DNA from: Salinisphaera sp.
GTDB lineage: Bacteria > Pseudomonadota > Gammaproteobacteria > Nevskiales > Salinisphaeraceae
Reading direction: 5' to 3'
Assembly (NCBI GenBank): GCA_027858915.1
Contig: JAQIBT010000074.1
Location: forward strand, 1 to 64,000
DNA: 64,000 nt
The notes beneath the pieces are model-generated. The model worked only from the letters and a program-made list of their open reading frames with translations. It was not told the DNA's origin and searched no databases. Made by a program: the position numbers and the translations under genes. This document shows positions 1 to 64,000 of this stretch, in pieces. How positions within the stretch are numbered: position 1 is the first letter of the stretch; each line of letters opens with the position of its first letter.

Positions 1-1982
1 GGCCTGGGCGGCGCGGTGGCGGCCGGTGGCGCGGCGGGCGCGGGCTTGGGCGCGTTGAGGAGGTCACCCTGGCGCACGCTGGATTCGAGGCGCTGCCAGC
101 CTTCGTCGGTCATGGTGTGCAGCTTGAGACGGCGCGCGGCGTGCATGGCGTAGATGTAGCAGTCGAGAAACTCATTGGGTTCGCCCGCTTTTTTCTGGTA
201 GGTGAGTTTGCCGCCACGGCCGGGGAATTTGACCTCTGCCAGCAGTTGGCGGATGAAGTCGCCGCGGATGTCGCGCGGCCAGTGGATGCGGCCGGGGCCG
301 TGGCCGGCGAGTTTGAGACGGCCGAAGAACAGGTCTTTGGCGCGGTGGGTGCCGACGATGTAGGGGCGCAGGCCGTGGCGGGCGGCTTTGCCGCCTTTGG
401 TGACGTCGACGGACTGTGAGGGGCGCGAGAATATTTCGCGGGCCGGATCTTCGCGGCCTTTGATGGCCATGTAGCGCATGGATTTGCGCACGCGGACGTA
501 TTCGTAGACTTGCTCTGTGGTGGCGCCGTCGCCGCTGTCGACGGAGACGGCTTGTACGTAGAGGTCGATGCCGCTGGCGTGTTTGATGGGCGTGGCGAGG
601 ACGCGGTCGAGCTGCCACCAGATGTCGCCGTCGACGGGATGCGCGGGCCGGCCCTTGAGCGGTTCGCCGACGATCTCTTGGGCGTCGATCACCCAGGATT
701 CTTCACCGCGGCCCCAGCCGACGATTTCGATGGCGATGCGGTCGTGCTGGATGTCGACGCCGGCGGTGATGGCCAGGGCGCCCTGGGGGGCGTGCCAGGG
801 GGTGTAGTCGAGGGCGCGTTCCCACAGGCGGTCTTCGGTGGGCGCGTCGGTCTGCATTTGCCAGGATTCGCCGAGCGTGGAGTTCACGAAGGCGATCATG
901 GCGCCGTGGTTGCCGCGTTCGCTTTCGCGTTTGGCGCCGAGGAATTTGGCGACGAGGCGTGGCATGCGGGATTCGCTGAAGGTGCTGTATAGCTCGTTGA
1001 GGTCGAAGCCGGCGATGCCGGTGAACGGGGCGTTGGCTTTCCAGCCGTGGCCGGCGGACTCGGCTCGGCAGACGTTGGCGATGCGCTGTTCGTCGGTCCA
1101 GAGCACGCCGCAGCTGGGGCAGGCGTAGCGGGCGGTGTCGGGCAGGTTGTCGCCGTAGATCTCGTGCCAGGGGGCGCTGGCCTTGTCCCAGTGGACGTGT
1201 TCCCACTTGAGGGGTGCGGCGTCGTGGCATTCGTGGCACGGGACGTGGAAGCGCTGCTGGTTGGATTGCGAGATTTCGTCGTCGATGGAGGAGAAGCCGC
1301 GGACGGTGGGCGTGCCGCCGATTAGGAATTTTGCATCGCTGAACGTTTTCAAACGCTCTTCGATGAGTTTGATGCTGTCGCCCTGGCCGCGGATGTTGAC
1401 GTTGCAGTCGTCGGGCTCTTCGACGATGCCCAGGCGGGCGGATGTGGATTTGACGCTGCTGGAGCTGTTGGATCCGACGAGCTTCAGGAAGCCGCCGAGG
1501 AAGCCTTTATAGGTTTGGGTGTTTTCGCTGGAGCGGCTGCGGATATCGAGCTTGTCGCGCAGGGTGCCGCTGCTTTCGACCATCGGTTCGAACTTTTCGC
1601 GGCTGAAATCCTTGCCCGCCTGCTCTTTCGGGAACATGGCGATGGCGGCCATGGGCGAGGTGTCGATCATCCAGCCGAGGGTGTTGTTGATGATGCCGTC
1701 GGTCCAGCCGACCTGGGCGGATTTGCGGCAGACGACGCGCCGGACGGCCGGGTCGTTGATGGCGTTGGCGATGCCGCGCAGCACGGGCGTGACGTCCCAC
1801 GACCACCAGCCGCCGATGGCGGCGCGGCCGGGGGGTAGCCAGCGGTAGCGCTCGGCCCATTCGACAATCGACAGGCGCTCGGGCGGCTGCAGGCTGCTGA
1901 TCAGTTCGTCGATCAGGTAGGCCATGGCCGGCGATGCCTCGGCGGCCTGGGCGGGCGGACGTTCAGCGACCGGGGATGACAT
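1..1982 (-). CDS. Phage terminase large subunit, GpA family (3' end beyond the window)
   Basis: ATPase-nuclease motor that cuts concatemeric phage DNA and pumps it into proheads. Translated from the minus strand, the frame stays open from about 1982 to the window edge, roughly 660 residues, about the length of lambda gpA, so little is missing. Near residue 80 the segment CRKSAQVGWTD matches the unusual Walker A of GpA terminases, followed by FPKEQAGKDFSREKF. A Cys pair set (CHECHD, CPSCG) about 120-150 residues further on fits the zinc-ribbon part of this family. The start is uncertain: ATG at 1982 overlaps the small subunit by 20 bases, while ATG at 1925 starts the conserved part (MAYLIDEL). 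The C-terminal Ala/Pro-rich stretch is open at base 1. Several long plus-strand ORFs opposite this gene are shadows. Confidence 0.9.
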   Translation of the reverse strand, partial: MSSPVAERPPAQAAEASPAMAYLIDELISSLQPPERLSIVEWAERYRWLPPGRAAIGGWWSWDVTPVLRGIANAINDPAVRRVVCRKSAQVGWTDGIINNTLGWMIDTSPMAAIAMFPKEQAGKDFSREKFEPMVESSGTLRDKLDIRSRSSENTQTYKGFLGGFLKLVGSNSSSSVKSTSARLGIVEEPDDCNVNIRGQGDSIKLIEERLKTFSDAKFLIGGTPTVRGFSSIDDEISQSNQQRFHVPCHECHDAAPLKWEHVHWDKASAPWHEIYGDNLPDTARYACPSCGVLWTDEQRIANVCRAESAGHGWKANAPFTGIAGFDLNELYSTFSESRMPRLVAKFLGAKRESERGNHGAMIAFVNSTLGESWQMQTDAPTEDRLWERALDYTPWHAPQGALAITAGVDIQHDRIAIEIVGWGRGEESWVIDAQEIVGEPLKGRPAHPVDGDIWWQLDRVLATPIKHASGIDLYVQAVSVDSGDGATTEQVYEYVRVRKSMRYMAIKGREDPAREIFSRPSQSVDVTKGGKAARHGLRPYIVGTHRAKDLFFGRLKLAGHGPGRIHWPRDIRGDFIRQLLAEVKFPGRGGKLTYQKKAGEPNEFLDCYIYAMHAARRLKLHTMTDEGWQRLESSVRQGDLLNAPKPAPAAPPAATAPPR

Positions 1983-2622
1983 GCTCGCGCACCTGTTTGA
2001 GTGTGTTTTCGATTTCTCGGCGGATCAGATCCTCGCGGCCCTGCCCGGGCTCGACCGCATCGAGCAGTTGGTCGATGCGATGCGGGAGCGCCAGCAAGGC
2101 CGAGCGCAGGCCCACTACAACGCGCTGCCACGCGGGCGCGATTTCATCGGCAGGGATGAGTTGGCGTTCGAGCTCCTGGCGCTTCAGGCGCGTCATCAAC
2201 GCGTCCTCTGCGGCTTTCCAGGTGCGCGGGTCGCGGCCCTGCAGCACGCGCAGCATCAGCGAGACCGTCTCGCTGTAGGCCGCCTGCTCTGCAGCCTGCG
2301 TCAGCACGTCCAGTTCAGACAGCTCATCCGCTTGCGAGGGGTATTGCCGCGCCACGGCCACAGCCTGCTGCGCCAGCCGCTCACCCGCTGCGTCAGCCGG
2401 CGCACCGCTGCCGTTCAGGCCAGCCCGCTGGTCGCGATCTGCCAGCCAGTCGACGACGGCGTCGACGTCATACCGGTGCGACTGGCCTGGCCGGCCACGC
2501 TGGGCGATCGGGCACGCCGGCTCTTCCTCGATCCAGCGGCGGACGACCGACGCCTCCCAGTCGCCAATGCCACGGCGCGAAAGCTCAGCCACCAGCTCGC
2601 GGCCTTTCACCAGCTCAGGCAT
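1963..2622 (-). CDS. Phage terminase small subunit, Nu1-like
   Basis: DNA-recognition partner of the terminase. The N-terminal 60 residues form a winged-helix-like region (LVKGRELVAELSRRGIGDWE, then WIEEEPACPIAQRGRPGQ and SHRYDVDAVVDWLADRD) typical of Nu1/DUF1441 proteins. The C-terminal half is helical and charged, as expected for oligomerisation and for binding the large subunit. The ATG at 2622 is preferred over the in-frame GTG at 2631 because a G-rich ribosome-binding-like run lies just upstream of it. Its end overlaps the large-subunit start, the usual small-then-large order. Length about 219 residues. Family assignment is by remembered similarity, not by search. Confidence 0.8.
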   Translation of the reverse strand: MPELVKGRELVAELSRRGIGDWEASVVRRWIEEEPACPIAQRGRPGQSHRYDVDAVVDWLADRDQRAGLNGSGAPADAAGERLAQQAVAVARQYPSQADELSELDVLTQAAEQAAYSETVSLMLRVLQGRDPRTWKAAEDALMTRLKRQELERQLIPADEIAPAWQRVVVGLRSALLALPHRIDQLLDAVEPGQGREDLIRREIENTLKQVREHVIPGR

Positions 2623-2794
2623 GACGCACACCCCCGGATTGATGGCTGGCCGACGACCCGTGAACCGGTTTCGAACCTCGCAAAACTAGACAAAACCTGC
2701 GCGTTTGAATACCCGCATGCGCTGCTGCCCAGAAGGACCCGCGACGGGTCGGGGCGTCTTCGGATGCCGTGCCGATCGAGGCTGGCGAGCAGGT

Positions 2795-3060
2795 GTCACC
2801 ACCGTCACCACCTGTAAAGGCAGGTGGTGACGGCAGGTGGTGGCGGCGAATCCATTGCGCCATAAGCGTTTGGGTTGCTGTCACCACTGTCACCACCTTT
2901 TCTCTTAACGTATAAGGGATATCAGCAGCAGCTGGTCGTGTGCATGCGCGCACGCGCCTACGCGGGAACGGGTTTAGGTGGTGACGGTGGTGACAGCCTT
3001 CTCGCGCAAGGGCTAGCGTGTCACCAACGGGGGTTGGTGACAGGTGGTGACGGTGGTGAC
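2795..3060. repeat. Cluster of GGTGGTGAC / GTCACCACC 9-mers with two hairpins
   Basis: The 431 bases between the terminase small subunit and the VapE gene carry no convincing gene but are full of a 9-mer. GTCACCAC(C/T) occurs as tandem doublets at 2795 and 2804, and at 2880 and 2889. GGTGGTGAC occurs as doublets at 2977 and 2986, and at 3043 and 3052. Variant or inverted copies lie at 2823, 3020 and 3033. Two copies form a perfect 13-bp inverted repeat (2802-2814 with 2821-2833, 6-base loop), and a 10-bp stem with a GGGG loop lies at 3019-3042. The doublets and dyads suggest a protein-binding array such as a replication origin or packaging site next to the primase. The minus-strand ORF through this region is low-complexity (HHRHH, VVTVVT) and is rejected as a gene. 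Confidence 0.75.
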
Positions 3061-3062
3061 AG

Positions 3063-5270
3063 CTAGAACGCATTGACGGCCTCCGTTTGCTCGCGAACAT
3101 GATCATTGCGATCTTCTTCGGGCCGCAGGTACAACCATCTCTTGCGACCATTGACGCGTCGCTGGCGCCGGACCCAGCCCATTCGCTTGATGATGGAGCC
3201 GGCCCGCATCTGCTCTTGCCGCGTGTGCCGAGACTTATCAAGATTCAGCGCGAGGCTCAGCACCTGGTCGATCGTCACCTCATCCTTTCGCCCGCTGAAT
3301 GCCGCTGGGCCGTCCGAATCGTAGTGGCCGTACCCTTCCAGCCAATCCGAGATCGGATCAGCCCATGAGTCTTCCATGTAACGCCGAGCGCGCTCGTGTT
3401 CGGCTTGCGCCGGCAACTCCCAGTAGCACTCGCCGCGCTTATAGCGGGCGTCTGCCTCGGCCCATAGCTGGTCCCGATCTGCCTTGAGCATCTCCAGCTC
3501 CACGCCGCTGACACGCACGGGCATGAATCGCCTGGCGCCTGTCGGGTCGCGCAGGTATTCGTCGTCGTTGGTCGTACCCACGAATATGCAGTGACGAGGG
3601 AATGAGCGCGGCATGCGCCCGTAGCTGGGCCTGAATACATCGACCTTGGCCGACACGGCCGACTTGACCTTGGGCATCTGCGGCTTCGAGAACGCCTGCA
3701 TCTCCTCGATCTCTACTAGCCAACGGCCCTGCAGGATCTGATAGAAATCCTTGTTATCTGGCGATTCGGTGGTGGCCACGAACCAATCGCTGCCAGACAG
3801 CAGCTCAATCGCCGTCGACTTGCCTGCACCTTGCGCGCCTTCGAGGATCATCATCAGATCGCTTTTGCAGCCTGGGTCACGTACCCGCGCCGCTGCAGCG
3901 ATCATGAAGTTCAGCCCAACCTGCCGGCTGTACTCGTCATACTCGACGCCGAAATAATCAGCCAGCAGGCGCGGCAACCGATCCTCGCCATCCCAGTGCA
4001 GCGCGTCCAGGTAATCCCGCACCGGGTGAAACTTGTTGCGTGCCGCTACCATGCCCACGGCCTCATACATCAGACCAGTGGCGACATTGAGGCCGTACGT
4101 CTCAGGGTGCCCAAACCAGGCAGCCAGCTCGGCCACCTCGGCATCGGATATCTCACGCAGCCCGCCACCGAACGGCGGCTCGCGCGAGAACACGACTTTC
4201 GTCGCAAACTCATTCAGCCGCAGCAGCCCCGCCAGCCGGTCGTCATGCTCGAGGATGGTGGCCACGTTATGAATCGTCGCCGTAACCCGGCCGTCCTTGT
4301 TGCAGATCAGTCGTTCGCGCCAGCCGGCATCCGCGATTTGGCGCTCAATCTCAGCCAGCACATAGGCGCGAACAGCAGCCAGCCCCTGCTCGGCATGCAT
4401 ATCATTGAAGTCAGACCGCCCCGCCGGGTCATTGAACACCGGCGACAACACCAGCGCCTTGTGCGCCTCGCCAGCCGTATTGGCCTTGTGCTGCCCTACA
4501 TTTGCCTGCTCAGCCGTCTGATTTGGAAGCGGCCTCACCTCATGATCGTCATCAGCGCAGATCACCACCGTTCGCATGCGAAACGTCTCACGCAAACGCG
4601 CCAGCACCGGCTGAATGTTTCCGGCATCAAACACCACCACCGTGGGATACCCAGTGGCTTGATGCAGGCTAGCGCCGGTCGCGTAACCTTCGGCAATCAA
4701 AATAGGCAAATCACCCTGGAAAGAGCCCAGGTGATGACACGCCCCTTGCTTGGGCGTGCCTGTTAAAAATCGTTTACTACCGTCGGCCGCAATCCACTGC
4801 AGGCCTACCAGCACCTTGTCGCGCCGCACCGGGACCACCACGGCACCGCGGGCATACCGCACGCCGTGCCCAGCCACGCCCTTGCGGGCCAGATACTCAG
4901 ACGCACCCTGCTCTGGCAGCTTCGGCCAGATCCGCTCTGCCCGGTTGCGCGCCTCATCAACCGCCGCCTGGCGCGCCTTGCGAGCCTCGGCGTCGGCTTC
5001 GGCGCGCGCCTGGGCAAACGCCTTGCGTTCATCGTCCGACAACCCGCGGCCGTCTGGCTTGATCTCAACAGAGGCGCCCGTCTTCCAGTTGCCGCCGTGC
5101 CCGTACACCAGTACATCGCCATTCTTCGCGCGGTACTCATGCAACACATACCAGCCGGATTTTTTCTTACCCTTATCAGTATCGACCGCCACCCGCTGCA
5201 GCGCGCCAAACTCGACGTGCTCAACAGCCAGCCCGATAGACTCTAATTGACGATATACCCCGTCAATCAT
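3063..5270 (-). CDS. Phage primase-helicase: TOPRIM plus VapE domain
   Basis: A 735-residue replication protein. Residues about 1-120 resemble the N-terminal part of phage primases, with a charged helix. Residues about 130-300 carry a TOPRIM-like fold (PILIAEGYATGASLHQATGY, VVVFDAGN, VVICADDDHE), giving the Glu and the DxD acidic residues. The C-terminal half is a virulence-associated-E helicase domain with Walker A GAQGAGKS, then the acidic VEIEEM and the conserved RPSYGRMPRSFPRHCIFVGT and GARRFMPV segments. It starts one base inside the stop of the upstream gene (TGATG), so the two are translationally coupled. Expected role: priming and unwinding at the phage origin, for which the adjacent 9-mer array is a candidate. 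Confidence 0.9.
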   Translation of the reverse strand: MIDGVYRQLESIGLAVEHVEFGALQRVAVDTDKGKKKSGWYVLHEYRAKNGDVLVYGHGGNWKTGASVEIKPDGRGLSDDERKAFAQARAEADAEARKARQAAVDEARNRAERIWPKLPEQGASEYLARKGVAGHGVRYARGAVVVPVRRDKVLVGLQWIAADGSKRFLTGTPKQGACHHLGSFQGDLPILIAEGYATGASLHQATGYPTVVVFDAGNIQPVLARLRETFRMRTVVICADDDHEVRPLPNQTAEQANVGQHKANTAGEAHKALVLSPVFNDPAGRSDFNDMHAEQGLAAVRAYVLAEIERQIADAGWRERLICNKDGRVTATIHNVATILEHDDRLAGLLRLNEFATKVVFSREPPFGGGLREISDAEVAELAAWFGHPETYGLNVATGLMYEAVGMVAARNKFHPVRDYLDALHWDGEDRLPRLLADYFGVEYDEYSRQVGLNFMIAAAARVRDPGCKSDLMMILEGAQGAGKSTAIELLSGSDWFVATTESPDNKDFYQILQGRWLVEIEEMQAFSKPQMPKVKSAVSAKVDVFRPSYGRMPRSFPRHCIFVGTTNDDEYLRDPTGARRFMPVRVSGVELEMLKADRDQLWAEADARYKRGECYWELPAQAEHERARRYMEDSWADPISDWLEGYGHYDSDGPAAFSGRKDEVTIDQVLSLALNLDKSRHTRQEQMRAGSIIKRMGWVRRQRRVNGRKRWLYLRPEEDRNDHVREQTEAVNAF

Positions 5271-5938
5271 CAGTGCGCCGCCTTCGCCGCACGGACGCGC
5301 TGGCGACGATCAGAAAAATGGTCGGACCCGCCGGGCGAACTCAGCGCATCACGCACGCACTGCACCCGTGCCCGGATACTCGCAACGGCCGCTTCCAGGC
5401 CCCGCAGATCGTCCTCAATCTCACCGTCTGATACATCCGCCGGGTTGATCTCGCCGTCTGCCAATGCCCGAGCCAGCGCCGACGTCGTGCGACCCGCCTC
5501 ACTCAGCAATCGGCCCATAATCTCAGCATCCGGGCAAGGCTCCGCCGCAAGCGACACAGCCCCGATAAACCCATAACGCCACGCCAGCTCGTGCCGGCAA
5601 CGCTCGCCGTAAGGCTCAGGCAGCGCATACGCCCACGCCTCTTCGAGCTCGCACGGAATCCGCACCGAGCCATCCATGGCCCGCTCAACCCGCTTGCGTA
5701 ATTTGCCCGCGAGCCGGCCCGACTCAATGATGGACGCGTGCCGATCGATCTCGGGCCATTCCAGCGTCTGCACGTCCGCCGGCACACGCTGGTTGTATTC
5801 ACACGCCAGAGCCAGCGCAAAAGCCTCTTGCGTGAACGGCGTCTCGCGGATCGCCATATCCAGAAAGAATGTCAACACATCCTGTCGCCGCCGGTGGCTC
5901 GTCTGTCCGCAGCGAGACGTATTCGGTTTAGCAATCAT
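5270..5938 (-). CDS. Phage protein of unknown function upstream of the primase
   Basis: About 222 residues from ATG 5938 (MIAKPNTSRCGQTSH). The longer reading from 6001 is less likely, because GAGGGG lies 10 bases before the 5938 ATG. The protein is mostly helical: an N-terminal basic stretch (HRRRQ), then FFLDMAIRETPFTQEAFALA, which could be a DNA-binding or structural helix pair, and an acidic C-terminus. No enzyme motif is visible. It is the first or second gene of the leftward transcript that begins at the Cro-like gene and overlaps the VapE start by one base, so a role in early replication or its control is likely. I do not recognise the family. Confidence 0.65.
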   Translation of the reverse strand: MIAKPNTSRCGQTSHRRRQDVLTFFLDMAIRETPFTQEAFALALACEYNQRVPADVQTLEWPEIDRHASIIESGRLAGKLRKRVERAMDGSVRIPCELEEAWAYALPEPYGERCRHELAWRYGFIGAVSLAAEPCPDAEIMGRLLSEAGRTTSALARALADGEINPADVSDGEIEDDLRGLEAAVASIRARVQCVRDALSSPGGSDHFSDRRQRVRAAKAAH

Positions 5939-6040
5939 CCGCGACAATCCCCTCAAGGTAACAACCCAATCTGTAACCAACCGCTCGCCCGCCAAAGCCA
6001 AGGAACGGTAAAAATGACAAACCCAGCGCAGCCAACGGCC

Positions 6041-6265
6041 TCACGCGGATTGCTCCACGCCGGGCAACGGCCCAAACAGCTCTGGATTGAGTTCGCGGCG
6101 CGTCACGCGGCCACGAAGAACCCGCTCGATATCCCGGCATCGCTTGCCAGGAACCCAGCCGGTCGCAGCCCAGCGCTGCACCGCCTGCGGTCGGACGCCC
6201 AACAGAGCGGCCAAGGCCGTCTGGCTACCAGCGATCGCGATCGCGCGATGTATTCCGTGATTCAT
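6041..6265 (-). CDS. Cro/YdaS-like helix-turn-helix regulator
   Basis: A 74-residue DNA-binding protein. The start at 6265 (MNHGIHRAIAIAGS) is chosen over upstream in-frame codons because it gives a normal Cro/YdaS length and lies just behind the leftward promoter. The segment QTALAALLGVRPQAVQRWAA is a clear helix-turn-helix, followed by VPGKRCRDIERVLRGRVTRR and ELNPELFG, the characteristic end of Cro/YdaS proteins. It is divergent from the CI-like gene across a gap that holds three operator-like dyads, exactly the position of cro. It presumably opens the lytic, leftward transcript. Confidence 0.85.
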   Translation of the reverse strand: MNHGIHRAIAIAGSQTALAALLGVRPQAVQRWAATGWVPGKRCRDIERVLRGRVTRRELNPELFGPLPGVEQSA

Positions 6266-6272
6266 AACCCAC

Positions 6273-6338
6273 GTTTTACAAGTATCATTTGTAGGCGTCA
6301 AGCGAAATTTGCAATGCACCCTACAACGGCCGCATGTA
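6273..6338. promoter_or_regulatory. Divergent cro/cI control region with three operator-like sites
   Basis: Leftward promoter: -35 TTGACG (complement of 6296-6301), 17-base spacer, -10 TAAAAC (complement of 6273-6278). Between the two boxes lies the near-perfect dyad TACAAGTATCATTTGTA (6277-6293). Weaker copies of the same TACAA-N7-TTGTA pattern are GTCAAGCGAAATTTGCA (6297-6313) and TACAACGGCCGCATGTA (6322-6338), spaced 20 and 25 bases apart. The third ends three bases before a GTG in frame with the repressor gene. The arrangement matches a three-operator lysogeny switch. A clear rightward promoter for the repressor was not resolved. Confidence 0.75.
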
Positions 6339-6349
6339 ACGTGAAAATC

Positions 6350-6880
6350 ATGCACATAGGAAAGCGCATTGCCACGGCTCGCCTCGCCGCTGATTTAACT
6401 CAGAGCGAACTGGCGCGCCGGTTGAAAGTCACGCCGCAGTCGGTCCAGTCGTGGGAAGCCGGCAACAGCACACCGCGCCCCCAGCGCGTGCAAGACATCG
6501 CCGCCGCCCTGGGCTGCAACGATGCCTGGCTAGCCGGCTACAACGACCGCGCCACCGCCGGGCGCGCCAATTACCCATCCACGCCGGCCAGCCGCGCGCA
6601 TTACATCGCCGAAAACACGCCGGACCACCTCGATGTCGGTATCATCGAAGACATCCTGGAAGCCCTAAGCGACATCCAGGTAAAAAACATCGACGAAGAA
6701 CTCACTCGCCAAACCATGGCCGAGATCATCGCCGACGCATACGCCACCACCGTCCGGCGCGTCCGCGCTGCGCAACGCAGCCAGGTGCACAACATCGTCG
6801 CGGACGCCGTCGGCAAAAGTCACCACCAGAAAAAGCAGGGTAGCCATTGGGACAAAGACAAATCGCAAGACAAGCCGTGA
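6350..6880 (+). CDS. CI-like phage repressor (XRE helix-turn-helix, no S24 peptidase domain)
   Basis: About 176 residues from ATG 6350; an in-frame GTG at 6341 is an alternative. The N-terminus (MHIGKRIATARLAADLTQSE, LARRLKVTPQSVQSWEAG, NSTPRPQRVQDIAAALGC) is a textbook XRE/434-type helix-turn-helix. The C-terminal half is helical and acidic, then basic, and has no LexA/S24 Ser-Lys catalytic signature, so RecA-driven self-cleavage is not predicted. Neither candidate start has a good Shine-Dalgarno sequence, so a leaderless message, as for lambda cI from its maintenance promoter, is possible. It is expected to bind the TACAA-N7-TTGTA sites on both sides of the gene. Confidence 0.85.
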   Translation: MHIGKRIATARLAADLTQSELARRLKVTPQSVQSWEAGNSTPRPQRVQDIAAALGCNDAWLAGYNDRATAGRANYPSTPASRAHYIAENTPDHLDVGIIEDILEALSDIQVKNIDEELTRQTMAEIIADAYATTVRRVRAAQRSQVHNIVADAVGKSHHQKKQGSHWDKDKSQDKP

Positions 6881-7080
6881 GCGATTCGTACGACCAACGC
6901 TCAGGCACCGGGCGTCGTCAAAACACGACCGGCCGCCGCCAGACCGACACGCCATCCCATAAGCCGTGCGTCCAAGTGACTATAGATGCCACATTCCAGG
7001 CCGGCGCCGTCACCATCTATGCCCACCCACTGCCGGCAAAGCCGCAAGAGGCACCAGAAGAAAAACAGCGCACTGATTAA
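6847..7080 (+). CDS. Small hypothetical protein after the repressor
   Basis: A 77-residue ORF overlapping the last 34 bases of the repressor gene in another frame. It is basic and polar at the start (RRQNTTGRRQTDT), with a short beta-like stretch (VQVTIDATFQAGAVTIYAHP) and a Pro/Glu-rich tail. It lies between the repressor and a Rho-independent terminator at 7163, so it would be on the repressor transcript. An opposing minus-strand ORF (6901-7179) encodes a Trp/Phe-rich hydrophobic helix and cannot be excluded. No family recognised. Confidence 0.4.
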   Translation: MGQRQIARQAVSDSYDQRSGTGRRQNTTGRRQTDTPSHKPCVQVTIDATFQAGAVTIYAHPLPAKPQEAPEEKQRTD

Positions 7081-7162
7081 CCACCAGCACACTACAAAGC
7101 CGAGAAGGCCGAGCGAAATCAGCTCATAGAAAGCGCGGATCCACGCCAACCCCTCATCACCA

Positions 7163-7185
7163 GCCCGCCTAGCGGGCATTCTTTT
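7163..7185 (+). terminator. Rho-independent terminator of the repressor transcript
   Basis: GCCCGC (7163-7168), CTA loop, GCGGGC (7172-7177), then ATTCTTTT. It lies between the repressor unit and the promoter of the next operon and separates the two transcripts. Confidence 0.7.
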
Positions 7186-7194
7186 GTGCGGAAT

Positions 7195-7234
7195 TACAAA
7201 TTACACTTGACGACTTACAATTAGGGATTGTAAT
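7195..7234 (+). promoter_or_regulatory. Promoter of the rightward phage operon with two operator-like dyads
   Basis: TTGACG (7207-7212), 16-base spacer, TGTAAT (7229-7234). The dyad TACAATTAGGGATTGTA (7216-7232; perfect 7-bp arms if extended to 7215-7233) lies between the boxes. A half-matching copy, TACAAATTACACTTGAC (7195-7211), overlaps the -35 and is spaced 21 bases away, two helical turns. These have the same pattern as the sites in the cro/cI gap, so this operon is probably silenced by the same repressor. Confidence 0.75.
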
Positions 7235-7279
7235 GTCGGCAGCGTAGACCCACAAACCGCCAACCAGGCGACCCGCGCC

Positions 7280-7690
7280 ATGACCGAATCTGTCGCACAA
7301 CCCCGCTACACGCTGCAGGAAGCCGCCCAGGCCATCGGCATGGGCGAGCGCGCCGTGTTTCGCGCCCTGCGCCGTCGACGCGTCATCACCAAGGCCAACG
7401 TGCCGGTTGTGCGCTACAAGCGCCTGGGCTATCTGGTTGAAGAAGAACACAGTTACCAGCACCCCAGCGTCGGCACCAAGTTCTACAGCCGCACCCTGGT
7501 CACGCCCGCCGGCATCCAATGGCTGCAAACCCTGCTCGCTGACGATCAGGCCAGCAAACCCTGCCCCATGCACGCCCTCGTGCAAGAAATCGCCCACATG
7601 AACCCCGACGCGGCCGAAATCGGCCCCGGCAAGCTGAGCCATCTGGTCAGCCAGGCCCGCGCCATCATCGCCAGCGAGGCCAGCCAATGA
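7280..7690 (+). CDS. Phage KilAC-type (antirepressor C-terminal) DNA-binding protein
   Basis: A 136-residue protein whose first 90 residues (YTLQEAAQAIGMGERAVFRA, VPVVRYKRLGYLVEEE, FYSRTLVTPAGIQWLQTLL) match the KilAC/ANT domain found at the C-terminus of phage antirepressors: a helix-turn-helix that chooses between two states, then a small beta-wing. Here it stands alone without an N-terminal BRO or Rha domain. First gene of the rightward operon, about 40 bases behind the operator-bearing promoter, and joined to the next gene by an ATGA overlap. It may antagonise the repressor or act as a secondary regulator. Confidence 0.8.
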   Translation: MTESVAQPRYTLQEAAQAIGMGERAVFRALRRRRVITKANVPVVRYKRLGYLVEEEHSYQHPSVGTKFYSRTLVTPAGIQWLQTLLADDQASKPCPMHALVQEIAHMNPDAAEIGPGKLSHLVSQARAIIASEASQ

Positions 7691-7926
7691 GCCATATCAG
7701 CCAACAACTGATCGCCGCCGGCGTCGAGATCGAAACCACCACGTTCACGGCCGGCAATCTCGTCATTGTCGAGCTACGCCGTGGCGTGCCCGGTCATGCC
7801 AGCGGCACCGGCCTGTACGGCGCTGGCAAAACCCGCGACGAAGCCCTCGCCATGCTGCTCGAAACCATCAACCAGATGTCCCGCCTGGTCGAGCACTCCA
7901 TGACCACCACGCAGGCCACGGCATGA
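7687..7926 (+). CDS. Small phage protein, unknown
   Basis: 79 residues, starting in an ATGA overlap with the KilAC gene and ending in one with the next gene. It has alternating beta-like residues (IETTTFTAGNLVIVELRRG), a Gly-rich turn, then one helix (TRDEALAMLLETINQMSRLV). This small alpha/beta shape suits an accessory phage protein. No family recognised. Confidence 0.65.
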   Translation: MSHISQQLIAAGVEIETTTFTAGNLVIVELRRGVPGHASGTGLYGAGKTRDEALAMLLETINQMSRLVEHSMTTTQATA

Positions 7927-8201
7927 GCTGCACCCCGTTTCAGATCGAAGAAATCAACGTGCGCTACGAAACCGGCCACGGCCTGCCATCCGGTACGCGC
8001 ATTGCCATCTACATGTGCAACGTCACCAAATTCAGCCGCGCGATTCTGCAGGTACAGCAAGGCGGCCAATGGAATAACAGCGGCCTGGCCGGCATCGGCC
8101 ACGGGCGCCAGGACGCCGTCTCCGACCTCCACCTGCAAATGCAGGCACTGGTCGATGGCACCCGGCAGATCCTCAGGGCCTGCCCCTGGGTGCCGCAATG
8201 A
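7923..8201 (+). CDS. Small phage protein, unknown
   Basis: 92 residues inside the ATGA-coupled chain. The N-terminal half is beta-rich (FQIEEINVRYETG, RIAIYMCNVTKFSRAILQVQ) and ends in an amphipathic helix (LHLQMQALVDGTRQILRA). Two Cys only, with no metal-binding pattern. No family recognised; coupling on both sides supports translation. Confidence 0.65.
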   Translation: MSCTPFQIEEINVRYETGHGLPSGTRIAIYMCNVTKFSRAILQVQQGGQWNNSGLAGIGHGRQDAVSDLHLQMQALVDGTRQILRACPWVPQ

Positions 8202-8401
8202 AATTCACCCAACGCAGCCGCTACCACGTCGAATCCGACAACCGCCGCTACACCGTCAGCAAAGCCTGGGTAAACGGCGCGTGGATCTACGACGCCTGGT
8301 CACGCCATACCCGCCCTGCCACCTGCCTGCATACCGGCACCAAGGCCAGCTGCCTTTCCGCCTGCGAAACCCACGCCCAACAACAAGAGGCCAGCGCATG
8401 A
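8198..8401 (+). CDS. Small phage protein, unknown
   Basis: 67 residues, basic and Trp/Tyr-rich at the N-terminus (YHVESDNRRYTVSKAWVNGA, WIYDAW), with two spaced Cys later (ATCLHTGTKASCLSACE). It could be a short beta-sheet protein that marks or binds nucleic acid, but no motif is diagnostic. ATGA overlaps at both ends. Confidence 0.6.
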   Translation: MKFTQRSRYHVESDNRRYTVSKAWVNGAWIYDAWSRHTRPATCLHTGTKASCLSACETHAQQQEASA

Positions 8402-8616
8402 AGACCGCAGCAACCCAATCGGCCGAGTTTTCATCAGCCGACAACATCCTGCTGGCCCTGGCAACGCTGGCGTTCATCGTCGCCAGTGCGCTCTGCGTAA
8501 TCCACAGCCCGCGAATTGCAATCGCACTGGCCGCCATCAGCGGCTGCCTCGTGATCGCCGCCTGGGCCGGTTATCGCTTTGCCATGGCATGGCACCAGAC
8601 AGCCCACCAGTCATGA
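8398..8616 (+). CDS. Small phage membrane protein with two transmembrane helices
   Basis: 72 residues from the ATG at 8398, within the ATGA of the upstream stop. Two hydrophobic helices (NILLALATLAFIVASALCVI and IAIALAAISGCLVIAAWAGY) are joined by a short HSPR loop. It has the form of small phage inner-membrane proteins of the exclusion or holin-like kind, but its place in a lysogenic-side operon argues against holin. Function unknown. Confidence 0.65.
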   Translation: MKTAATQSAEFSSADNILLALATLAFIVASALCVIHSPRIAIALAAISGCLVIAAWAGYRFAMAWHQTAHQS

Positions 8617-8834
8617 GCGCCCCGTTCACGCATACCTGCGGCGCAACCGTCGAAATAACGGTCTGCACAGCCGGCTGGCATTACACGGTGGAATTTCTCA
8701 GCACCGATACCCAACAGACCATTCGGCACTGCCCGCAATGCCAGGCCGATCTATACGCCGCCTATCGAGACGGCGCCCTGCGCGACGACGAAAGCCGCCC
8801 CACCCGACCAGACGGCCACCGAGGAAACGCATGA
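8613..8834 (+). CDS. Small phage zinc-ribbon-like protein
   Basis: 73 residues from the ATG at 8613 (MSAPFTHTCGATVEITVCTA), overlapping the upstream stop. An HTC start and a later HCPQC give a plausible Cys/His metal site. The middle is beta-rich and the tail polar. ATGA overlap with the following gene. No family recognised. Confidence 0.65.
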   Translation: MSAPFTHTCGATVEITVCTAGWHYTVEFLSTDTQQTIRHCPQCQADLYAAYRDGALRDDESRPTRPDGHRGNA

Positions 8835-9124
8835 ACCACACCATCATCGACGCCACCCCCATGGAAGCCGCCGCCTGCCGCCTGCTCATCGCCTGCATGC
8901 GGGCCAGCGAACACAGCGGCCGCGGCGTTCGGTTCACCTACCACAACAACCCGGTATCCGACCTGCTCAACGTAGGCGGAACGATCACAACGCAGCTTAA
9001 CCGCGCCGACCTGTACGGCCAATCGATCCTGCAATCAACAAAAATCCACAGCCCGGCCGACATCGACAGACGCGCCCACCAGATTGCAGAACAACTGCTT
9101 CACAGAGAAACCCGATGCGCCTGA
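8831..9124 (+). CDS. Small phage protein, unknown
   Basis: 97 residues from the ATG at 8831. The N-terminus is helical (PMEAAACRLLIACMRASE), followed by a beta-turn region and a C-terminal helix (DIDRRAHQIAEQLLHRE). It starts in the ATGA of the upstream gene, and its last ten bases overlap the next start. No recognised domain. Confidence 0.6.
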   Translation: MNHTIIDATPMEAAACRLLIACMRASEHSGRGVRFTYHNNPVSDLLNVGGTITTQLNRADLYGQSILQSTKIHSPADIDRRAHQIAEQLLHRETRCA

Positions 9125-9336
9125 AATCCAGAACGCCGTCACTGGCCAGCCAATACCGCCCCAGCAGCCCAGCCGAGCGCCGCAACGAGCTGCAAACGCG
9201 CAACGTGCACCGGCTCATCGACTATTTCGGCCGCAGCGCCCAACACACCCTGGCCGCCGAAGCGCGCCGGCTTCGCGCCCGCCAGAACCGGCGCCAAAAC
9301 CTGCGCGGCGCATTCCTTGCGCGGCGTAGCGACTAA
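9115..9336 (+). CDS. Small basic phage protein, unknown
   Basis: 73 residues and very basic (13 or more Arg), with RRNELQTRNVHRLIDYFGRS and AAEARRLRARQNRRQNLRG. Probably a nucleic-acid-binding helix bundle. The start lies inside the end of the upstream gene. It is the last of the small-gene chain before the ParB-like gene. No family recognised. Confidence 0.6.
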   Translation: MRLKSRTPSLASQYRPSSPAERRNELQTRNVHRLIDYFGRSAQHTLAAEARRLRARQNRRQNLRGAFLARRSD

Positions 9337-9357
9337 TAAGCCGACCAAGGCAGATTT

Positions 9358-10920
9358 ATGAGCACTCCTATTTCGCATGCGAACACTCCCGGCGCCAGAA
9401 TCCGCGCCGCCCGCGCGGCGCTCAACCTCAGCCAGACCGAACTGGCCGAGCGCTGTAGCTGGCCGGGCGATGAAGGCAAGGCGCGTATATCCCGCTACGA
9501 GCGCGACGTACGCACGCCCAGCTATACCGACGCCCAGGCACTCGGCCGCGCCTTGCGTATGAGCGCCCATGGCCTGCTGACTGGCGATCCCGACGGCGTC
9601 ACCGTGCAACAGATCCCGCTGTCCTGCATCCAGCGCGACATCAATCAGCCTAGGCACCTGGAATCGATCGACCACACCAGCGAAGCCACCCAACAACTGG
9701 CGCAATCCATCCGCGCCCACGGCGTCCTGCAACCCGTCACCGTCCGGCCCGATCCTGGCCAGCACCCCGAAGACGATCCGCACTACATCGTCATCTACGG
9801 TGAACGCCGCTGCCGCGCCGCAATCGAAGCGCACCTCAGCCACATACCCGCCATAGTGCGTACCGACATCGAGGACACCGACGACCGCCTGGCAATCCAG
9901 ATCCTCGAAAACCTGCAGCGGCTAGACCTCAACCTGCCAGAACTCATCACCGGCATTAGTCAGCTGGCGCAGACGCGCACCCAGGACCAGATCGCTGCCG
10001 AACTCGGCCGCTCCCGCGCCTGGGTCAGCCGCCGGGCTTCCTTGCACGATTGCAGCGCCGAAGTCTGGCAGGCCATCCAGGACGGTCTGATCAACGACAT
10101 CGACATGGCCCACGCCTTCGAACAGCTGTTCGAAGTGAATGCCGGCTGCGCGCAGAGCAACCTAAACAGCATGCGCCGCATCGCGAATGGCGAAATAGAC
10201 CAGCCACAGCTGACGCGCGCCCAGATCCAGGACGCCGTCAAAGAATGTCGCCGCATCGAGCAAGACCGAACCGCCACGCAAGAGAAAAAAGCCGCCGCAG
10301 AACGCGAAAAAGCCGAAGCCCAACGCCGCGAAGAAGAACGCGCCAACGACACGAGCAGTGGCTACGACGGCCCGCTCGAGGACAACAGCGGCCAGCCCGC
10401 CGAAGTCACCGGCAGCGAAGGCCAGCACGAAGCCGAGCGAAAAGCCGCGCGAAAAGCCGCGCCTGACGAGCCCCAGGACAGCCACAAACGCCCCTGGTCA
10501 GAACGCGAGCGCCAGGCCAACCAGGACGCCGAGGAAATCCAGACGGCTATCGGCCGCCCGGTCAAAGTCGAGCCGCTGGTCATCGACCCCTGCCTGTACG
10601 TCGAAATTGGCAATCTATCCGACGCCGACTGGCAATCACTCAAGGCCCACCTGCTCCGCTGGCGCCCGCCGGCAGACAGCGACCTACTAAGCAAGCACAC
10701 GCCAGAAACCACCACCGGCGACGAAGACCCGCTCTATCAGGAAGCCGAGCATTCCGTCCGACAGCAACCCACGGCCTCCATATCCTGCCTGCAGCGCGCC
10801 ATCAACTGCAGCTACTGGCGCGCCGCACGCCTGATGGACGAACTACAAAACAACGGCGTCGTCAGCGCGCTGAAAGCCGACGGCTCGCGCGCCGTGCTGG
10901 CTGCTAACGGAGATCAATAA
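9358..10920 (+). CDS. XRE - ParB-like - FtsK-gamma fusion protein
   Basis: 520 residues with three DNA-binding modules. Residues about 12-77 are an XRE helix-turn-helix (ARIRAARAALNLSQTELAER, RISRYERDVRTPS). Residues about 84-230 are ParB/Spo0J-like, with the hallmark GERRCRAAIEAHL and a central helix-turn-helix (QDQIAAELGRSRAWVSRRAS). Residues about 285-390 are a charged Glu/Lys/Arg linker with a short duplicated AERKAARKAA-type run. Residues about 455-505 (DPLYQEAEHSVRQQPTASIS, then RAARLMDELQNNGVVS) match the FtsK gamma winged helix that reads KOPS in chromosome translocases. There is no FtsK motor. The likely role is phage DNA partition, transcription control or nucleoprotein assembly. 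The next gene begins at the last base of its stop. Confidence 0.85.
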   Translation: MSTPISHANTPGARIRAARAALNLSQTELAERCSWPGDEGKARISRYERDVRTPSYTDAQALGRALRMSAHGLLTGDPDGVTVQQIPLSCIQRDINQPRHLESIDHTSEATQQLAQSIRAHGVLQPVTVRPDPGQHPEDDPHYIVIYGERRCRAAIEAHLSHIPAIVRTDIEDTDDRLAIQILENLQRLDLNLPELITGISQLAQTRTQDQIAAELGRSRAWVSRRASLHDCSAEVWQAIQDGLINDIDMAHAFEQLFEVNAGCAQSNLNSMRRIANGEIDQPQLTRAQIQDAVKECRRIEQDRTATQEKKAAAEREKAEAQRREEERANDTSSGYDGPLEDNSGQPAEVTGSEGQHEAERKAARKAAPDEPQDSHKRPWSERERQANQDAEEIQTAIGRPVKVEPLVIDPCLYVEIGNLSDADWQSLKAHLLRWRPPADSDLLSKHTPETTTGDEDPLYQEAEHSVRQQPTASISCLQRAINCSYWRAARLMDELQNNGVVSALKADGSRAVLAANGDQ

Positions 10921-11702
10921 TGACCGGCCCTGAAAGCATCGTCTTTAAAGTGCTCACCGCCGCCAGTCGGCCACTTCTCCGCGCTGAGATCTACAGCGCA
11001 GACGATCGATTAGAAAGCCAGCACATTGTATCCAACGCCCTGTCATCACTACGCACCGAAAACCTGATCGAGCGCCTGGACGACGGCACATGGAGAACCT
11101 GCACCAACCAGCCTGACGACGATGAAAGCGAACAACAGACACCCGAGCCCACGGAAAAGACAACCGATACGCGAAGTAAAGCCCAGATGGCCATCGACTA
11201 TGTCAAGGCACACCCCGGCCTGAGCGGCCACGAAATCAGAACCAAACTCGATGACCAGCACGCACCGGCCCGCCTGACGCAGGCGGCAGCGGCCGGTCAC
11301 ATTAACCGCGAAAAAGACGAATTCAACACTTGGCGATATTTCGAAGCCGATCAAAGCAACGCTGCCGCCAAACCGATTATTGACCCCGCAAAAGCCGCTG
11401 AATCTCAGGTCGCAGCGAGAACCGATCGATATTTCGAAGACTTTGAACAATCCGAACAGACAGCCGAAGAGATATACCAGCTCGCCGCGCTGTTCAAAAG
11501 ACCCGGCGGACCACTACAGAACAGCTCGGCCCGCGACGTCCGAATTCAGCTGACCGAAGCCGACAGCGCCATCTGGACCAGCGGCCGAATAACGCTCAGC
11601 GGCATAGACGCCACCACTGGCATGCCTGTGCAGATAACGCTGGCGCCCGCAGCGGCCGCTCAGCACATCAAATACCTCGACCGTATGGCCGACACACCGT
11701 GA
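10920..11702 (+). CDS. Phage protein with two winged-helix-like regions
   Basis: 260 residues, one-base TAATG overlap with the ParB fusion, so probably translated with it. Residues about 3-62 (VFKVLTAASRPLLRAEIYSA, VSNALSSLRTENLIERLDDG) and about 88-145 (MAIDYVKAHPGLSGHEIRTK, RLTQAAAAGHINREKDE) look like successive winged helices. A C-terminal beta-rich segment (VRIQLTEADSAIWTSGRITL) resembles none I know. It may be a DNA-binding partner of the ParB fusion. Family not recognised. Confidence 0.7.
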   Translation: MTGPESIVFKVLTAASRPLLRAEIYSADDRLESQHIVSNALSSLRTENLIERLDDGTWRTCTNQPDDDESEQQTPEPTEKTTDTRSKAQMAIDYVKAHPGLSGHEIRTKLDDQHAPARLTQAAAAGHINREKDEFNTWRYFEADQSNAAAKPIIDPAKAAESQVAARTDRYFEDFEQSEQTAEEIYQLAALFKRPGGPLQNSSARDVRIQLTEADSAIWTSGRITLSGIDATTGMPVQITLAPAAAAQHIKYLDRMADTP

Positions 11703-11736
11703 GCCGCCTGATAAACCCCAACGGAGCCGACGAATA

Positions 11737-11940
11737 ATGGACCCCGCAGAACACGCCAGCGACACCGCCCAATTCCACCTGGAACACCGCCTGGACAATC
11801 GCGAGCGCTACCAGGGGGAAAGCGCCACCCATTGCGCCGACTGCGCCGATCCAATCCCGCAGCGCCGCCGAGAATCAATCGCCGGCTGCCGCCGCTGCTG
11901 CTCTTGCCAGGAAGACCACGACCGCCGGAACAACCCATGA
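11737..11940 (+). CDS. TraR/DksA-type zinc-finger protein
   Basis: 67 residues. The C-terminal C4 finger is C-x2-C (CADC) then, 17 residues on, C-x2-C (CCSC), with the family's PIPxxRRxxxxGCRRC pattern (DPIPQRRRESIAG). Short TraR/DksA homologues are common in phages and may bind the RNA polymerase secondary channel to alter promoter choice; whether this one does is not shown. It ends in an ATGA overlap with the following gene. Confidence 0.8.
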   Translation: MDPAEHASDTAQFHLEHRLDNRERYQGESATHCADCADPIPQRRRESIAGCRRCCSCQEDHDRRNNP

Positions 11941-12275
11941 CCCCCACCGACCCCAACGGCAAAAGCCCAAAAGAGCCCGGCGCCAAGCTAGACGGCGGCA
12001 AGCTGCAGCCCGACCTGATCTTTACCGGGTTTTCTCGCGCCCTATCGGCCGTGGCAGAAATCGGCACGCACGGCGCCGAAAAATACACGCGCGACGGCTG
12101 GGCAAGCGTCCCCGACGGCATCTACCGATACCGCAACGCCGGCCAGCGACATGCCCTTGCACGCGCCACGGGCGAACAACTCGACCCAGACAGCGGCCTG
12201 CCACACCTGGCACACGAGGCCTGGAACAAGCTGGCCGAACTTGAGCTGGCGTTGCGCCAGGGAGACCCATCATGA
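11937..12275 (+). CDS. dATP/dGTP diphosphohydrolase-like protein (DUF5664 type)
   Basis: 112 residues from the ATG at 11937. GAKLDGGKLQPDLIFTGFSR, then IGTHGAEKY, VPDGIYRYRNAGQRHALARA and SGLPHLAHEAWNKLAELEL are the conserved blocks of phage dATP/dGTP diphosphohydrolases. These remove dATP and/or dGTP and were linked to base-modified (Z-genome) phages, although many carriers have ordinary DNA. No PurZ is visible in this window. ATGA overlaps on both sides. Confidence 0.8.
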   Translation: MTPTDPNGKSPKEPGAKLDGGKLQPDLIFTGFSRALSAVAEIGTHGAEKYTRDGWASVPDGIYRYRNAGQRHALARATGEQLDPDSGLPHLAHEAWNKLAELELALRQGDPS

Positions 12276-12481
12276 GCCAAAACCAACGCAACCCCGTTAA
12301 GATGCTTGAATCGGAAGGCCGGCCCGACCCGGCAGTGGCCGACCGCATCGTGCAACTTATGACGCAACGGGGAACAGGCCATGAGGAAGACAGCCGCCAG
12401 CTATCTTCGATCGACGAAAGACCGCAGCGACGTGTCACTCGACTCTCAGAGGCGCGAGCTGCGCGAACTCGCGGCCCGTGA
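12272..12481 (+). CDS. Small hypothetical protein overlapping the recombinase start
   Basis: 69 residues, starting in an ATGA overlap with the diphosphohydrolase-like gene. The N-terminal part (PVKMLESEGRPDPAVADRIV) could be a short helix hairpin. The last 33 codons overlap the recombinase in another frame and are Arg-rich, so the real protein may matter mainly as a translational bridge. No family recognised. Confidence 0.4.
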   Translation: MSQNQRNPVKMLESEGRPDPAVADRIVQLMTQRGTGHEEDSRQLSSIDERPQRRVTRLSEARAARTRGP

Positions 12482-13922
12482 ACAGATCGAGATCGTCGCC
12501 GAATACAGCGACGCCGTCGAATCCGCCAAGAGCGAAAACCGCCCCGGCTTCCAGCGCCTGCTAACCGATTTACGATCACCGACCCGCGGCTGGAACATCC
12601 TGCTGGCCACCGACACCAGCCGCATCAGCCGACGCACCTACTTTGCGCACGTCATGCGCCACGAATGCGAAAAACGCGGCGTCGACGTCCGCTACTCCAA
12701 GCTCCCGCAGGATCTGGACCCCATCACCGAAGTCATCGTGCACAGCACGCTGACCGCGATGGACGAAGTCCACAGCCTCATGAGTCGCCAGAAAGGTCTC
12801 GCCGGAATGGCCGAAAACGTCCGCGCTGGCTGGCGCGCCGGCGGCCGCGCCCCCTACGGCTACGCCCTGGAGAAAGTCGGCACCGGCACCCAGCGAGACG
12901 GCGCCGAAGTCACAAAAACCCGATTGGTACGCGACAAGAGCGCATCCGCCGTCGCCCGCTACCTGCAAGAACGCGCCGCCGGCGCCACCAGACGCATCGC
13001 GATGGACGCATCCGCCGTCAACAAGGCCGCCAGCACGCTGATCGGCATCGAATGGAACGCCCTAACCTACGCCGGCGCCACCATCTGGAACGTCCACGCC
13101 GAACAACTACCGGACGGCGGCTATAAAGGCGGCCACAAGCGGCGACCGCGCGAAGAATGGGTTATCCAACGCGACACCCACGAAGCGCTCATTACCTGGG
13201 AACAAGCAGAAACAATAGTCCACCGCCTGGAAAACAGCGATCGCGGCAAAGCCGTATCAGCCGGCAAAACCGGCAACAGCGCCTACCTGCTCACCGGCCT
13301 GCTCACCTCACCCCAGGGCGGCAAATGGTGGGGCCACCGACAGCGCAAACAGACCTACTACCGCCACGTCGACGCCAACGGAAAAAACAAACACGTGCTG
13401 ACCAACCACGTCGACGAAGCCGTAATCGAAAAAATCGCGCGCGACATGAACAGCGACGAATTCGTCAAAGCCCTCGCCGCCAACGCGCGCCAACAGACCA
13501 ACGCCGACGACCCAGCCCAGGAGCTGCGCACCGAAGTCGTCCGCCTGAACGAACAAATCAGCAAAACCATGGATCTCGCCACCAGCCTGGACGACCCCGC
13601 GCCCGCTCTGCGCAAAATCAACGAACTCGAGCGCACGCGCAAAGAAGCCGCCGAACAGGTCAACGCACTGGAACGAGAGCACAGCGCCCAAGAAGCCTTG
13701 CGCCAAGTGACACCTGACGGCATCCGAAAAGCACTGGACACGTTATGGAAGGATACTCGCGAACTAGACACGCCGCAGATGAAAGCGGCCTTGAAGGCCT
13801 TTGTACAAGCAGTCGAACTGAACCCGGAAACACTTGAAGCAAAAGTATTTTACCGAGTATCAGCCGACCGTTGCGTACGTATGGCGTCCCCAAGGGGATT
13901 CGAACCCCTGTTGCCGCCGTGA
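12381..13922 (+). CDS. Large serine recombinase (phage integrase)
   Basis: 513 residues. Resolvase domain at about 1-140: AASYLRSTKDRSDVSLDSQR, then the catalytic-core Arg region (ATDTSRISRRT). Recombinase domain at about 165-250 (GRAPYGYALEKV, RRPREEWVIQRDTHEALIT). Zinc-ribbon-type region at about 290-350 and coiled coil at about 385-440 (ELRTEVVRLNEQ, LNELERTRKEAAEQVNALER-like). The nucleophile region reads YLRST, so the exact catalytic Ser needs an alignment. The ribbon lacks obvious Cys pairs. Its last 13 codons read through the antisense of tRNA-Glu, which places the right attachment site at or next to the tRNA 3' end. In the free phage the C-terminus probably differs. Confidence 0.9.
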   Translation: MRKTAASYLRSTKDRSDVSLDSQRRELRELAAREQIEIVAEYSDAVESAKSENRPGFQRLLTDLRSPTRGWNILLATDTSRISRRTYFAHVMRHECEKRGVDVRYSKLPQDLDPITEVIVHSTLTAMDEVHSLMSRQKGLAGMAENVRAGWRAGGRAPYGYALEKVGTGTQRDGAEVTKTRLVRDKSASAVARYLQERAAGATRRIAMDASAVNKAASTLIGIEWNALTYAGATIWNVHAEQLPDGGYKGGHKRRPREEWVIQRDTHEALITWEQAETIVHRLENSDRGKAVSAGKTGNSAYLLTGLLTSPQGGKWWGHRQRKQTYYRHVDANGKNKHVLTNHVDEAVIEKIARDMNSDEFVKALAANARQQTNADDPAQELRTEVVRLNEQISKTMDLATSLDDPAPALRKINELERTRKEAAEQVNALEREHSAQEALRQVTPDGIRKALDTLWKDTRELDTPQMKAALKAFVQAVELNPETLEAKVFYRVSADRCVRMASPRGFEPLLPP

Positions 13923-13957
13923 AAGGGCAGTGTCCTAGGCCTCTAGACGATGGGGAC
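13882..13957 (-). tRNA. tRNA-Glu (anticodon TTC)
   Basis: Reading the minus strand, GTCCCCA pairs with TGGGGAC, discriminator G, and CCA is encoded. The anticodon loop is CTTTCAC (TTC). It is the second gene of a tRNA-Ala/tRNA-Glu pair with two bases between them. Its 3' end borders the phage recombinase gene and is the likely integration site. Confidence 0.95.
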
Positions 13958-13959
13958 TT

Positions 13960-14035
13960 TGGTGGAGCCAGGCGGGATCGAACCGCCGACCTCAACACTG
14001 CCAGTGTTGCGCTCTCCCAGCTGAGCTATGGCCCC
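13960..14035 (-). tRNA. tRNA-Ala (anticodon GGC)
   Basis: Minus-strand GGGGCCA pairs with TGGCTCC (one G-U pair), discriminator A, CCA encoded, anticodon GGC in the loop TTGGCAG-like context. First gene of the pair, 20 bases behind a strong promoter. Confidence 0.95.
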
Positions 14036-14055
14036 TTCAACTTTGCGAGCGGCGA

Positions 14056-14084
14056 ATTATAGGCACCTTGCGCCTTCTTGCCAA
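14056..14084 (-). promoter_or_regulatory. Promoter of the tRNA-Ala/tRNA-Glu unit
   Basis: On the minus strand TTGGCA (complement of 14079-14084), 17-base spacer, TATAAT (complement of 14056-14061), followed by a GC-rich discriminator (TCGCCG). This is the form of stable-RNA promoters under stringent control. Confidence 0.8.
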
Positions 14085-14097
14085 CCCGTTTTGTCTA

Positions 14098-15180
14098 TTA
14101 TTTTCCGATTGCTGTCTTAATCGCCTCTACAACGCGATCCTGATCGTCGGCATGCAGATACGGATGCATCGGGATACTTAATACGCGCCCCGCCGCTGCC
14201 TCTGACTCAGGAATCGATACATCCGAATAGAGAGGCGGCTGACGATTCAGCGGCACGGGATAATACACAGCGCTGGGAATACCGGCGTCCCCGAGCCGCT
14301 CGCGCACGCGATCCCGGTCGTCCACCTGAATCGTGTACTGCGCATAAACACTGGCGCAGTGCGCATCGACATAAGGCGTCTTCACGACCCCGCTGAGCGC
14401 CGCCTCGTAACGTGCAGCCACATCTGCACGCCGCGCCAACTCATCATCGAACACCTCCAGCTTGGCGAGCAGCACCGCAGCCTGGATCGTATCAAGACGG
14501 CCGTTGATACCGAGCTGCGGATGATAATAGGGTGCGGTCTGACCGTGATTGCGCAATTCGCGCATTCGGGCCGCAAGGTCAGCATCTGTAGTGAACGCCG
14601 CCCCGCCGTCGCCGTAACATCCCAGCGGCTTGGCCGGGAAAAAAGACGTGGCGGCAATCTGCGACACCCCACACGATCGTCTGCCGTTGTAGGTCGCACC
14701 GAAACTCTGGGCGGCGTCCTCGATTACCGGTACGCCATACTTCTCGCCGATGGCGTTGATGGCGTCCATATCGGCGATCTGTCCGAACAGACTTACCGGC
14801 ACGATCGCTTTCGTACGCTCGTTGATCGCGGCCTCGATCAGCGAGGCGTCGATATTGTAGGTATCGGCGTCGATATCAACAAAGACCGGTTTAGCACCCA
14901 ACAGCCCGATCATCTCGCCCGTAGCAATGAACGTGAACGGCGTGGTGATCACTTCGTCACCAGGGCCAATATCCAGCGCCATCATCGTCACCAGCAACGC
15001 ATCAGTGCCGCTGGACAAGGCGATGCAATGCTCAACCCCAGCATAATAAGCCAGCCGCTGCTCAAGCTCTTCTATTTCCGGACCGTTGATATAACGGCCA
15101 TGATCGAGCACCGCGTGAATACGCTCATCCACGTCGGCCTTGATACGGTGATACTGCGCTTTGAGATCGATCAATTGCAT
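14098..15180 (-). CDS. DegT/DnrJ/EryC1/StrS-family PLP sugar aminotransferase (WbpE-like)
   Basis: 360 residues, full length for the family. It transfers an amino group to a nucleotide-linked keto-sugar for O-antigen or glycan synthesis. Visible are the opening LIDLKAQYHRIKADVDERI, the PLP pocket (SSGTDALLVTMMALDIGPGD), EDAAQSFGA with the PLP-contacting Asp, the Schiff-base Lys in FFPAKPLGCYGDGGA, and LRNHGQT followed by the late NGRLDTIQAAVLLAKL. Closest in feel to WbpE-type UDP-3-keto-glucuronate aminotransferases. No other glycan genes lie nearby, so the substrate is open. It is transcribed toward the tRNA pair. Confidence 0.85.
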   Translation of the reverse strand: MQLIDLKAQYHRIKADVDERIHAVLDHGRYINGPEIEELEQRLAYYAGVEHCIALSSGTDALLVTMMALDIGPGDEVITTPFTFIATGEMIGLLGAKPVFVDIDADTYNIDASLIEAAINERTKAIVPVSLFGQIADMDAINAIGEKYGVPVIEDAAQSFGATYNGRRSCGVSQIAATSFFPAKPLGCYGDGGAAFTTDADLAARMRELRNHGQTAPYYHPQLGINGRLDTIQAAVLLAKLEVFDDELARRADVAARYEAALSGVVKTPYVDAHCASVYAQYTIQVDDRDRVRERLGDAGIPSAVYYPVPLNRQPPLYSDVSIPESEAAAGRVLSIPMHPYLHADDQDRVVEAIKTAIGK

Positions 15181-15262
15181 GCGCGCGCTCTTGTTGAATG
15201 AATACCCAAAACGGGCGGCGTCCGCAGTTTATCACTGGCCAAACCGTCGTTGGCGTCATGCG

Positions 15263-15291
15263 TTGACCACCGCAGCCGGCACCGCTAGACT
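15263..15291 (+). promoter_or_regulatory. Promoter of tRNA-Val
   Basis: TTGACC (15263-15268), 17-base spacer, TAGACT (15286-15291), 11 bases before the tRNA 5' end. Confidence 0.7.
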
Positions 15292-15302
15292 TGCTGCCGA
15301 TT

Positions 15303-15377
15303 GGACGGTTAGCTCAGCGGTAGAGCACTGCCTTCACACGGCAGGGGTCGCAAGTTCGAACCTTGCACCGTCCACCA
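15303..15377 (+). tRNA. tRNA-Val (anticodon CAC)
   Basis: GGACGGT pairs with ACCGTCC, discriminator A, CCA encoded. Anticodon loop TTCACAC gives CAC. A Rho-independent terminator follows ten bases later. Confidence 0.95.
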
Positions 15378-15386
15378 ATATAAACA

Positions 15387-15418
15387 GGGGCTTGGGCGTT
15401 ACGCCCGGCCCCTTTTTT
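15387..15418 (+). terminator. Rho-independent terminator of tRNA-Val
   Basis: GGGGCTTGGGCG, TTA loop, CGCCCGGCCCC, then six T. A strong hairpin right after the tRNA. Confidence 0.85.
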
Positions 15419-15493
15419 ATTTTGGAAGGTACTATGTGAGTGCGGATCGAAAGGGCGATTACGCTTAAGACCGGTAACAAAGAATATTCTTGA

Positions 15494-16315
<822 letters not shown>

Positions 16316-16434
16316 AACACATGCGGCGCAGACAGACTCCTGGGACGTATTCAAACTCGTAGCGACCGTGCTCTTAATCGCGGCGCGATAGCGATCGCTA
16401 CGTTGTCTCGCCCCATCGTTATCTGTGGGCCGTG

Positions 16435-17247
16435 TCAGCCGTGTTGTGTCGGGCCGAGCGCTGACAAGTCGAAGGTGGCGGTCTCTTCGATGACCTCGGC
16501 GAGACGTGTGCCGAAGTGCGCTACCAGACGTGCGCCGGTGGCTGCATCTGCCAGGCGCGCATCGCCGGCGACGCCCGCTGGGTGAAGGTCGTTTGCCATC
16601 CAGGCAAAACCCGCATCACCTTCCGGCCCCAGCGAGCAACCGGCATCGGCCCGACGCTGGCCGAGAGAGCGATGCTCAGCGATGGCGTCGCTGCGCACCA
16701 GATCAGGCGCCAGATGCCACATCATGGATGTCTCGAGCGCACCGCCGTGCAGGCCATGGGCGAGTTCGGCTGCCGGCAAGGCATCCGCAGGCGGCGCAAA
16801 GCGAAAATAGTTCGCCTTGACCACGAGCAGGCCGGCCTCGGCGCGCAGCCGCAAGGCGGCCAGGTCGAGAATCGCTTTGTTGCCGCCGTGGCTGTTGAAC
16901 AGTACGAGCCGCCGGATACCGGCACGGGCCACGCCCTCGCCGATGCAGACGATCTGAGCGATGGCCTGTTCGGCCGACAGGCTGAGCGTTCCGGCGAAGT
17001 GTGTGTGTTCGAGACTGGCGCCGATCGGGCAGGTCGGCAGGCAGATCACGGGCGTCAGACCGGGCTCGCGAGCCAGACGCTCGCAGGCGCTGGCAAGCAG
17101 GCCATCACCAATGATGACGTCGGTGGCCAGCGGCAGATGCGCGCCGTGCTGCTCTATCGCTGCGACCGGCAGCACAGCCACAGGATCGACATGAGCCAGG
17201 GCCAGCAGTTCTGGACTGGTCAGCGACGACCACTGTTCTATACGCAT
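16435..17247 (-). CDS. Creatininase-family amidohydrolase
   Basis: About 270 residues from ATG 17247 (MRIEQWSSLTSPELL); the longer reading from 17295 adds residues with no family match. The metal-binding pattern is intact: EQHGAHLPLATDVIIGD with Glu, His and Asp, NSHGGNK with His, and GGALETSMMWHL with Glu. The family includes creatinine amidohydrolase, MftE of mycofactocin synthesis and formamide hydrolases. No mycofactocin genes are nearby, so the substrate stays open. It is divergent from the antiporter gene across a 193-base gap. Confidence 0.8.
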   Translation of the reverse strand: MRIEQWSSLTSPELLALAHVDPVAVLPVAAIEQHGAHLPLATDVIIGDGLLASACERLAREPGLTPVICLPTCPIGASLEHTHFAGTLSLSAEQAIAQIVCIGEGVARAGIRRLVLFNSHGGNKAILDLAALRLRAEAGLLVVKANYFRFAPPADALPAAELAHGLHGGALETSMMWHLAPDLVRSDAIAEHRSLGQRRADAGCSLGPEGDAGFAWMANDLHPAGVAGDARLADAATGARLVAHFGTRLAEVIEETATFDLSALGPTQHG

Positions 17248-17440
17248 GGCGGCATATCGGGAAACGGCTTTGTGATAACGCCAATGATGGGCCACCGAGA
17301 CGTTGAATCATAGTTCAAGAGACGCCCGCACGACATACAACTCGCTAACATACACGTCACGATCTGCGGCGTCTGTCGCTCAAGGCTGTATCGACGTGCC
17401 GGCAACAGGCGCCCTCCATCCAGCCCAATACCGGACCACA

Positions 17441-19096
17441 ATGGACATTGTCTTTACCACGCTGATTCTCCTGCTGGCGGTGGCGGCCTCTGGCGTTCTG
17501 CTAGGGCTGCTGCCGTTCAATCTGCCCCGCCCGTTGATTCAGATCGCGCTTGGCGCTGCGCTTGCGGTGCCGAGTTTTGGGCTGCATGTGCGCATGGATC
17601 CAGAACTGTTTTTCCTGCTGTTCATCCCACCCTTGTTGTTTGTTGATGCCTGGCGGATGCCGCAGCGGGAGTTCCGTCGCCTGCTAGGGCCCATAACGGC
17701 GCTGGCGCTAGGCCTGGTGCTGGTGACCGTGATTTGCGTCGGATTCTTTGTCCACTGGCTGATTCCGTCGATTCCGCTGGCTGCGGGCTTCGCCCTGGGC
17801 GCAGTGCTGTCGCCGACTGACGCGGTGGCGGTATCCGCGATCACCGGCAAGGCATCCATCCCGCCGCGGCTGTTGCATATCCTCCAGGGCGAGGCGTTGA
17901 TGAACGATGCATCGGGACTGGTCGCTCTGCGCTTCGGCATTGCCGCAACGCTGACCGGAACCTTTTCACTGCCCAACGCGACCGTCAGTTTTCTGGTGAT
18001 CGGCGCGGGCGGATTGGCAGTGGGCTGGGCGCTGGCCTGGCTATTCGCCCAGATCCGACATTTTCTGACCCAGTGGCGCGGCGACGATCCGTCCAGCCAC
18101 GTGGCCCTGCTGGTGCTGATGCCGTTTGCGGCATATCTCACCGGCGAGCACCTGGGCGTGTCGGGCATCCTGAGCGCGGTTGCTGCCGGTATGACGCTCA
18201 GCAGTATCGACACACTGAAAGGCGAGCTGGCCACGCGCATGCAGATGCGGGGTATCTGGCAGATGCTCGAATTCGTGTTCAACGGTATCGTATTTCTGCT
18301 GTTGGGCCTGCAGATGCCGAACATTCTGACGCACGCTAAAGATGCGGCCGCCGATATCCATATCAGCTGGTGGACACTCGCGATATACCCCTTCGCGCTG
18401 ATGGCGCTGTTGATGATCACCCGTTATCTGTGGGTATGGGCAATGCTCAAAATGGTGTTCTTTCGGGCCTACCGCCGCGGTGAGTCCGTCCAGCGGCTCA
18501 GCAGCCGGATCATTGCGACGACCACCATCGCCGGCGTACGCGGCGCGATCACGCTGGCGGCGGTATTGTCTTTGCCGCTGGCAAATGCCGACGGCACGGC
18601 GTTTCCCGGGCGAGGGGTGCTGATCTTTCTGGCCGCCGCTGTGATCCTGATCTCGTTGATCACGGCAACGCTGGCGCTGCCACCGCTTTTGCGTCGTATC
18701 CGACTGCCAGAGGAAGACCCGCGCACCACGGAGGAACGCGACGCGCGGTCGGCTGCCGCGCGTGCAGCGATCAAGACGCTGAACAAAATGCGTGAGGAGC
18801 ATCACGAGGAAAGCGACGATGCCGACGAGTCGTCGCTCTACAGCGAAGTTGCCGGCCGCGTGATCGCTGCCTATCGACCCTGGCTCGATCCCGAATCCGA
18901 CGCCGAGGACAAGCAGCGCGCGCGACGCGGATTCGGCATGGAGCGCACGCTGCGATTGGCTGCGCTGGATGCCGAGCGCTCGGAGCTGTACCGGATGCGC
19001 CGAGATTTCGACATCAACGACGTGACGCTGCGACGCGTACTGGCAGATATCGATCTAACCGAGGCTTCCCTGCGCAGCGGCCGGCGGACGCATTGA
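17441..19096 (+). CDS. Na+/H+ antiporter, CPA1/NhaP type
   Basis: 551 residues from ATG 17441 (MDIVFTTLILLLAVAASGVL). The upstream in-frame codons from 17303 are not hydrophobic and are left out. About 12 membrane helices end near residue 420. Family blocks: LLFVDAWRMPQREFRR, GAVLSPTDAVAVSAI with the Asp of the ion site, GEALMNDASGLVALRF with the Asn-Asp pair, and AGVRGAITLAAVLSLPL with the conserved Arg. A cytoplasmic charged tail of about 130 residues follows (EEHHEESDDADESSLYSE). It exports Na+ against protons and so sets pH and salt tolerance. Confidence 0.9.
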   Translation: MDIVFTTLILLLAVAASGVLLGLLPFNLPRPLIQIALGAALAVPSFGLHVRMDPELFFLLFIPPLLFVDAWRMPQREFRRLLGPITALALGLVLVTVICVGFFVHWLIPSIPLAAGFALGAVLSPTDAVAVSAITGKASIPPRLLHILQGEALMNDASGLVALRFGIAATLTGTFSLPNATVSFLVIGAGGLAVGWALAWLFAQIRHFLTQWRGDDPSSHVALLVLMPFAAYLTGEHLGVSGILSAVAAGMTLSSIDTLKGELATRMQMRGIWQMLEFVFNGIVFLLLGLQMPNILTHAKDAAADIHISWWTLAIYPFALMALLMITRYLWVWAMLKMVFFRAYRRGESVQRLSSRIIATTTIAGVRGAITLAAVLSLPLANADGTAFPGRGVLIFLAAAVILISLITATLALPPLLRRIRLPEEDPRTTEERDARSAAARAAIKTLNKMREEHHEESDDADESSLYSEVAGRVIAAYRPWLDPESDAEDKQRARRGFGMERTLRLAALDAERSELYRMRRDFDINDVTLRRVLADIDLTEASLRSGRRTH

Positions 19097-19206
19097 TGAC
19101 GATCTGCCGGGACCGGGGACCGAAAAGATTGCCTGTGAGTTGTGCCTGCGCTGTCAACGACTGATATACGCTGTACCGCGTTCAATATTCATCAAGAGAC
19201 TCTGTG

Positions 19207-19824
19207 ATGTCTGAAGACATTCATTTCTACGAGCCGAAGAACGGCACCGGTCTGCCGCACAACCCTTTCAATGCCTTGGTTGCACCGCGTCCGATCGGCT
19301 GGATTTCATCCAAGGCGACCGACGGCACGCTGAATCTGGCGCCCTACAGCTTCTTCAATGCCTTCAACTACACGCCGCCGCTGATCGGCTTTGCCAGCGT
19401 TGGCTACAAGGACAGCGTGGCTAATATCGAGGCCACCGGCGAATTTGTCTGGAATCTGGCGACCCAGGAGCTGGCCGAGCAGATGAATGCGAGCTGCGAG
19501 GCGGTCGAGCCCACGGTCGACGAATTCGAGCTGGCCGGACTGACCCCGGTCGCCAGCCGGGTCGTCTCGGTCCCGCGTGTGGGCGAAACACCGGTGGCCA
19601 TGGAGTGTCGGGTGAGTCAGGTGATCCGACTGACCGGGGCCGACGGCGCGCCTACCGATACCTGGCTGACGATGGGCGAAGTGGTTGGCGTGCATATCGC
19701 AAAACGACTTCTGGTGGACGGCGTCTATGACACGGCCGCCGCGCATCCGGTCCTGCGGGCTGGCGGGCCGGCCGACTACTTCCAGATCAGCGCGGCACAG
19801 CGCTTTCAGATGCATCGTCCCTGA
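19207..19824 (+). CDS. Flavin reductase-like (FMN-binding split-barrel) protein
   Basis: 205 residues from ATG 19207 (GTG 19204 is an alternative). The family's FMN-binding blocks are NPFNALVAPRPIGWISSKAT, LNLAPYSFFNAFNYTPPLIG, KDSVANIEATGEFVWNLA and the late GEVVGVHI. This subgroup (COG1853-type, with the APRPIGW signature) is common in bacteria, usually with unknown substrate. No monooxygenase partner is adjacent. Monocistronic by spacing. Confidence 0.8.
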   Translation: MSEDIHFYEPKNGTGLPHNPFNALVAPRPIGWISSKATDGTLNLAPYSFFNAFNYTPPLIGFASVGYKDSVANIEATGEFVWNLATQELAEQMNASCEAVEPTVDEFELAGLTPVASRVVSVPRVGETPVAMECRVSQVIRLTGADGAPTDTWLTMGEVVGVHIAKRLLVDGVYDTAAAHPVLRAGGPADYFQISAAQRFQMHRP

Positions 19825-20042
19825 AACTTATCGCCCCCGACGAAAGCCCGATGGCACCATCGCCAGCTGCTGGATACGTTCGATGCCGCCGTTCCTGGCA
19901 TGCCCCTGATCGGCGCCTGAAATTCGGCACGCGCCGGTCAGCCGGCACCGGGCGACACCGCGTCGATTATCAGCGATCGCAGCGCTCGCCAGTCGCGGGA
20001 AGGTTGTGCGATCCTTTCAGCATCTGTTTGCTGGAGTACTCG

Positions 20043-20501
20043 ATGATTAATCGTGGTTTGACCACCCTGCTGCTTGCCACCTTCGCAAGCAGCGCTCTAG
20101 TGGCCTGCGCGCCGTATACCCTGCCGCCAGCCCAGGGATCGGCGCAGTCGTCGTCGCCCACAACCGGGGGCAAACTCAGCGGCACGCCGCAACCAGAACT
20201 GAGCACGGCGCAGCCCACGGCAGCCAAGGCATCGACGTCTTATCAATGCCAGTCGGGCGCGACAATCAGCGCGCGATATCCAGACGCCGACACCGCGGTC
20301 GTGCGCTATCAGGGCAAGACATATCGCATGCAGATCGCTCGATCTGCCGACGGTGCGCGCTATACCGGCAACCCATACGAGTGGTGGACTCGCGGCACCG
20401 GCCCCGGCGCCAACGCGTCGCTTTTTGACCATGCCAAGGATGGTTCGACGGGCCAGCCACTGGAGATCTGTCAACAGAAACCACAAGCGATCGGGGGTTG
20501 A
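20043..20501 (+). CDS. Lipoprotein with MliC domain (C-type lysozyme inhibitor-like)
   Basis: 152 residues from ATG 20043. The signal peptide MINRGLTTLLLATFASSALV runs into a lipobox at residues 19-22 (LVAC), with lipid attachment to Cys22. A Ser/Thr/Pro-rich linker of about 45 residues follows, then an MliC-type beta-barrel: YQCQSGATISARYPD, AVVRYQGKTYRMQ, YEWWTRGTG, and a closing Cys in LEICQQ that pairs with the first Cys. MliC proteins sit in the outer membrane and block host or environmental lysozyme. The Asp/Ser active-loop residues need an alignment. Confidence 0.8.
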   Translation: MINRGLTTLLLATFASSALVACAPYTLPPAQGSAQSSSPTTGGKLSGTPQPELSTAQPTAAKASTSYQCQSGATISARYPDADTAVVRYQGKTYRMQIARSADGARYTGNPYEWWTRGTGPGANASLFDHAKDGSTGQPLEICQQKPQAIGG

Positions 20502-20579
20502 AGGCAAGGCGCCACACCCCGATATCGGTGTTTCACAGAGAACCAGCAGACGCTCCGACGCGTTCAAGGACAGCACGGC

Positions 20580-21671
20580 ATGCCGGATAACACATCCCTA
20601 CTCAATGACAAATCGCTCGACTTCCTCGAGCGATATCTCAACAACGCTGCACCCACCGGTTACGAATCAACCGGCCAGAAGCTGTGGATGGCGTATCTCG
20701 AGCCCTATGTCGACGAGTTCATCACTGACGCGTATGGATCTGCCGTCGGCGTGATCAACCCGGACGCCGAGTACAAGGTAGTGATCGAGGGCCACGCCGA
20801 CGAAATCTCCTGGTATGTGAACTACATTACCGACGACGGGCTGATCTATGTCATCCGCAACGGCGGGTCGGATCATCAGATCGCCACGTCCAAGCGCGTC
20901 AACATCCATACCCGCAAGGGCATCGTTGACGGCGTGTTTGGCTGGCCGGCGATTCATACTCGCGATCCGGCCAAGGAAGAAGCACCGAAAAAAGACAATA
21001 TCTTTGTCGACGTGGGTGCCAGTAAAAAAGACGAGGTCGAAGCACTGGGCATCCATGTGGGTTGTGTGATCACCTATCCCGACGAGTTCTTTGTCCTTAA
21101 CGGTGACAAATTTGTCTGCCGCGCGATCGATAACCGGATGGGAGGCTTCATGGTGGCCGAGGTGGCACGCCTTATCCACGAGTCTGGCAAACGCCCGGAT
21201 TTCGGCGTCTATATTGTCAATTCAGTGCAGGAAGAAGTCGGCCTCCGCGGCGCCAGCATGATTGCCGAGCGCATCAAGCCGGATGCAGCGATCGTCACCG
21301 ATGTCACCCACGACACTCATACGCCGATGATCGAGCCGAAGAAACACGGCAGCTCGAAGATCGGCGACGGTCCGGTCATCACTTATGCCCCCGCGGTGCA
21401 GAACAATCTGCGCGAGCATCTGATCAACACCGCACAGATCAACGAAATCCCGTTCCAGCGCCTGGTCAGCGCGCCGGCCACCGGCACCGATACGGACGCC
21501 TTTGCGTACAGCAATCAAGGCGTCCCTTCGGCATTGATCGCCTTGCCACTACGCTATATGCACACCACGGTGGAAATGGTGCATCGCCGGGACGTGGAAA
21601 ACGTTATCCGGCTGATCCACCATAGCCTGCAGACGATCGAAAGCGGCGAGACGTTCAGCTATTTCAAATAG
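20580..21671 (+). CDS. M42-family metallopeptidase (aminopeptidase)
   Basis: 363 residues, full length for the family. The co-catalytic metal ligands are present in order: EGHADEISWYV (His, Asp), AIDNRMGG (Asp), NSVQEEVGLRGASM (Glu-Glu), VTDVTHDTHTPM (Asp) and LRYMHTTVEMVH (His). M42 enzymes are cytosolic tetrahedral aminopeptidases acting on short peptides. It follows the lipoprotein gene by 78 bases; a shared transcript is possible but not shown. Confidence 0.85.
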   Translation: MPDNTSLLNDKSLDFLERYLNNAAPTGYESTGQKLWMAYLEPYVDEFITDAYGSAVGVINPDAEYKVVIEGHADEISWYVNYITDDGLIYVIRNGGSDHQIATSKRVNIHTRKGIVDGVFGWPAIHTRDPAKEEAPKKDNIFVDVGASKKDEVEALGIHVGCVITYPDEFFVLNGDKFVCRAIDNRMGGFMVAEVARLIHESGKRPDFGVYIVNSVQEEVGLRGASMIAERIKPDAAIVTDVTHDTHTPMIEPKKHGSSKIGDGPVITYAPAVQNNLREHLINTAQINEIPFQRLVSAPATGTDTDAFAYSNQGVPSALIALPLRYMHTTVEMVHRRDVENVIRLIHHSLQTIESGETFSYFK

Positions 21672-21775
21672 GCTCGGACAGCCCTAAGGTCGGCGGTCGC
21701 CCGGACCGCCGAGCTTGAGCGCGGCAGAATCGTCCGACTGCCGCCCTTGCTACCGATTCTCGGCTGGTTGCGCCC

Positions 21776-22135
21776 ATGATTGCCTCCATCGCTGCCCTGC
21801 TCGTACTCCAGCTGGTCGGCACGATCATCATCCGGCTGACCGGACTGCCGTTGCCCGGCCCGGTGCTCGGCATGCTGATTCTGTTTGTCTTCCTGCTCTG
21901 GCGCGGCACGACGCCTGCGCCGTTCGAGGCAACGACGCGCGGACTGCTGCGCAATCTGGCCCTGCTGTTTGTCCCGGCTGGCGTGGGCATCATCACGCAT
22001 CTGCACGCGGTGGCCGAGCAATGGGTCGCACTGTCGATCACGATCATGGCCAGTGGCGCCTTGGCCATCGTGGTGACGGGCTTTGTATTGCACTGGCTGA
22101 TGCCGGCGGCCGAACGCGATACCGACGAGGCCTGA
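21776..22135 (+). CDS. LrgA/CidA-family membrane protein
   Basis: 119 residues with four hydrophobic helices (LLVLQLVGTIIIRLTGLPLP, GPVLGMLILFVFLLW, LLFVPAGVGIITHL and a final helix). The LPLPGPVLGMLIL block and FVPAGVGI are LrgA hallmarks. Partner of the LrgB gene one base downstream. The pair is holin/antiholin-like in Gram-positives; in Proteobacteria, export of glycolate, pyruvate or other small acids and effects on envelope stability are discussed. Confidence 0.85.
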   Translation: MIASIAALLVLQLVGTIIIRLTGLPLPGPVLGMLILFVFLLWRGTTPAPFEATTRGLLRNLALLFVPAGVGIITHLHAVAEQWVALSITIMASGALAIVVTGFVLHWLMPAAERDTDEA

Positions 22136-22136
22136 T

Positions 22137-22856
22137 ATGCACTCGATTACACAGATCTGGGTCTATCTCGCCGAACAGCCGCTGCTATGGCTGACCGTGA
22201 CAGTGGGTGTGTACTGGCTGTGCCAGCAGCTCTATCGCGCAGGGGGCGAGTTTCCGCTGCTCAACCCGGTATTGATCAGCGTGACCATTCTGGTGGTGTT
22301 GCTCGCTGCCACCGGCACTCCCTATCAGGAATATTTCGACGGGGCACAGTTCATCAGCTTTCTGCTGGGGCCGGCGACCGTGGCCCTGGCCGTGCCGCTG
22401 GCCGGCGAGGCGGCCACTCTCAAGCGCCTGTGGCTGCCGATCACTGTTGCGCTCACGGTCGGCTCGCTCACCGCGATCCTGAGCGCGCTGGGAATCGGCT
22501 GGATGCTTGGTTTGAAAGGGCAGATGCTGCTGTCGATGCTGCCCAAATCGGTGACCACGCCCATCGCCATGGGCATCTCCGACCAGATCGGCGGCATTCC
22601 GTCGTTGACGGCGGTGTTCGTCATTCTTACCGGCATCGCGGGCGCGGCCATCGGCATTCCCCTGCTGCAATCGCTCGGCCTGCGCGATCCCGTCGCCAAG
22701 GGCTTCGCGCTGGGCGTGGGGTCACACGGTATTGGCACCGCACGCGCATTCGAGCACAGCGACAAGGCAGGCGCTTTTTCCGGCCTCGCCATGGGCCTCA
22801 ACGGCGCGCTCACCGCTATCCTTGTGCCATTGATTGTGTGGCTGTTCGGGCTATAG
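22137..22856 (+). CDS. LrgB/CidB-family membrane protein
   Basis: 239 residues, with several membrane helices. LrgB blocks: EFPLLNPVLISVTILV, FLLGPATVALAVPLAGEA, LLSMLPKSVTTPIAMGISDQ and GVGSHGIGTARAFEHSDKAG. Starts one base after the LrgA stop, so the two are co-translated. Complete, with no frame damage. Confidence 0.9.
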   Translation: MHSITQIWVYLAEQPLLWLTVTVGVYWLCQQLYRAGGEFPLLNPVLISVTILVVLLAATGTPYQEYFDGAQFISFLLGPATVALAVPLAGEAATLKRLWLPITVALTVGSLTAILSALGIGWMLGLKGQMLLSMLPKSVTTPIAMGISDQIGGIPSLTAVFVILTGIAGAAIGIPLLQSLGLRDPVAKGFALGVGSHGIGTARAFEHSDKAGAFSGLAMGLNGALTAILVPLIVWLFGL

Positions 22857-22870
22857 CTGCGACGCAATCT

Positions 22871-22905
22871 GTCCGCAGGTACACGCCGACGGACGCAGAT
22901 GAAGA
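22871..22905. repeat. Half copy of the ACGCAGAT intergenic element
   Basis: TCCGCAGGTACACGCCGACG followed by GACGCAGATGAAGAC is a diverged single arm of the inverted-repeat element found whole near 53288 and 54716 in the urease locus. Only one arm is evident; a facing arm in the 150-base gap before hsp20 is absent or too diverged to see. Confidence 0.6.
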
Positions 22906-23006
22906 CCAACAGGAAGAGCAAAGACGAGACCACGCATCCGGCCTTGTCCGCAAGGTGGCCGGCCTCTATGTTCTGGGATGTGTAAACGACGCCGAGCCGT
23001 GACGAT

Positions 23007-23411
23007 ATGTCGATAGACGATCTAGACAGTTGGATGTGGGCCGAAGCCGTGCGCCGGCAGGAGCGGGCCGAGCGTATTCAACGCCAGTTCTTCCGTCGTG
23101 CCGGCCCGCGCCCCCGTAAACAGTGGGAGCCGCCGGTCGATGTCTTCGAAACCGCCGACGCAATATACGTGATCGTGGCGCTGCCGGGCGTATCCGATGG
23201 CAGCCTCACCGATCTCGAGATTCGTGGCGACATCCTGTTCGTGGCGGGCGAGCGCGCTGTGCCTACGCCGCTGGACGACGCCTTGTTGCATCGCCTGGAA
23301 ATTCCGCACGGCCATTTTGAACGCAGCGTCACGCTGCCCTGGCCTCGCCTGGTCATCGCCAAACGCGAATTGGTCGATGGCTGCCTGTTCCTGACCTTGA
23401 GAAAACGCTGA
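23007..23411 (+). CDS. Small heat-shock protein (Hsp20/alpha-crystallin)
   Basis: 134 residues. The alpha-crystallin domain starts near residue 37 (WEPPVDVFETADAIYVIVAL, PGVSDGSLTDLEIRGDILFV) and includes the ERSVTLP block (HGHFERSVTLPWPRLV) and GCLFLTLRK. The C-terminal I-x-I anchor is missing: the chain stops at LRKR, which may limit oligomer size. ATP-independent holdase that keeps unfolded proteins soluble. lon begins 15 bases downstream, so the two are probably one stress operon. Confidence 0.85.
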   Translation: MSIDDLDSWMWAEAVRRQERAERIQRQFFRRAGPRPRKQWEPPVDVFETADAIYVIVALPGVSDGSLTDLEIRGDILFVAGERAVPTPLDDALLHRLEIPHGHFERSVTLPWPRLVIAKRELVDGCLFLTLRKR

Positions 23412-23426
23412 GCAGATATCAGACCC

Positions 23427-25874
23427 ATGAGCGATATTGAACATCAGAACAAACCCCGCCCACCTGCCGACGATCAGACCGGTGAGCCCGTCGAAGGCCT
23501 GAGCACCACGCTGGTCTACAACCGGCAGGGGCCACCGCGCCCGGAAACGCTCACTATCCTGCCCATGCAGGAAACGGTGCTGTTTCCAGAACTGGTGATG
23601 CCGGTGATCCTCGACCGACAGGCATCAATCGACGGGGCCCAACGCGCCATGCGCAGCGAACAGCCGGTCGGCTTGTTACTCGGTACAAGCGACGGCGACG
23701 CCAGCGACCAGCCAGCCCGAATGCAGGACCAGCTGAACAAGGTCGGCACGGTCGCCAATATCCTGCGCTATGTGACCGGCAACGATGGACGTCATCATCT
23801 GGTCTGTCAGGGCGTATCGCGCTTCGAGGTCAAGGAACTGTTCGAGGACGACCACGGCGGGCTGAAAGCCCGTGTGCGTTGGATCGATGAACCAGAACCC
23901 GAGGGCGACAAGCAGGTCGATGCCCGCATGAACAATCTGCGTTCGCGAGCGCTGGAAGCCATCGAGCTGATGGACCAGCCGTCGCGCGAGTTGGCCAACG
24001 CCATCCAGTCGATCGAATCGGCATCCTTGCTGGCCGATGCCACCGCCGGTTATCTCGGTCTCAAGCCCAAGGAAAAACAGCGTATTCTGGAGACGATTGA
24101 CCTCGAGCCACGGCTGGAACTGGTGCAGTCGTTCCTCGACTATCGGCTCGAGGTGATGCGCTTGTCGAAGGACATCAGTCAGCAGACACAGGAGCGCCTG
24201 GGAGAACATCAGCGCAAGGCCATGCTGCGCGAGCAGATGCGCTCGATTCAACGTGAGCTGGGCGAAGACGACAGCGTGGCCGAGGAAGCCGAGCGCCTGC
24301 GCGAAGCCCTCGACAAGGCCCGACTGCCGGAAGACGCAGCCGAGCAAACCAGTCGCGAGCTCAAGCGCCTGGAACGCATGTCGGATTCATCGGCCGAGTA
24401 TTCGATGGTCCGCACCTATCTGGAACTCATGGCCGAACTGCCATGGGACAAGGCATCGGACGATGCCATCGATATCGCCGAAGCCCGCCGGATTCTCGAC
24501 GAGGATCATTTCGGTCTGGACAAGATCAAGCGGCGAATCCTCGAACATCTGGCGGTACACAAGCTCAACCCGAACGGCAAAGCGCCGATCCTGTGCTTTG
24601 TCGGCCCGCCGGGCGTCGGCAAGACCTCGCTCGGGCGCTCGATCGCACGGGCCATGAACCGCAAGTTCGTGCGCGCCGCACTCGGCGGCGTCCACGACGA
24701 ATCCGAGATTCGCGGCCATCGCCGGACCTACGTCGGCGCCATGCCCGGCTCGATCATCAGCCAGCTCAAGCGGGCCGGTACCCGGAATCCAGTGTTCATG
24801 CTTGACGAGATGGACAAGCTCGGCGCCTCGGCCCACGGCGATCCGGCATCGGCGCTGCTGGAAGTGCTCGACCCGTCGCAGAACGATACCTTCAACGATC
24901 ATTATCTCGGCACGTCTTTCGATCTGTCAAAGGTGATGTTCATCGCCACCGCCAACGTACTGGATACCATCCCCGGCCCGCTGCGCGATCGCATGGAAGT
25001 CATCGAGGTGCCCGGGTATACGCGAGAAGAAAAAAAACAGATCGCCAAGCGCTATCTCGTCGATCGCCAGCTCGAACAGGCCGGTGTGACGCGAGCGCAG
25101 TGCGATATCAGCGATGAGGCACTGGATACTCTGATCGCCGGTTATACGCGCGAAGCCGGTCTGCGCAACCTTGAGCGCGAGATTGGCGCGATCGTGCGTC
25201 ATGCCGCCGTGCAGGTTGCCGAAGGCAAATCGGGGCCGGGCACGATCGGGCCAGACGATCTACCAGCGATCATCGGCGCGCGGCGCCTGGACGACGAAGT
25301 GGCGCTGCGTACCAGCATTGCCGGTGTGTCGACAGGCCTGGCATGGACGCCGGCCGGCGGCGATATCCTGTTCGTAGAAGCCTCGCGTTCACCCGGCGCG
25401 GGGCGCCTGACCATTACCGGCCAGCTGGGCGATGTGATGAAGGAATCTGCCCAGGCGGCTCTGTCGTTGGTCAAGGCACGCGCGGAGTCGCTGGGCATCA
25501 ACCAGGAGCGGCTCGACAAATCGGATATTCATATCCATGTCCCGGCAGGCGCTATCAAGAAAGACGGCCCAAGCGCAGGGGTCGCGCTCTATACCGCTCT
25601 TGTGTCGTTGCTTACCGATCGCAAGGTCCGCGCCGATGTCGCCATGACCGGTGAGATCAGCCTGCGCGGCCAGGTGCTGCCGATCGGCGGCGTCAAGGAG
25701 AAGACGCTGGCCGCGCACCAGGCCGGCATCAAGACGGTACTGCTGCCGGAACGCAACCGGCGCGACCAAGACGACATCCCCAATAACGTGAGCGAAGCGC
25801 TCGATGTTCGCTACATCACAAATGTGGAAGACGCGATCGCTATCGCTCTGGAACCGGAAACACAGGCGGCGTAA
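23427..25874 (+). CDS. lon: ATP-dependent protease Lon
   Basis: 815 residues. N-terminal substrate domain from about residue 40 (TLTILPMQETVLFPELVMPV), a helical coil around 240-300 (SKDISQQTQERLGEHQRKAM), AAA+ domain with Walker A GPPGVGKTS and Walker B VFMLDEMDK, then the Ser-Lys protease domain: the catalytic Ser in KKDGPSAGVAL and the Lys in LPIGGVKEKTLAAH. All key residues are intact. Degrades misfolded and short-lived regulatory proteins. Its 3' end coincides with the break point of a truncated gene on the other strand. Confidence 0.97.
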   Translation: MSDIEHQNKPRPPADDQTGEPVEGLSTTLVYNRQGPPRPETLTILPMQETVLFPELVMPVILDRQASIDGAQRAMRSEQPVGLLLGTSDGDASDQPARMQDQLNKVGTVANILRYVTGNDGRHHLVCQGVSRFEVKELFEDDHGGLKARVRWIDEPEPEGDKQVDARMNNLRSRALEAIELMDQPSRELANAIQSIESASLLADATAGYLGLKPKEKQRILETIDLEPRLELVQSFLDYRLEVMRLSKDISQQTQERLGEHQRKAMLREQMRSIQRELGEDDSVAEEAERLREALDKARLPEDAAEQTSRELKRLERMSDSSAEYSMVRTYLELMAELPWDKASDDAIDIAEARRILDEDHFGLDKIKRRILEHLAVHKLNPNGKAPILCFVGPPGVGKTSLGRSIARAMNRKFVRAALGGVHDESEIRGHRRTYVGAMPGSIISQLKRAGTRNPVFMLDEMDKLGASAHGDPASALLEVLDPSQNDTFNDHYLGTSFDLSKVMFIATANVLDTIPGPLRDRMEVIEVPGYTREEKKQIAKRYLVDRQLEQAGVTRAQCDISDEALDTLIAGYTREAGLRNLEREIGAIVRHAAVQVAEGKSGPGTIGPDDLPAIIGARRLDDEVALRTSIAGVSTGLAWTPAGGDILFVEASRSPGAGRLTITGQLGDVMKESAQAALSLVKARAESLGINQERLDKSDIHIHVPAGAIKKDGPSAGVALYTALVSLLTDRKVRADVAMTGEISLRGQVLPIGGVKEKTLAAHQAGIKTVLLPERNRRDQDDIPNNVSEALDVRYITNVEDAIAIALEPETQAA

Positions 25875-25963
25875 TCGAATACCGTCAGAGCCACATCTGT
25901 ATCGAGCAGGCGACGCGCGATCGCACTGCCCATGACGCCGACGCCAATCAGGGCCACCCTCAT
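25875..25963 (-). pseudogene. Stub of a 3-hydroxyisobutyrate/2-hydroxy-3-oxopropionate dehydrogenase-type gene
   Basis: On the minus strand an ATG at 25963 overlaps the LacI stop (CGATGA) and encodes MRVALIGVGVMGSAIARRLL followed by DTDVALTVFDY, the exact NAD-binding start of HIBADH-family reductases with GxGxxG-type Gly residues. After about 30 codons the frame enters the complement of lon and stops at 25811 without further similarity. The rest of a roughly 290-residue enzyme is gone. The start-in-stop coupling shows that it was once the next gene of the LacI-led operon. Confidence 0.75.
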
Positions 25964-27018
25964 CGGACCTTCCCCTTGACTGATGAGCGCTCGATGATCC
26001 GTAACCCCACGTCCAGCGACACGGCGTCCACGTTGCAATCGACCAGTGCGCGCTCGGTCAAGTGTTCGCCGACCCGTTGTCCCAGGGCATAGAAGTCCAC
26101 ATGGATCGTGGTTAGCGCAGGATTGATTTCGCGGCCGATCTCGAAGTCGCCAAAGCCCATGACCGACAGATCGTCCGGCACCAAGACACCGCGACGCTGG
26201 CATTCCATCACCACGCCAACCGCGGACAGGTCCGATACTGCAAATACCGCGTCAACATCGGGGTTCTGATCAAGCAGGCGACCAATCGCCATCGCGCCGT
26301 GTCCGAACGATACCGGCGCGCTGCCGTACCGACAGACCAGATCCAGTGAACGCCCGCCCGCCCGGAGCTCGGCCTCGAAACCACGCAGACGAGTATCACC
26401 GCGATAGTCCCCCTTATCGCCAACGCATCGGCTGCCGATCGCACCGATATGCGCGAATCCGCGCTCAATGAAATAGCGCGCCGCGATCCGGCCCACTTCT
26501 TCGTTGGAAAACCCCACGGCGTGCTGGATCGGGCGGGCGGGCAGATCAGAAATTTCAACCACAGGCACGCCGGCGGCTGCCAGCTTCTGCACGGTACCAG
26601 GCCGGTGCACGGCACCTGTAAGGACAATCGCCTCGGGGCGTCGGGCGAGCAGCTGGGTGAGCTGGCTTTCCTCGGCCGCGAGATCGTAATCGTCGTAAGC
26701 GATCAGCAGCTGATAGGCCTGCCTGTGCAACACCTCGCTGAGCCCTCTGGCCACGATGGCGAAGTTGGCGTTGTTCAGCGTGGGCAGAATCAAGGCCACG
26801 AAGCCCGAACGGCGACTGGACAGACTGCCTGCCGCCCGGTCGGGGACATAGCCCAGCGACGTGATCGCCTCGAGAACTCTCTCGCGCGTGGCCGGTGCCA
26901 CTCGGTCCGGGGTGCTGATCACGCGTGACACAGTCATGTGTGACACGCCCGACAGACGCGACACATCGCGGATAGTCGGCCGGCGCGGGCGCCGTGACGA
27001 TGCCTCCGGATTGCTCAT
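25960..27018 (-). CDS. LacI-family regulator (GntR/IdnR type)
   Basis: 352 residues. Helix-turn-helix PTIRDVSRLSGVSHMTVSRV at about 14-33, then the hinge helix (AAGSLSSRRSGFVALILP), followed by a periplasmic-binding-protein-like effector domain (VFAVSDLSAVGVVMECQRRG, VMGFGDFEIGREINPALTTI). The order with idonate/gluconate enzymes suggests a sugar-acid inducer. Its start overlaps the stop of the upstream chimera by ATGA. Candidate operators lie in the divergent gap near 28248 and 28382. Confidence 0.9.
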   Translation of the reverse strand: MSNPEASSRRPRRPTIRDVSRLSGVSHMTVSRVISTPDRVAPATRERVLEAITSLGYVPDRAAGSLSSRRSGFVALILPTLNNANFAIVARGLSEVLHRQAYQLLIAYDDYDLAAEESQLTQLLARRPEAIVLTGAVHRPGTVQKLAAAGVPVVEISDLPARPIQHAVGFSNEEVGRIAARYFIERGFAHIGAIGSRCVGDKGDYRGDTRLRGFEAELRAGGRSLDLVCRYGSAPVSFGHGAMAIGRLLDQNPDVDAVFAVSDLSAVGVVMECQRRGVLVPDDLSVMGFGDFEIGREINPALTTIHVDFYALGQRVGEHLTERALVDCNVDAVSLDVGLRIIERSSVKGKVR

Positions 27019-28229
27019 GGCACAGCCAGAATCTGCTGGCTGATGCCGCGGCGGTTCAGATAGACCGCATACAATGACGTCGAGGCACAGATGAACAAGC
27101 GGTTGCAGGCGCGGCCGCCAAAGGCCACGTTAGCGACCGTTTCCGGCACACGAACCTTGCCCAGCAGCCGTCCGTAAGGGGCGATACAGTGCACGCCGTC
27201 AGCGGCGCTGGTCCAGATATTGCCGTCTTCATCGCAACGAAACCCGTCGGAAACGCCGGGGTCGACGGTGTGGAAATGGCGCCCGCCGCTCAGGGTGTTG
27301 TCATCGGCTACGTCAAACGCCCGCATATGCGGCGTCGCTGCCGGATCAAACATGGCGCCGGTTTCGGCGATATAGAGGCTTCGCTCGTCGGGCGAAAACG
27401 CCAAACCATTGGGGCCATCGAAGTCGGCGGCTACGACGGTCAACTCGCCGGCTTCCGGATCCAGACGATAGACCTGGCAGGGCAACTCCTGTTCCGCCTG
27501 GTAGCCCTCGTAATCTGTGCCGATGCCGTAATGCGGGTCGCTGAACCAGATCGTGCCGTCCGATTTGACGACCACGTCGTTGGGCGAATTCAGGCGCTTG
27601 CCCTGATAGCGATCGGCCAACGTCGTGATATGCCCGTCCAGCTCGGTACGCAGGATCGCCCGCGCGCCGTGAGAGCAGGAAACCAGCCGTCCCTCGCGAT
27701 CGCGCGTATTGCCGTTGGCGAAATCCGACCCCGCTCGATAAATCGATATACCCTCGGACTCGCTCCAGCGCATCAGCCGGTTGTTGGGAATATCGCTGAA
27801 AATCAGCGCGCCGGCGTCGCCGAACCATACCGGGCCTTCCAGCCAGCGGAAACCGCTGGCCAAGTGCTCGAGCGGCGCATTGTGCATGACAAAGGAGCGC
27901 AGTGCGGATGCCGCGCCGGATGCCTCGACCGCAAGGTCAAAATATCCTCCGTGCTCGGCGTAGACGTTCAGCCCCACCGCGTCCTCCGCGACGTTGATCG
28001 TACGATCCGCGCCAATCCTGTCGGCCGCGACGGCCAGCGCAGCGTCGGTCAGATCCGTGACCACGATTTCGGACGCACCGGCAAACTTGAGTGCCGCCAT
28101 GGTGAGAATACCGATCGGCCCGGAACCGGCAACCAGCACCCGCACGCGCACTTCGTTTGATGCCAGCGCCGCGTCCTCACGCGACTCAATACGGATATCT
28201 TTCTTGCCGTGGCAGACAACAGCGTCCAT
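27015..28229 (-). CDS. In-frame chimera: deleted L-idonate 5-dehydrogenase fused to SMP-30/gluconolactonase
   Basis: 404 residues. Residues 1-31 (MDAVVCHGKKDIRIESRED) are the N-terminus of a zinc alcohol dehydrogenase of the idonate type. Residues 32-113 jump to its NAD domain (VAGSGPIGILTMAALKFAGA, GYFDLAVEASGAASAL), skipping about 135 residues that carry the catalytic zinc Cys/His/Glu and the structural-zinc Cys. From about 115 (MHNAPLEHLASGFRWLEGPV) a nearly complete gluconolactonase follows (SDIPNNRLMRW, RLNSPNDVVVKSDGTIWFSD, DGPNGLAFSPDERSLYIAET), with the metal-binding Glu, Asn and Asp positions present. The first part cannot be a working dehydrogenase; the lactonase may still act. Translation could also start at Met115 (27887). 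Confidence 0.8.
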   Translation of the reverse strand: MDAVVCHGKKDIRIESREDAALASNEVRVRVLVAGSGPIGILTMAALKFAGASEIVVTDLTDAALAVAADRIGADRTINVAEDAVGLNVYAEHGGYFDLAVEASGAASALRSFVMHNAPLEHLASGFRWLEGPVWFGDAGALIFSDIPNNRLMRWSESEGISIYRAGSDFANGNTRDREGRLVSCSHGARAILRTELDGHITTLADRYQGKRLNSPNDVVVKSDGTIWFSDPHYGIGTDYEGYQAEQELPCQVYRLDPEAGELTVVAADFDGPNGLAFSPDERSLYIAETGAMFDPAATPHMRAFDVADDNTLSGGRHFHTVDPGVSDGFRCDEDGNIWTSAADGVHCIAPYGRLLGKVRVPETVANVAFGGRACNRLFICASTSLYAVYLNRRGISQQILAVP

Positions 28230-28247
28230 GCGAACTACTTGATAATC

Positions 28248-28263
28248 ATGTGACCGTTAACAT
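28248..28263. promoter_or_regulatory. Candidate GntR/LacI-type operator
   Basis: ATGTGACCGTTAACAT matches its own reverse complement at 12 of 16 positions and resembles the ATGTTA..TAACAT operators of the E. coli GntR/IdnR regulators (recalled). It lies 19 bases upstream of the chimera start, in the gap between the divergent units. Confidence 0.5.
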
Positions 28264-28381
28264 CAAGCTATGCGAACGGCTCGTAGCGCGTCAACAAAAA
28301 ATCGACCATATCGAGCAATACTTTCGTTTAAGATCACGATCTCTCCTGTCGTTTTGCTTGTCCGTCACTGACTGATTCGCT

Positions 28382-28397
28382 ATGTTACCGATCACTT
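28382..28397. promoter_or_regulatory. Second candidate GntR-like operator
   Basis: ATGTTACCGATCACTT has a perfect left half of the same motif and a weaker right half (10 of 16 self-matches). It lies 134 bases from the first site and 68 bases before the 2-hydroxyacid dehydrogenase start, a spacing that would allow looping. Confidence 0.4.
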
Positions 28398-28464
28398 AAT
28401 AAGCTAGCATCAGCCTTTCCAACCCCCGTCCAGAGCGGCGCAATTCACGGCCAGCGAGGCACGT

Positions 28465-29412
28465 ATGAGCAACTCTTCCAGCGACTCCCTGATTCTTCAG
28501 CTCAACGCCCTGCTGCCCGAGATCGAAGATCATCTGGCCAAACGGGCAACCACGGTTCGCTGGTCAGACATTGACGAGCCGGACGCTTGGCTTGCCGACC
28601 ATGGCGAGCGGGTGCGGTATATCGTGACGGCAGGCGATGTCGGTTGCGACAACGCGCTGATGGATACCCTGCCCGCAATTGAGTTGATCGCCATCAACGG
28701 CGTCGGTTTCGACAAGGTCGATCTGGATCATGCCCGCTCGCGGAATGTGCGCGTGACCAATACGCCCGACGTGCTCACCGACGACGTCGCCGACCTCGCC
28801 GTGGGCCTGCTGATCGCCCGGCTGCGTGAACTGCCCGCCGCCGACGCCCACGTGCGTGCCGGGCTCTGGCCGGCCGGCACGAGGCCGCTGGCCCAACGCG
28901 TGAGCGGCCGTACTTTCGGCATTCTGGGTATGGGCCGGATCGGCTCGGCGATTGCGACCCGGCTGGCCGGATTCGGCGCCGTGGCCTACACGGCCACCGC
29001 AGAGAAAGACGTCCCATATACCTACTACGACAGCCCGCAGGCCCTGGCCCGGGCCGTCGACGTGCTGATTGTTGCAGCCGCTGCCACGCCCGCCACGCAC
29101 AATCTGGTGAATGCACAGGTGCTGGCGGCGCTCGGCGAAGCCGGCTATCTGGTGAACATCGCGCGCGGTTCGGTCGTCGATGAGTTGGCGCTCATCGACG
29201 CCCTCGCCAACAACACGATCGCAGGCGCGGCGCTCGACGTCTTTGCCGAAGAGCCGCAGGTGCCCGAGGCATTGCGGCAGTCGGACAAGGTCGTTCTCGC
29301 CCCCCATATCGGCAGTGCGACCTGGCAGACACGGCGCGCGATGGGCGATCTGTTGCTCGACAATCTAGACGCCCATATCGCCGGAAAATCCCTTGTCACT
29401 CCGGTCTGCTGA
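28465..29412 (+). CDS. D-isomer 2-hydroxyacid dehydrogenase
   Basis: 315 residues. NAD-binding GILGMGRIGSAIATRLAGFG near 152, catalytic Arg in VNIARGSVVDE, Glu in DVFAEEPQVP and His in LAPHIGSATWQT, all present. Such enzymes reduce glyoxylate, hydroxypyruvate or 2-ketogluconate. The neighbours favour a ketogluconate or hydroxypyruvate role, but specificity cannot be read from these motifs. First gene of the rightward branch of the sugar-acid cluster, 29 bases from the next. Confidence 0.85.
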   Translation: MSNSSSDSLILQLNALLPEIEDHLAKRATTVRWSDIDEPDAWLADHGERVRYIVTAGDVGCDNALMDTLPAIELIAINGVGFDKVDLDHARSRNVRVTNTPDVLTDDVADLAVGLLIARLRELPAADAHVRAGLWPAGTRPLAQRVSGRTFGILGMGRIGSAIATRLAGFGAVAYTATAEKDVPYTYYDSPQALARAVDVLIVAAAATPATHNLVNAQVLAALGEAGYLVNIARGSVVDELALIDALANNTIAGAALDVFAEEPQVPEALRQSDKVVLAPHIGSATWQTRRAMGDLLLDNLDAHIAGKSLVTPVC

Positions 29413-29440
29413 CCTGCTGACCTGCTGAAGAGGCCAAACC

Positions 29441-30199
29441 ATGGCATCAAACCAAGATGTAGCTGTGATCACCGGCGCCGGCAGTGGCATCGGCCGCACC
29501 GCTGCCCAGGCACTCGCCGAGCAAGGCTACCGGCTGGTGCTCAGCGGCCGACGTGAGCACAGGCTGCAAGAAACCGCCGCCACGCTGGTCGGCGAGTCGA
29601 GCAATGTGCTCTGTGTTGTCTGTGATGTGACGCGAGAGGCTGAGGTTAATCGGCTGTTCGACGCGACAGTGGCCGCATTCGGCCGTGTCGACCTGTTGTT
29701 CAACAACGCCGGCCGCGGGCTGGCCGAGCGTGAGTTGCCAGAGATCGATGTGGCCGAGTGGCGTGACGTTCTCGACGTCAATCTTACGGGCATGTTCCTT
29801 TGCGCACGGGCAGCCTATCGGGTCATGAAACATCAGACACCGCGCGGCGGACGCATCATCAACAACGGCTCGATCTCGGCCGAACGGCCGCGCCCCGGCT
29901 CAGCCGGCTACACGTCAGCCAAGCACGGCGTCAGTGGCCTGACCAAGACCATCGCCCTTGACGGCAGGGCTCACCATATCGCCTGCGGGCAGATCGACAT
30001 CGGTAACGCCAGTACCGGACTGGGCGAGCGCATGAGCCAGGGCATGACCAAGGCCGACGGATCATCCCGGCCCGAACCGACAATGGACGTTACGCATGTC
30101 GGCCAGGCCATCGTGTTCATGGGCAGCCTGCCGTTGTCTGCCAACGTGCAGCATATGACGTTGCTTGCCACCAACATGCCGTTCGTCGGCCGCGGCTGA
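29441..30199 (+). CDS. SDR-family oxidoreductase
   Basis: 252 residues. [12 protein letters not shown] cofactor loop at residue 11, SGRRE after strand 2, LFNNAGRG, catalytic Ser in [15 protein letters not shown] and Tyr-x3-Lys in YTSAKHG. The tail ([20 protein letters not shown]) belongs to a conserved SDR subgroup of unknown substrate often seen in catabolic operons. It follows the 2-hydroxyacid dehydrogenase and precedes the gluconate 5-dehydrogenase-like gene, so probably acts on a sugar acid or its semialdehyde. Confidence 0.8.
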
Positions 30200-30232
30200 T
30201 CCACGTTTTCCGTAATCGACCCAGGGATTGTC

Positions 30233-31003
30233 ATGCCAAAGGAACTATTCGATATCAGTGGACGACTGGCTTTCGTCACGGGCTCATTACGCGGTCTGGG
30301 CGCAACGCTGGCACGCGGCCTGGCAGAACGCGGATGCCACGTCGTGCTGCACGGACGCAGCGCTGGCGCCCTGGCCGATGCAGCAGCAACGCTGGCCAGT
30401 GAGACCGGCGTTTCCGTCGGCCATATCTGCTTTGACGTCACTGACGCCGCCCGCGTCGCGGACGGCGTCGAGCAACTGGTCGAGACCTACGGCCTGCCAG
30501 ATATTCTCGTCAACAATGCCGGCCTGCAACGCCGCGCCCCGATCGCTGAGTTCAATACCCAGGACTTCGACGCCGTCGTGGCCACCAACCTCTCGAGCGT
30601 TTTCTACGTCGCCCACGCCCTCGCGCGGCCCATGTCCGAACGCGGCTCGGGAAAGATCATCAATATCGGCTCGGTGCAGTCGATGCTTGCGCGCGAGACC
30701 ATCGCCCCCTACAGCGCCAGCAAGGGCGGCGTGGCAATGCTGACCAAGGGTCTGGCCGCTGACCTGGCCCGCTACGGTATCCAGGCCAACTGTATCTCGC
30801 CCGGTTACTTCCAGACCGATATGAATACCGCGCTCTGGCAGGATCCCGACTTCGATGCATGGATCAAGAAACGCACGCCAGCCGCCCGCTGGGGCCAGCT
30901 CGAAGAGCTGGTCGGCACGCTGGTCTATCTGTCGAGCGATGCGTCGAGCTTCGTGTCTGGCCAGAATCTCTTTGTCGATGGCGGAATGACTTCGGTCGTT
31001 TAG
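30233..31003 (+). CDS. SDR-family gluconate 5-dehydrogenase / 5-keto-gluconate reductase-like
   Basis: 256 residues. FDISGRLAFVTGSLRGLGAT opens in the style of IdnO/Gno proteins, then LHGRSAGAL, ILVNNAGLQRRAPIAEF, Ser in INIGSVQSMLARETIAPYSA and Tyr-Lys in YSASKGG, ending with CISPGYFQTDMNTAL and the FVDGGMTSVV end typical of this enzyme. Would interconvert gluconate and 5-ketogluconate with NAD(P)H. With the idonate dehydrogenase remnant and the lactonase it defines the cluster as sugar-acid catabolism. Confidence 0.8.
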   Translation: MPKELFDISGRLAFVTGSLRGLGATLARGLAERGCHVVLHGRSAGALADAAATLASETGVSVGHICFDVTDAARVADGVEQLVETYGLPDILVNNAGLQRRAPIAEFNTQDFDAVVATNLSSVFYVAHALARPMSERGSGKIINIGSVQSMLARETIAPYSASKGGVAMLTKGLAADLARYGIQANCISPGYFQTDMNTALWQDPDFDAWIKKRTPAARWGQLEELVGTLVYLSSDASSFVSGQNLFVDGGMTSVV

Positions 31004-31158
31004 AACGATCCCCGCCGCGGGCTGGAGGCGGGCGCAATAGGTTGCGGCTTTGGTGGTATTGACTTACAGACCGCGTAAACAATAGGTTAATTGGTTTATG
31101 GTCAGATGCGGGCGCACACGTCGAACCGCGGCGGCGAGAATCGGGAAAAAGAAAACGT

Positions 31159-32496
31159 ATGAGCGATCAACACCAACAAACCGGCCACCTGGAACGCAGT
31201 CTGGGCATGGGTTCAGTGGTACTGACGGGCGTGGCTTACATGGCGCCGATGATCGTGCTTGGCACCTTCGGCGTGGTCGCACAGGCCTCGGCCGGCACGG
31301 TACCGACGGCATACGTCATTACGCTTATCGCCATGTTGTTCACCGCCTACAGCTACGGGCGCATGGCCTATGCCTATCCGGTATCCGGCTCGGCCTACAC
31401 CTATGTCGGCAAGGGCATCGGGCCGCGAATTGGCTTTATTGCCGGCTGGCTGATTCTGCTGGACTACTTCTTCCTGCCGCTGGTCATCTGGCTCATCGGC
31501 GCCGCTTACCTGTCGGCCGAGTTTCCCAGCGTGCCCATGGGCGTCTGGATTGTGGCGTACATCGCGATCACCACAGCGCTCAACATCATTGGCATCAAGG
31601 TCGCGACCAAAGTGAATTTCGTGCTGATGGCCTTTCAGCTACTGGTGCTGATCTTCTTCGTCCTGCTCAGCTTTGCCCACTTCTTCACCGCCGATACCGG
31701 TGCGACACTGCTCACGCCGCTAATCAACAACCATACGACCGTCGCGGCACTCTCGGCGGGTGCTGCGCTGGCGGCCTATTCGTTCATTGGCTTTGACGCG
31801 GTCACCACGCTGACCGAAGAAACCAAGGATCCCAAGCGCACCATCCCCCGCGCCGTCATGATCACTGCGCTGATCGGCGGCGTGGTATTCATCATCTCGG
31901 CCTATGCGGTGGAACTGGCGCATCCCGGCACCCAGTTCAAGAATGTGGATTCGGCGGCCTTCGAGATCGCAACCACCATCGGCGGCAATCTGTTCGCTGC
32001 CCTGTTCATCGCCGGCATGATTGTCACCCAGTTTGCGTCGGGTATTGCAGCCCAGGCCACGGCCTCGCGCCTGCTCTATGCCATGGGCCGCGACGGCGTG
32101 CTCCCGACGCGTGTGTTTGCCTACGTTGCTCCCAAACTGCATACGCCAGTCTTTGGCATCGCACTGATCGGCATTGTGGGCCTGGCTGCCTTGTTCATGA
32201 GCGTCAGCACCTCGACGTCGTTCATCAACTTTGGTGCGTTCAGTGCCTTCACGCTGGTCAATCTCAGCGTCATCGTGCACTTCTGGCGCACTCGCTCGCA
32301 TACAGGCATCGGCAATATCATCGGTTGGGTGCTGGTACCGCTGGTCGGCGCCGTGATCGATGCCTACCTGCTGTTCAGCCTGGACACGCCCGCGCATGTG
32401 ATCGGCGTGATCTGGCTAGTGCTTGGTGTAGCCATGCTGGCCTGGCTGACGCGCGGCTTCAAGCAGCCACCGCCCGAGATGGATATCGAGGAATAA
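31159..32496 (+). CDS. APC-superfamily amino acid/polyamine-type permease
   Basis: 445 residues and about 12 membrane helices. LGMGSVVLTGVAYMAPM at the first helix, YGRMAYAYPVSGSAYTYVGK in helix 2-3, SFIGFDAVTTLTEETKDPKR in helix 6-7 and ASRLLYAMGRDGVLP after helix 8 are APC blocks; the overall look is PuuP-like. The gap of 155 bases before it makes it an optional member of the sugar-acid unit. Whether its substrate is an amino acid, a polyamine or an organic acid is not clear. Confidence 0.8.
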   Translation: MSDQHQQTGHLERSLGMGSVVLTGVAYMAPMIVLGTFGVVAQASAGTVPTAYVITLIAMLFTAYSYGRMAYAYPVSGSAYTYVGKGIGPRIGFIAGWLILLDYFFLPLVIWLIGAAYLSAEFPSVPMGVWIVAYIAITTALNIIGIKVATKVNFVLMAFQLLVLIFFVLLSFAHFFTADTGATLLTPLINNHTTVAALSAGAALAAYSFIGFDAVTTLTEETKDPKRTIPRAVMITALIGGVVFIISAYAVELAHPGTQFKNVDSAAFEIATTIGGNLFAALFIAGMIVTQFASGIAAQATASRLLYAMGRDGVLPTRVFAYVAPKLHTPVFGIALIGIVGLAALFMSVSTSTSFINFGAFSAFTLVNLSVIVHFWRTRSHTGIGNIIGWVLVPLVGAVIDAYLLFSLDTPAHVIGVIWLVLGVAMLAWLTRGFKQPPPEMDIEE

Positions 32497-32510
32497 AAAC
32501 GGTCGATGGG

Positions 32511-33083
32511 TTATTCCGTATCAATCAGTGCCTGTAGCCGACGCGCAATCGCGTAGACGTGCGAGTCGTCCGCGTTCAGTGCGCGGAGCGCCTCGGCCAG
32601 ATCCAGTACATAATCGCGATTGGGTCCGCTCGGCCCGCAGGAACGCTGTATCTGTTTTGCGATGGCATTCACCGAAGCGTCTCCGAGCCAGGCCGCATTA
32701 TCCGATGTAGCAATATAGACCAGCCCTTCCTCTACATGGCCATCAGCGAAATGCATGGGCGTGGCAAAGCGCAGGTATCCGTTCTTCTCGCGATGGTCAA
32801 GATGATCGAATACCGCCGGTGTGATGCGATAGGCCATGCCTACGCAAGCAGCCCCCGGCCTTTCCACGAGCGTGGCGACCCGGCCGGGCGCATCGGGGGT
32901 GCCGCGATGATCGTGCGAACCCTGCCAGAACCGGCGCTGCCATCCGTGGATGGTGGCAGGCGCACGCCGGATATAGTCGAAGCCCGCCTTGTAGATGAGC
33001 GAGCCATAGCCAAACAGCCATAGTTCCTCGTGATTGGCGAAGCGACCGTCTTCGTGATTGGCTTGTGTCGTGTCGATGGACAT
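32511..33083 (-). CDS. chaC: ChaC-type gamma-glutamylcyclotransferase
   Basis: 190 residues. WLFGYGSLIYKAGFDY is the family's binding loop, IHGWQRRFWQGSHDHRGTPD and PGRVATL follow, and the catalytic Glu is in LDHREKNGYL. Cytosolic enzyme that splits glutathione (and related gamma-glutamyl peptides) to 5-oxoproline and Cys-Gly. Convergent with the APC permease; the two stops lie 14 bases apart. Confidence 0.9.
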   Translation of the reverse strand: MSIDTTQANHEDGRFANHEELWLFGYGSLIYKAGFDYIRRAPATIHGWQRRFWQGSHDHRGTPDAPGRVATLVERPGAACVGMAYRITPAVFDHLDHREKNGYLRFATPMHFADGHVEEGLVYIATSDNAAWLGDASVNAIAKQIQRSCGPSGPNRDYVLDLAEALRALNADDSHVYAIARRLQALIDTE

Positions 33084-33180
33084 GAGAACTCTTAGTGGTC
33101 AGTCGGTTAATGGATCACCCGCCATGATACCGATCTACTGCCACGCGATCTGAGCGAATAGCGGCCACCCATCAGCCACT

Positions 33181-34107
33181 CTATCCGTCCGCTGATTCGG
33201 CAGAATTCGGAGACTCGTCCTGATTATTGCTGAACGCCTCGACGATCACGTCGTACAGCGCACGGGCCGCTGGTGAAAGTGCGCGCCCATCCAGGCACAG
33301 CAGACCAAGGCGGCGCTCAACGACCGGCTTTTCAACAGTCACGAAACACAAGCGCGGATGACCGACCGGCTGTGCGAGTTGCGGCAGGACCGTCGCACCC
33401 AGCCCGGCCTCGACCATGGCGGTGAGTGAAATCATGTTGGAGACAAAAAAATGCGCCGATCCGGCCACGATCGCTGCCCCTGAGGTGTTCGCCAGCAGCC
33501 GTGTGGTGCCATTGTCAATCAGCCGATGGCCACGCAGATCGTCCCAGCTAATCGGTGCCTGGGCAGTAGCCAGCGGATGGTCGTCCCGGCAGACCAGGCC
33601 CATGCGATCGCGGATCAGCGGCTGGAACGCCAGGCGTTCGTCCGGCTCCCAGACGCTGGTGAAAGCAAAGTCCACCTGGCGCCGCAACAGCCGTTGCTGC
33701 ACGTCGCGTGCATTGCCGTCCGTCAGTGACAGCTCGATCGACGGATAACGCCCCGCAAAACGCTCGATGATCTCTGGCAGAAGACGCGCGGCCGCCGAAG
33801 GGACTGCCGCCAGGGTGACGCTGCCCGCGTCGCGTCGCACCAGGCGGCCGATCTCGGTCAGCGTCCGGTCGTGGAATTCAAGTAATTCCCGGATCATCGG
33901 CAGACAGAGCTCGCCGAACGCCGTCAGCCGAACCGCCTTGCGGTTGGCATCGAACAAAGGCTCACCAAGCCGGGATTCGAGTTGTCGGATCGACAAGGAA
34001 ATGGCGGGCTGGCTGCGAAAAGCGCGTTCCGCGGCCGCATGAAAGCTCTGCAGGTCGGCGACCCACAGAAAATGACGCCACTGAGCGAGACTGGCTTGCG
34101 CGACCAT
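33181..34107 (-). CDS. LysR-family regulator divergent from the BCCT operon
   Basis: 308 residues. N-terminal winged helix (SFHAAAERAFRSQPAISLSI, RQLESRLGEPLFDANRKAVR) and a type-2 periplasmic-like effector domain (VTLAAVPSAAARLLPEIIER, HFFVSNMISLTAMVEAGLGA). The 97-base AT-rich gap to the aldehyde dehydrogenase gene (34108-34204) is the expected place for its binding site and for both promoters; a LysR T-N11-A box was not pinned down. Likely activator of the downstream catabolic operon with a pathway compound as ligand. Confidence 0.85.
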   Translation of the reverse strand: MVAQASLAQWRHFLWVADLQSFHAAAERAFRSQPAISLSIRQLESRLGEPLFDANRKAVRLTAFGELCLPMIRELLEFHDRTLTEIGRLVRRDAGSVTLAAVPSAAARLLPEIIERFAGRYPSIELSLTDGNARDVQQRLLRRQVDFAFTSVWEPDERLAFQPLIRDRMGLVCRDDHPLATAQAPISWDDLRGHRLIDNGTTRLLANTSGAAIVAGSAHFFVSNMISLTAMVEAGLGATVLPQLAQPVGHPRLCFVTVEKPVVERRLGLLCLDGRALSPAARALYDVIVEAFSNNQDESPNSAESADG

Positions 34108-34204
34108 TCGAAGCTTTACTTATCAAATAATAATAAAAATAAACTTCCCTGATTAGTACCGCAGGTTTACGTTCGCGACAAGCTTTTCGAAACGGTGCAT
34201 ATCG

Positions 34205-35653
34205 ATGAACACAGGGCCTTATCTCAACTGGATCGGCGGTGAGTGGCTCGCTGGCAACACCACCACGACCAATATCAATCCCTCGGATCTGAGCGACACG
34301 ATCGGCGAATATGCGTTGGCAGACGCCGGCCAGGTTGAGTCAGCGGTCGAAGCCGCCCGCTCGGCGCAGCGATCGTGGGCCGAAACGGGTCTGGAAAAAC
34401 GTTATCAGGTGCTGCACGCCATCGGCGACGAACTGATGGCGCGCAGCGCCGAACTGGGCCGCGAGCTGTCGCGCGAGGAAGGCAAGCCGCTGGCCGAAGG
34501 CAAGGGCGAAGTCTATCGCTCCGGCCAGTTCTTCACCTACTACGCGGCCGAGGTTCTTCGCCAGATGGGTGAGACTGCCGACTCGGTGCGCCCCGGCATC
34601 GAGATTGATATCCGCCGCGAGCCGGTCGGCGTGGTCGGCGTCATCAGCCCCTGGAATTTCCCGATGGCCACTGCCGTCTGGAAGATCGCGCCGGCGCTTG
34701 CATTCGGCAACGCCGTAGTCTGGAAACCGGCCGAACTGGTGCCACACAGCGCCTGGGCGCTGGCCGAGATCATCTCGCGCCAGGCCGATCTGCCGGCCGG
34801 CACCTTCAACCTGATCATCGGCAAGGGCTCGATGGTCGGCCAGGCGCTCATCGAGTCGAAACGGATCCACGCCGTCAGCTTTACCGGCTCGCTCGCGGTC
34901 GGCCAGAAAGTGCTTCTGGCCACTGCGAAGAACATGGTCCGCTGCCAGCTCGAACTGGGCAGCAAGAACGCGCTGGTAGTGATGGACGACGCCAACCTGG
35001 ATACCGCCGTACAGGCAGCCGTGGCCGGCGGCTATTCCGGCAGCGGCCAGAAATGCACGGCGTCGTCCAGGCTAATCGTGCACGAGGCGATTCACGATCG
35101 CTTCGTCGAGGCGCTGGCAGACAAGCTGCGCGCGATGACGGTTGGCCCGGGCCTGGATGAGGCCACCCAGGTCGGGCCGGTCGTCAGCGCACAAGCGCTA
35201 GCGGGCATTGAGGCGCATATCCAGGCGGCCGAGAAAGCCGGTGCGAAACGGCTGTGCGGCGGCGAGCGCGTGAACGCCGCAACCGACGGCCATTTCCTGT
35301 CGCCCGCCCTGCTGGTCGATACCGACAACACGATGACGATCAACCGCGAAGAAGTCTTCGGCCCGGTCGCCTGTGTGATCAAGGCCCGTGATTTCGAACA
35401 CGCGCTGGCGCTGACCAACGACACCGAGTACGGCCTGACCGCCGGCATCATCACCGAATCGCTCAGCCACGCCTATCGCTTCAAGCGCGAAGCCCAGGCC
35501 GGCTGCGTAATGGTCAATCTTGCGACCGCCGGTACCGATTATCACGTGCCCTTCGGCGGCACCAAGGCATCCAGCTTCGGCACGCGCGAACAGGGCCAGT
35601 ACGCCCGCGAGTTCTATACCGAGGTCAAGACCACCTATATCAAGGCCGGCTGA
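34205..35653 (+). CDS. NAD(P)-dependent aldehyde dehydrogenase
   Basis: 482 residues. GVISPWNFPMATAVWKIAPA with the catalytic Asn, NAVVWKPAELVPHSA with the cofactor Lys, FTGSLAVGQKV, catalytic Glu in LELGSKNALVVMDDAN, catalytic Cys in GSGQKCTASSR, and EEVFGPVACV. This is close in form to alpha-ketoglutaric semialdehyde dehydrogenases (KGSADH group), but substrate cannot be set from sequence alone. First gene of a rightward operon with the M19 homologue, a BCCT carrier and two unknown genes; the next gene begins 14 bases on. Confidence 0.85.
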   Translation: MNTGPYLNWIGGEWLAGNTTTTNINPSDLSDTIGEYALADAGQVESAVEAARSAQRSWAETGLEKRYQVLHAIGDELMARSAELGRELSREEGKPLAEGKGEVYRSGQFFTYYAAEVLRQMGETADSVRPGIEIDIRREPVGVVGVISPWNFPMATAVWKIAPALAFGNAVVWKPAELVPHSAWALAEIISRQADLPAGTFNLIIGKGSMVGQALIESKRIHAVSFTGSLAVGQKVLLATAKNMVRCQLELGSKNALVVMDDANLDTAVQAAVAGGYSGSGQKCTASSRLIVHEAIHDRFVEALADKLRAMTVGPGLDEATQVGPVVSAQALAGIEAHIQAAEKAGAKRLCGGERVNAATDGHFLSPALLVDTDNTMTINREEVFGPVACVIKARDFEHALALTNDTEYGLTAGIITESLSHAYRFKREAQAGCVMVNLATAGTDYHVPFGGTKASSFGTREQGQYAREFYTEVKTTYIKAG

Positions 35654-35667
35654 GAGGAGTATTGATC

Positions 35668-36711
35668 ATGAACCACGCTAATACCGCTATCCGGCCCGTC
35701 AATCAGGATGCCGCGGCGCTCCATCGCTCACTCACGGTTGTCGACGGTCTGCAGTATGCCAACTGGGACCGCGAGATATTCGAGCAGTTGGTTGCTGCCG
35801 GCGTATCGGGCGTCCACGCCACCATCGTCTATCACGAAACCTGCCGCGAGACGCTGTTGCGACTTGGCGAATGGAATCGGCGTTTCGATGCCTACCCAGA
35901 GCTGATTTTGCCCGTGCATGAGATGGCCGATATCCGGCGCGCCAAGGCAGAAGGCCGGGTCGGCGTGTTCTTCGGTGCCCAGAACTGTTCGCCGATCGAG
36001 GATGACATCGATCTGGTCGCAATCTTCCGTCGGCTCGGGCTGCTGATCATGCAGCTCACCTACAACAACCAGAGCCTGCTGGCCACCGGCTGCTACGAGA
36101 CCGACGACACCGGCATCACCCGCTTTGGACGCGAGGTCATCCGCGAGATGAACCGCGTCGGCATGGTCATCGATATGTCGCACAGCGGGGAGCGGAGCAC
36201 GCTGGAGGCGATCGAGCTGTCGGCCCGCCCGATCTTGATCTCGCACGCCAACCCGCTGTTCTTTCATGCGGCCAAGCGCAACAAGTCCGAGCGTGTCCTG
36301 CGCGCGCTGGCTGAATCCGGCGGTCTGCTGGGCCTGAGCACCTATGCCATGCATCTGCCGGGCGGCGGCGACTGTACTCTGCTCCAGTTCTGCGACATGG
36401 TGGCGCGCACGGTGGATCTGATGGGCATTGAGCACGTCGGTGTGGGTACCGATCTATGCCAGAAACAGCCTACGGACATCCTCACCTGGATGCGCAACGG
36501 CCGCTGGTCTAGGACGCTCGACTTTGGCGAAGGCAGCGCAGAGCAGCCCGACTGGCCAGCCCAGCCCCACTGGTTCCGGGGTGCGACCGACTATCCCAAT
36601 CTCACCGCGGGCCTGCTTGCGCGCGGTTTCGAAGCACACGAGATCGCCCGGATCATGGGTGAGAACTGGCTGGATTTCCTGACCGCCGCTACCCAGGCAT
36701 CGACAGCCTGA
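35668..36711 (+). CDS. M19 (renal dipeptidase)-family protein with a degenerate metal site
   Basis: 347 residues from ATG 35668, eight bases behind GAGAGGAG. Retained ligands are His in VIDMSHSGERST, His in ILISHANPLFFH, and Arg and Asp in AAKRNKSERV and VGVGTDLC. The family's first His-x-Asp (normally DGHND) reads DGLQYANWD, and the bridging Glu is replaced in FFGAQNCS. This matches a subgroup I recall beside glycine-betaine/dimethylglycine genes in Pseudomonas. It may act on a non-peptide amide or use one metal. A strong RBS and 14-base spacing tie it to the aldehyde dehydrogenase. Confidence 0.8.
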   Translation: MNHANTAIRPVNQDAAALHRSLTVVDGLQYANWDREIFEQLVAAGVSGVHATIVYHETCRETLLRLGEWNRRFDAYPELILPVHEMADIRRAKAEGRVGVFFGAQNCSPIEDDIDLVAIFRRLGLLIMQLTYNNQSLLATGCYETDDTGITRFGREVIREMNRVGMVIDMSHSGERSTLEAIELSARPILISHANPLFFHAAKRNKSERVLRALAESGGLLGLSTYAMHLPGGGDCTLLQFCDMVARTVDLMGIEHVGVGTDLCQKQPTDILTWMRNGRWSRTLDFGEGSAEQPDWPAQPHWFRGATDYPNLTAGLLARGFEAHEIARIMGENWLDFLTAATQASTA

Positions 36712-36775
36712 GCCGGGCGTTTCCGGCACATCACATAAATAATAAGACGAGCCTGTTCGGGCATAGGAGGATGAT

Positions 36776-38365
36776 ATGAGTACAACCAATCCGACGGATG
36801 AAACCGTATCCCGCGCCGCGGCGCCGGCCAAGTGGCATCAGGGCACCGACTGGCGGGTATTCGTACTCAGTGCCGTCCCCCTGCTGATTTTTGTGGTGTT
36901 TGCGCTAATGGACGTCGATACGACGTCGGCTGCCGTGAACATCGCCTTCGCCTGGTCGGCGAGCATGTTTGGTGCCTATTGGCAGGTTCTGTTGCTGGCG
37001 ACTTTCTTCATCGGGCTGGGCATCGCGGTGTCACGTTCCGGCGCGGCGCGGCTTGGCAACACCTGCGAAACCGACTTCAGTACCTTTCAATGGATGTCGG
37101 TGATCATTTGCACCCTGCTGGCCGGGGGCGGCGTGTTCTGGTCGGCAGCAGAGCCGATTGCTCATTTCATCTCTCCGCCGCCAATCTTCTCGGCGGCCAC
37201 CGGCACCCCGCAGGCTGCCATCAACGCGCTGGCCGAGTCGTTCATGGACTGGGGCTTTCTGGCCTGGGCGATTCTCGCCAGCCTGACCGGCATCGTGCTC
37301 GCGCATCTGCATTATGATCGCGGCCTGCCACTGTTGCCCCGTACCCTGCTTTATCCGGTGTTCGGCAATCGCGTCATGCACGGCTGGTTCGGCGCACTGG
37401 TCGATGCGGTCTGCGTGCTTGCGGTCGCGGCGGGCACGATCGGGCCCATCGGTTTCCTCGGACTACAGCTGGGATTCGGCTTGCAGGTCCTTTTCGGCCT
37501 GCCGAACGTCTTCATCACCCAAGCCATCCTCATCGCGTTGCTGACCTCGATCTATGTGATATCCGCGATGACCGGGATTACGCGCGGCATTCAGATACTC
37601 AGCCGGTTCAACGTCATTCTTGGCCTTGGCCTGATGGCCTTCGTGCTGCTGTTCGGCCCTACCGCCTTCATCATCAATTCCTTTGTGCAGGCATTTGGCA
37701 CCTATATCCAGAAGTTCATCCCCATGGCGACCTACCGCGGGGATCCGCAGTGGCTGTCCTATTGGACGGTGTTCTTCTGGGGCTGGTTTCTGGGTTACGG
37801 CCCGCTCATGGCCATGCTGGTCGCCAAGATCTCACGCGGCCGCACTATTCGTCAGATGGTTATCGTGGTGTCGCTGCTGGCCCCGATCATCACGACCTTC
37901 TGGTTTACCGTGCTCGGCGGCTCCGGTCTGGCCTATGAACTGACTGATCCGGGTTCAGTATCCAACGCATTCAAGGGTTTCAACCTGCCGGCTGCACTGC
38001 TGGCGATTACCCAGCAGATGCCGCTGGGCTTTCTGATGTCGATCCTGTTTCTGGTGCTCACCACAATCTTTGTAGCCACCACCGGTGATTCCATGACCTA
38101 CACCATCGCCATGGTGATGACCGGAGACGACGAACCGCGGACCTCGGTTCGTGTGTTCTGGGGTATCTCCATGGGCGTGGTCGCCGTGATACTGGTCAGC
38201 CTCGGTAACGGCGGCGTCTCGGCGCTGCAATCGTTTATCGTGGTAACCGCCGTGCCGGTGTCCCTCATTCTGTTGCCCTCGCTGTGGACCGCGCCGCAGA
38301 TTGCACGTCAGATGGCCCGTGAGCAAGGCATTATCGCCCCGGAACGTCGCGCCGAGTCCGTATAA
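36776..38365 (+). CDS. BCCT-family (betaine/carnitine/choline) transporter
   Basis: 529 residues, about 12 membrane helices. Conserved Trp/Gly block YWTVFFWGWFLGYGPLMAML and the GGGVFWSAAEPIAHF region with the conserved Trp of helix 3 are intact, then KISRGRTIRQM and the loop between helices. The short cytoplasmic tail lacks the long charged osmosensing extension of BetP, so this is more likely a nutrient carrier than an osmosensor. It sits between the dipeptidase homologue and two unknown genes on one transcript. Confidence 0.9.
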   Translation: MSTTNPTDETVSRAAAPAKWHQGTDWRVFVLSAVPLLIFVVFALMDVDTTSAAVNIAFAWSASMFGAYWQVLLLATFFIGLGIAVSRSGAARLGNTCETDFSTFQWMSVIICTLLAGGGVFWSAAEPIAHFISPPPIFSAATGTPQAAINALAESFMDWGFLAWAILASLTGIVLAHLHYDRGLPLLPRTLLYPVFGNRVMHGWFGALVDAVCVLAVAAGTIGPIGFLGLQLGFGLQVLFGLPNVFITQAILIALLTSIYVISAMTGITRGIQILSRFNVILGLGLMAFVLLFGPTAFIINSFVQAFGTYIQKFIPMATYRGDPQWLSYWTVFFWGWFLGYGPLMAMLVAKISRGRTIRQMVIVVSLLAPIITTFWFTVLGGSGLAYELTDPGSVSNAFKGFNLPAALLAITQQMPLGFLMSILFLVLTTIFVATTGDSMTYTIAMVMTGDDEPRTSVRVFWGISMGVVAVILVSLGNGGVSALQSFIVVTAVPVSLILLPSLWTAPQIARQMAREQGIIAPERRAESV

Positions 38366-38379
38366 GGGAGGAGTCTGAC

Positions 38380-40125
38380 GTGAATAGGCAAGACGCACTA
38401 CACAACAATCCGGCAGAGGAAGCCACCCTGAGCTTGCGCCCAGCGGCACAGGTCATGCCGCTGGCACGCCTTGGCAGCCTGTTCCAGACACGGTTGAGCT
38501 TCACTCGCAGCCTGGTGCGCCAGATGATTTCGCAACGCTGGCAGATCGATACCGAGCGTTTCGATATCGATGACGACGGCTACGGCGATGCGGTCTATCG
38601 CATCCAGACACCGGGCGGAATCTACCGGTTCGTCCTGTTCTCGCGCTACCTCGACCCCTCTATTCGCAGCGACCGCGTGATCGCACAGCAATGGGATCTG
38701 GCGTTCGCCCTGTGCGAAGGAGAACTCAGCGAAGCCGATCTGGATCGGCTCAGAGCCAATGTGCCAAGGCAGGAAGCCGGTCGCTGTTCGGCGCGCGTGC
38801 TTACCCTGTCGCGCGCGAATCGCAGCCAGCGTAATTTCGAAGCGGTCATCGAACGGCTGGCTGCCGGCCAGCAGCCGGACGCCGCCTGGTTCGAACGGGT
38901 GGGCTATCTCTATCGCACCACTGCGGTCTACGGCAACGGCAAATTCGGTCTGGCCGACTACGACCGGCTACGTTCCGATCCGACATTCGCCCGCCCGTTC
39001 AGCGCGCAGATGTTCACTGTTTTCATGGTGCGTCATTTCACCCTGGCGCAGGTAGAACATATCGCGCACCAACGGGCGCCGCATACGGCGGTTGCGCTCG
39101 CTCCGGCGGTCAAACGCTATATCGGAATTGGAAACTCCACCGGACTCGGTATGGCGCCGTTTCTCATCAGTCATCCGCAGCTCATCGATCGCTGGGTAGA
39201 ACAGCGTGAAACCGCTCTGGCCTGTGCGTTGGACGAGAACCCGAATGCCACTACGCTCGACCGGCTGACAGCAATGGTCAAGCGCGCGATCGCGCACATG
39301 CGCGAAACGCATACCGACGACGCAGAACAGGCCCAGGCCGACCGTTTAACCGTGAACGAACTCACGGCACTCCGACGCTGGCTTGCCACCCGTCGTCAAA
39401 CGCGCCTGATGACGGGATGGCAGACCTTGGTCATCCACGCCGAACGCCGCTGGTCGCTGCAAACCCAGGAACTGCTCAACAGTCTGTTGATGGAACTGTA
39501 CCCGGAGAGCATCAACGCGCTGGAAGACGATCTGAGCGTGGACCCGCCAGCGCCGATGGACTGCGACGCCTCGCTTGATGAACTCAAGAGGCTGATCGAG
39601 ACCCGCTACGACTGGGCGCTGAGCTATGATTTCGCCGATCCGGAAGAACAACGTTATTTCTGGTATCGCGCGGCCGCCAAGGAAGAGCCACGACTAGGAC
39701 AGCGCGAACGCGATGCCGGCGCCGACCGAGAGATCGGGCTGGATATTGCGCGTGCCGTGCGCCTCTGCTACGACGCGCTGTGTCAGCATCTGGCCGATGA
39801 ACCCCAGGCCGACGTGGTCGATTTCCTGCTGGCCGCGCCTGCGCATCGGGCCGTAGTCCGGCGGATACAGAACCTCGGCGCGCTGCGCTACGGCGATATC
39901 CGCGCGAATCTGCTTGGACGCGACTGTCGGCCGCTCGATCTGCTGCGTTGCAAGCTGTCGTTCTTTGGGGCCAGCAAGTTCGATCCACGCTCTGATCGCT
40001 GGGTCCGGATCACCTTGTTCCAGGGCGCACCGCTGGTCGAGGATCTGGCCGACGCCCACGTCGAATACGACTGGTTCCTGCCGGTTCGACCGGGTCAGGC
40101 GGCTTCGACTGTTCAATCGGTTTGA
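38380..40125 (+). CDS. Unrecognised 581-residue protein of the BCCT operon
   Basis: Starts at GTG 38380, seven bases behind AGGGAGGAG. It is soluble, with no signal or membrane helix. The N-terminal third (LSFTRSLVRQMISQRWQIDT, YRFVLFSRYLDPSIRSDRVI) is basic. The middle holds HTAVALAPAVKRYIGIGNST with a Gly-rich loop (GIGNSTGLGM), a paired-Arg helix (LRRWLATRRQTRLMTGWQTL) and an acidic stretch. The end is LRYGDIRANLLGRDCRPLDL, then CKLSFFGASKFDPRSDR. I do not recognise the family. It is followed two bases after its stop by the DUF3726-like gene, so the two are likely partners. Confidence 0.75.
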   Translation: MNRQDALHNNPAEEATLSLRPAAQVMPLARLGSLFQTRLSFTRSLVRQMISQRWQIDTERFDIDDDGYGDAVYRIQTPGGIYRFVLFSRYLDPSIRSDRVIAQQWDLAFALCEGELSEADLDRLRANVPRQEAGRCSARVLTLSRANRSQRNFEAVIERLAAGQQPDAAWFERVGYLYRTTAVYGNGKFGLADYDRLRSDPTFARPFSAQMFTVFMVRHFTLAQVEHIAHQRAPHTAVALAPAVKRYIGIGNSTGLGMAPFLISHPQLIDRWVEQRETALACALDENPNATTLDRLTAMVKRAIAHMRETHTDDAEQAQADRLTVNELTALRRWLATRRQTRLMTGWQTLVIHAERRWSLQTQELLNSLLMELYPESINALEDDLSVDPPAPMDCDASLDELKRLIETRYDWALSYDFADPEEQRYFWYRAAAKEEPRLGQRERDAGADREIGLDIARAVRLCYDALCQHLADEPQADVVDFLLAAPAHRAVVRRIQNLGALRYGDIRANLLGRDCRPLDLLRCKLSFFGASKFDPRSDRWVRITLFQGAPLVEDLADAHVEYDWFLPVRPGQAASTVQSV

Positions 40126-40126
40126 G

Positions 40127-40849
40127 ATGATGCCGCAGATTTCTCACAACGAACTCATCAATACCGTCGAAAAAGCCTTCGAGGCGATGGGGCTGCGTCC
40201 CGGTGAGCGCGCAGAAGCCGCCGAGGCAATCGGCTGGCTCGAACGCCACGGCCTAGACGGCATAGCGGAGCTAGTCAAGGCGCTGGATCACATGCCCGCC
40301 GAGGCCCACGGGCAACTCGAGGAACGCTATCGAGACGGCGGACTGCGCGTATTCTCGGCCGGCGGCCAGAGCATCCTCAGCGCCGGCGGCGTCGCCGTCG
40401 ATGCAGTGCTGTCGATGGCGCGGCGCCACGGGCTGGCAACGGTACGCATCGAAAACTGTCACAACCGTGCTCTGATCGCCGGCTTCCTGACCCGTTCGGT
40501 GTATCAGAAGACCGGCGTGCTGGCCTGCTGGAGCAACCGTCATCAATCGCGCCTGCATCTGGTGTGGCACAGCGGCCTTGATCGGTTCCCCACCTTGCGC
40601 GTCCAGGAGCGTCCGCGCGCGGCCACGGCTGACCAGTCGCTGACCCTGATCGCCAGCCGCGCGCTCGATCTCCAGCCCAATCTACCGCCAGATTCAGACA
40701 CCCACCGGCTTATCTATGCGGCCGATCCGGATACCATGCAGCAGGCCGAGACACAGGCGCTGACCCAGGGCCTGACGGTATCCGACGAGGCCTGGGACCG
40801 TATCAAGCATATTGCCCGCGGCGTACTGGTGGACGACGGGCTCGATTGA
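40127..40849 (+). CDS. DUF3726-like protein
   Basis: 240 residues from ATG 40127 (or the next ATG, 40130). ISHNELINTVEKAFEAMGLR, then EAAEAIGWLERHGLDGIAEL and the central AVDAVLSMARRHGLATVRI and CHNRALIAGFLTRSVYQKTG resemble DUF3726 proteins, whose function is unknown. No membrane helix. The start is one base past the stop of the 581-residue gene, which points to co-translation and joint action. Confidence 0.75.
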   Translation: MMPQISHNELINTVEKAFEAMGLRPGERAEAAEAIGWLERHGLDGIAELVKALDHMPAEAHGQLEERYRDGGLRVFSAGGQSILSAGGVAVDAVLSMARRHGLATVRIENCHNRALIAGFLTRSVYQKTGVLACWSNRHQSRLHLVWHSGLDRFPTLRVQERPRAATADQSLTLIASRALDLQPNLPPDSDTHRLIYAADPDTMQQAETQALTQGLTVSDEAWDRIKHIARGVLVDDGLD

Positions 40850-40866
40850 CCGCGGCGCCCCGCCTC

Positions 40867-41790
40867 TCAGGCCGCCTGTTCCGACGCCTCGCCGACTACG
40901 CCGAAGTGAGTATACAGCCGATCTAGCACGCCGCGCAGTGCTTCGCCCTGGAGCGCCATGCGCGCCGTGAGTTCGGCCACGGCATCGTCGACGTCGACCG
41001 AGTCCAGGTCATCCTGAATCAGATCCAGCGCACGAATACGCTTGAGATCCAGATTCTCGTCCAGATCGAATTCAATCGCATCGTCTACGGCCACGTTGAG
41101 CTTGACCGCCTGCATGCCCGCTGCCAGATGCGCCTGTACTTCCTCGCGTTGCAGATCCATGGCGGTCACGCGCACGGTCGACTTGACCTCGTCGCTGGAC
41201 TCGAAGGAACAACGGTCGCCGCATTCGAAGCCGTTGGGCAGCGTGGTCGGATCCTCGACCCAGCGGCTGAGCTCCTCGATCGGTGGCACGCGGCTGTCGG
41301 CACGCTTGACCGGCAACGAACCAAGCGCTTCGCGCAGTGCCGCGACGATATCCTCGGCGCGTTTTTCCGAACCGACGTCCACCCAGACCCGGCTGGATCG
41401 CAGATCAACGATTACCGGCGTGCGCTTGGAACGGGTGAAGGCACGCGGCAGCAGTTCGAAATGGGCTTCGTCGCGGATATCGGCTTTCTCACGCCGGCTC
41501 ACCTTGCGGCCTTCAGCGGTTTCAATGCGCTCGACGCGTTCATCAACCTCTTCGGTCAACACCGCACCCGGCAGAACCCGCGTAATTTCCTGGTGAACAG
41601 CAATGACCAACCCATCTACCGCGTAGCTCATGGCGTGTTCGCCCTTGATCGGCGGCACAAAACCGGCAACGCTCACCGTCTGATTCCCGCACTCGGGGCA
41701 GAGCGCATCTGCCAGTTTTTCTTCCAGTTCGGCAGCTGTCCACTTGAACGGTTCAGAGCCGAGAAACACACAGAGATTACGTATCCACAT
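40867..41790 (-). CDS. rdgC: Recombination-associated protein RdgC
   Basis: 307 residues, full length. MWIRNLCVFLGSEPFKWTAA, then GFVPPIKGEHAMSYAVDGLV and LPGAVLTEEVDERVERIETA, GRKVSRREKADIRDEAHFEL and LPRAFTRSKRTPVIVDLRSS are RdgC blocks. It forms a ring dimer around DNA and limits RecA filament action. Convergent with the DUF3726-like gene 17 bases away. Confidence 0.95.
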   Translation of the reverse strand: MWIRNLCVFLGSEPFKWTAAELEEKLADALCPECGNQTVSVAGFVPPIKGEHAMSYAVDGLVIAVHQEITRVLPGAVLTEEVDERVERIETAEGRKVSRREKADIRDEAHFELLPRAFTRSKRTPVIVDLRSSRVWVDVGSEKRAEDIVAALREALGSLPVKRADSRVPPIEELSRWVEDPTTLPNGFECGDRCSFESSDEVKSTVRVTAMDLQREEVQAHLAAGMQAVKLNVAVDDAIEFDLDENLDLKRIRALDLIQDDLDSVDVDDAVAELTARMALQGEALRGVLDRLYTHFGVVGEASEQAA

Positions 41791-42078
41791 GCTAGATATC
41801 CAAGTCTTTTTGAAAGTGATTTAGAATGCCAAGCCGCGCGGTCGTCCCGCTCGTCCATGCCCTGCTGCTGCGCACAATACGCTGGCCTCAGACCCGGCTC
41901 AAGAACAGTTGGTACGCGACGCAAAAACAGTGCCGGACAGACAGGCGATACGCTGTCGATCGTTGCGCGGGCTACTGGTGGCAATCCGGCTATGGCAACA
42001 TATGCAGCTCGCCGCAGATCGGGTATGTCGGCTTCTGTCGCAACCACCCGCCGTTGTCTCGTCCTCCGGATATCATCA

Positions 42079-43113
42079 ATGCGTTGGATTTATTGTCGCC
42101 TGTCCGTCATTGCTGTTGTGCTCGTCACCCTGGCCGTCGCCGGCTGCAGCAAGCCATCGAGCGGCGTGAAGACCGAAATCGGCTACATGCCGATTCTGCC
42201 GGATGCGCAACTGTTCGTCGCCTTGGAAGACGGTGATATCGCCAAAGCAGGCATTGACGCCAAACTGATCTCTTTCCAGAACGGCCCGGCGATTGTACAG
42301 GCGCTGGCATCGGGCCAGCTTGATGTGGCTTATTTCGGCATCGGCCCAACCATGGTGGCGCGCTCCAAGGGGGCGGATATCCGCGTCGTAGCCGCAAACA
42401 TCGTCGATCAGATCAGTTTTGTCGCCATGGGCAATCTGGCGCCTTATTTCGACAGCGGCGATCCATCAACCGCATTCGCCCGCTTTAAGGCCGACAAGGG
42501 ACGGCCAGCCAAGATATCCACCTTCCCGGTGGGCTCGGTGCCCCAGACGGTGCTCAGCTACTGGCTGAAAAACACGCTGCACGACAACGGCGATGATCTC
42601 CAGCTGGTCTACCAGGGTGCCTCGCAGGTGCAGCAGTCGCTGCTGACCGGCGCAGTAGACGGTGCTGCAATTCTGGAGCCGGTGGTATCGATCGTGCAGA
42701 AGCGCCGTCCCGAAGCGCGCGTGATCGCCAGCGGTGCGCAGATGTTCAAGGACCAGCCCGGCGCGGTGCTGGCGGTGCGCCAGTCGTATCTCGAGAAACA
42801 CCCCAGGATCGTCGAAAAACTGGTAGCAGCTCATATCAAGGCGACCCATGAACTGCAGCAGAACAGTCCGCAGGCGATTGATGCGGTGTCCAAATACGTG
42901 GGCGGCGGGCGTCTGCCGCGCGACGTGATCAAAACCGCTGTGGCCCATTCTGCCAGTCATTTCGTGGCCGACCCGCATCGGATCATAGACTCGACCCAGC
43001 GCATGTATGATTTTCAGCGCCAGATCGGCACGCTCAAGGCCGAGCTGGACGTGAAGGCATTGTTCGACACGACGTTCTACGACAAGCTCGATCAAAACGC
43101 CCCGACCGATTGA
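42079..43113 (+). CDS. ABC-transporter substrate-binding lipoprotein (SsuA/TauA/NMT1-like)
   Basis: 344 residues from ATG 42079; the long upstream open frame is antisense to rdgC and is not used. Signal peptide MRWIYCRLSVIAVVLVTLAV with lipobox VAGC (Cys near 23). The body is of the SsuA type: IGYMPILPDAQLFVALEDGD, FQNGPAIVQALASGQLDVAY, FGIGPTMVARSKGADIRVVA, VGSVPQTVLSYWLKN and LLTGAVDGAAILEP. It would hand a sulfonate, nitrate-like or amine-type ligand to the permease; the ligand is unknown. The permease starts in a TGATG overlap. Confidence 0.85.
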   Translation: MRWIYCRLSVIAVVLVTLAVAGCSKPSSGVKTEIGYMPILPDAQLFVALEDGDIAKAGIDAKLISFQNGPAIVQALASGQLDVAYFGIGPTMVARSKGADIRVVAANIVDQISFVAMGNLAPYFDSGDPSTAFARFKADKGRPAKISTFPVGSVPQTVLSYWLKNTLHDNGDDLQLVYQGASQVQQSLLTGAVDGAAILEPVVSIVQKRRPEARVIASGAQMFKDQPGAVLAVRQSYLEKHPRIVEKLVAAHIKATHELQQNSPQAIDAVSKYVGGGRLPRDVIKTAVAHSASHFVADPHRIIDSTQRMYDFQRQIGTLKAELDVKALFDTTFYDKLDQNAPTD

Positions 43114-43898
43114 TGAGCACGTCCGACTCCAGGCAGCGCAGACTGGCCGGGCGTCTGCGCAGGCCACTATTGGGCCTGGTCGGCGTCGCCGCCTTCATCC
43201 TGCTGTGGAAGCTGGCCTACATGTTCACCTGGGCGCCGCGCGGCACCCTGCCCGATCCGTTTTCAATCCCCGCGGCGCTCGTCAACGAGTGGCGCAACAA
43301 TCATTTGCTGCCCGCTGTCGGCTCCAGTCTGATCCATTACGTATGGGGACTCGCCGTCGGCACCCTGCTGGGCTTCGGCGTCGGCCTGCTCGCAGCGAGT
43401 TCAAGCTGGTTCGACGATTTTCATTACATGCTGGCCCGTGTGCTGCGGCCGATTCCGCCGCTGGCGTGGGTGGTGTTTGCCATCGCCTGGTTCCACGTCA
43501 GTCATGCGGGGGCGGCGTTCGTCATTTCGATCGGTGTGTTCTGGGTCAACTACTTTGCGACAGCCGCGGGCGTCGCGAACGTCGATCCGCGCTATTACGA
43601 ACTTGCCCAAGCATTCGGCCACGGCAGCTTCATCAAGCGCGTTACCAGCATCACGCTGCCGGGCGCCGCACCCGGTATTCTCTCAGGCATGCGCACCGGC
43701 GTCGGCCAGGCATGGATGACGCTGATTGCGGCCGAGCTGCTGGGAGTGCCCGGCATGGGTCAGCAGATGAATGCCGCCGCCGGCGTAGGGGCCTACGGCG
43801 CCGTGGTCGTCTATATGCTGGCGATCTCGCTGATCTACTCGATTTCCGACGGTTTGTTCTCACTCGTGCAGAACCGACTGCTGCGGTGGCGTCCATGA
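43113..43898 (+). CDS. ABC-transporter permease (SsuC/TauC-like)
   Basis: 261 residues from ATG 43113 in the TGATG of the binding protein. Six membrane helices; the EAA-type loop is present as YYELAQAFGHGSFIKRVTSI followed by TLPGAAPGILSGMR. RPIPPLAWVVFAIAWFHVSH and the preceding helix are typical of the sulfonate/taurine/nitrate group. Channel of a CUT-like importer with the ATPase downstream. Confidence 0.9.
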   Translation: MSTSDSRQRRLAGRLRRPLLGLVGVAAFILLWKLAYMFTWAPRGTLPDPFSIPAALVNEWRNNHLLPAVGSSLIHYVWGLAVGTLLGFGVGLLAASSSWFDDFHYMLARVLRPIPPLAWVVFAIAWFHVSHAGAAFVISIGVFWVNYFATAAGVANVDPRYYELAQAFGHGSFIKRVTSITLPGAAPGILSGMRTGVGQAWMTLIAAELLGVPGMGQQMNAAAGVGAYGAVVVYMLAISLIYSISDGLFSLVQNRLLRWRP

Positions 43899-43970
43899 TA
43901 CCAATCGTCGAAAGTGTTAACCGACGCGCGAGTCCTCATCACCGGAGTGTCGATATTTGCGCAGGTTGGT

Positions 43971-44705
43971 ATGAGTGACGCCCTGGTCCGCGTGGCCGAT
44001 CTCACCTTCGGTTATCCGGGCGCGAAGCAGCCGGTGTTTCGCGGCTTGGATCTGAACATTGCAGAGGGCGAATTTGTCGCCCTGGTTGGCGGCTCGGGAG
44101 TCGGCAAGTCTACGCTGTTGCGCAACGTTGCCGGTCTGGTGCCGGCCACCAGTGGCCGTATCCAGTTCGCGCGTCCCTGCAGCGCTGGGCGTCGCGATAC
44201 TGCGTTTGTGTTCCAGGACACGCGTCTGCTGCCGTGGCGTCGTGTGCGCGCCAATGTCGGTTATGGCTTGACCGGCTTGAAACTCTCAGCCGACGAGCGC
44301 CATGCCCGGATCGATGAAACCCTGCGTCTGACCGCCATGACCGACTACGGCGATCGCTGGCCGCATGCCGTATCCGGCGGCCAGGCCCAGCGCGTTGGCC
44401 TGGCGCGAGCGTTGGCGGTACGCCCGCGGCTGCTGTTGATGGACGAGCCCTTTTCTGCGGTCGACGCCCTTACTCGCCAGCATCTGCAGGACCAGCTGAT
44501 CGAGATCTGGCAGCGTCTGGGCATGGCAGTACTGTTTGTTACCCACGATATCGAGGAAGCTGCCTATCTGGCCGATCGCGTCTGCGTGATGCGCGGCAGC
44601 CCGGCAGAAATCGTGCACGACGAAACCGTGGCCATGCGCCATCCGCGCAACCGCAACGACAATGACTTTCGCCGCTTCACCCAACGCGTGGCAAACCAGC
44701 TTTAA
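43971..44705 (+). CDS. ABC-transporter ATPase (SsuB/TauB-like)
   Basis: 244 residues from ATG 43971 (MSDALVRVADLTFGYPG) with AGG ten bases upstream; a longer reading from 43914 adds nothing typical. Walker A GGSGVGKST, Q-loop FQDTRLLPWRR, signature VSGGQAQRVGLARAL, Walker B LLLMDEPF, switch His in FVTHDIEEA. The start lies 72 bases past the permease stop, a wider gap than the rest of the unit. Confidence 0.9.
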   Translation: MSDALVRVADLTFGYPGAKQPVFRGLDLNIAEGEFVALVGGSGVGKSTLLRNVAGLVPATSGRIQFARPCSAGRRDTAFVFQDTRLLPWRRVRANVGYGLTGLKLSADERHARIDETLRLTAMTDYGDRWPHAVSGGQAQRVGLARALAVRPRLLLMDEPFSAVDALTRQHLQDQLIEIWQRLGMAVLFVTHDIEEAAYLADRVCVMRGSPAEIVHDETVAMRHPRNRNDNDFRRFTQRVANQL

Positions 44706-44723
44706 ATCCATCAGGAGTTCGTC

Positions 44724-45023
44724 ATGTCCAGGCTGCGGCTGATCATTCACGCCCCCACCGAGAACGCGCTGACCCGTGCCCGCAGCAACGCCGCCAACCT
44801 GCTGGCCGCCGCCCCCGGCGCGCAGATTGAGATCGTGGTCAACGGGCCCGGAGTGGCAGCCGCGTTGGCCACACCGCACGAAAGCGACCCGCTGCTGCGG
44901 GTCTGCGGCAATACCCTGTCGCGCATGCAGCGAACGCTGCCGGACGGGTTGATAGGCGTACCGGCCGCGGTGCTGCATATCGCTGAACGTCAGCGCGATG
45001 GCTGGGCCTATATGCGCGCCTGA
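44724..45023 (+). CDS. DsrE/DsrF-like sulfur-relay-type small protein
   Basis: 99 residues. LRLIIHAPTENALTRARSNA, then NLLAAAPGAQIEIVVNGPGV, the conserved-position Cys in RVCGNTL, and VPAAVLHIAERQRDGWAYMR at the end fit COG1416-type DsrE-like proteins. These bind or relay sulfane sulfur in some lineages; the single Cys is at the expected place. It lies 18 bases behind the ABC ATPase, which hints that the imported compound carries sulfur. That link is inference. Confidence 0.75.
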   Translation: MSRLRLIIHAPTENALTRARSNAANLLAAAPGAQIEIVVNGPGVAAALATPHESDPLLRVCGNTLSRMQRTLPDGLIGVPAAVLHIAERQRDGWAYMRA

Positions 45024-45068
45024 GTCCAGCCGCGCCTTGCCAATTCAGCGATCGATCAGCGCCGTGTG

Positions 45069-45872
45069 TTATGCGGCGCCGTCAACCACGGCCGAAAACG
45101 TCTGTGGCGCCACGTCAGGCAGTTGCTCGATCTGCGGCCGCGCGTAGAAATACCCCTGCTGATAAACAATGCCGCGCTGATACAGCCAGCGCGCTTCGGC
45201 CAGCGTTTCCACTCCCTCGGCAACCAAAAGTATGTCGAGTTGCGCCGCCAGCCCGGCCGTCGCCGTGACGATTGCCTGCCGACGCTGGTTCTGATCAATA
45301 TCAATGATCAGCTCGCGATCGAGCTTGAGTACGTCAGGCCGCAGATCGACCAACAAACCCAGGTTTGCATAGCCTGCACCAAAGTCGTCCAGCGCCGTGG
45401 TGAACCCCATCGCGCGGTAGGTGTCCACGATGTTCTGCAGATGCGCTCGGTCACGCACATATTCCGTTTCGGTGATCTCGAAACTGATCCGGCTCGCCGG
45501 CCAACCCAGCTTGTCAGACACCGCCAGCGTCGCCTGAATGCAGGCACTGGGGTCGTAGACCGCATTGGGCAGAAAGTTGATCGACAGCATGGATGTGCCG
45601 CCCAGTTCATGCGCGAGTTCCAACGCACGGGTGCGGCACGCCTGGTCGAATCGATAGAGCGATTTCGGCGTGAGCTTGTCCAGCACCGACATCGCGCCCT
45701 CACCCGCCGGTCCGCGGACCAGGGCCTCATGGCCATACACTCGTCGACGCGATAGATCGACGAGCGGTTGAAACGCCATGGTGAAATCGAAGTCCAAAGG
45801 GCCGCTGCATATTCGGCATCCTTCACCCTGGTGCTGGCGATGCAGTGGGCGTTTTGTCACGGCAATAGTCAT
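45069..45872 (-). CDS. EAL-domain cyclic-di-GMP phosphodiesterase (copy 1)
   Basis: 267 residues, a single domain. An N-terminal C-x2-C pair (GCRICSGPLDF) precedes the EAL fold. EAL motif at VYGHEALVRGPAG; then Asn in SINFLPNAVYD, EITETEYVRD, DDFGAGYANL, KLDRELI, AEGVETLAEARW and QGYFYARP. All the classical metal and general-base residues are present, so it should hydrolyse cyclic-di-GMP to pGpG. No GGDEF, sensor or membrane part. A paralogue lies just upstream. Confidence 0.85.
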   Translation of the reverse strand: MTIAVTKRPLHRQHQGEGCRICSGPLDFDFTMAFQPLVDLSRRRVYGHEALVRGPAGEGAMSVLDKLTPKSLYRFDQACRTRALELAHELGGTSMLSINFLPNAVYDPSACIQATLAVSDKLGWPASRISFEITETEYVRDRAHLQNIVDTYRAMGFTTALDDFGAGYANLGLLVDLRPDVLKLDRELIIDIDQNQRRQAIVTATAGLAAQLDILLVAEGVETLAEARWLYQRGIVYQQGYFYARPQIEQLPDVAPQTFSAVVDGAA

Positions 45873-45982
45873 CTATTATAGGTCGCGAAACAGGACAAGC
45901 TTATCCTCTGTTAACGACCATAACGAGCGAACCTTTATATAGCGACCCGGCCCGCTATGCGCTGCGTGCTATCGCCGCTGGA

Positions 45983-46798
45983 TCAGGGGTTTGCTGCGCC
46001 GACCGAATTGGTGGCAGCGGCAAACCTGCCGGCAGTCACGCCTGGTAAATGCTCTATCTGCGGTCGTGCATAGAAATATCCCTGCTGCAGGACGATACCT
46101 CGCTGATACAGCCAGCGCGCTTCGGCCAGCGTTTCCACTCCCTCGGCAACCAAAAGCATATCGAGCTGCTTGCCTATGGTAATCAGCGCATCGACGATCG
46201 ACTGGCGGCGGGCGTGTTGATCTATGTCGATGATCAGCCCTCGATCCAGCTTGAGCATGTCGGGGCGCAAATCCGTGAGCAGTTCGAGGTTGGCATATCC
46301 GGCGCCGAAGTCGTCGATCGCAGTCGTGAATCCCATCGAGCGATAGGTATCAACAAGGCACTGCAGATGAGACCGGTCACGCACGTATTCGGTCTCGTTG
46401 ATCTCGAAGATAATGCGACTCGCCGGCCAGCCGAGTGCTAACGATGCCGCAAGCGTTGCACGGATACAGGCGTGCGCATCATAGACGGCGTTCGGCAGAA
46501 AGTTGATTGAAAGCATCGATGTGCCGCCCAGCCCATGGGCAAGCTCGAGAGCCCGGATACGGCAGGCCTGATCGAAACGGTAAAGAGACCTTGGTGTGAC
46601 CTGCTCGAGGATCGACGAAGCCTCCCCGCCCGAGATTCCGCGAACCAGCGCCTCGTAGCCGTATACCGCCAATGTGCCGAGATCCACGATCGGCTGAAAC
46701 GCCATGGTGAATTCAAAATCCAGTGACCCGCCACACAGCCGGCATGCATCATCGGTTGCGCGATGCGGAGGGTCCCTTTCGGAATTCAAGGCACTCAT
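45983..46798 (-). CDS. EAL-domain cyclic-di-GMP phosphodiesterase (copy 2)
   Basis: 271 residues, similar to copy 1 over its whole length, including the C-x2-C (ACRLCGGSLDF), YEALVRG, INFLPNAVYDAHACIRATLA, EINETEYVRDRSHLQCLVDT, DDFGAGYANLELL, KLDRGLIIDIDQ, EGVETLAEARWLYQRGIVLQ and the final YFYARP. Same strand, 110 bases from copy 1; a tandem duplication that has since drifted. The Cys pair shared by both suggests a metal or redox switch, which is inference. Confidence 0.85.
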   Translation of the reverse strand: MSALNSERDPPHRATDDACRLCGGSLDFEFTMAFQPIVDLGTLAVYGYEALVRGISGGEASSILEQVTPRSLYRFDQACRIRALELAHGLGGTSMLSINFLPNAVYDAHACIRATLAASLALGWPASRIIFEINETEYVRDRSHLQCLVDTYRSMGFTTAIDDFGAGYANLELLTDLRPDMLKLDRGLIIDIDQHARRQSIVDALITIGKQLDMLLVAEGVETLAEARWLYQRGIVLQQGYFYARPQIEHLPGVTAGRFAAATNSVGAANP

Positions 46799-47165
46799 GT
46801 TTTATCGGGCGTGGCGCTCACAAAGAGGTCAGAACGTAAACCACTCGAACAGACGAATCTTGACGTATGCTTCCAGTACTGACTATACGCGCTGTCGTGC
46901 GGCCAATACCAAGTCACTCCCAGCCCATGTCCATGCGCAAGAGCCGCAATAGACAGCCACGGCAGCGCGCAGTCAGGGAACTCTGTTTTGCCGCCTGCTT
47001 GTCGGCTTCGCGCTCGGACGCTATGAACACGCCGACGGCTCAGCAAAAAAGACCGCTTGAGCCATCGCTTAAAGGCTGCTTTGATATCGCTATGAAGGCC
47101 AAATTGTTATCCGTTATTCGCCGCTGCTGTGACGATCCGATCGTGCTAGACGCAAAGTTCGTGCG
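46799..47165. other. Intergenic stretch without an evident gene
   Basis: 367 bases between the divergent EAL and PatZ-like genes. Short plus-strand ORFs here have no recognisable domain or good start. The AT-richer middle may hold promoters for both sides; I could not assign boxes with confidence. Confidence 0.5.
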
Positions 47166-49511
47166 ATGACGCTTCGCAATATCGACGCCCTGTTCACCAG
47201 CCAGGAGGTGATGGTGCTGGGCCGGCCGGGTACGCCGGCCCAGCAACAGTTGCTCGCCAATATTCACGGCAGCAGCGAACACAATCCGCGGCATGTCACC
47301 GCGCGTGCAGCAGCCGGCAACTTGCCGGACAACGCGCCGGCTTTGGCCGTGCTGCTAGACAAACGCTGGGGCCGACCGGATGTGATAAAAGCATTGGGGG
47401 CTGCGGGCTGCCGCGCATTGTACTGGGCTGCCAAGGGCGACCCGGGCGATAACCTCCTGCGTGCAGCCCGCCCATATAATCTGCGGCTGCTCGGCGGTCG
47501 ATCCGCTGGCGTCTGCGATACCCGCCGAGGATTGAACCTGACCACGCTGGCATTGGCCCCCAGCGCGGGCAAGGTTGCGCTGATCAGCCAGTCACAGTCA
47601 TTGACCGCAGCCGCGCTCGACTGGGCGCTCGGCCGGAATATCGGTTTTTCCTGGATCGCCTGTACCGGTGCCGAGGCAGATATCGATACCGCCGACCTGC
47701 TGGACCATGCGGCACTCGATCCACGCACGCGCGCCGTGGTGCTGCAGATCGGGGCGATCCACGAACCCCGCAAGTTCATGTCTGCCGCGCGCGCCGCTTC
47801 GCGTGTCAAGCCGGTGCTGGTACTGCAAACCCGGCGCGTCTTCGACAACGGGGCAGCGGGGCCGGATCCGGTCCGCTCCGCCGCGTTCGAGCGTGCCGGA
47901 CTGGTCGAATGCGAAAGTCTGGGCGGCCTGTTCGACGGCCTGGCAGCACTGGAACTGCTACCCACCGTCCGGCACGACCGCATCGTCGTCGTCGGCAACG
48001 GCGCCGGGGTCTGTGCGCTGGGTACCGATGCGCTGCGACGCGCTGCGCTACTACCCGCAGAAATCGACGATGCCACGGTACGCGTACTGACAAAACTGGC
48101 ACCGCGTGCACGCCGAACCAGCGTCGGTATCGATCTGCAAAACTCCAACGATCCGCAGACCGTAGACGCGCTGCGCACCGTGCTGGCAGACGACAACGCC
48201 GATGGCGTTCTGCTGGTCCACAGCCCAGTCGCCGGACACCCGCATGCGTCGCTGGTCCGGGCCATAGCTGCAGCCGAGCTGGACGCTCGTCTGATGACAG
48301 TCTGGCTCGGCCTGCAGACCGCAACACCCGCTCGCCACGATAGCGGCCAGGCGCGGCTGGCCACATTTGCCTCGCCCGATGAAGCCGCACGCGCGGTAGG
48401 CTATCGACGCCGTTATAACGACACGCGCCAACTGCTGACCGCGACGCCGCCCCCTGACCCCCGGGTAGGCGCCGACGTCGAAGATATTCGCCACCGCATG
48501 GCGAAACTGGCGTCCAACCACGTGCAATGGTTATCCAGCCGAGACACCCACGACGTGCTGGCAGCCTACGGCATCATAGGCGCGCCCAGCGGCCAGCACG
48601 CAGCGGACCCATCAATTCGTGTCCGGGTACAGATCACGCACCATGCCGAGTTCGGAATGGTGATGAGCGTCAGCGACGAATCGCTGGGCGTAGAAGCAGC
48701 CTACGGGTTTGCGCCGCTGGATACTCTGCTGGCCCGGCGCATGCTGGAGGGTGCCAGCGCCGGACGACTGGCCGGAACCGAGCCCGCATTCGATACGCTG
48801 GCCAGTGCGCTGGTGCGCCTCAGCAAACTGACAGTCGATCTGTGGCATGTGGTGCAACTCGACGTACATCTGGCGATTGGCCCGCACGGCCGGCTGCATA
48901 CGCCGGCCGACAGCCTGATCGAGATCACGCCATCACCGCCGCCCGAGCGTCAGCGCCTGGCCATGGCGCCCTATCCGGCACGCATGCGTCACCGGGTGAC
49001 GCTGCGCGGCGAGGCGACTTATATCGTGCGCGCGATTCGCCCCTCGGACGAACCGATGGTGCTTGGACTTCTGGAAAGCCTCAGTCCGGAGGAGATCCGG
49101 CTGCGGTTTTTCAACTATATCCGGCATTTCTCCCACGACATGGCCGCGCGTATCACCCAGGTCGACTACGACCGCGAAATATCACTGGTAGTCAGCGCCG
49201 CCGACACGCCCGACGAACTCGCGGGCATGGGCACGATCATCGCCGACCCGGACGGCCGCGCTGCAGAGTTCGCAGTGCTGGTTCATCATCGCCATACCGG
49301 CGTGGGCCTGGGCCGCCACCTGCTCGACTGCCTGCTACGTCAGGCCGGCGCGCACGGCATCGAGACGGTCTACGGCGACGTGTTGTCGCAAAACCGCCCG
49401 ATGCTGTCTCTGGCGCGCAGCATGGGCTTCAAGATCCACTTTTCACTCGAGGACGCCACCAGCGTGCGCGCCGAGATATCAACCGGAGACTATGCGTCGG
49501 GCAGCAAATAA
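47166..49511 (+). CDS. PatZ-like protein: acyl-CoA-ligase-like region plus GNAT acetyltransferase
   Basis: 781 residues against 886 in E. coli PatZ. The N-terminal CoA-binding Gly loop is degenerate (VMVLGRPGTPAQQ). The ligase-like part is clear (GKVALISQSQSLTAAALDWA, IDTADLLDHAALDPRTRAVV, RKFMSAARAASRVKPVLVLQ), but the phospho-His block normally read as SHTGALAG is DNGAAG here, without His. The ATP-grasp part around 500-560 is about 85 residues short. The C-terminal GNAT domain (about 620-775) is intact, with the acetyl-CoA loop HHRHTGVGLGRHLLD. So it is probably a lysine acetyltransferase whose ligase half only senses ligands. Confidence 0.8.
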   Translation: MTLRNIDALFTSQEVMVLGRPGTPAQQQLLANIHGSSEHNPRHVTARAAAGNLPDNAPALAVLLDKRWGRPDVIKALGAAGCRALYWAAKGDPGDNLLRAARPYNLRLLGGRSAGVCDTRRGLNLTTLALAPSAGKVALISQSQSLTAAALDWALGRNIGFSWIACTGAEADIDTADLLDHAALDPRTRAVVLQIGAIHEPRKFMSAARAASRVKPVLVLQTRRVFDNGAAGPDPVRSAAFERAGLVECESLGGLFDGLAALELLPTVRHDRIVVVGNGAGVCALGTDALRRAALLPAEIDDATVRVLTKLAPRARRTSVGIDLQNSNDPQTVDALRTVLADDNADGVLLVHSPVAGHPHASLVRAIAAAELDARLMTVWLGLQTATPARHDSGQARLATFASPDEAARAVGYRRRYNDTRQLLTATPPPDPRVGADVEDIRHRMAKLASNHVQWLSSRDTHDVLAAYGIIGAPSGQHAADPSIRVRVQITHHAEFGMVMSVSDESLGVEAAYGFAPLDTLLARRMLEGASAGRLAGTEPAFDTLASALVRLSKLTVDLWHVVQLDVHLAIGPHGRLHTPADSLIEITPSPPPERQRLAMAPYPARMRHRVTLRGEATYIVRAIRPSDEPMVLGLLESLSPEEIRLRFFNYIRHFSHDMAARITQVDYDREISLVVSAADTPDELAGMGTIIADPDGRAAEFAVLVHHRHTGVGLGRHLLDCLLRQAGAHGIETVYGDVLSQNRPMLSLARSMGFKIHFSLEDATSVRAEISTGDYASGSK

Positions 49512-49606
49512 TACGTGCACGCCAATCCGCCATTGAACGCGACAGCAGGCAAATAAAAAGCATTGATTGGTTCTGCAAAGAGCGCATCAGCAGACACGAT
49601 AAGCAT

Positions 49607-50170
49607 ATGGACAAATCGTCGAGCTGCCTCGTCTCGCCGGACGAGATCATCAAATTCTGGTTTGAGGAGCTTTCGCCAAGCGACTGGTTTCGCAAGTCCG
49701 AAGCACTGGACCAACACATTGCAGAACGATTCTCTGACGCGCTGTCGGCCGCCGCCGCCGGCGATTTGTCGCATTGGCGCGAGTCACCCAGCGGCCGGCT
49801 CGCCGAGATCATTGTGCTGGATCAGTTCTCGCGCAATATCCATCGCGATAGCGCCCAGGCATTCGAGAACGATGCCGCCGCGCTGGCTTGCGCAAAAGAG
49901 GCGATCAAACAAGGCGCAGACCAGCAGCTGACGGCACAGCAAAATGCGTTTCTCTACATGCCGTTCATGCACAGCGAAACAGCGGCCGATCACGACACAG
50001 CATTGGCCCTGTACGAGTCAATCGGGCTGAAAACCCACCTTGACGCTGAACGCAAGCACCAGGCGATCATCAAACGATTCGGACGCTACCCGCATCGCAA
50101 TGCGCTGCTTGGCCGTGAAAGCACCGACGAGGAAAGCGCGTTTCTCAACGAGCCCGGTTCGTCGTTCTGA
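49607..50170 (+). CDS. DUF924 protein
   Basis: 187 residues from ATG 49607. EIIKFWFEELSPSDWFRKSE, then GRLAEIIVLDQFSRNIHRDS and AQAFENDAAALACAKEAI, FLYMPFMHSE, YESIGL and IIKRFGRYPHRNALLGREST are the DUF924 blocks, a tetratricopeptide-like helical fold with unknown function. Complete. Convergent with the nickel transporter eight bases away. Confidence 0.9.
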   Translation: MDKSSSCLVSPDEIIKFWFEELSPSDWFRKSEALDQHIAERFSDALSAAAAGDLSHWRESPSGRLAEIIVLDQFSRNIHRDSAQAFENDAAALACAKEAIKQGADQQLTAQQNAFLYMPFMHSETAADHDTALALYESIGLKTHLDAERKHQAIIKRFGRYPHRNALLGRESTDEESAFLNEPGSSF

Positions 50171-50177
50171 AGACGAC

Positions 50178-51185
50178 TCAACGCGAACGTGACCCCGCAA
50201 ATCGCCGCGAGAACTGCGCGCTCGCTGCCCAGAGCATGATGAACAATCCGAGCACGCCAGCACCCCACAACTCGACGTCGACCGATGTGATCCAGTGTGT
50301 GAGCCCGCTGTGCGGCGCGAGAAAATACATACCCAGATCAGCCCACTGCATGAGCGCGATCAGGCCAGCAAGACCGACCGAAAGGCCGGTCATTGCGATA
50401 TTAAAGCGCAGACGGCTTGCCTGATCGCGCTGCCCCCAGACGTATGCCCGCATCATCAGCAGGCCGTTGATCGAATCCATCAACGTCATGCCGGCGGCAA
50501 ACAACAGCGGAAAAGCCAGAATCATCCAGGCAGACAACACGCCGTTGCTGATCGCGACGCTGGACATGCCGAGTACCGCAATCTCGGTCGCGGTGTCGAA
50601 ACCGAGTCCGAACAGCAAGCCTACCGGATAAAGTTTCCAACTGGCATCGATACGCGTATACAGGCGCCCCAGCAGACGCGAAAACAGGCCTCTGCGCGCC
50701 AACAGGCTGTCGAGCGACGGCCCGTCCACAACCGAACCACGACGTTGATCGCGCACGCGGCCGATCAGGCTGACCAGCAAAGCCCCGTTGACCGCTGCGA
50801 TTGCAGTAAGAAACGCCGCCGACACGAAACCGCCGAAGACACCGCCTGCCGAACCCAGCCAACCCATATCCGAGCCGACCCGGCCCACGGTGAACAACAA
50901 CGCCAGCGTCAGGCCAAACACCACCGTCGAGTGGCCCAGCGAGAACGCAAAGCCAACGTATACCGGCTCCAGGCCATCGTAGCTGAGCTTGCGGGTGACG
51001 TTGTCGATCGCGGCGATATGGTCGATATCGAAGGCGTGCCGCAGGCCCAGAAGATACGCCAGGCCGCCCAGGCCCAGTAGCATCTTGCCGTTGAGCGCTG
51101 CCGCGCCGATCAGTGCTAGTCCAGCGATGTGCAGGGCCCCCACCGCCACAATCAGACTGAGCAATCGATATCGTATCGGTAGCAT
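50178..51185 (-). CDS. Nickel/cobalt transporter, NiCoT family (HoxN/NixA type)
   Basis: 335 residues, about eight membrane helices. The metal-site helix GLRHAFDIDHIAAIDN (His-x4-Asp-His) and the second signature LGFDTATEIAVL are intact, as is FSLGHSTVVFGL. It imports Ni2+ with high affinity. Same strand as and downstream of the urease genes; supplies nickel to UreE/UreG. Separated from them by a broken permease gene. Confidence 0.9.
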   Translation of the reverse strand: MLPIRYRLLSLIVAVGALHIAGLALIGAAALNGKMLLGLGGLAYLLGLRHAFDIDHIAAIDNVTRKLSYDGLEPVYVGFAFSLGHSTVVFGLTLALLFTVGRVGSDMGWLGSAGGVFGGFVSAAFLTAIAAVNGALLVSLIGRVRDQRRGSVVDGPSLDSLLARRGLFSRLLGRLYTRIDASWKLYPVGLLFGLGFDTATEIAVLGMSSVAISNGVLSAWMILAFPLLFAAGMTLMDSINGLLMMRAYVWGQRDQASRLRFNIAMTGLSVGLAGLIALMQWADLGMYFLAPHSGLTHWITSVDVELWGAGVLGLFIMLWAASAQFSRRFAGSRSR

Positions 51186-51232
51186 TTTCTACCCCGTCTC
51201 ACGAGCCGCGACTGCCAGGTCATGCGCCTGGG

Positions 51233-52508
51233 TCATTGCGCTAACGGCTCGACGGCCCGGCACAACGAACACACGATCGAAGCGCGCTGCTTCGAATACA
51301 GCACGTCTGGGCGCTCGAAAGAGGCATCGCAGGACGCACACAGCAGCTGCTCATCCGACGGCGTGCCGTTGGCCATGAAACGCGGCGTGGCAATACCGTC
51401 ATCGGTTTCGCGCAGGTAATAACGGCCCTGGGTCAGCACACACATGAGCGGCGTCATTACGGCTGCCACCACCACGGCGATCAACGGTGAGTAAGACGAC
51501 AGGAACGCCCCCAGCCAGCCAAAGTAGGCCGCGATCGCCAGACCAGCAGCCAGCACGAACGACACGGTGCCGACCGGGTTGACGGCATAGAGCAGCCCGC
51601 GCCGATACTCCGGCTTCTTGGGCGACAGTTCGAGCAGATACTTGTTGACCACGATATCGGTAGCCACAACTACGACCCAGGCAATCGCACAGTTCGAGTA
51701 GAAGCCAAGAATCTTGTTGAGCACCGCAAACATGTCCGATTCCATGAGTGCCAACGCCAGCCCGACGTTGAACACCACGAACACCAGACGGCCCGGATAG
51801 TAACGGGTGATGCGCGTAAATGCATTCGTCCAGGCCAGCGAGCCCGAATAAGCGTTGGTGACGTTGATCTTGATCTGGCTGATCACGACCAGGATCACGG
51901 CCAGCGTGAGGGCAGCCCAGGTCGGCACCATGTCGGAAAACACCGACACGAACTGGCGCACCGGCTCGGTCGCCGCAGAATCGGGCAACTTGGTCAGCAG
52001 ATAGAAAGCAATCAACGCCCCGATCATCTGCTTGGCCGCGCCCAGAATGACCCAGCCCGGGCCGGCGGCCAGCATCGACACCCACCACACGCGCTTGTTC
52101 TCTTCGGTCTTGGCCGGCATGAATCGCAGATAATCGATCTGTTCGCCGATCTGCCCCATGAGCGACAACGTGACGCCAGCGCCCAGCATGATGACAGCCA
52201 GGCTCACGCCGCCGTAGCCCTGAGTGCCCGTGTAGTCGAGCCATTCAGATACCACATCCGGCTTGCCGATCAGCAGGTAGACCACCGGCCCGAGCATCAG
52301 CACCAGCCACAGCGGCGTCGTCCACATCTGCAGCTTGGACAACGCCTTCATGCCGTAGATCACCAGCGGCGGTGATGGCGACCGTCATCGGCCCCCAGCG
52401 CCGAAACGTGTGCGGCGCATAGCGAAGAGTGTAGTCCTCAAGCGTTTCGTCGGCGCTGCTGGAATCCTTGCCAGCAGACGGGCTCAGAGATTCGATAGTG
52501 GTTGACAT
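51233..52508 (-). pseudogene. Broken NCS1/purine-cytosine-type permease
   Basis: The reading frame starts at 52508 with MSTTIESLSPSAGKDSSSAD and the family's EDYTLRYAPHTFRRWGP opening, reaches PMTVAITA and then, near 52375, shifts frame. The other frame resumes with VIYGMKALSKLQMWTTPLWL and runs as a normal permease to 51233. About 110-120 residues (roughly three membrane helices) are missing between the two parts, so the lesion is a deletion that also changed frame. The remaining part ends with an unusual double Cys-x2-Cys tail (LCASCDAS, IVCSLCRAVE). Probably once carried a nitrogen source for the urease locus. Confidence 0.75.
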
Positions 52509-52604
52509 GGCGCTCTGTAGTTCAAATGCTGCCACGTGTCTCGCAACATCAGTGCCAAATGCAACCAAGCGACTGATCCGTGCGCACGCACAGGCCCGGA
52601 ACCG

Positions 52605-53216
52605 TTATCCCAGAACACCTTCGCGCTCAATGAAACCAACGATATGATCCGTGCCGTCACCGCCGCGCAGATTGGTGAACAGCGTCGGCCGCTCGCCACG
52701 CATCATCTTTGCATCGCGCGCCATGACCTCCAATGAGGCCCCAACATAGGGCGCCAGATCGGTCTTGTTGATGATCAACAGATCCGATCGGGTAATGCCC
52801 GGCCCGCCCTTGCGCGGAATCTTGTCGCCGGCCGATACATCGATGACGTACAGCGTGAGATCGGACAGCTCCGGCGAGAACGTCGCGGCCAGATTATCGC
52901 CACCGCTTTCGATGAAGACGACATCGAGATCGTCGAATTCGGCCTGAAGCTGATCGATCGCTGCCAGGTTGGCGGAGGCATCCTCGCGAATAGCGGTATG
53001 AGGACAGCCGCCAGTCTCGACGCCGCGAATACGCTCGGCGGGCAACGCACCACTGCGAATCAGAAAATCGGCGTCCTCGCGGGTATAGATATCGTTGGTG
53101 ACAACCGCAATCGAATACTGCTCGCGCATGGTCTTGCATAGCGCGTCGACCAGCGCTGTCTTGCCCGACCCAACCGGGCCGCCGATACCCACCCGCAACG
53201 GGCTTGAATCACTCAT
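52605..53216 (-). CDS. ureG: Urease accessory GTPase UreG
   Basis: 203 residues from ATG 53216 ([13 protein letters not shown]). P-loop [14 protein letters not shown], the Cys-Pro-His nickel site in [38 protein letters not shown] and the base-recognition INKTDLA. Hydrolyses GTP to drive nickel delivery into apo-urease. Separated from ureF by 299 bases that contain an inverted-repeat element, so it may need its own promoter. Confidence 0.95.
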
Positions 53217-53287
53217 GTTCTGCTCCTTGTCGAGAAATGTTCGGAATACGATCCGCAAATAAACGCCACAAGACAGAAGGCATGTTG

Positions 53288-53428
53288 ATCCGCAGATTCA
53301 CGCAGATATACGCAGATTTAAAAAGTAAGAGAAGACAGACCGGTACCGGGCAGTAATCAAATCCGGTCCGGACAATGCATTACTGCTTTGTCGTCTTCAT
53401 CTGCGTTAATCTGCGTGAATCTGCGGAT
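53288..53428. repeat. MITE-like inverted-repeat element A
   Basis: Ends are a perfect 20-bp inverted repeat: ATCCGCAGATTCACGCAGAT at 53288-53307 and its complement at 53409-53428. Each arm goes on as ACGCAGAT-like 9-11 base units. A further, weaker run of TTCGCGTTAATTCGCG-type units follows at about 53464-53494. The 101-base interior has no ORF. The space of 299 bases between ureG and ureF is otherwise empty. Shared with 54716 and, in part, with 22871. Confidence 0.8.
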
Positions 53429-53515
53429 AAAACGTTCTTTTCTTTTTTTTAAAATCGCTTTCTATTCGCGTTAATTCGCGTTCATTTGCGGAAAAACATT
53501 CGTGCAAGCATCTGT

Positions 53516-54211
53516 TCAAGATCGATAAAGCCGCGAATACATCGTCTCGTGCGCAGTGCTGGCAAGCGTGACGCCCGGCAGCGAGCCGCCGAGATCGTCG
53601 TCTTCGAGCCCTGCAGCCAGCGCCAGCGCATGGGGAACTCCATCGGAGAGCGCGAACAACAGTTTCTGGCCCTGGGTCTGGCCCAGCGGCACCAGCTTGA
53701 CCGCCGCCAATACCTGATTCTCCAGCCACGCCCAGGCGAGCGCCGCCGCCGTATCCTCGTCGCTGATCTGCCAGCGCACGGCCGCCAGCGAGAATAGCGT
53801 GGCAAACGAGACGTCCTCGACGTACGCCCCACCCAGACGCCAGTGTCTTGCCTCGGCTACATCCATGCCGTGCAGCAGCGTGGCGAGTGCGGTGCCGAGA
53901 TGACGTTCCTGCGCCCGGCGCTCCGCGGTTTCGCGTACGGCCAGATTGAAGTGGCTCCAGCGCCGAACCGTGGCGATATCTCCTGCCTGCCACGCGGCGT
54001 GCAGACGAAGACACAAGGGCAAATCCAGACGCGCCAGACATTCATCGAGCGTTGCCGCCAGCCAGTCCTGTACGTCATCAGCCGTCGACAGCCAGCCTGC
54101 CTCGACCGCGGCCTCCAGCCCTTCGGAGTAGGCAAAAGCACCGACGGGCAACGACGGGCTGGCCAGTTGGAACAACCGCTGCAGTTGTAGCACGCGGCCG
54201 GATTCAGCCAT
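53516..54211 (-). CDS. ureF: Urease accessory protein UreF
   Basis: 231 residues from ATG 54211 (MAESGRVLQLQRLFQLASPS), which lies inside the end of ureE (ATGGCTGA). LPVGAFAYSEGLEAAVEAGW is the diagnostic UreF block, then RHWRLGGAYVEDVSFATLFS and VKLVPLGQTQGQKLLFAL. It bridges UreD and UreG on the urease. Complete. Confidence 0.95.
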   Translation of the reverse strand: MAESGRVLQLQRLFQLASPSLPVGAFAYSEGLEAAVEAGWLSTADDVQDWLAATLDECLARLDLPLCLRLHAAWQAGDIATVRRWSHFNLAVRETAERRAQERHLGTALATLLHGMDVAEARHWRLGGAYVEDVSFATLFSLAAVRWQISDEDTAAALAWAWLENQVLAAVKLVPLGQTQGQKLLFALSDGVPHALALAAGLEDDDLGGSLPGVTLASTAHETMYSRLYRS

Positions 54212-54680
54212 GGGCGTGGTGATGTTCTTCATGTCGATGAGAATGGCCGTGGCCTTCATAGGCACCCGGTTCGGGCTGAAACATGGCCGTACGCGCAATC
54301 GGCATTACACCCAGCCCGGCGACCATGTCGTCGAGCACGTGATCGTGACGATAAGCCACCGTGCTCGCAGCCACCTGCAGCGGCACATGTCGATTCCCCA
54401 GGTGATAACAGACACGATTGAGCAACAGTCGATCGGCGCAATCCACCACCGACAACATTTCCTCTGCCGCCACCACCTGCACCGCATGCTGACCCGCGGC
54501 GTCCATCAATATATCGCCGTGGCGCAGCGTCGTACCGCGTTCCAGCAGCAAACCTGCCTCGACGCCGCTGGCCAGCGTAAGCCGCTGACGCGACTTCTGG
54601 CGCGCATCGAAATCGAGTGCGACCGTATCAGTCGGCGTGCAGCCGACAGCCAGCGCGCGGCGGTTTTCGAGTCGAATCAT
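54204..54680 (-). CDS. ureE: Urease nickel metallochaperone UreE
   Basis: 158 residues. N-terminal peptide-binding domain and a C-terminal nickel-binding domain with LGNRHVPLQV and RHDHVLDDMVAGLGV, ending in a His-rich tail (GHGHSHRHEEHHHAHG) like the one in Klebsiella. Passes Ni2+ to UreG. Eight-base overlap with ureF. Confidence 0.95.
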   Translation of the reverse strand: MIRLENRRALAVGCTPTDTVALDFDARQKSRQRLTLASGVEAGLLLERGTTLRHGDILMDAAGQHAVQVVAAEEMLSVVDCADRLLLNRVCYHLGNRHVPLQVAASTVAYRHDHVLDDMVAGLGVMPIARTAMFQPEPGAYEGHGHSHRHEEHHHAHG

Positions 54681-54715
54681 TCGCGTTTATCCAATCGATC
54701 TTCCAAGGAAAAATT

Positions 54716-54880
54716 ATCCGCAGATACACGCAGACTGACGCAGATGAAGACAGGACAATCGCTACGGCGATGGGCCCGGATACCGGAATTATTAGTCATC
54801 GTTTCTGCTTTCCCATCTGCCTGCATCTGCGTCAATCTGCGGACAGGATTACGTCTTTCTTATTCGCGTTAATTTGCGGA
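54716..54880. repeat. MITE-like inverted-repeat element B
   Basis: Left arm ATCCGCAGATACACGCAGAC, then TGACGCAGATGAAGAC from 54716. Right arm ATCTGCGTCAATCTGCGGA at 54825-54843, then a TTCGCGTTAATTTGCGGA unit near 54862-54879, the same layout as element A. It fills the 223-base space between ureE and ureC. Confidence 0.8.
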
Positions 54881-54903
54881 CAGCACATCTTCAGGAGCTC
54901 GGC

Positions 54904-56603
<1,700 letters not shown>

Positions 56604-56607
<4 letters not shown>

Positions 56608-56945
56608 TGCGGTTCGTCCTTGTCCAGTGCACCCATGACTTCACCGCGGAACCCAAAGACCGTACGCGTACCGGCGTAGGCCACCAGTTGCACCGTGCGG
56701 CTCTGACCGGGTTCGAAACGCACGGCCGTACCGGCAGGCACGTCGAGCCGAAAGCCGCGTGCCGCTGCTCGGTCAAAATCGAGCGCCGGATTGGTTTCGG
56801 CGAAATGATAGTGCGAGCCCACCTGGACCGGCCGGTCGCCCTTGTTGGCGACCGCCACCTCGATCCGCTCGCGGCCAACGTTGATATCGATCTCGCCCTC
56901 GGCGGGCTCGATCTGTCCGGGAATGAACGACATGGGCAACTCCAT
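56604..56945 (-). CDS. ureB: Urease beta subunit UreB
   Basis: 113 residues. [40 protein letters not shown] and [20 protein letters not shown] are standard. Separate subunit, not fused to UreA as in Helicobacter. Eight bases after ureA. Confidence 0.97.
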
Positions 56946-56953
56946 AAAACGTG

Positions 56954-57256
56954 TCAGACGATCGGGTCGTGAACGGTCACCAGCTTGGTGCCGTCGATGA
57001 AGGTCGCCTCGATCTGCACCTCGGTGAGAATCTCTGGCACCCCGTCCATCACCTCGTCGCGAGCGAGCAGTTGGCGGCCATATTCCATCATCTCGGCCAC
57101 CGAACGCCCGTCCCGAGCGCCTTCCATGATGGCCGACGAGATATAGGCCAGTGCCTCCGGATAATTAAGCTTCAGCCCGCGCGCCTTGCGGCGCTCTGCC
57201 AGCATGCCGGCAGAGAAAATCAGCAATTTGTCTTTTTCCCGAGGTGTCAGTTCCAT
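56954..57256 (-). CDS. ureA: Urease gamma subunit UreA
   Basis: 100 residues. [20 protein letters not shown], then [35 protein letters not shown] and [20 protein letters not shown]. Intact. The 226-base gap to ureD upstream holds no gene and may carry a promoter. Confidence 0.97.
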
Positions 57257-57482
57257 CGCATCTGCCTTGTCTGTTGCGCGCTATCTGGCGCCTGCCGGAG
57301 CCGACAGCGCCGATAATTCAAGCGCATTGTTACGGTGCAAAGCTGGCGAAATGCCCGCAAATCGTGCTTTTACATAGCCTGTTCGCACCAAATTGCATCA
57401 CTCAATTCGATTCGTCGTGGCGCTTTCTCAAACATCAGGCCCGATACCGTCCACACCTTGCGGCCCAGCGCAGATCAGCGTT

Positions 57483-58337
57483 TCACGTGGCCCATATCCG
57501 CGGCTCCAATACCGGCTTTCCCATGATTACCGGACGAACTGCCGTCCAGGCGCCACGCAGCGCCTGCTGAAGCCGGCCGGTGTCCATCGCCAGCACGCGC
57601 ACGATCAACAGCCCGTCGACACGCGTTACGCCGCTGGGCATATCGAGCACGGCCAGCACCTCACGCACCGAGGTCTCCAGGTCTGCGTCCACGCCTGCCG
57701 GAGCATAAGCAACGAGCGTGCCGAGCACGGGATGACCATTCAGCCCCCAGGCCGCACACTGCATCCGCGAAGTGGCCGATCCTGGAACCTGGGTACGCTC
57801 GTGCCACAACAACCGCTCGCCTACCCTTACCGATAGATGATTGTCGTAAAGCCCCTGCGCGAACGGCTCGCCCGCCGCAGGTCGACCCAACGCAAAGGCA
57901 TCCCAGGCGATCAGTCGGGCGTCGGCATCGAGCTCGAACGCCAGCTGCATACGTCCGTGGGCGCCGTCGAAGACAATTGCCTCCTGGGGCAGCCATTCCG
58001 CGCTGGCATCCGCGGCGACACGCACCCTGGCGTACTGATGCGTCCCGCCGGCCGGCGTGCGATAGAGCTTCGCCGCCGACGGCGTCGTCACCAGCACCCG
58101 CGCATCGCGTTGTACCTGCATATCGATATCAATCCGGTCGCCCTGTACCAGGCCGCCGGGTGGATGCAGCAGATACAGATGAGCACAGCCATCGCGTTCT
58201 GGATACAAGGCCCGCTGCACATACAGCGGCCCCTCGTGGCTATAGTTGCGCAGCACCGTGCGCGCCCCGGAGCAGGCCAGCCCAAGGCCCAGGCGAGCCC
58301 GCCAGCCAACGCCTGCGTCGGGCATCTGCGATTGCAT
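57483..58337 (-). CDS. ureD: Urease accessory protein UreD
   Basis: 284 residues from ATG 58337; other in-frame ATGs at 58373 and 58325 are possible. VLRNYSHEGPLYVQRALYPE, LHPPGGLVQGDRIDIDMQVQ, TTPSAAKLYRT, WLPQEAIVFDGAHGRM and RLIAWDAFALGRPAAGEPFA are UreD blocks. It is the scaffold on which UreF and UreG assemble on apo-urease. First gene of the locus, 226 bases before ureA. Confidence 0.93.
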   Translation of the reverse strand: MQSQMPDAGVGWRARLGLGLACSGARTVLRNYSHEGPLYVQRALYPERDGCAHLYLLHPPGGLVQGDRIDIDMQVQRDARVLVTTPSAAKLYRTPAGGTHQYARVRVAADASAEWLPQEAIVFDGAHGRMQLAFELDADARLIAWDAFALGRPAAGEPFAQGLYDNHLSVRVGERLLWHERTQVPGSATSRMQCAAWGLNGHPVLGTLVAYAPAGVDADLETSVREVLAVLDMPSGVTRVDGLLIVRVLAMDTGRLQQALRGAWTAVRPVIMGKPVLEPRIWAT

Positions 58338-58617
58338 AACAGTACTGATGACAGCCCCTCGGTTACCGGGCATGGGACGCAGCAGTCGCCATGCCGTCGA
58401 TCAAGAACGGCCTTGAGGCATGCACGTTTCCTGCCGGTTTCCGAGAAGGGTTCGTTCTGCCTGCGCCAGGCAGCAGAAACGGCGGGCTGCGACGGATCGC
58501 ATCGTCGGGGCGACTATCGTCCCGAGGGCCCATCACTGACGCAGCGATTCTGAGCCGCTACGCAGCCGCGTCGAACCGGGGTTATTTGCTTGTCGAGATT
58601 CGGCGCTTACTGAAAAT

Positions 58618-58660
58618 ACCAATCCAGAGGGCCGGCCTGCGACCGGCACTCTGGATTGGT
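58618..58660 (-). terminator. Terminator hairpin overlapping the tRNA-Arg 3' end
   Basis: Perfect 12-bp arms ACCAATCCAGAG and CTCTGGATTGGT with an inner GCCGG/CCGGC stem. On the minus strand the hairpin begins with the last bases (ACCA) of the tRNA and is followed by ATTTTC. The CCA end is therefore part of the terminator stem. Confidence 0.75.
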
Positions 58661-58733
58661 GTCCCCGGCAGGAGTCGAACCTGCGACCTGCCGCTTAGGA
58701 GGCGGCTGCTCTATCCTGCTGAGCTACGAGGAC
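58657..58733 (-). tRNA. tRNA-Arg (anticodon CCT)
   Basis: Minus-strand GTCCTCG pairs with CGGGGAC (one U-G), discriminator A, CCA encoded. Anticodon loop TCCTAA gives CCT, for the rare AGG codon. A plus-strand ORF across it (58391-58753) is a tRNA read-through artefact. Confidence 0.95.
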
Positions 58734-58844
58734 TTGGCGAACGCGTAGCCTAACGCAGCTGCCCGAATATCTCGACCGGATTATCAACCCGCGGTGGCTT
58801 ATGAACAACATCGACGCGCAGGTCGACGGACTCGATTGCGCACA

Positions 58845-58877
58845 TAAAAAAAGCGGCTTCGTCACCAAAGCCGCTTC
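58845..58877 (-). terminator. Terminator of the PEP-CTERM gene
   Basis: On the minus strand AAGCGGCTT, a short loop, AAGCCGCTT and a run of T (complement of 58845-58851). It lies 55 bases past the stop of the PEP-CTERM gene. Confidence 0.8.
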
Positions 58878-58931
58878 CAGAACTCTCAAGCACCGGCCCG
58901 CGCAATGCGGGCCCGAACTTGTACAGCGTTA

Positions 58932-59684
58932 TCAGGCGATATCGCCGCCCTGCTTGCGACGGAAGCCGAGGCCAACGAGTAGCAGCGCAAGACCGATAGC
59001 GAACAGGCCAAGCTCGGCCGGCTCGGGCACGTTCTTAGCCGGTCCAGCCGGCTGGACCGAGACGTCCGCATTGGTCAGCTTGCCGCTATTAAAGCTGCCA
59101 CTTGGGCCGAAGGTTGCGTTACTTAGTGCGATTGCAGTGGTCGAGAAGTTGAAGTTGACACTGGAATTTAAACCAAAGTAGCTGGCCAGCGCTGAATTGA
59201 AATCGTCCTTACCACTAAGGCTCAAGCTGAGACCAGGGTTGCCGACAACAATAGGGGTACGAAAAGCGATCTGCGGGCTGGCGCCAAAGGTGCCGCCGAA
59301 CAACAGGCCACTGGCAACCGTGTTGCCGCCACTGTCTGTAGCGGTACCGTTGAGCTGGAAGTTACCGCCGCCGGCGAACGACCAGGTTCCTGTCGAGGTG
59401 CCTTCGCCGGTGTTGTTGCCGGTGGTGAAAGCGATGCTGCAGGACATGCAGGTCAGTGAGCCCTGATGACCGGTCGGTGCGGTAGCGCCGTTCAGAATGA
59501 TACGGTCGAACGATATACCGCTACCCACCAAGGCACCGCCATTGCCGTCGTACGACACCGAGCCAGTGGGCGACTGCGCGGTCGCCTGGTCGAATTTGAC
59601 TTTGACGGTCGACGCAGAAGCCGAAAGGCTGAGGCCAAGAGCGGCGACAGCAACCGACGTGGCGGCAAGATGTTTAAACTGCAT
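58932..59684 (-). CDS. PEP-CTERM sorting-signal protein
   Basis: 250 residues from ATG 59684, behind GGAAGAG. Signal peptide MQFKHLAATSVAVAALGLSL with a SASA-type cleavage site. The body is low-complexity and rich in Gly, Ser, Thr and Asn, with one Cys pair (TCMSCS). The C-terminus is a full PEP-CTERM tail: VPEPAELGLFAIGLALLLVG then LGFRRKQGG. Such proteins are cut and exported by exosortase, usually in bacteria that make an exopolysaccharide. No exosortase is in this window. The 364-base upstream region is AT-rich, with a GCGTCTGC triplet repeat near 59747. Confidence 0.85.
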   Translation of the reverse strand: MQFKHLAATSVAVAALGLSLSASASTVKVKFDQATAQSPTGSVSYDGNGGALVGSGISFDRIILNGATAPTGHQGSLTCMSCSIAFTTGNNTGEGTSTGTWSFAGGGNFQLNGTATDSGGNTVASGLLFGGTFGASPQIAFRTPIVVGNPGLSLSLSGKDDFNSALASYFGLNSSVNFNFSTTAIALSNATFGPSGSFNSGKLTNADVSVQPAGPAKNVPEPAELGLFAIGLALLLVGLGFRRKQGGDIA

Positions 59685-60048
59685 GAGCTCTTCCAAAAAG
59701 GTGATTGCTGTAGAGGGCCTAGTTCCCCCGCGTGCTCGGGAAACGTCGCGTCTGCGCGTCTGCGCGTCTGCAGCTAAGCTGCAAGAACTGTTCCCACCGG
59801 AAGAAAAATCAGAATATTTATTCTATATCATTGTATTATATTGTATTTTATATTGTCTCTGTAGGAAGCTCTGACTCTGAATTTACCTCTGGTGTAAGAA
59901 AAACCGACGCTTCGCAGCCCGATCCATTAGAGCGCGGTTGAAAAGTGTCAACCAACCCGACAGGTCCGACCGCAGCACTGGTCGGCGCTCGACTGCCAAC
60001 CGCTAAACTAGCCAGAAAAGCCCGACTCGACAACGATATACAGGCGAT
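59685..60048. other. Promoter-bearing gap between the PEP-CTERM gene and recC
   Basis: 364 bases without a credible gene. It contains three GCGTCTGC-like units near 59747-59770 and an AT-rich core (about 59810-59865) that probably drives the PEP-CTERM gene leftward. A run of short plus ORFs here lacks domains. Confidence 0.5.
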
Positions 60049-63000
60049 ATGTTCTACCTCTATCACCACAACGATCTGGGCCGGCTGGCAGAACTGTTCG
60101 GCGCGCTACGCCTGCAACGGCCTGCCTCACCGCTGGCCATGGACACGCTGCTCGCGCCCAGCCCGGGCATTGGCCGCTGGCTGGCAATCCAGCTCGCCGA
60201 GAGTGAAGGCATCGCCGCCAACCTGGATATCAAGCTCCCCGGCGGCTGGATCTGGGAGCTGCTACGGGAAGTCGAGCCGTCCGCCCCACGCGGCCAGCAT
60301 TTCGAGGCCGACTGCCTGCCCTGGCATCTCTACGCTGCGCTGCCGGCGATGGCCGGCGAGATTGCCGTCGTGGCCGACTATCTCGGCAATCCGGTCGACG
60401 AGGTTCGCCGCTACCAGCTGGCCCGCCAGCTCGCCGACGTATTCGACAAGTACCTGGTCTATCGCGCCGATATGCTGGCGCGCTGGGAAGATGGCGAAAC
60501 ACCCAGCGACAATCCCGGGCGCTGGCAGGCACAGGTCTGGCGTTGGCTGACCCAGGCCGACCGGCTGGGCCGCACGCACCGCGCCCGCGTACTGACCGAT
60601 TTCACCAGGCACCTTGCCACAGAAACCCGCCTGCAGGAACGCGTCAAGGCTTATTGCCCGGCCCAACTCTATTGCTTTGGCCTGGTCGCCCTCGCACCCG
60701 ATCATCTGCGCCTGCTGTATGCGCTGGCCGAACATATCGACGTACATTTTCTGCTGCCCAACCCAAGCGAAGCCTATTGGGGCGATATCACCGCCGGCCG
60801 GCTGGCGCTGGACTGGCCGGCCACGGGCGATGCGGATGCGCTGTTGCCGGGCGAAGCCGCCGTCGAAGCCGGCCACCCGCTGCTCGGCGCGCTCGGGCGC
60901 ATGGCCCGCGACACCCTGCGCGTGCTCTATTCCGACGAATTTGTCGGCATGATCGAGCCCGAACTGGGCGAACTCATGGCCTACGACAGTCCGGCCCCGG
61001 ACACGCTGCTGCATCGCATCCAGGCCGATATCGTGATGCTGGACTGCAGCAACCCAGCCCAGGGCATGGCCGATGACGATACCTCCCTGGAAGTGCATGC
61101 CTGCCACAGCGCGCTGCGTGAGATCCAGGTGTTGCAGGACCAGCTGCTCGACCGGCTCGCGGCAGACGACAAACGCGTCGCCGCCGGCGAGATCGAGACG
61201 AAAGACCGGCTGGCCCCGCGTGACATCATTGTCATGCTGCCGGATGTGGCGACTTATGCGCCGGCCATCGAGGCCGTATTCGGCGGCGCTCCGGCCGATC
61301 GCTACCTGCCATTCGGGCTGGCCGATCGCGCCCGCTCGGCCGCCCATCCGATCGTGACCTGTGTGTCGGCCCTGCTCGATCTGCCGCTGTGGCGCTGGGA
61401 AGCCAGCGCGCTGTTGGATTTGCTGGCAGTACCTGCGGTCATGCGCCGCTTTGGGCTGTCTGCCGGCGAGCTGGATGCCATCACCGATTGGGTCGGCGAA
61501 GCCGGTATCCGCTGGGGGCGCAACGCGAATCATCGCGCCCAACTTGGCGCCGGCGCCTTCGAGCAGAACAGCTGGCGTTTCGGGCTCGACCGGCTGCTGC
61601 TGGGCGTGGCGCAATCCGACGACCAGAACCTCACCGCCGGCGTCGCGCCCTGGTCTGATCTGGAAGGGGGCATGACAGCGGCGTTAGGCAAGCTCTGGCG
61701 CTTCGAGCAGACATTGGCCCAGGCCGCGGACACGCTGATCGAAGCCGCCACCCCTGGCGAATGGCAAACGCGCCTGAACGCGCTGGTAGACCAGCTCATC
61801 GCACCGGCCACCGACACGCCCGACGAACAGCGCGCCGTGGACGGCCTGCGCAAAGTGTTTGCCCAGTTCGAAGAAGCCGAGAAGTGCACCACGGCCCAGC
61901 CACTCGGCAGCGACCGCACGATCTCCTGGCCGGCCGTGCGCGACATGCTGCGCGCCAGCCTGGAATCGGCCAGCGAGCGCCAGCCGTTCCTGGCCGGCGG
62001 CATTACCTTCTGCGGCATGGTGCCGCTACGCGCCGTGCCGTTCCGCATGGTCTGCGTGCTGGGCATGAACGACGACGCCTTCCCGCGCCAGGACAACGGC
62101 CGTGCGTTCAACGTGATGTTCCAGAATCCGCGCCTGGGCGATCGCAATACCCGCGACGACGACCGCCTGCTGTTCCTGCAGGCACTCACCGCCGCGCGCG
62201 ATGCCATTTATATCAGCCATATCGGCCAGGACGTACACACCGGCGAAGCGCTGCCGCCCTCGCCTATCGTCGGCGAGACACTGGAATTCATCCATCGCTA
62301 TTATTTACGCGACTGGGAGCCGAAGGCCTTCCGCCGACGGCTCGTCCACGACCAGCCCATGCAGCCGTTCTCGATCCGCTATTTTTCGCCCACCGAGGCC
62401 GACCCGCGCGTGTTCACCTTCGCCGGCGATTGGCGCGATGCGACGCGAGCCTCGGTCAACGCCCGCGAACTGCGCGCCCCGATGCTCGACGGCAGCATCG
62501 CCGCCAAGGCCGAGCCGATCGAGGCCATCGATCTCGACAGCCTCAAGCGTTTTTTCGACCACCCAGCCAAGGCGTTCTTTCGTGAACGCGTCAAGCTGAA
62601 TCTGGACATCGAGGATCACCAGGTCGACGACGCCGAGCCCATCACGCTCGGCCCACTTGCCGCCGCGGGCCTGCGCCAACGCCTGTTCGACAGCGCCGAT
62701 GCCGCCGATTCGGCCGAAGTCGGATTAGCGCCTACGCCACTGGAACGGGCCCGCGGCACGCTGCCGCCACCGCCGCTGGCCGATCCCAACTACGCATCCG
62801 AGGCCGAAGCCGTGAACGCGCTGCTGCCGGTCTGGCAGGCATGGAAAGCGACAGGGGCGCCCGACAGCGTGGATATCCAGCTCGACCTGCCGATCGACGA
62901 TGGCTCTACGGACAATGGTGCCCACGTCCGCGTGACCGGCCGCGTCGGCCAACTTTGGCCGGGCGCCCTGCGCCGCCTGCGCAGCGGCAAGCTCAAGGCG

Positions 63001-63465
63001 CGTTTTCGAATGCGTTACTGGATCGATTACCTCGCCGTGGTGGCTACAGGCCACGACGCCACGCTGGAAATGGCCGGCTTCTCGCCCAAGCCCAAGGACA
63101 TGTCGCTCGCGCAATACGCCGGCACCCTCGACCCGGCCACCGCCCAGGCTGAACTGGCCAATCTGCTGCGCTTGTATATCGCCGGCCAGCAAGCGCCGCT
63201 CGCCTATCACCCCGATCTGGACGACAGCTACGACCCAGAGCAGCCCAAGGGCTTCGACAACGTGTCGTTCCGCTTCAAACCCGGCGCCCATGTACCGCAC
63301 CATCTGACGCGCGACCCGTACTTCGCCCTGCTGCTGGGCGACGACGAGGCGCCGCTCGGGCCCAGCGAAGACGACAGCCCGTTCATCCAGGCCATTGATG
63401 CCGTAAGCGGGCCGATGAACCGCGTCATTCGCTATGTGGCCGACACCACGGAGGCCTCGGCATGA
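60049..63465 (+). CDS. recC: Exodeoxyribonuclease V subunit gamma (RecC)
   Basis: 1138 residues, full length. MFYLYHHNDLGRLAELFGAL, AMDTLLAPSPGIGRWLAIQL, YLVYRADMLARWEDGE, HFLLPNPSEAYWGDI and VCVLGMNDDAFPRQDNGRAF are RecC blocks. RecC splits the duplex and reads Chi in the RecBCD complex. The recB start overlaps its stop by ATGA, which fits the recC-recB-recD order. Confidence 0.95.
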   Translation: MFYLYHHNDLGRLAELFGALRLQRPASPLAMDTLLAPSPGIGRWLAIQLAESEGIAANLDIKLPGGWIWELLREVEPSAPRGQHFEADCLPWHLYAALPAMAGEIAVVADYLGNPVDEVRRYQLARQLADVFDKYLVYRADMLARWEDGETPSDNPGRWQAQVWRWLTQADRLGRTHRARVLTDFTRHLATETRLQERVKAYCPAQLYCFGLVALAPDHLRLLYALAEHIDVHFLLPNPSEAYWGDITAGRLALDWPATGDADALLPGEAAVEAGHPLLGALGRMARDTLRVLYSDEFVGMIEPELGELMAYDSPAPDTLLHRIQADIVMLDCSNPAQGMADDDTSLEVHACHSALREIQVLQDQLLDRLAADDKRVAAGEIETKDRLAPRDIIVMLPDVATYAPAIEAVFGGAPADRYLPFGLADRARSAAHPIVTCVSALLDLPLWRWEASALLDLLAVPAVMRRFGLSAGELDAITDWVGEAGIRWGRNANHRAQLGAGAFEQNSWRFGLDRLLLGVAQSDDQNLTAGVAPWSDLEGGMTAALGKLWRFEQTLAQAADTLIEAATPGEWQTRLNALVDQLIAPATDTPDEQRAVDGLRKVFAQFEEAEKCTTAQPLGSDRTISWPAVRDMLRASLESASERQPFLAGGITFCGMVPLRAVPFRMVCVLGMNDDAFPRQDNGRAFNVMFQNPRLGDRNTRDDDRLLFLQALTAARDAIYISHIGQDVHTGEALPPSPIVGETLEFIHRYYLRDWEPKAFRRRLVHDQPMQPFSIRYFSPTEADPRVFTFAGDWRDATRASVNARELRAPMLDGSIAAKAEPIEAIDLDSLKRFFDHPAKAFFRERVKLNLDIEDHQVDDAEPITLGPLAAAGLRQRLFDSADAADSAEVGLAPTPLERARGTLPPPPLADPNYASEAEAVNALLPVWQAWKATGAPDSVDIQLDLPIDDGSTDNGAHVRVTGRVGQLWPGALRRLRSGKLKARFRMRYWIDYLAVVATGHDATLEMAGFSPKPKDMSLAQYAGTLDPATAQAELANLLRLYIAGQQAPLAYHPDLDDSYDPEQPKGFDNVSFRFKPGAHVPHHLTRDPYFALLLGDDEAPLGPSEDDSPFIQAIDAVSGPMNRVIRYVADTTEASA

Positions 63466-64000
63466 GCCCCCATTCGCACAGCAGCCAGCCCTTTGATGCC
63501 GCCACCCTGCCGCTACGCGGCCTGCGCCTGATCGAAGCCAGCGCCGGCACCGGCAAGACCTTCAGCCTGGCCGGGCTCTACCTGCGCCTGATCATCGAGG
63601 AAGACGCGAGCGTACGCGATATCCTGGTGATGACTTTCACCCGCGCTGCGACCCAGGAACTGCGCGAACGCATCCGTTCCCGGCTGGCCGATGCCGCTCG
63701 TATTGCCTATGCGCCGGAGCATGCCCAGGCAGGCAACGCCGAGCACGACTTCACGCTCACAATTTTAGAAAACCGCGACGAAGACCGCGTCACACTCGCC
63801 CGCCGGCTGGCCGATGCCGCCGCGCGCGTAGACGAAGCCACCATCGTCACTATCCACGGCTTCGCCCAGCGTGCTGCCACCGAGAACGCCTTCGAATCTG
63901 CCTTGGCGTTCGATCGCGGCGAAGCCATCGACGACCCGAGCCTGTATCGTGAAGCGGCCGCCGACTACTGGCGCCAGCATGTCTTTGGCGCAAGCGCCCA
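63462..64000 (+). CDS. recB: Exodeoxyribonuclease V subunit beta (RecB), 5' part
   Basis: First 179 residues. Walker A EASAGTGKTFSLAGLYLRL near residue 25, DILVMTFTRAATQELRERIR (motif Ia) near 54, and VDEATIVTIHGFAQR near 125. Helicase-nuclease of RecBCD; continues beyond the right edge. Confidence 0.95.
   Translation, partial: MSPHSHSSQPFDAATLPLRGLRLIEASAGTGKTFSLAGLYLRLIIEEDASVRDILVMTFTRAATQELRERIRSRLADAARIAYAPEHAQAGNAEHDFTLTILENRDEDRVTLARRLADAAARVDEATIVTIHGFAQRAATENAFESALAFDRGEAIDDPSLYREAAADYWRQHVFGASA

Follow-up and report, generated by a model that had tools for sequence, protein, structure and literature searches.

A single open reading frame in a putative prophage of Salinisphaera sp. 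(positions 9358..10920, forward strand, ATG to TAA) encodes a 520-aa protein in which an XRE head, a ParB_N core, a KorB-type HTH domain, a helical linker and an FtsK_gamma winged helix follow one another. The analysis was performed on the window, the 64,000-nucleotide stretch of contig JAQIBT010000074.1 that carries this gene. The reading that we favor, at about an even chance of being right, is that the protein works as a phage KorB/ParB-like, NTP-gated clamp loading at the phage's own dispersed sites, and that a remodelled FtsK-gamma has taken the place of its C-terminal winged helix.

Domain content and genomic setting

The initial annotation had placed XRE, ParB and FtsK-gamma modules in one phage protein without a motor, and the profiles, the PDB matches and the fold model agreed on this content. 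The XRE / HTH_3 head occupied aa 15-69 (9400..9564, +; Pfam HTH_3, 9.5e-10, 38.8 bits, cut-off 23), the ParB_N CTPase fold aa 83-187 (9604..9918, +; Pfam, 9.8e-20, 70.9 bits, cut-off 26.3), and the KorB-type HTH domain aa 209-296 (9982..10245, +; Pfam KorB, 3.8e-8, 33.6 bits, cut-off 22.3, with a fold match to KorB). For the C-terminal end, the annotation had suggested an FtsK_gamma profile search and was prepared to give up the idea if no profile matched. The winged helix was recovered at aa 455-515 (10720..10902, +) with 6.9e-17 and 61.4 bits, twice the Pfam cut-off of 30.6, over profile positions 2-62 of 63, and the C-terminal 81 aa alone reached 2.8e-18 against Pfam FtsK_gamma. Furthermore, NCBIfam TIGR00180 (ParB) matched at 104.8 bits (cut-off 58.45), the ParB/KorB clamp-family motifs box II (GERRCRA, aa 148) and box III (ENLQR, aa 184) were present, and a phmmer search of the PDB returned FtsK gamma (2j5o, 3.7e-9) as well as ParB/KorB chains. 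The FtsK-family matches were restricted to the gamma part, and no RecA-type motor domain was found, in both cases across Pfam, NCBIfam and the best 25 of 33 PHROG matches.

An AlphaFold model was built from a 37-row alignment and had a mean pLDDT of 80. The modelled aa 456-517 superposed on the KOPS-bound P. aeruginosa gamma domain (2ve9_F; Z 11.9, rmsd 1.4, 62 residues), and the modelled aa 82-306 superposed on RK2 KorB (8qa9_B; Z 17.8, rmsd 3.3, 207 residues), which was the best fold match of the ParB part. Parts of aa 375-445 were modelled below pLDDT 50. A ParB-type C-terminal dimerisation domain was considered for this region and set aside as unsupported, with an hhalign probability of 0.6% against 16 ParB C-termini from the host's family. 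A single-sequence model (pLDDT 46) suggested a helix-strand-strand-helix arrangement at the same residues.

Gamma modules proved common in phages: the C-terminal 81 aa matched 244 of 50,697 phage records at E <= 0.01, with examples in an RdgC-annotated protein, in a protein beside RecT and in a stand-alone 105-aa gene. The best 80 IMG/VR gamma ORFs included 19 RdgC-like proteins and 52 resembling the N-terminus of the Pseudomonas phage P54 gamma protein. Neither the ParB core nor XRE was found (E <= 1e-3) in these 80 listed phage gamma ORFs, one of which is truncated to 20 aa; as a positive control, the same ParB query recovered 80 of 81 ParB rows. The P0001 query gave 1 stretch in viral contigs and 53 stretches in genome contigs, with no relative in either. 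Across 17 genomes of the family (own included), ParB and FtsK matches were obtained and no second full-length match; two longer ParB frames, L029 and L030, were inspected among them. The C-terminal 136 aa, searched against 369 class genomes (own included), gave no fusion among the matches listed. In 85 genomes of the order, FtsK_gamma was detected in FtsK, in the fusion protein, in an RdgC-like 415-aa frame and in two short frames (187 aa at 31.5 bits and 191 aa at 21.5 bits). Nor was the gamma domain found among the ORFs of at least 50 aa in 163 ParB loci, namely those of the best 80 viral contigs, the best 80 genome contigs, which are largely chromosomal-type ParBs, and 3 annotated records.

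That no second ParB-gamma fusion appeared among the matches listed, and that several diagnostic gamma positions are altered, would be expected if the joint were a product of chance or decay and the gamma part functionless. We regard this as very unlikely, as the gamma part gives an unbroken match over 61 positions (61 bits) and is modelled at a pLDDT of about 95, and the frame is open to its end with the next gene directly after it.

The window starts at the contig start in a draft genome of 4,325,536 bases, and its first 13.9 kb resemble a prophage truncated at the contig end. The genes of this part include a terminase large subunit of 660 aa that runs off the contig (phrog_15, 8e-198), a terminase small subunit (phrog_57, 8.3e-15), a Toprim/VapE-type primase-helicase (3063..5270, -; Pfam and PHROG), a CII-like activator (5270..6001, -; phrog_4834) and an HTH repressor-like gene (6350..6880, +), which is separated from the fusion gene by small genes. 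Downstream of the fusion gene lie a gene for a 260-aa protein (10920..11702, +), a protein (11937-12275) that has the N-terminal domain of a dATP/dGTP diphosphohydrolase, and a large serine recombinase (12381..13922, +), the C-terminus of which is encoded inside tRNA-Glu (13882-13957, -).

The 260-aa frame overlaps the fusion stop codon by 1 nt. The TAA at 10918-10920 and the ATG at 10920 form TAATG (10918-10922) with GGAG just 5', which makes translational coupling plausible, though the downstream gene also has its own Shine-Dalgarno-like sequence. The coupling proposed for a two-winged-helix downstream gene was thus upheld as plausible, while its two winged helices fared less well. The protein had no Pfam match at E <= 1; PHROG gave a MarR-type match at 81-145 (4.8e-4) and phrog_18765 (function unassigned) at 86-158 (2e-5), and NCBIfam gave an ArsR-type match at 33-65 (0.014, below cut-off). 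One MarR-type winged helix is weakly supported by these profiles, and a second one very weakly.

Related phage ParB proteins and candidate loading sites

The alignment query of viral contigs retrieved at least 80 phage ParB loci, and the fusion protein is an outlier of this phage ParB family without a recognisable ParA. Among the matches listed, the eight closest relatives (L143-L149 and L151) contained ParB_N in 8/8 and KorB in 7/8 by Pfam, and neither HTH_3 nor FtsK_gamma was found in them at E <= 1. The XRE head gave no match (E <= 1e-3, phmmer) in the best 80 other phage ParB rows. The C-termini of five of the eight relatives resembled phage primase ends at E <= 0.003 (L143, 7.2e-6; L145, 0.0029; L148, 1.3e-7, best to phrog_1156; L149, 4.4e-5; L151, 0.0017), L146 reached 0.011, and L144 and L147 had no match. 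Pox_D5 matches were seen in four of the eight, all below cut-off. Thus, judging by sequence, the fusion protein looks like a family member in which the C-terminal winged helix would have been exchanged for FtsK-gamma, rather than the tail gained in some other way, and a head added.

Gene order was common to some of these relatives. An opposite-strand VapE match was present in 18 of 82 related loci and an opposite-strand CII in 3 others, among the best matches listed and within flanks of at most 6 kb. The serine recombinase of the window was matched in two of the 82 (L143 and L156) and the downstream 260-aa protein in none by phmmer, again among the best listed. Sixty of the 82 listed loci showed no opposite-strand VapE or CII and no recombinase match within flanks of at most 6 kb; one of them, L182, has a same-strand VapE match. 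L143 repeats the window's order of VapE (-), ParB (+) and serine recombinase (7.4e-126). By annotation, Acidovorax phage Aval and Variovorax phage VarioGold carry primase/VapE (-), CII (-), repressor (+), small genes (+), ParB (+) and integrase, a gene order like that of the window, yet these phages are distant, since no phmmer match to the window genes was obtained at E <= 1e-3.

The primase-like C-termini of five relatives would suit a replication or recombination helper, a clamp that flags phage DNA for the VapE primase-helicase and makes contact through the C-terminal winged helix. So would the presence of a VapE gene close by, both in the window and, on the opposite strand, in the 18 listed loci. 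The occurrence of other phage gamma domains in RdgC proteins or beside RecT points the same way. However, the tail in the window is gamma and not a primase winged helix, and a direct tie to replication is only putative; we hold this role to be unlikely.

A near-palindrome, TTTCGCATGCGAAC (9371..9384), was found 13 bp after the start codon of the fusion gene and is a candidate ParB loading site. Its reverse complement, GTTCGCATGCGAAA (4570..4583), lies inside the primase/helicase gene as a second candidate, and a weaker third, TTCCGCCTGCGAAA (8356..8369), has one mismatch to TTTCGCNNGCGAAA and is not a full palindrome. At no more than one mismatch, TTTCGCNNGCGAAA had three matches (4570, 8356 and 9371), all in the prophage part, against an expectation of 0.28 in the 64-kb window, and 0 of 100 shuffles gave three. 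The consensus TTTCGCATGCGAAA was written from sites 4570 and 9371, each of which carries one mismatch; no other sequence in the entire draft genome came within one mismatch of this consensus. With up to two mismatches allowed, three matches to TTTCGCATGCGAAA were reached in 1 of 100 shuffles. Similar near-palindrome pairs numbered 13 in the prophage compared to 2-4 in three shuffles, and the 4570/9371 pair was first seen among these, so the pair alone is modest evidence. A 20-bp palindrome inside the gene, CTTCGAACAGCTGTTCGAAG (10116-10135), was rejected as the main site: copies of its 18-bp core numbered one in the window (3 mismatches), two elsewhere in the genome on other contigs (2 mismatches each) and none in viral contigs.

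Sites of a comparable kind were dispersed in related phages. An exact palindrome, TTTCGCCGGCGAAA, was present in 5/8 relatives' loci. At up to one mismatch over whole records, it was found 3 times in G451, 4 in G452, 6 in G453, 9 in G454 and 9 in G456, and not at all in G450, G455 and G457. In the window this exact palindrome is absent, the best match having two mismatches with 0.48 expected. The looser pattern TTKCSCNNGSGMAA occurred at 1, 3, 4, 5, 6, 6, 8 and 7 places in G450 to G457, respectively. All 7 places in G457 were TTTCCCATGGGAAA, and the 6 in G455 were five TTGCGCNNGCGCAA and one TTTCGCATGCGCAA, some not being full palindromes; 2 of the 4 in G452 were mismatched, and the single place in G450 was non-palindromic. 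In total, TTKCSCNNGSGMAA had 40 places in the 343 kb of the eight phage records compared to 6 in the 4.33-Mb host, whereas its reversed control had 8 in the host and 0 in all eight phage records; as the pattern was written after the sites had been seen, this enrichment is descriptive.

Therefore, in seven of the eight relatives' records (40-52 kb), a 14-bp palindrome or near-palindrome was scattered in 3-8 copies. L143, the top-scoring relative, had no such site, and no perfect 6-bp-arm palindrome occurred more than twice in its record. Most of the 39 relatives' sites that were viewed fall inside open frames and not at promoters, which argues against simple operators. L144 and L146 each have a site 25 bp into the ParB gene, counted from the start as chosen; the N-termini of these two proteins are closely related, so this common position is not independent. 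The nearest sites in L145, L147, L148, L149 and L151 were about 0.5 to 2.2 kb from ParB. Over the 80 listed ParB loci, recurrent palindromes were found in 12, compared to 0-2 of 80 in 10 shuffles. In two of these 12 loci the palindrome is G+C-only or nearly so. The missing part of the prophage is predicted to carry several more TTTCGCATGCGAA sites.

A ParB core combined with dispersed, centromere-like palindromes in relatives raises the question whether the protein serves partition while the phage is extrachromosomal. A ParA-like Walker motif was absent from the visible prophage, which is cut by the contig end, in a simple pattern search, and among 84 related loci and pieces (best listed) only one unconvincing Walker match (L162) was seen. 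The fusion protein also lacks the ParA-binding motif (L/F/I)G(K/R)G(L/F/I). These absences make classical partition less likely, bearing in mind that the visible prophage is incomplete and a ParA may lie elsewhere, and the element has an integrase and adjoins a tRNA. We consider a partition role quite unlikely on balance. Dispersed centromeres as such are a feature of the plasmid-prophage N15.

Recognition surface of the gamma tail

FtsK gamma is the reader that orients a DNA pump. KOPS reading by this domain rests on N1296, R1300 and E1303 (PMC2533119), and its XerD-contacting residues are Q1288, R1289, R1292, I1293, G1294 and N1296 (Table 1, PMC5052618); the 9-residue peptide RQFRIGYNR (1289-1297) is reported to be enough to stimulate recombination. 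The equivalent of 1289-1297 in the fusion protein is RAINCSYWR. The KOPS triad N1296/R1300/E1303 was changed to W/R/D, with 1/3 kept, and the XerD contacts Q1288/R1289/R1292/I1293/G1294/N1296 were changed to Q/R/N/C/S/W, with 2/6 kept. The equivalents of R1289 (the XerD salt-bridge residue), R1297 and R1300 were retained.

These positions were nearly invariant in FtsK itself. In 30 FtsK rows, consisting of the host FtsK (L001) and L032-L060 and fetched without any demand on position 1296, N was present at 1296 in 30/30, G at 1294 in 30/30 and E at 1303 in 29/30. Phage gamma rows had N at 1296 in 86/88 and G at 1294 in 86/88; they were fetched by a pattern requiring N or W at 1296, so that 'N' here means merely that no W was seen. 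The 88 rows include the FtsK locus L060, which is in both sets, and two of them are second domains. The motif GGGNAGGG, which may not be the host's own KOPS, was observed 2 times in prophage positions 1-13881 (expectation 2.2) and 3 times elsewhere in the window (expectation 5.7).

It had been proposed that the protein could tie phage DNA to KOPS-rich host regions or to XerCD/FtsK, or else use its own site near the gene. In the first form, the gamma tail would read host KOPS or contact XerD, and in this way the host terminus or the FtsK/XerCD machinery would be tied to the DNA or the protein of the phage. In favor of this, both profile and fold identify the tail as a genuine FtsK gamma, and the R1289, R1297 and R1300 equivalents are kept; those of R1300 and R1289 leave room for an altered form of KOPS or XerD contact. 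However, N1296 became W, E1303 became D and G1294 became S, two of six XerD contacts were kept, GGGNAGGG was not enriched in the prophage, with the caveat on its identity given above, and the phage brings its own serine recombinase. Given the changed triad, the XerD surface and the motif counts, canonical KOPS reading by the gamma tail appears unlikely, and we give the tethering explanation as a whole little credence. The alternative of an own site near the gene fits better, with the candidate near-palindrome at 9371-9384 being of a type dispersed in related phages. The gamma tail of the fusion protein may have a new target.

Proposed action and known systems

Under the clamp reading that we favor, NTP binding by the ParB core is most likely, with CTP as the nucleotide by analogy. 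The core would load on dispersed near-palindromes of type TTTCGCNNGCGAAA that belong to the phage itself, including the one at the 5' end of the fusion gene. After loading, the clamp would close and slide, and in doing so would coat or mark phage DNA. It would probably act at a distance on phage gene expression, its own gene included, possibly by silencing in the way of KorB on RK2. Extra contacts made by the XRE head and the C-terminal winged helix may halt the clamp, lock it or hold it in place at second sites or at partners, and the FtsK-gamma tail, its recognition surface remodelled, would be unlikely to read canonical KOPS.

RK2 KorB is a CTP clamp that loads at specific sites, acts at distances of up to 1.5 kb on promoters and is locked by its DNA-bound partner KorA (PMC11790492). 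Like the fusion protein, it combines ParB_N with a KorB HTH, and it was the best fold match (PDB 8qa9). In contrast, KorB works with KorA as a separate HTH protein, whereas the fusion protein has a fused XRE head and FtsK-gamma tail; by analogy with the KorA lock, these could be built-in locks or second DNA contacts. The two also differ in site and sequence, and clamp action is putative here. VirB of Shigella flexneri is likewise ParB-related and is a gene regulator with a CTP switch, but it is an antisilencer, and an XRE or gamma part goes unmentioned in the accessible portion of its description (PMC10770331). NTP use cannot be taken for granted in this fold, as 17 of 28 ParB-fold proteins tested bound no NTP (PMC12704722), which counts against it here.

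ParB-fold proteins, orphan and fused and many outside parAB operons, have been described in phages (Kaljevic et al. 2025, PMC12704722); the terms 'ftsk', 'winged' and 'xre' do not occur in the main text of that paper. No orphan phage ParB among the relatives examined (matches listed) has the gamma tail of the fusion protein. The gamma domain of FtsK (PDB 2ve8, 2ve9) shares fold and profile with the tail, but the fusion protein lacks the motor, has W/R/D and not N/R/E as its triad, and has a mostly changed XerD surface. Gamma without a motor, as in the fusion protein, is also found in other phage proteins, namely the small terminase of Bacillus phages Sam46/Sam112, for which the authors state that the DNA-binding sites are conserved (PMC8190038), RdgC-gamma proteins and the RecT neighbours, but in these it is not joined to ParB. 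Neither a ParB-gamma fusion nor dispersed phage ParB sites of this type were found in the literature covered, which mostly came from outside subscription journals.

More broadly, we tentatively propose, with somewhat less than an even chance, that temperate tailed phages carry a ParA-less distributed centromere, composed of a ParB clamp and 3-8 phage-specific palindromes, in which the winged-helix tail is an exchangeable effector, here an FtsK-gamma with a new target. A gamma domain on a ParB clamp with changed reading residues suggests that this module is re-usable and can be retargeted. Furthermore, the phage ParB family gains candidate binding sites, making the role of ParA-less phage ParBs approachable.

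Dispersed palindromes in related phages

Seven whole phage records encoding close ParB relatives (G451–G457, the records of loci L144–L149 and L151) each contained their own 14-bp palindrome or near-palindrome at 3 to 8 copies per record. The copies were scattered genome-wide and lay mostly within open frames. These 14-bp palindromes are candidates for the sites to which the phage ParB proteins bind. Five other phage ParB loci (L195, L204, L182, L203, and L181) carried recurrent palindromes of other sequence, TGCAGACGTCTGCA, TACCGATATCGGTA, and TTAGTCATGACTAA. A distinct site for each subfamily of phage ParB is therefore possible.

Features around the ParB-gamma gene and RdgC-gamma fusions

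Within the ParB HTH-coding region of the window, a perfect 20-bp palindrome, CTTCGAACAGCTGTTCGAAG, was located at 10116–10135. A small protein is encoded at 7280–7690, upstream of the ParB-gamma gene and in the same direction; a profile match identified its C-terminal domain as of the KilAC/antirepressor type.

Fusions of RdgC to FtsK_gamma were observed in many phages and plasmids, both among the gamma loci (L020, L023, and L061–L140) and in annotations. RdgC-like proteins accounted for 19 of the 80 gamma ORFs among the matches listed. A literature search, which covered few subscription papers, returned no paper naming both 'RdgC' and 'FtsK gamma'.

Repeat cluster near the VapE-type primase gene

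The stretch at 2795–3060, flanked on one side by the small terminase gene and on the other by the end of the gene for the VapE-type primase, contained eight copies of GGTGGTGAC on either strand. A ninth copy was found at 6819; the chance expectation for GGTGGTGAC was 0.42 copies in 64 kb. The related phage locus L146 contained four copies in its 12.8 kb. The cluster at 2795–3060 is a candidate replication origin or set of iterons.

Serine recombinase and tRNA genes

At 12381–13957 of the window, the C-terminal end of the serine recombinase falls within tRNA-Glu and has the sequence SPRGFEPLLPP. The recombinase of the relative L143 (8440–10020) has a similar terminal stretch, SLRGFEPRFSP. This similarity suggests that the phage group to which the window prophage and L143 belong may integrate at tRNA genes via a serine recombinase.
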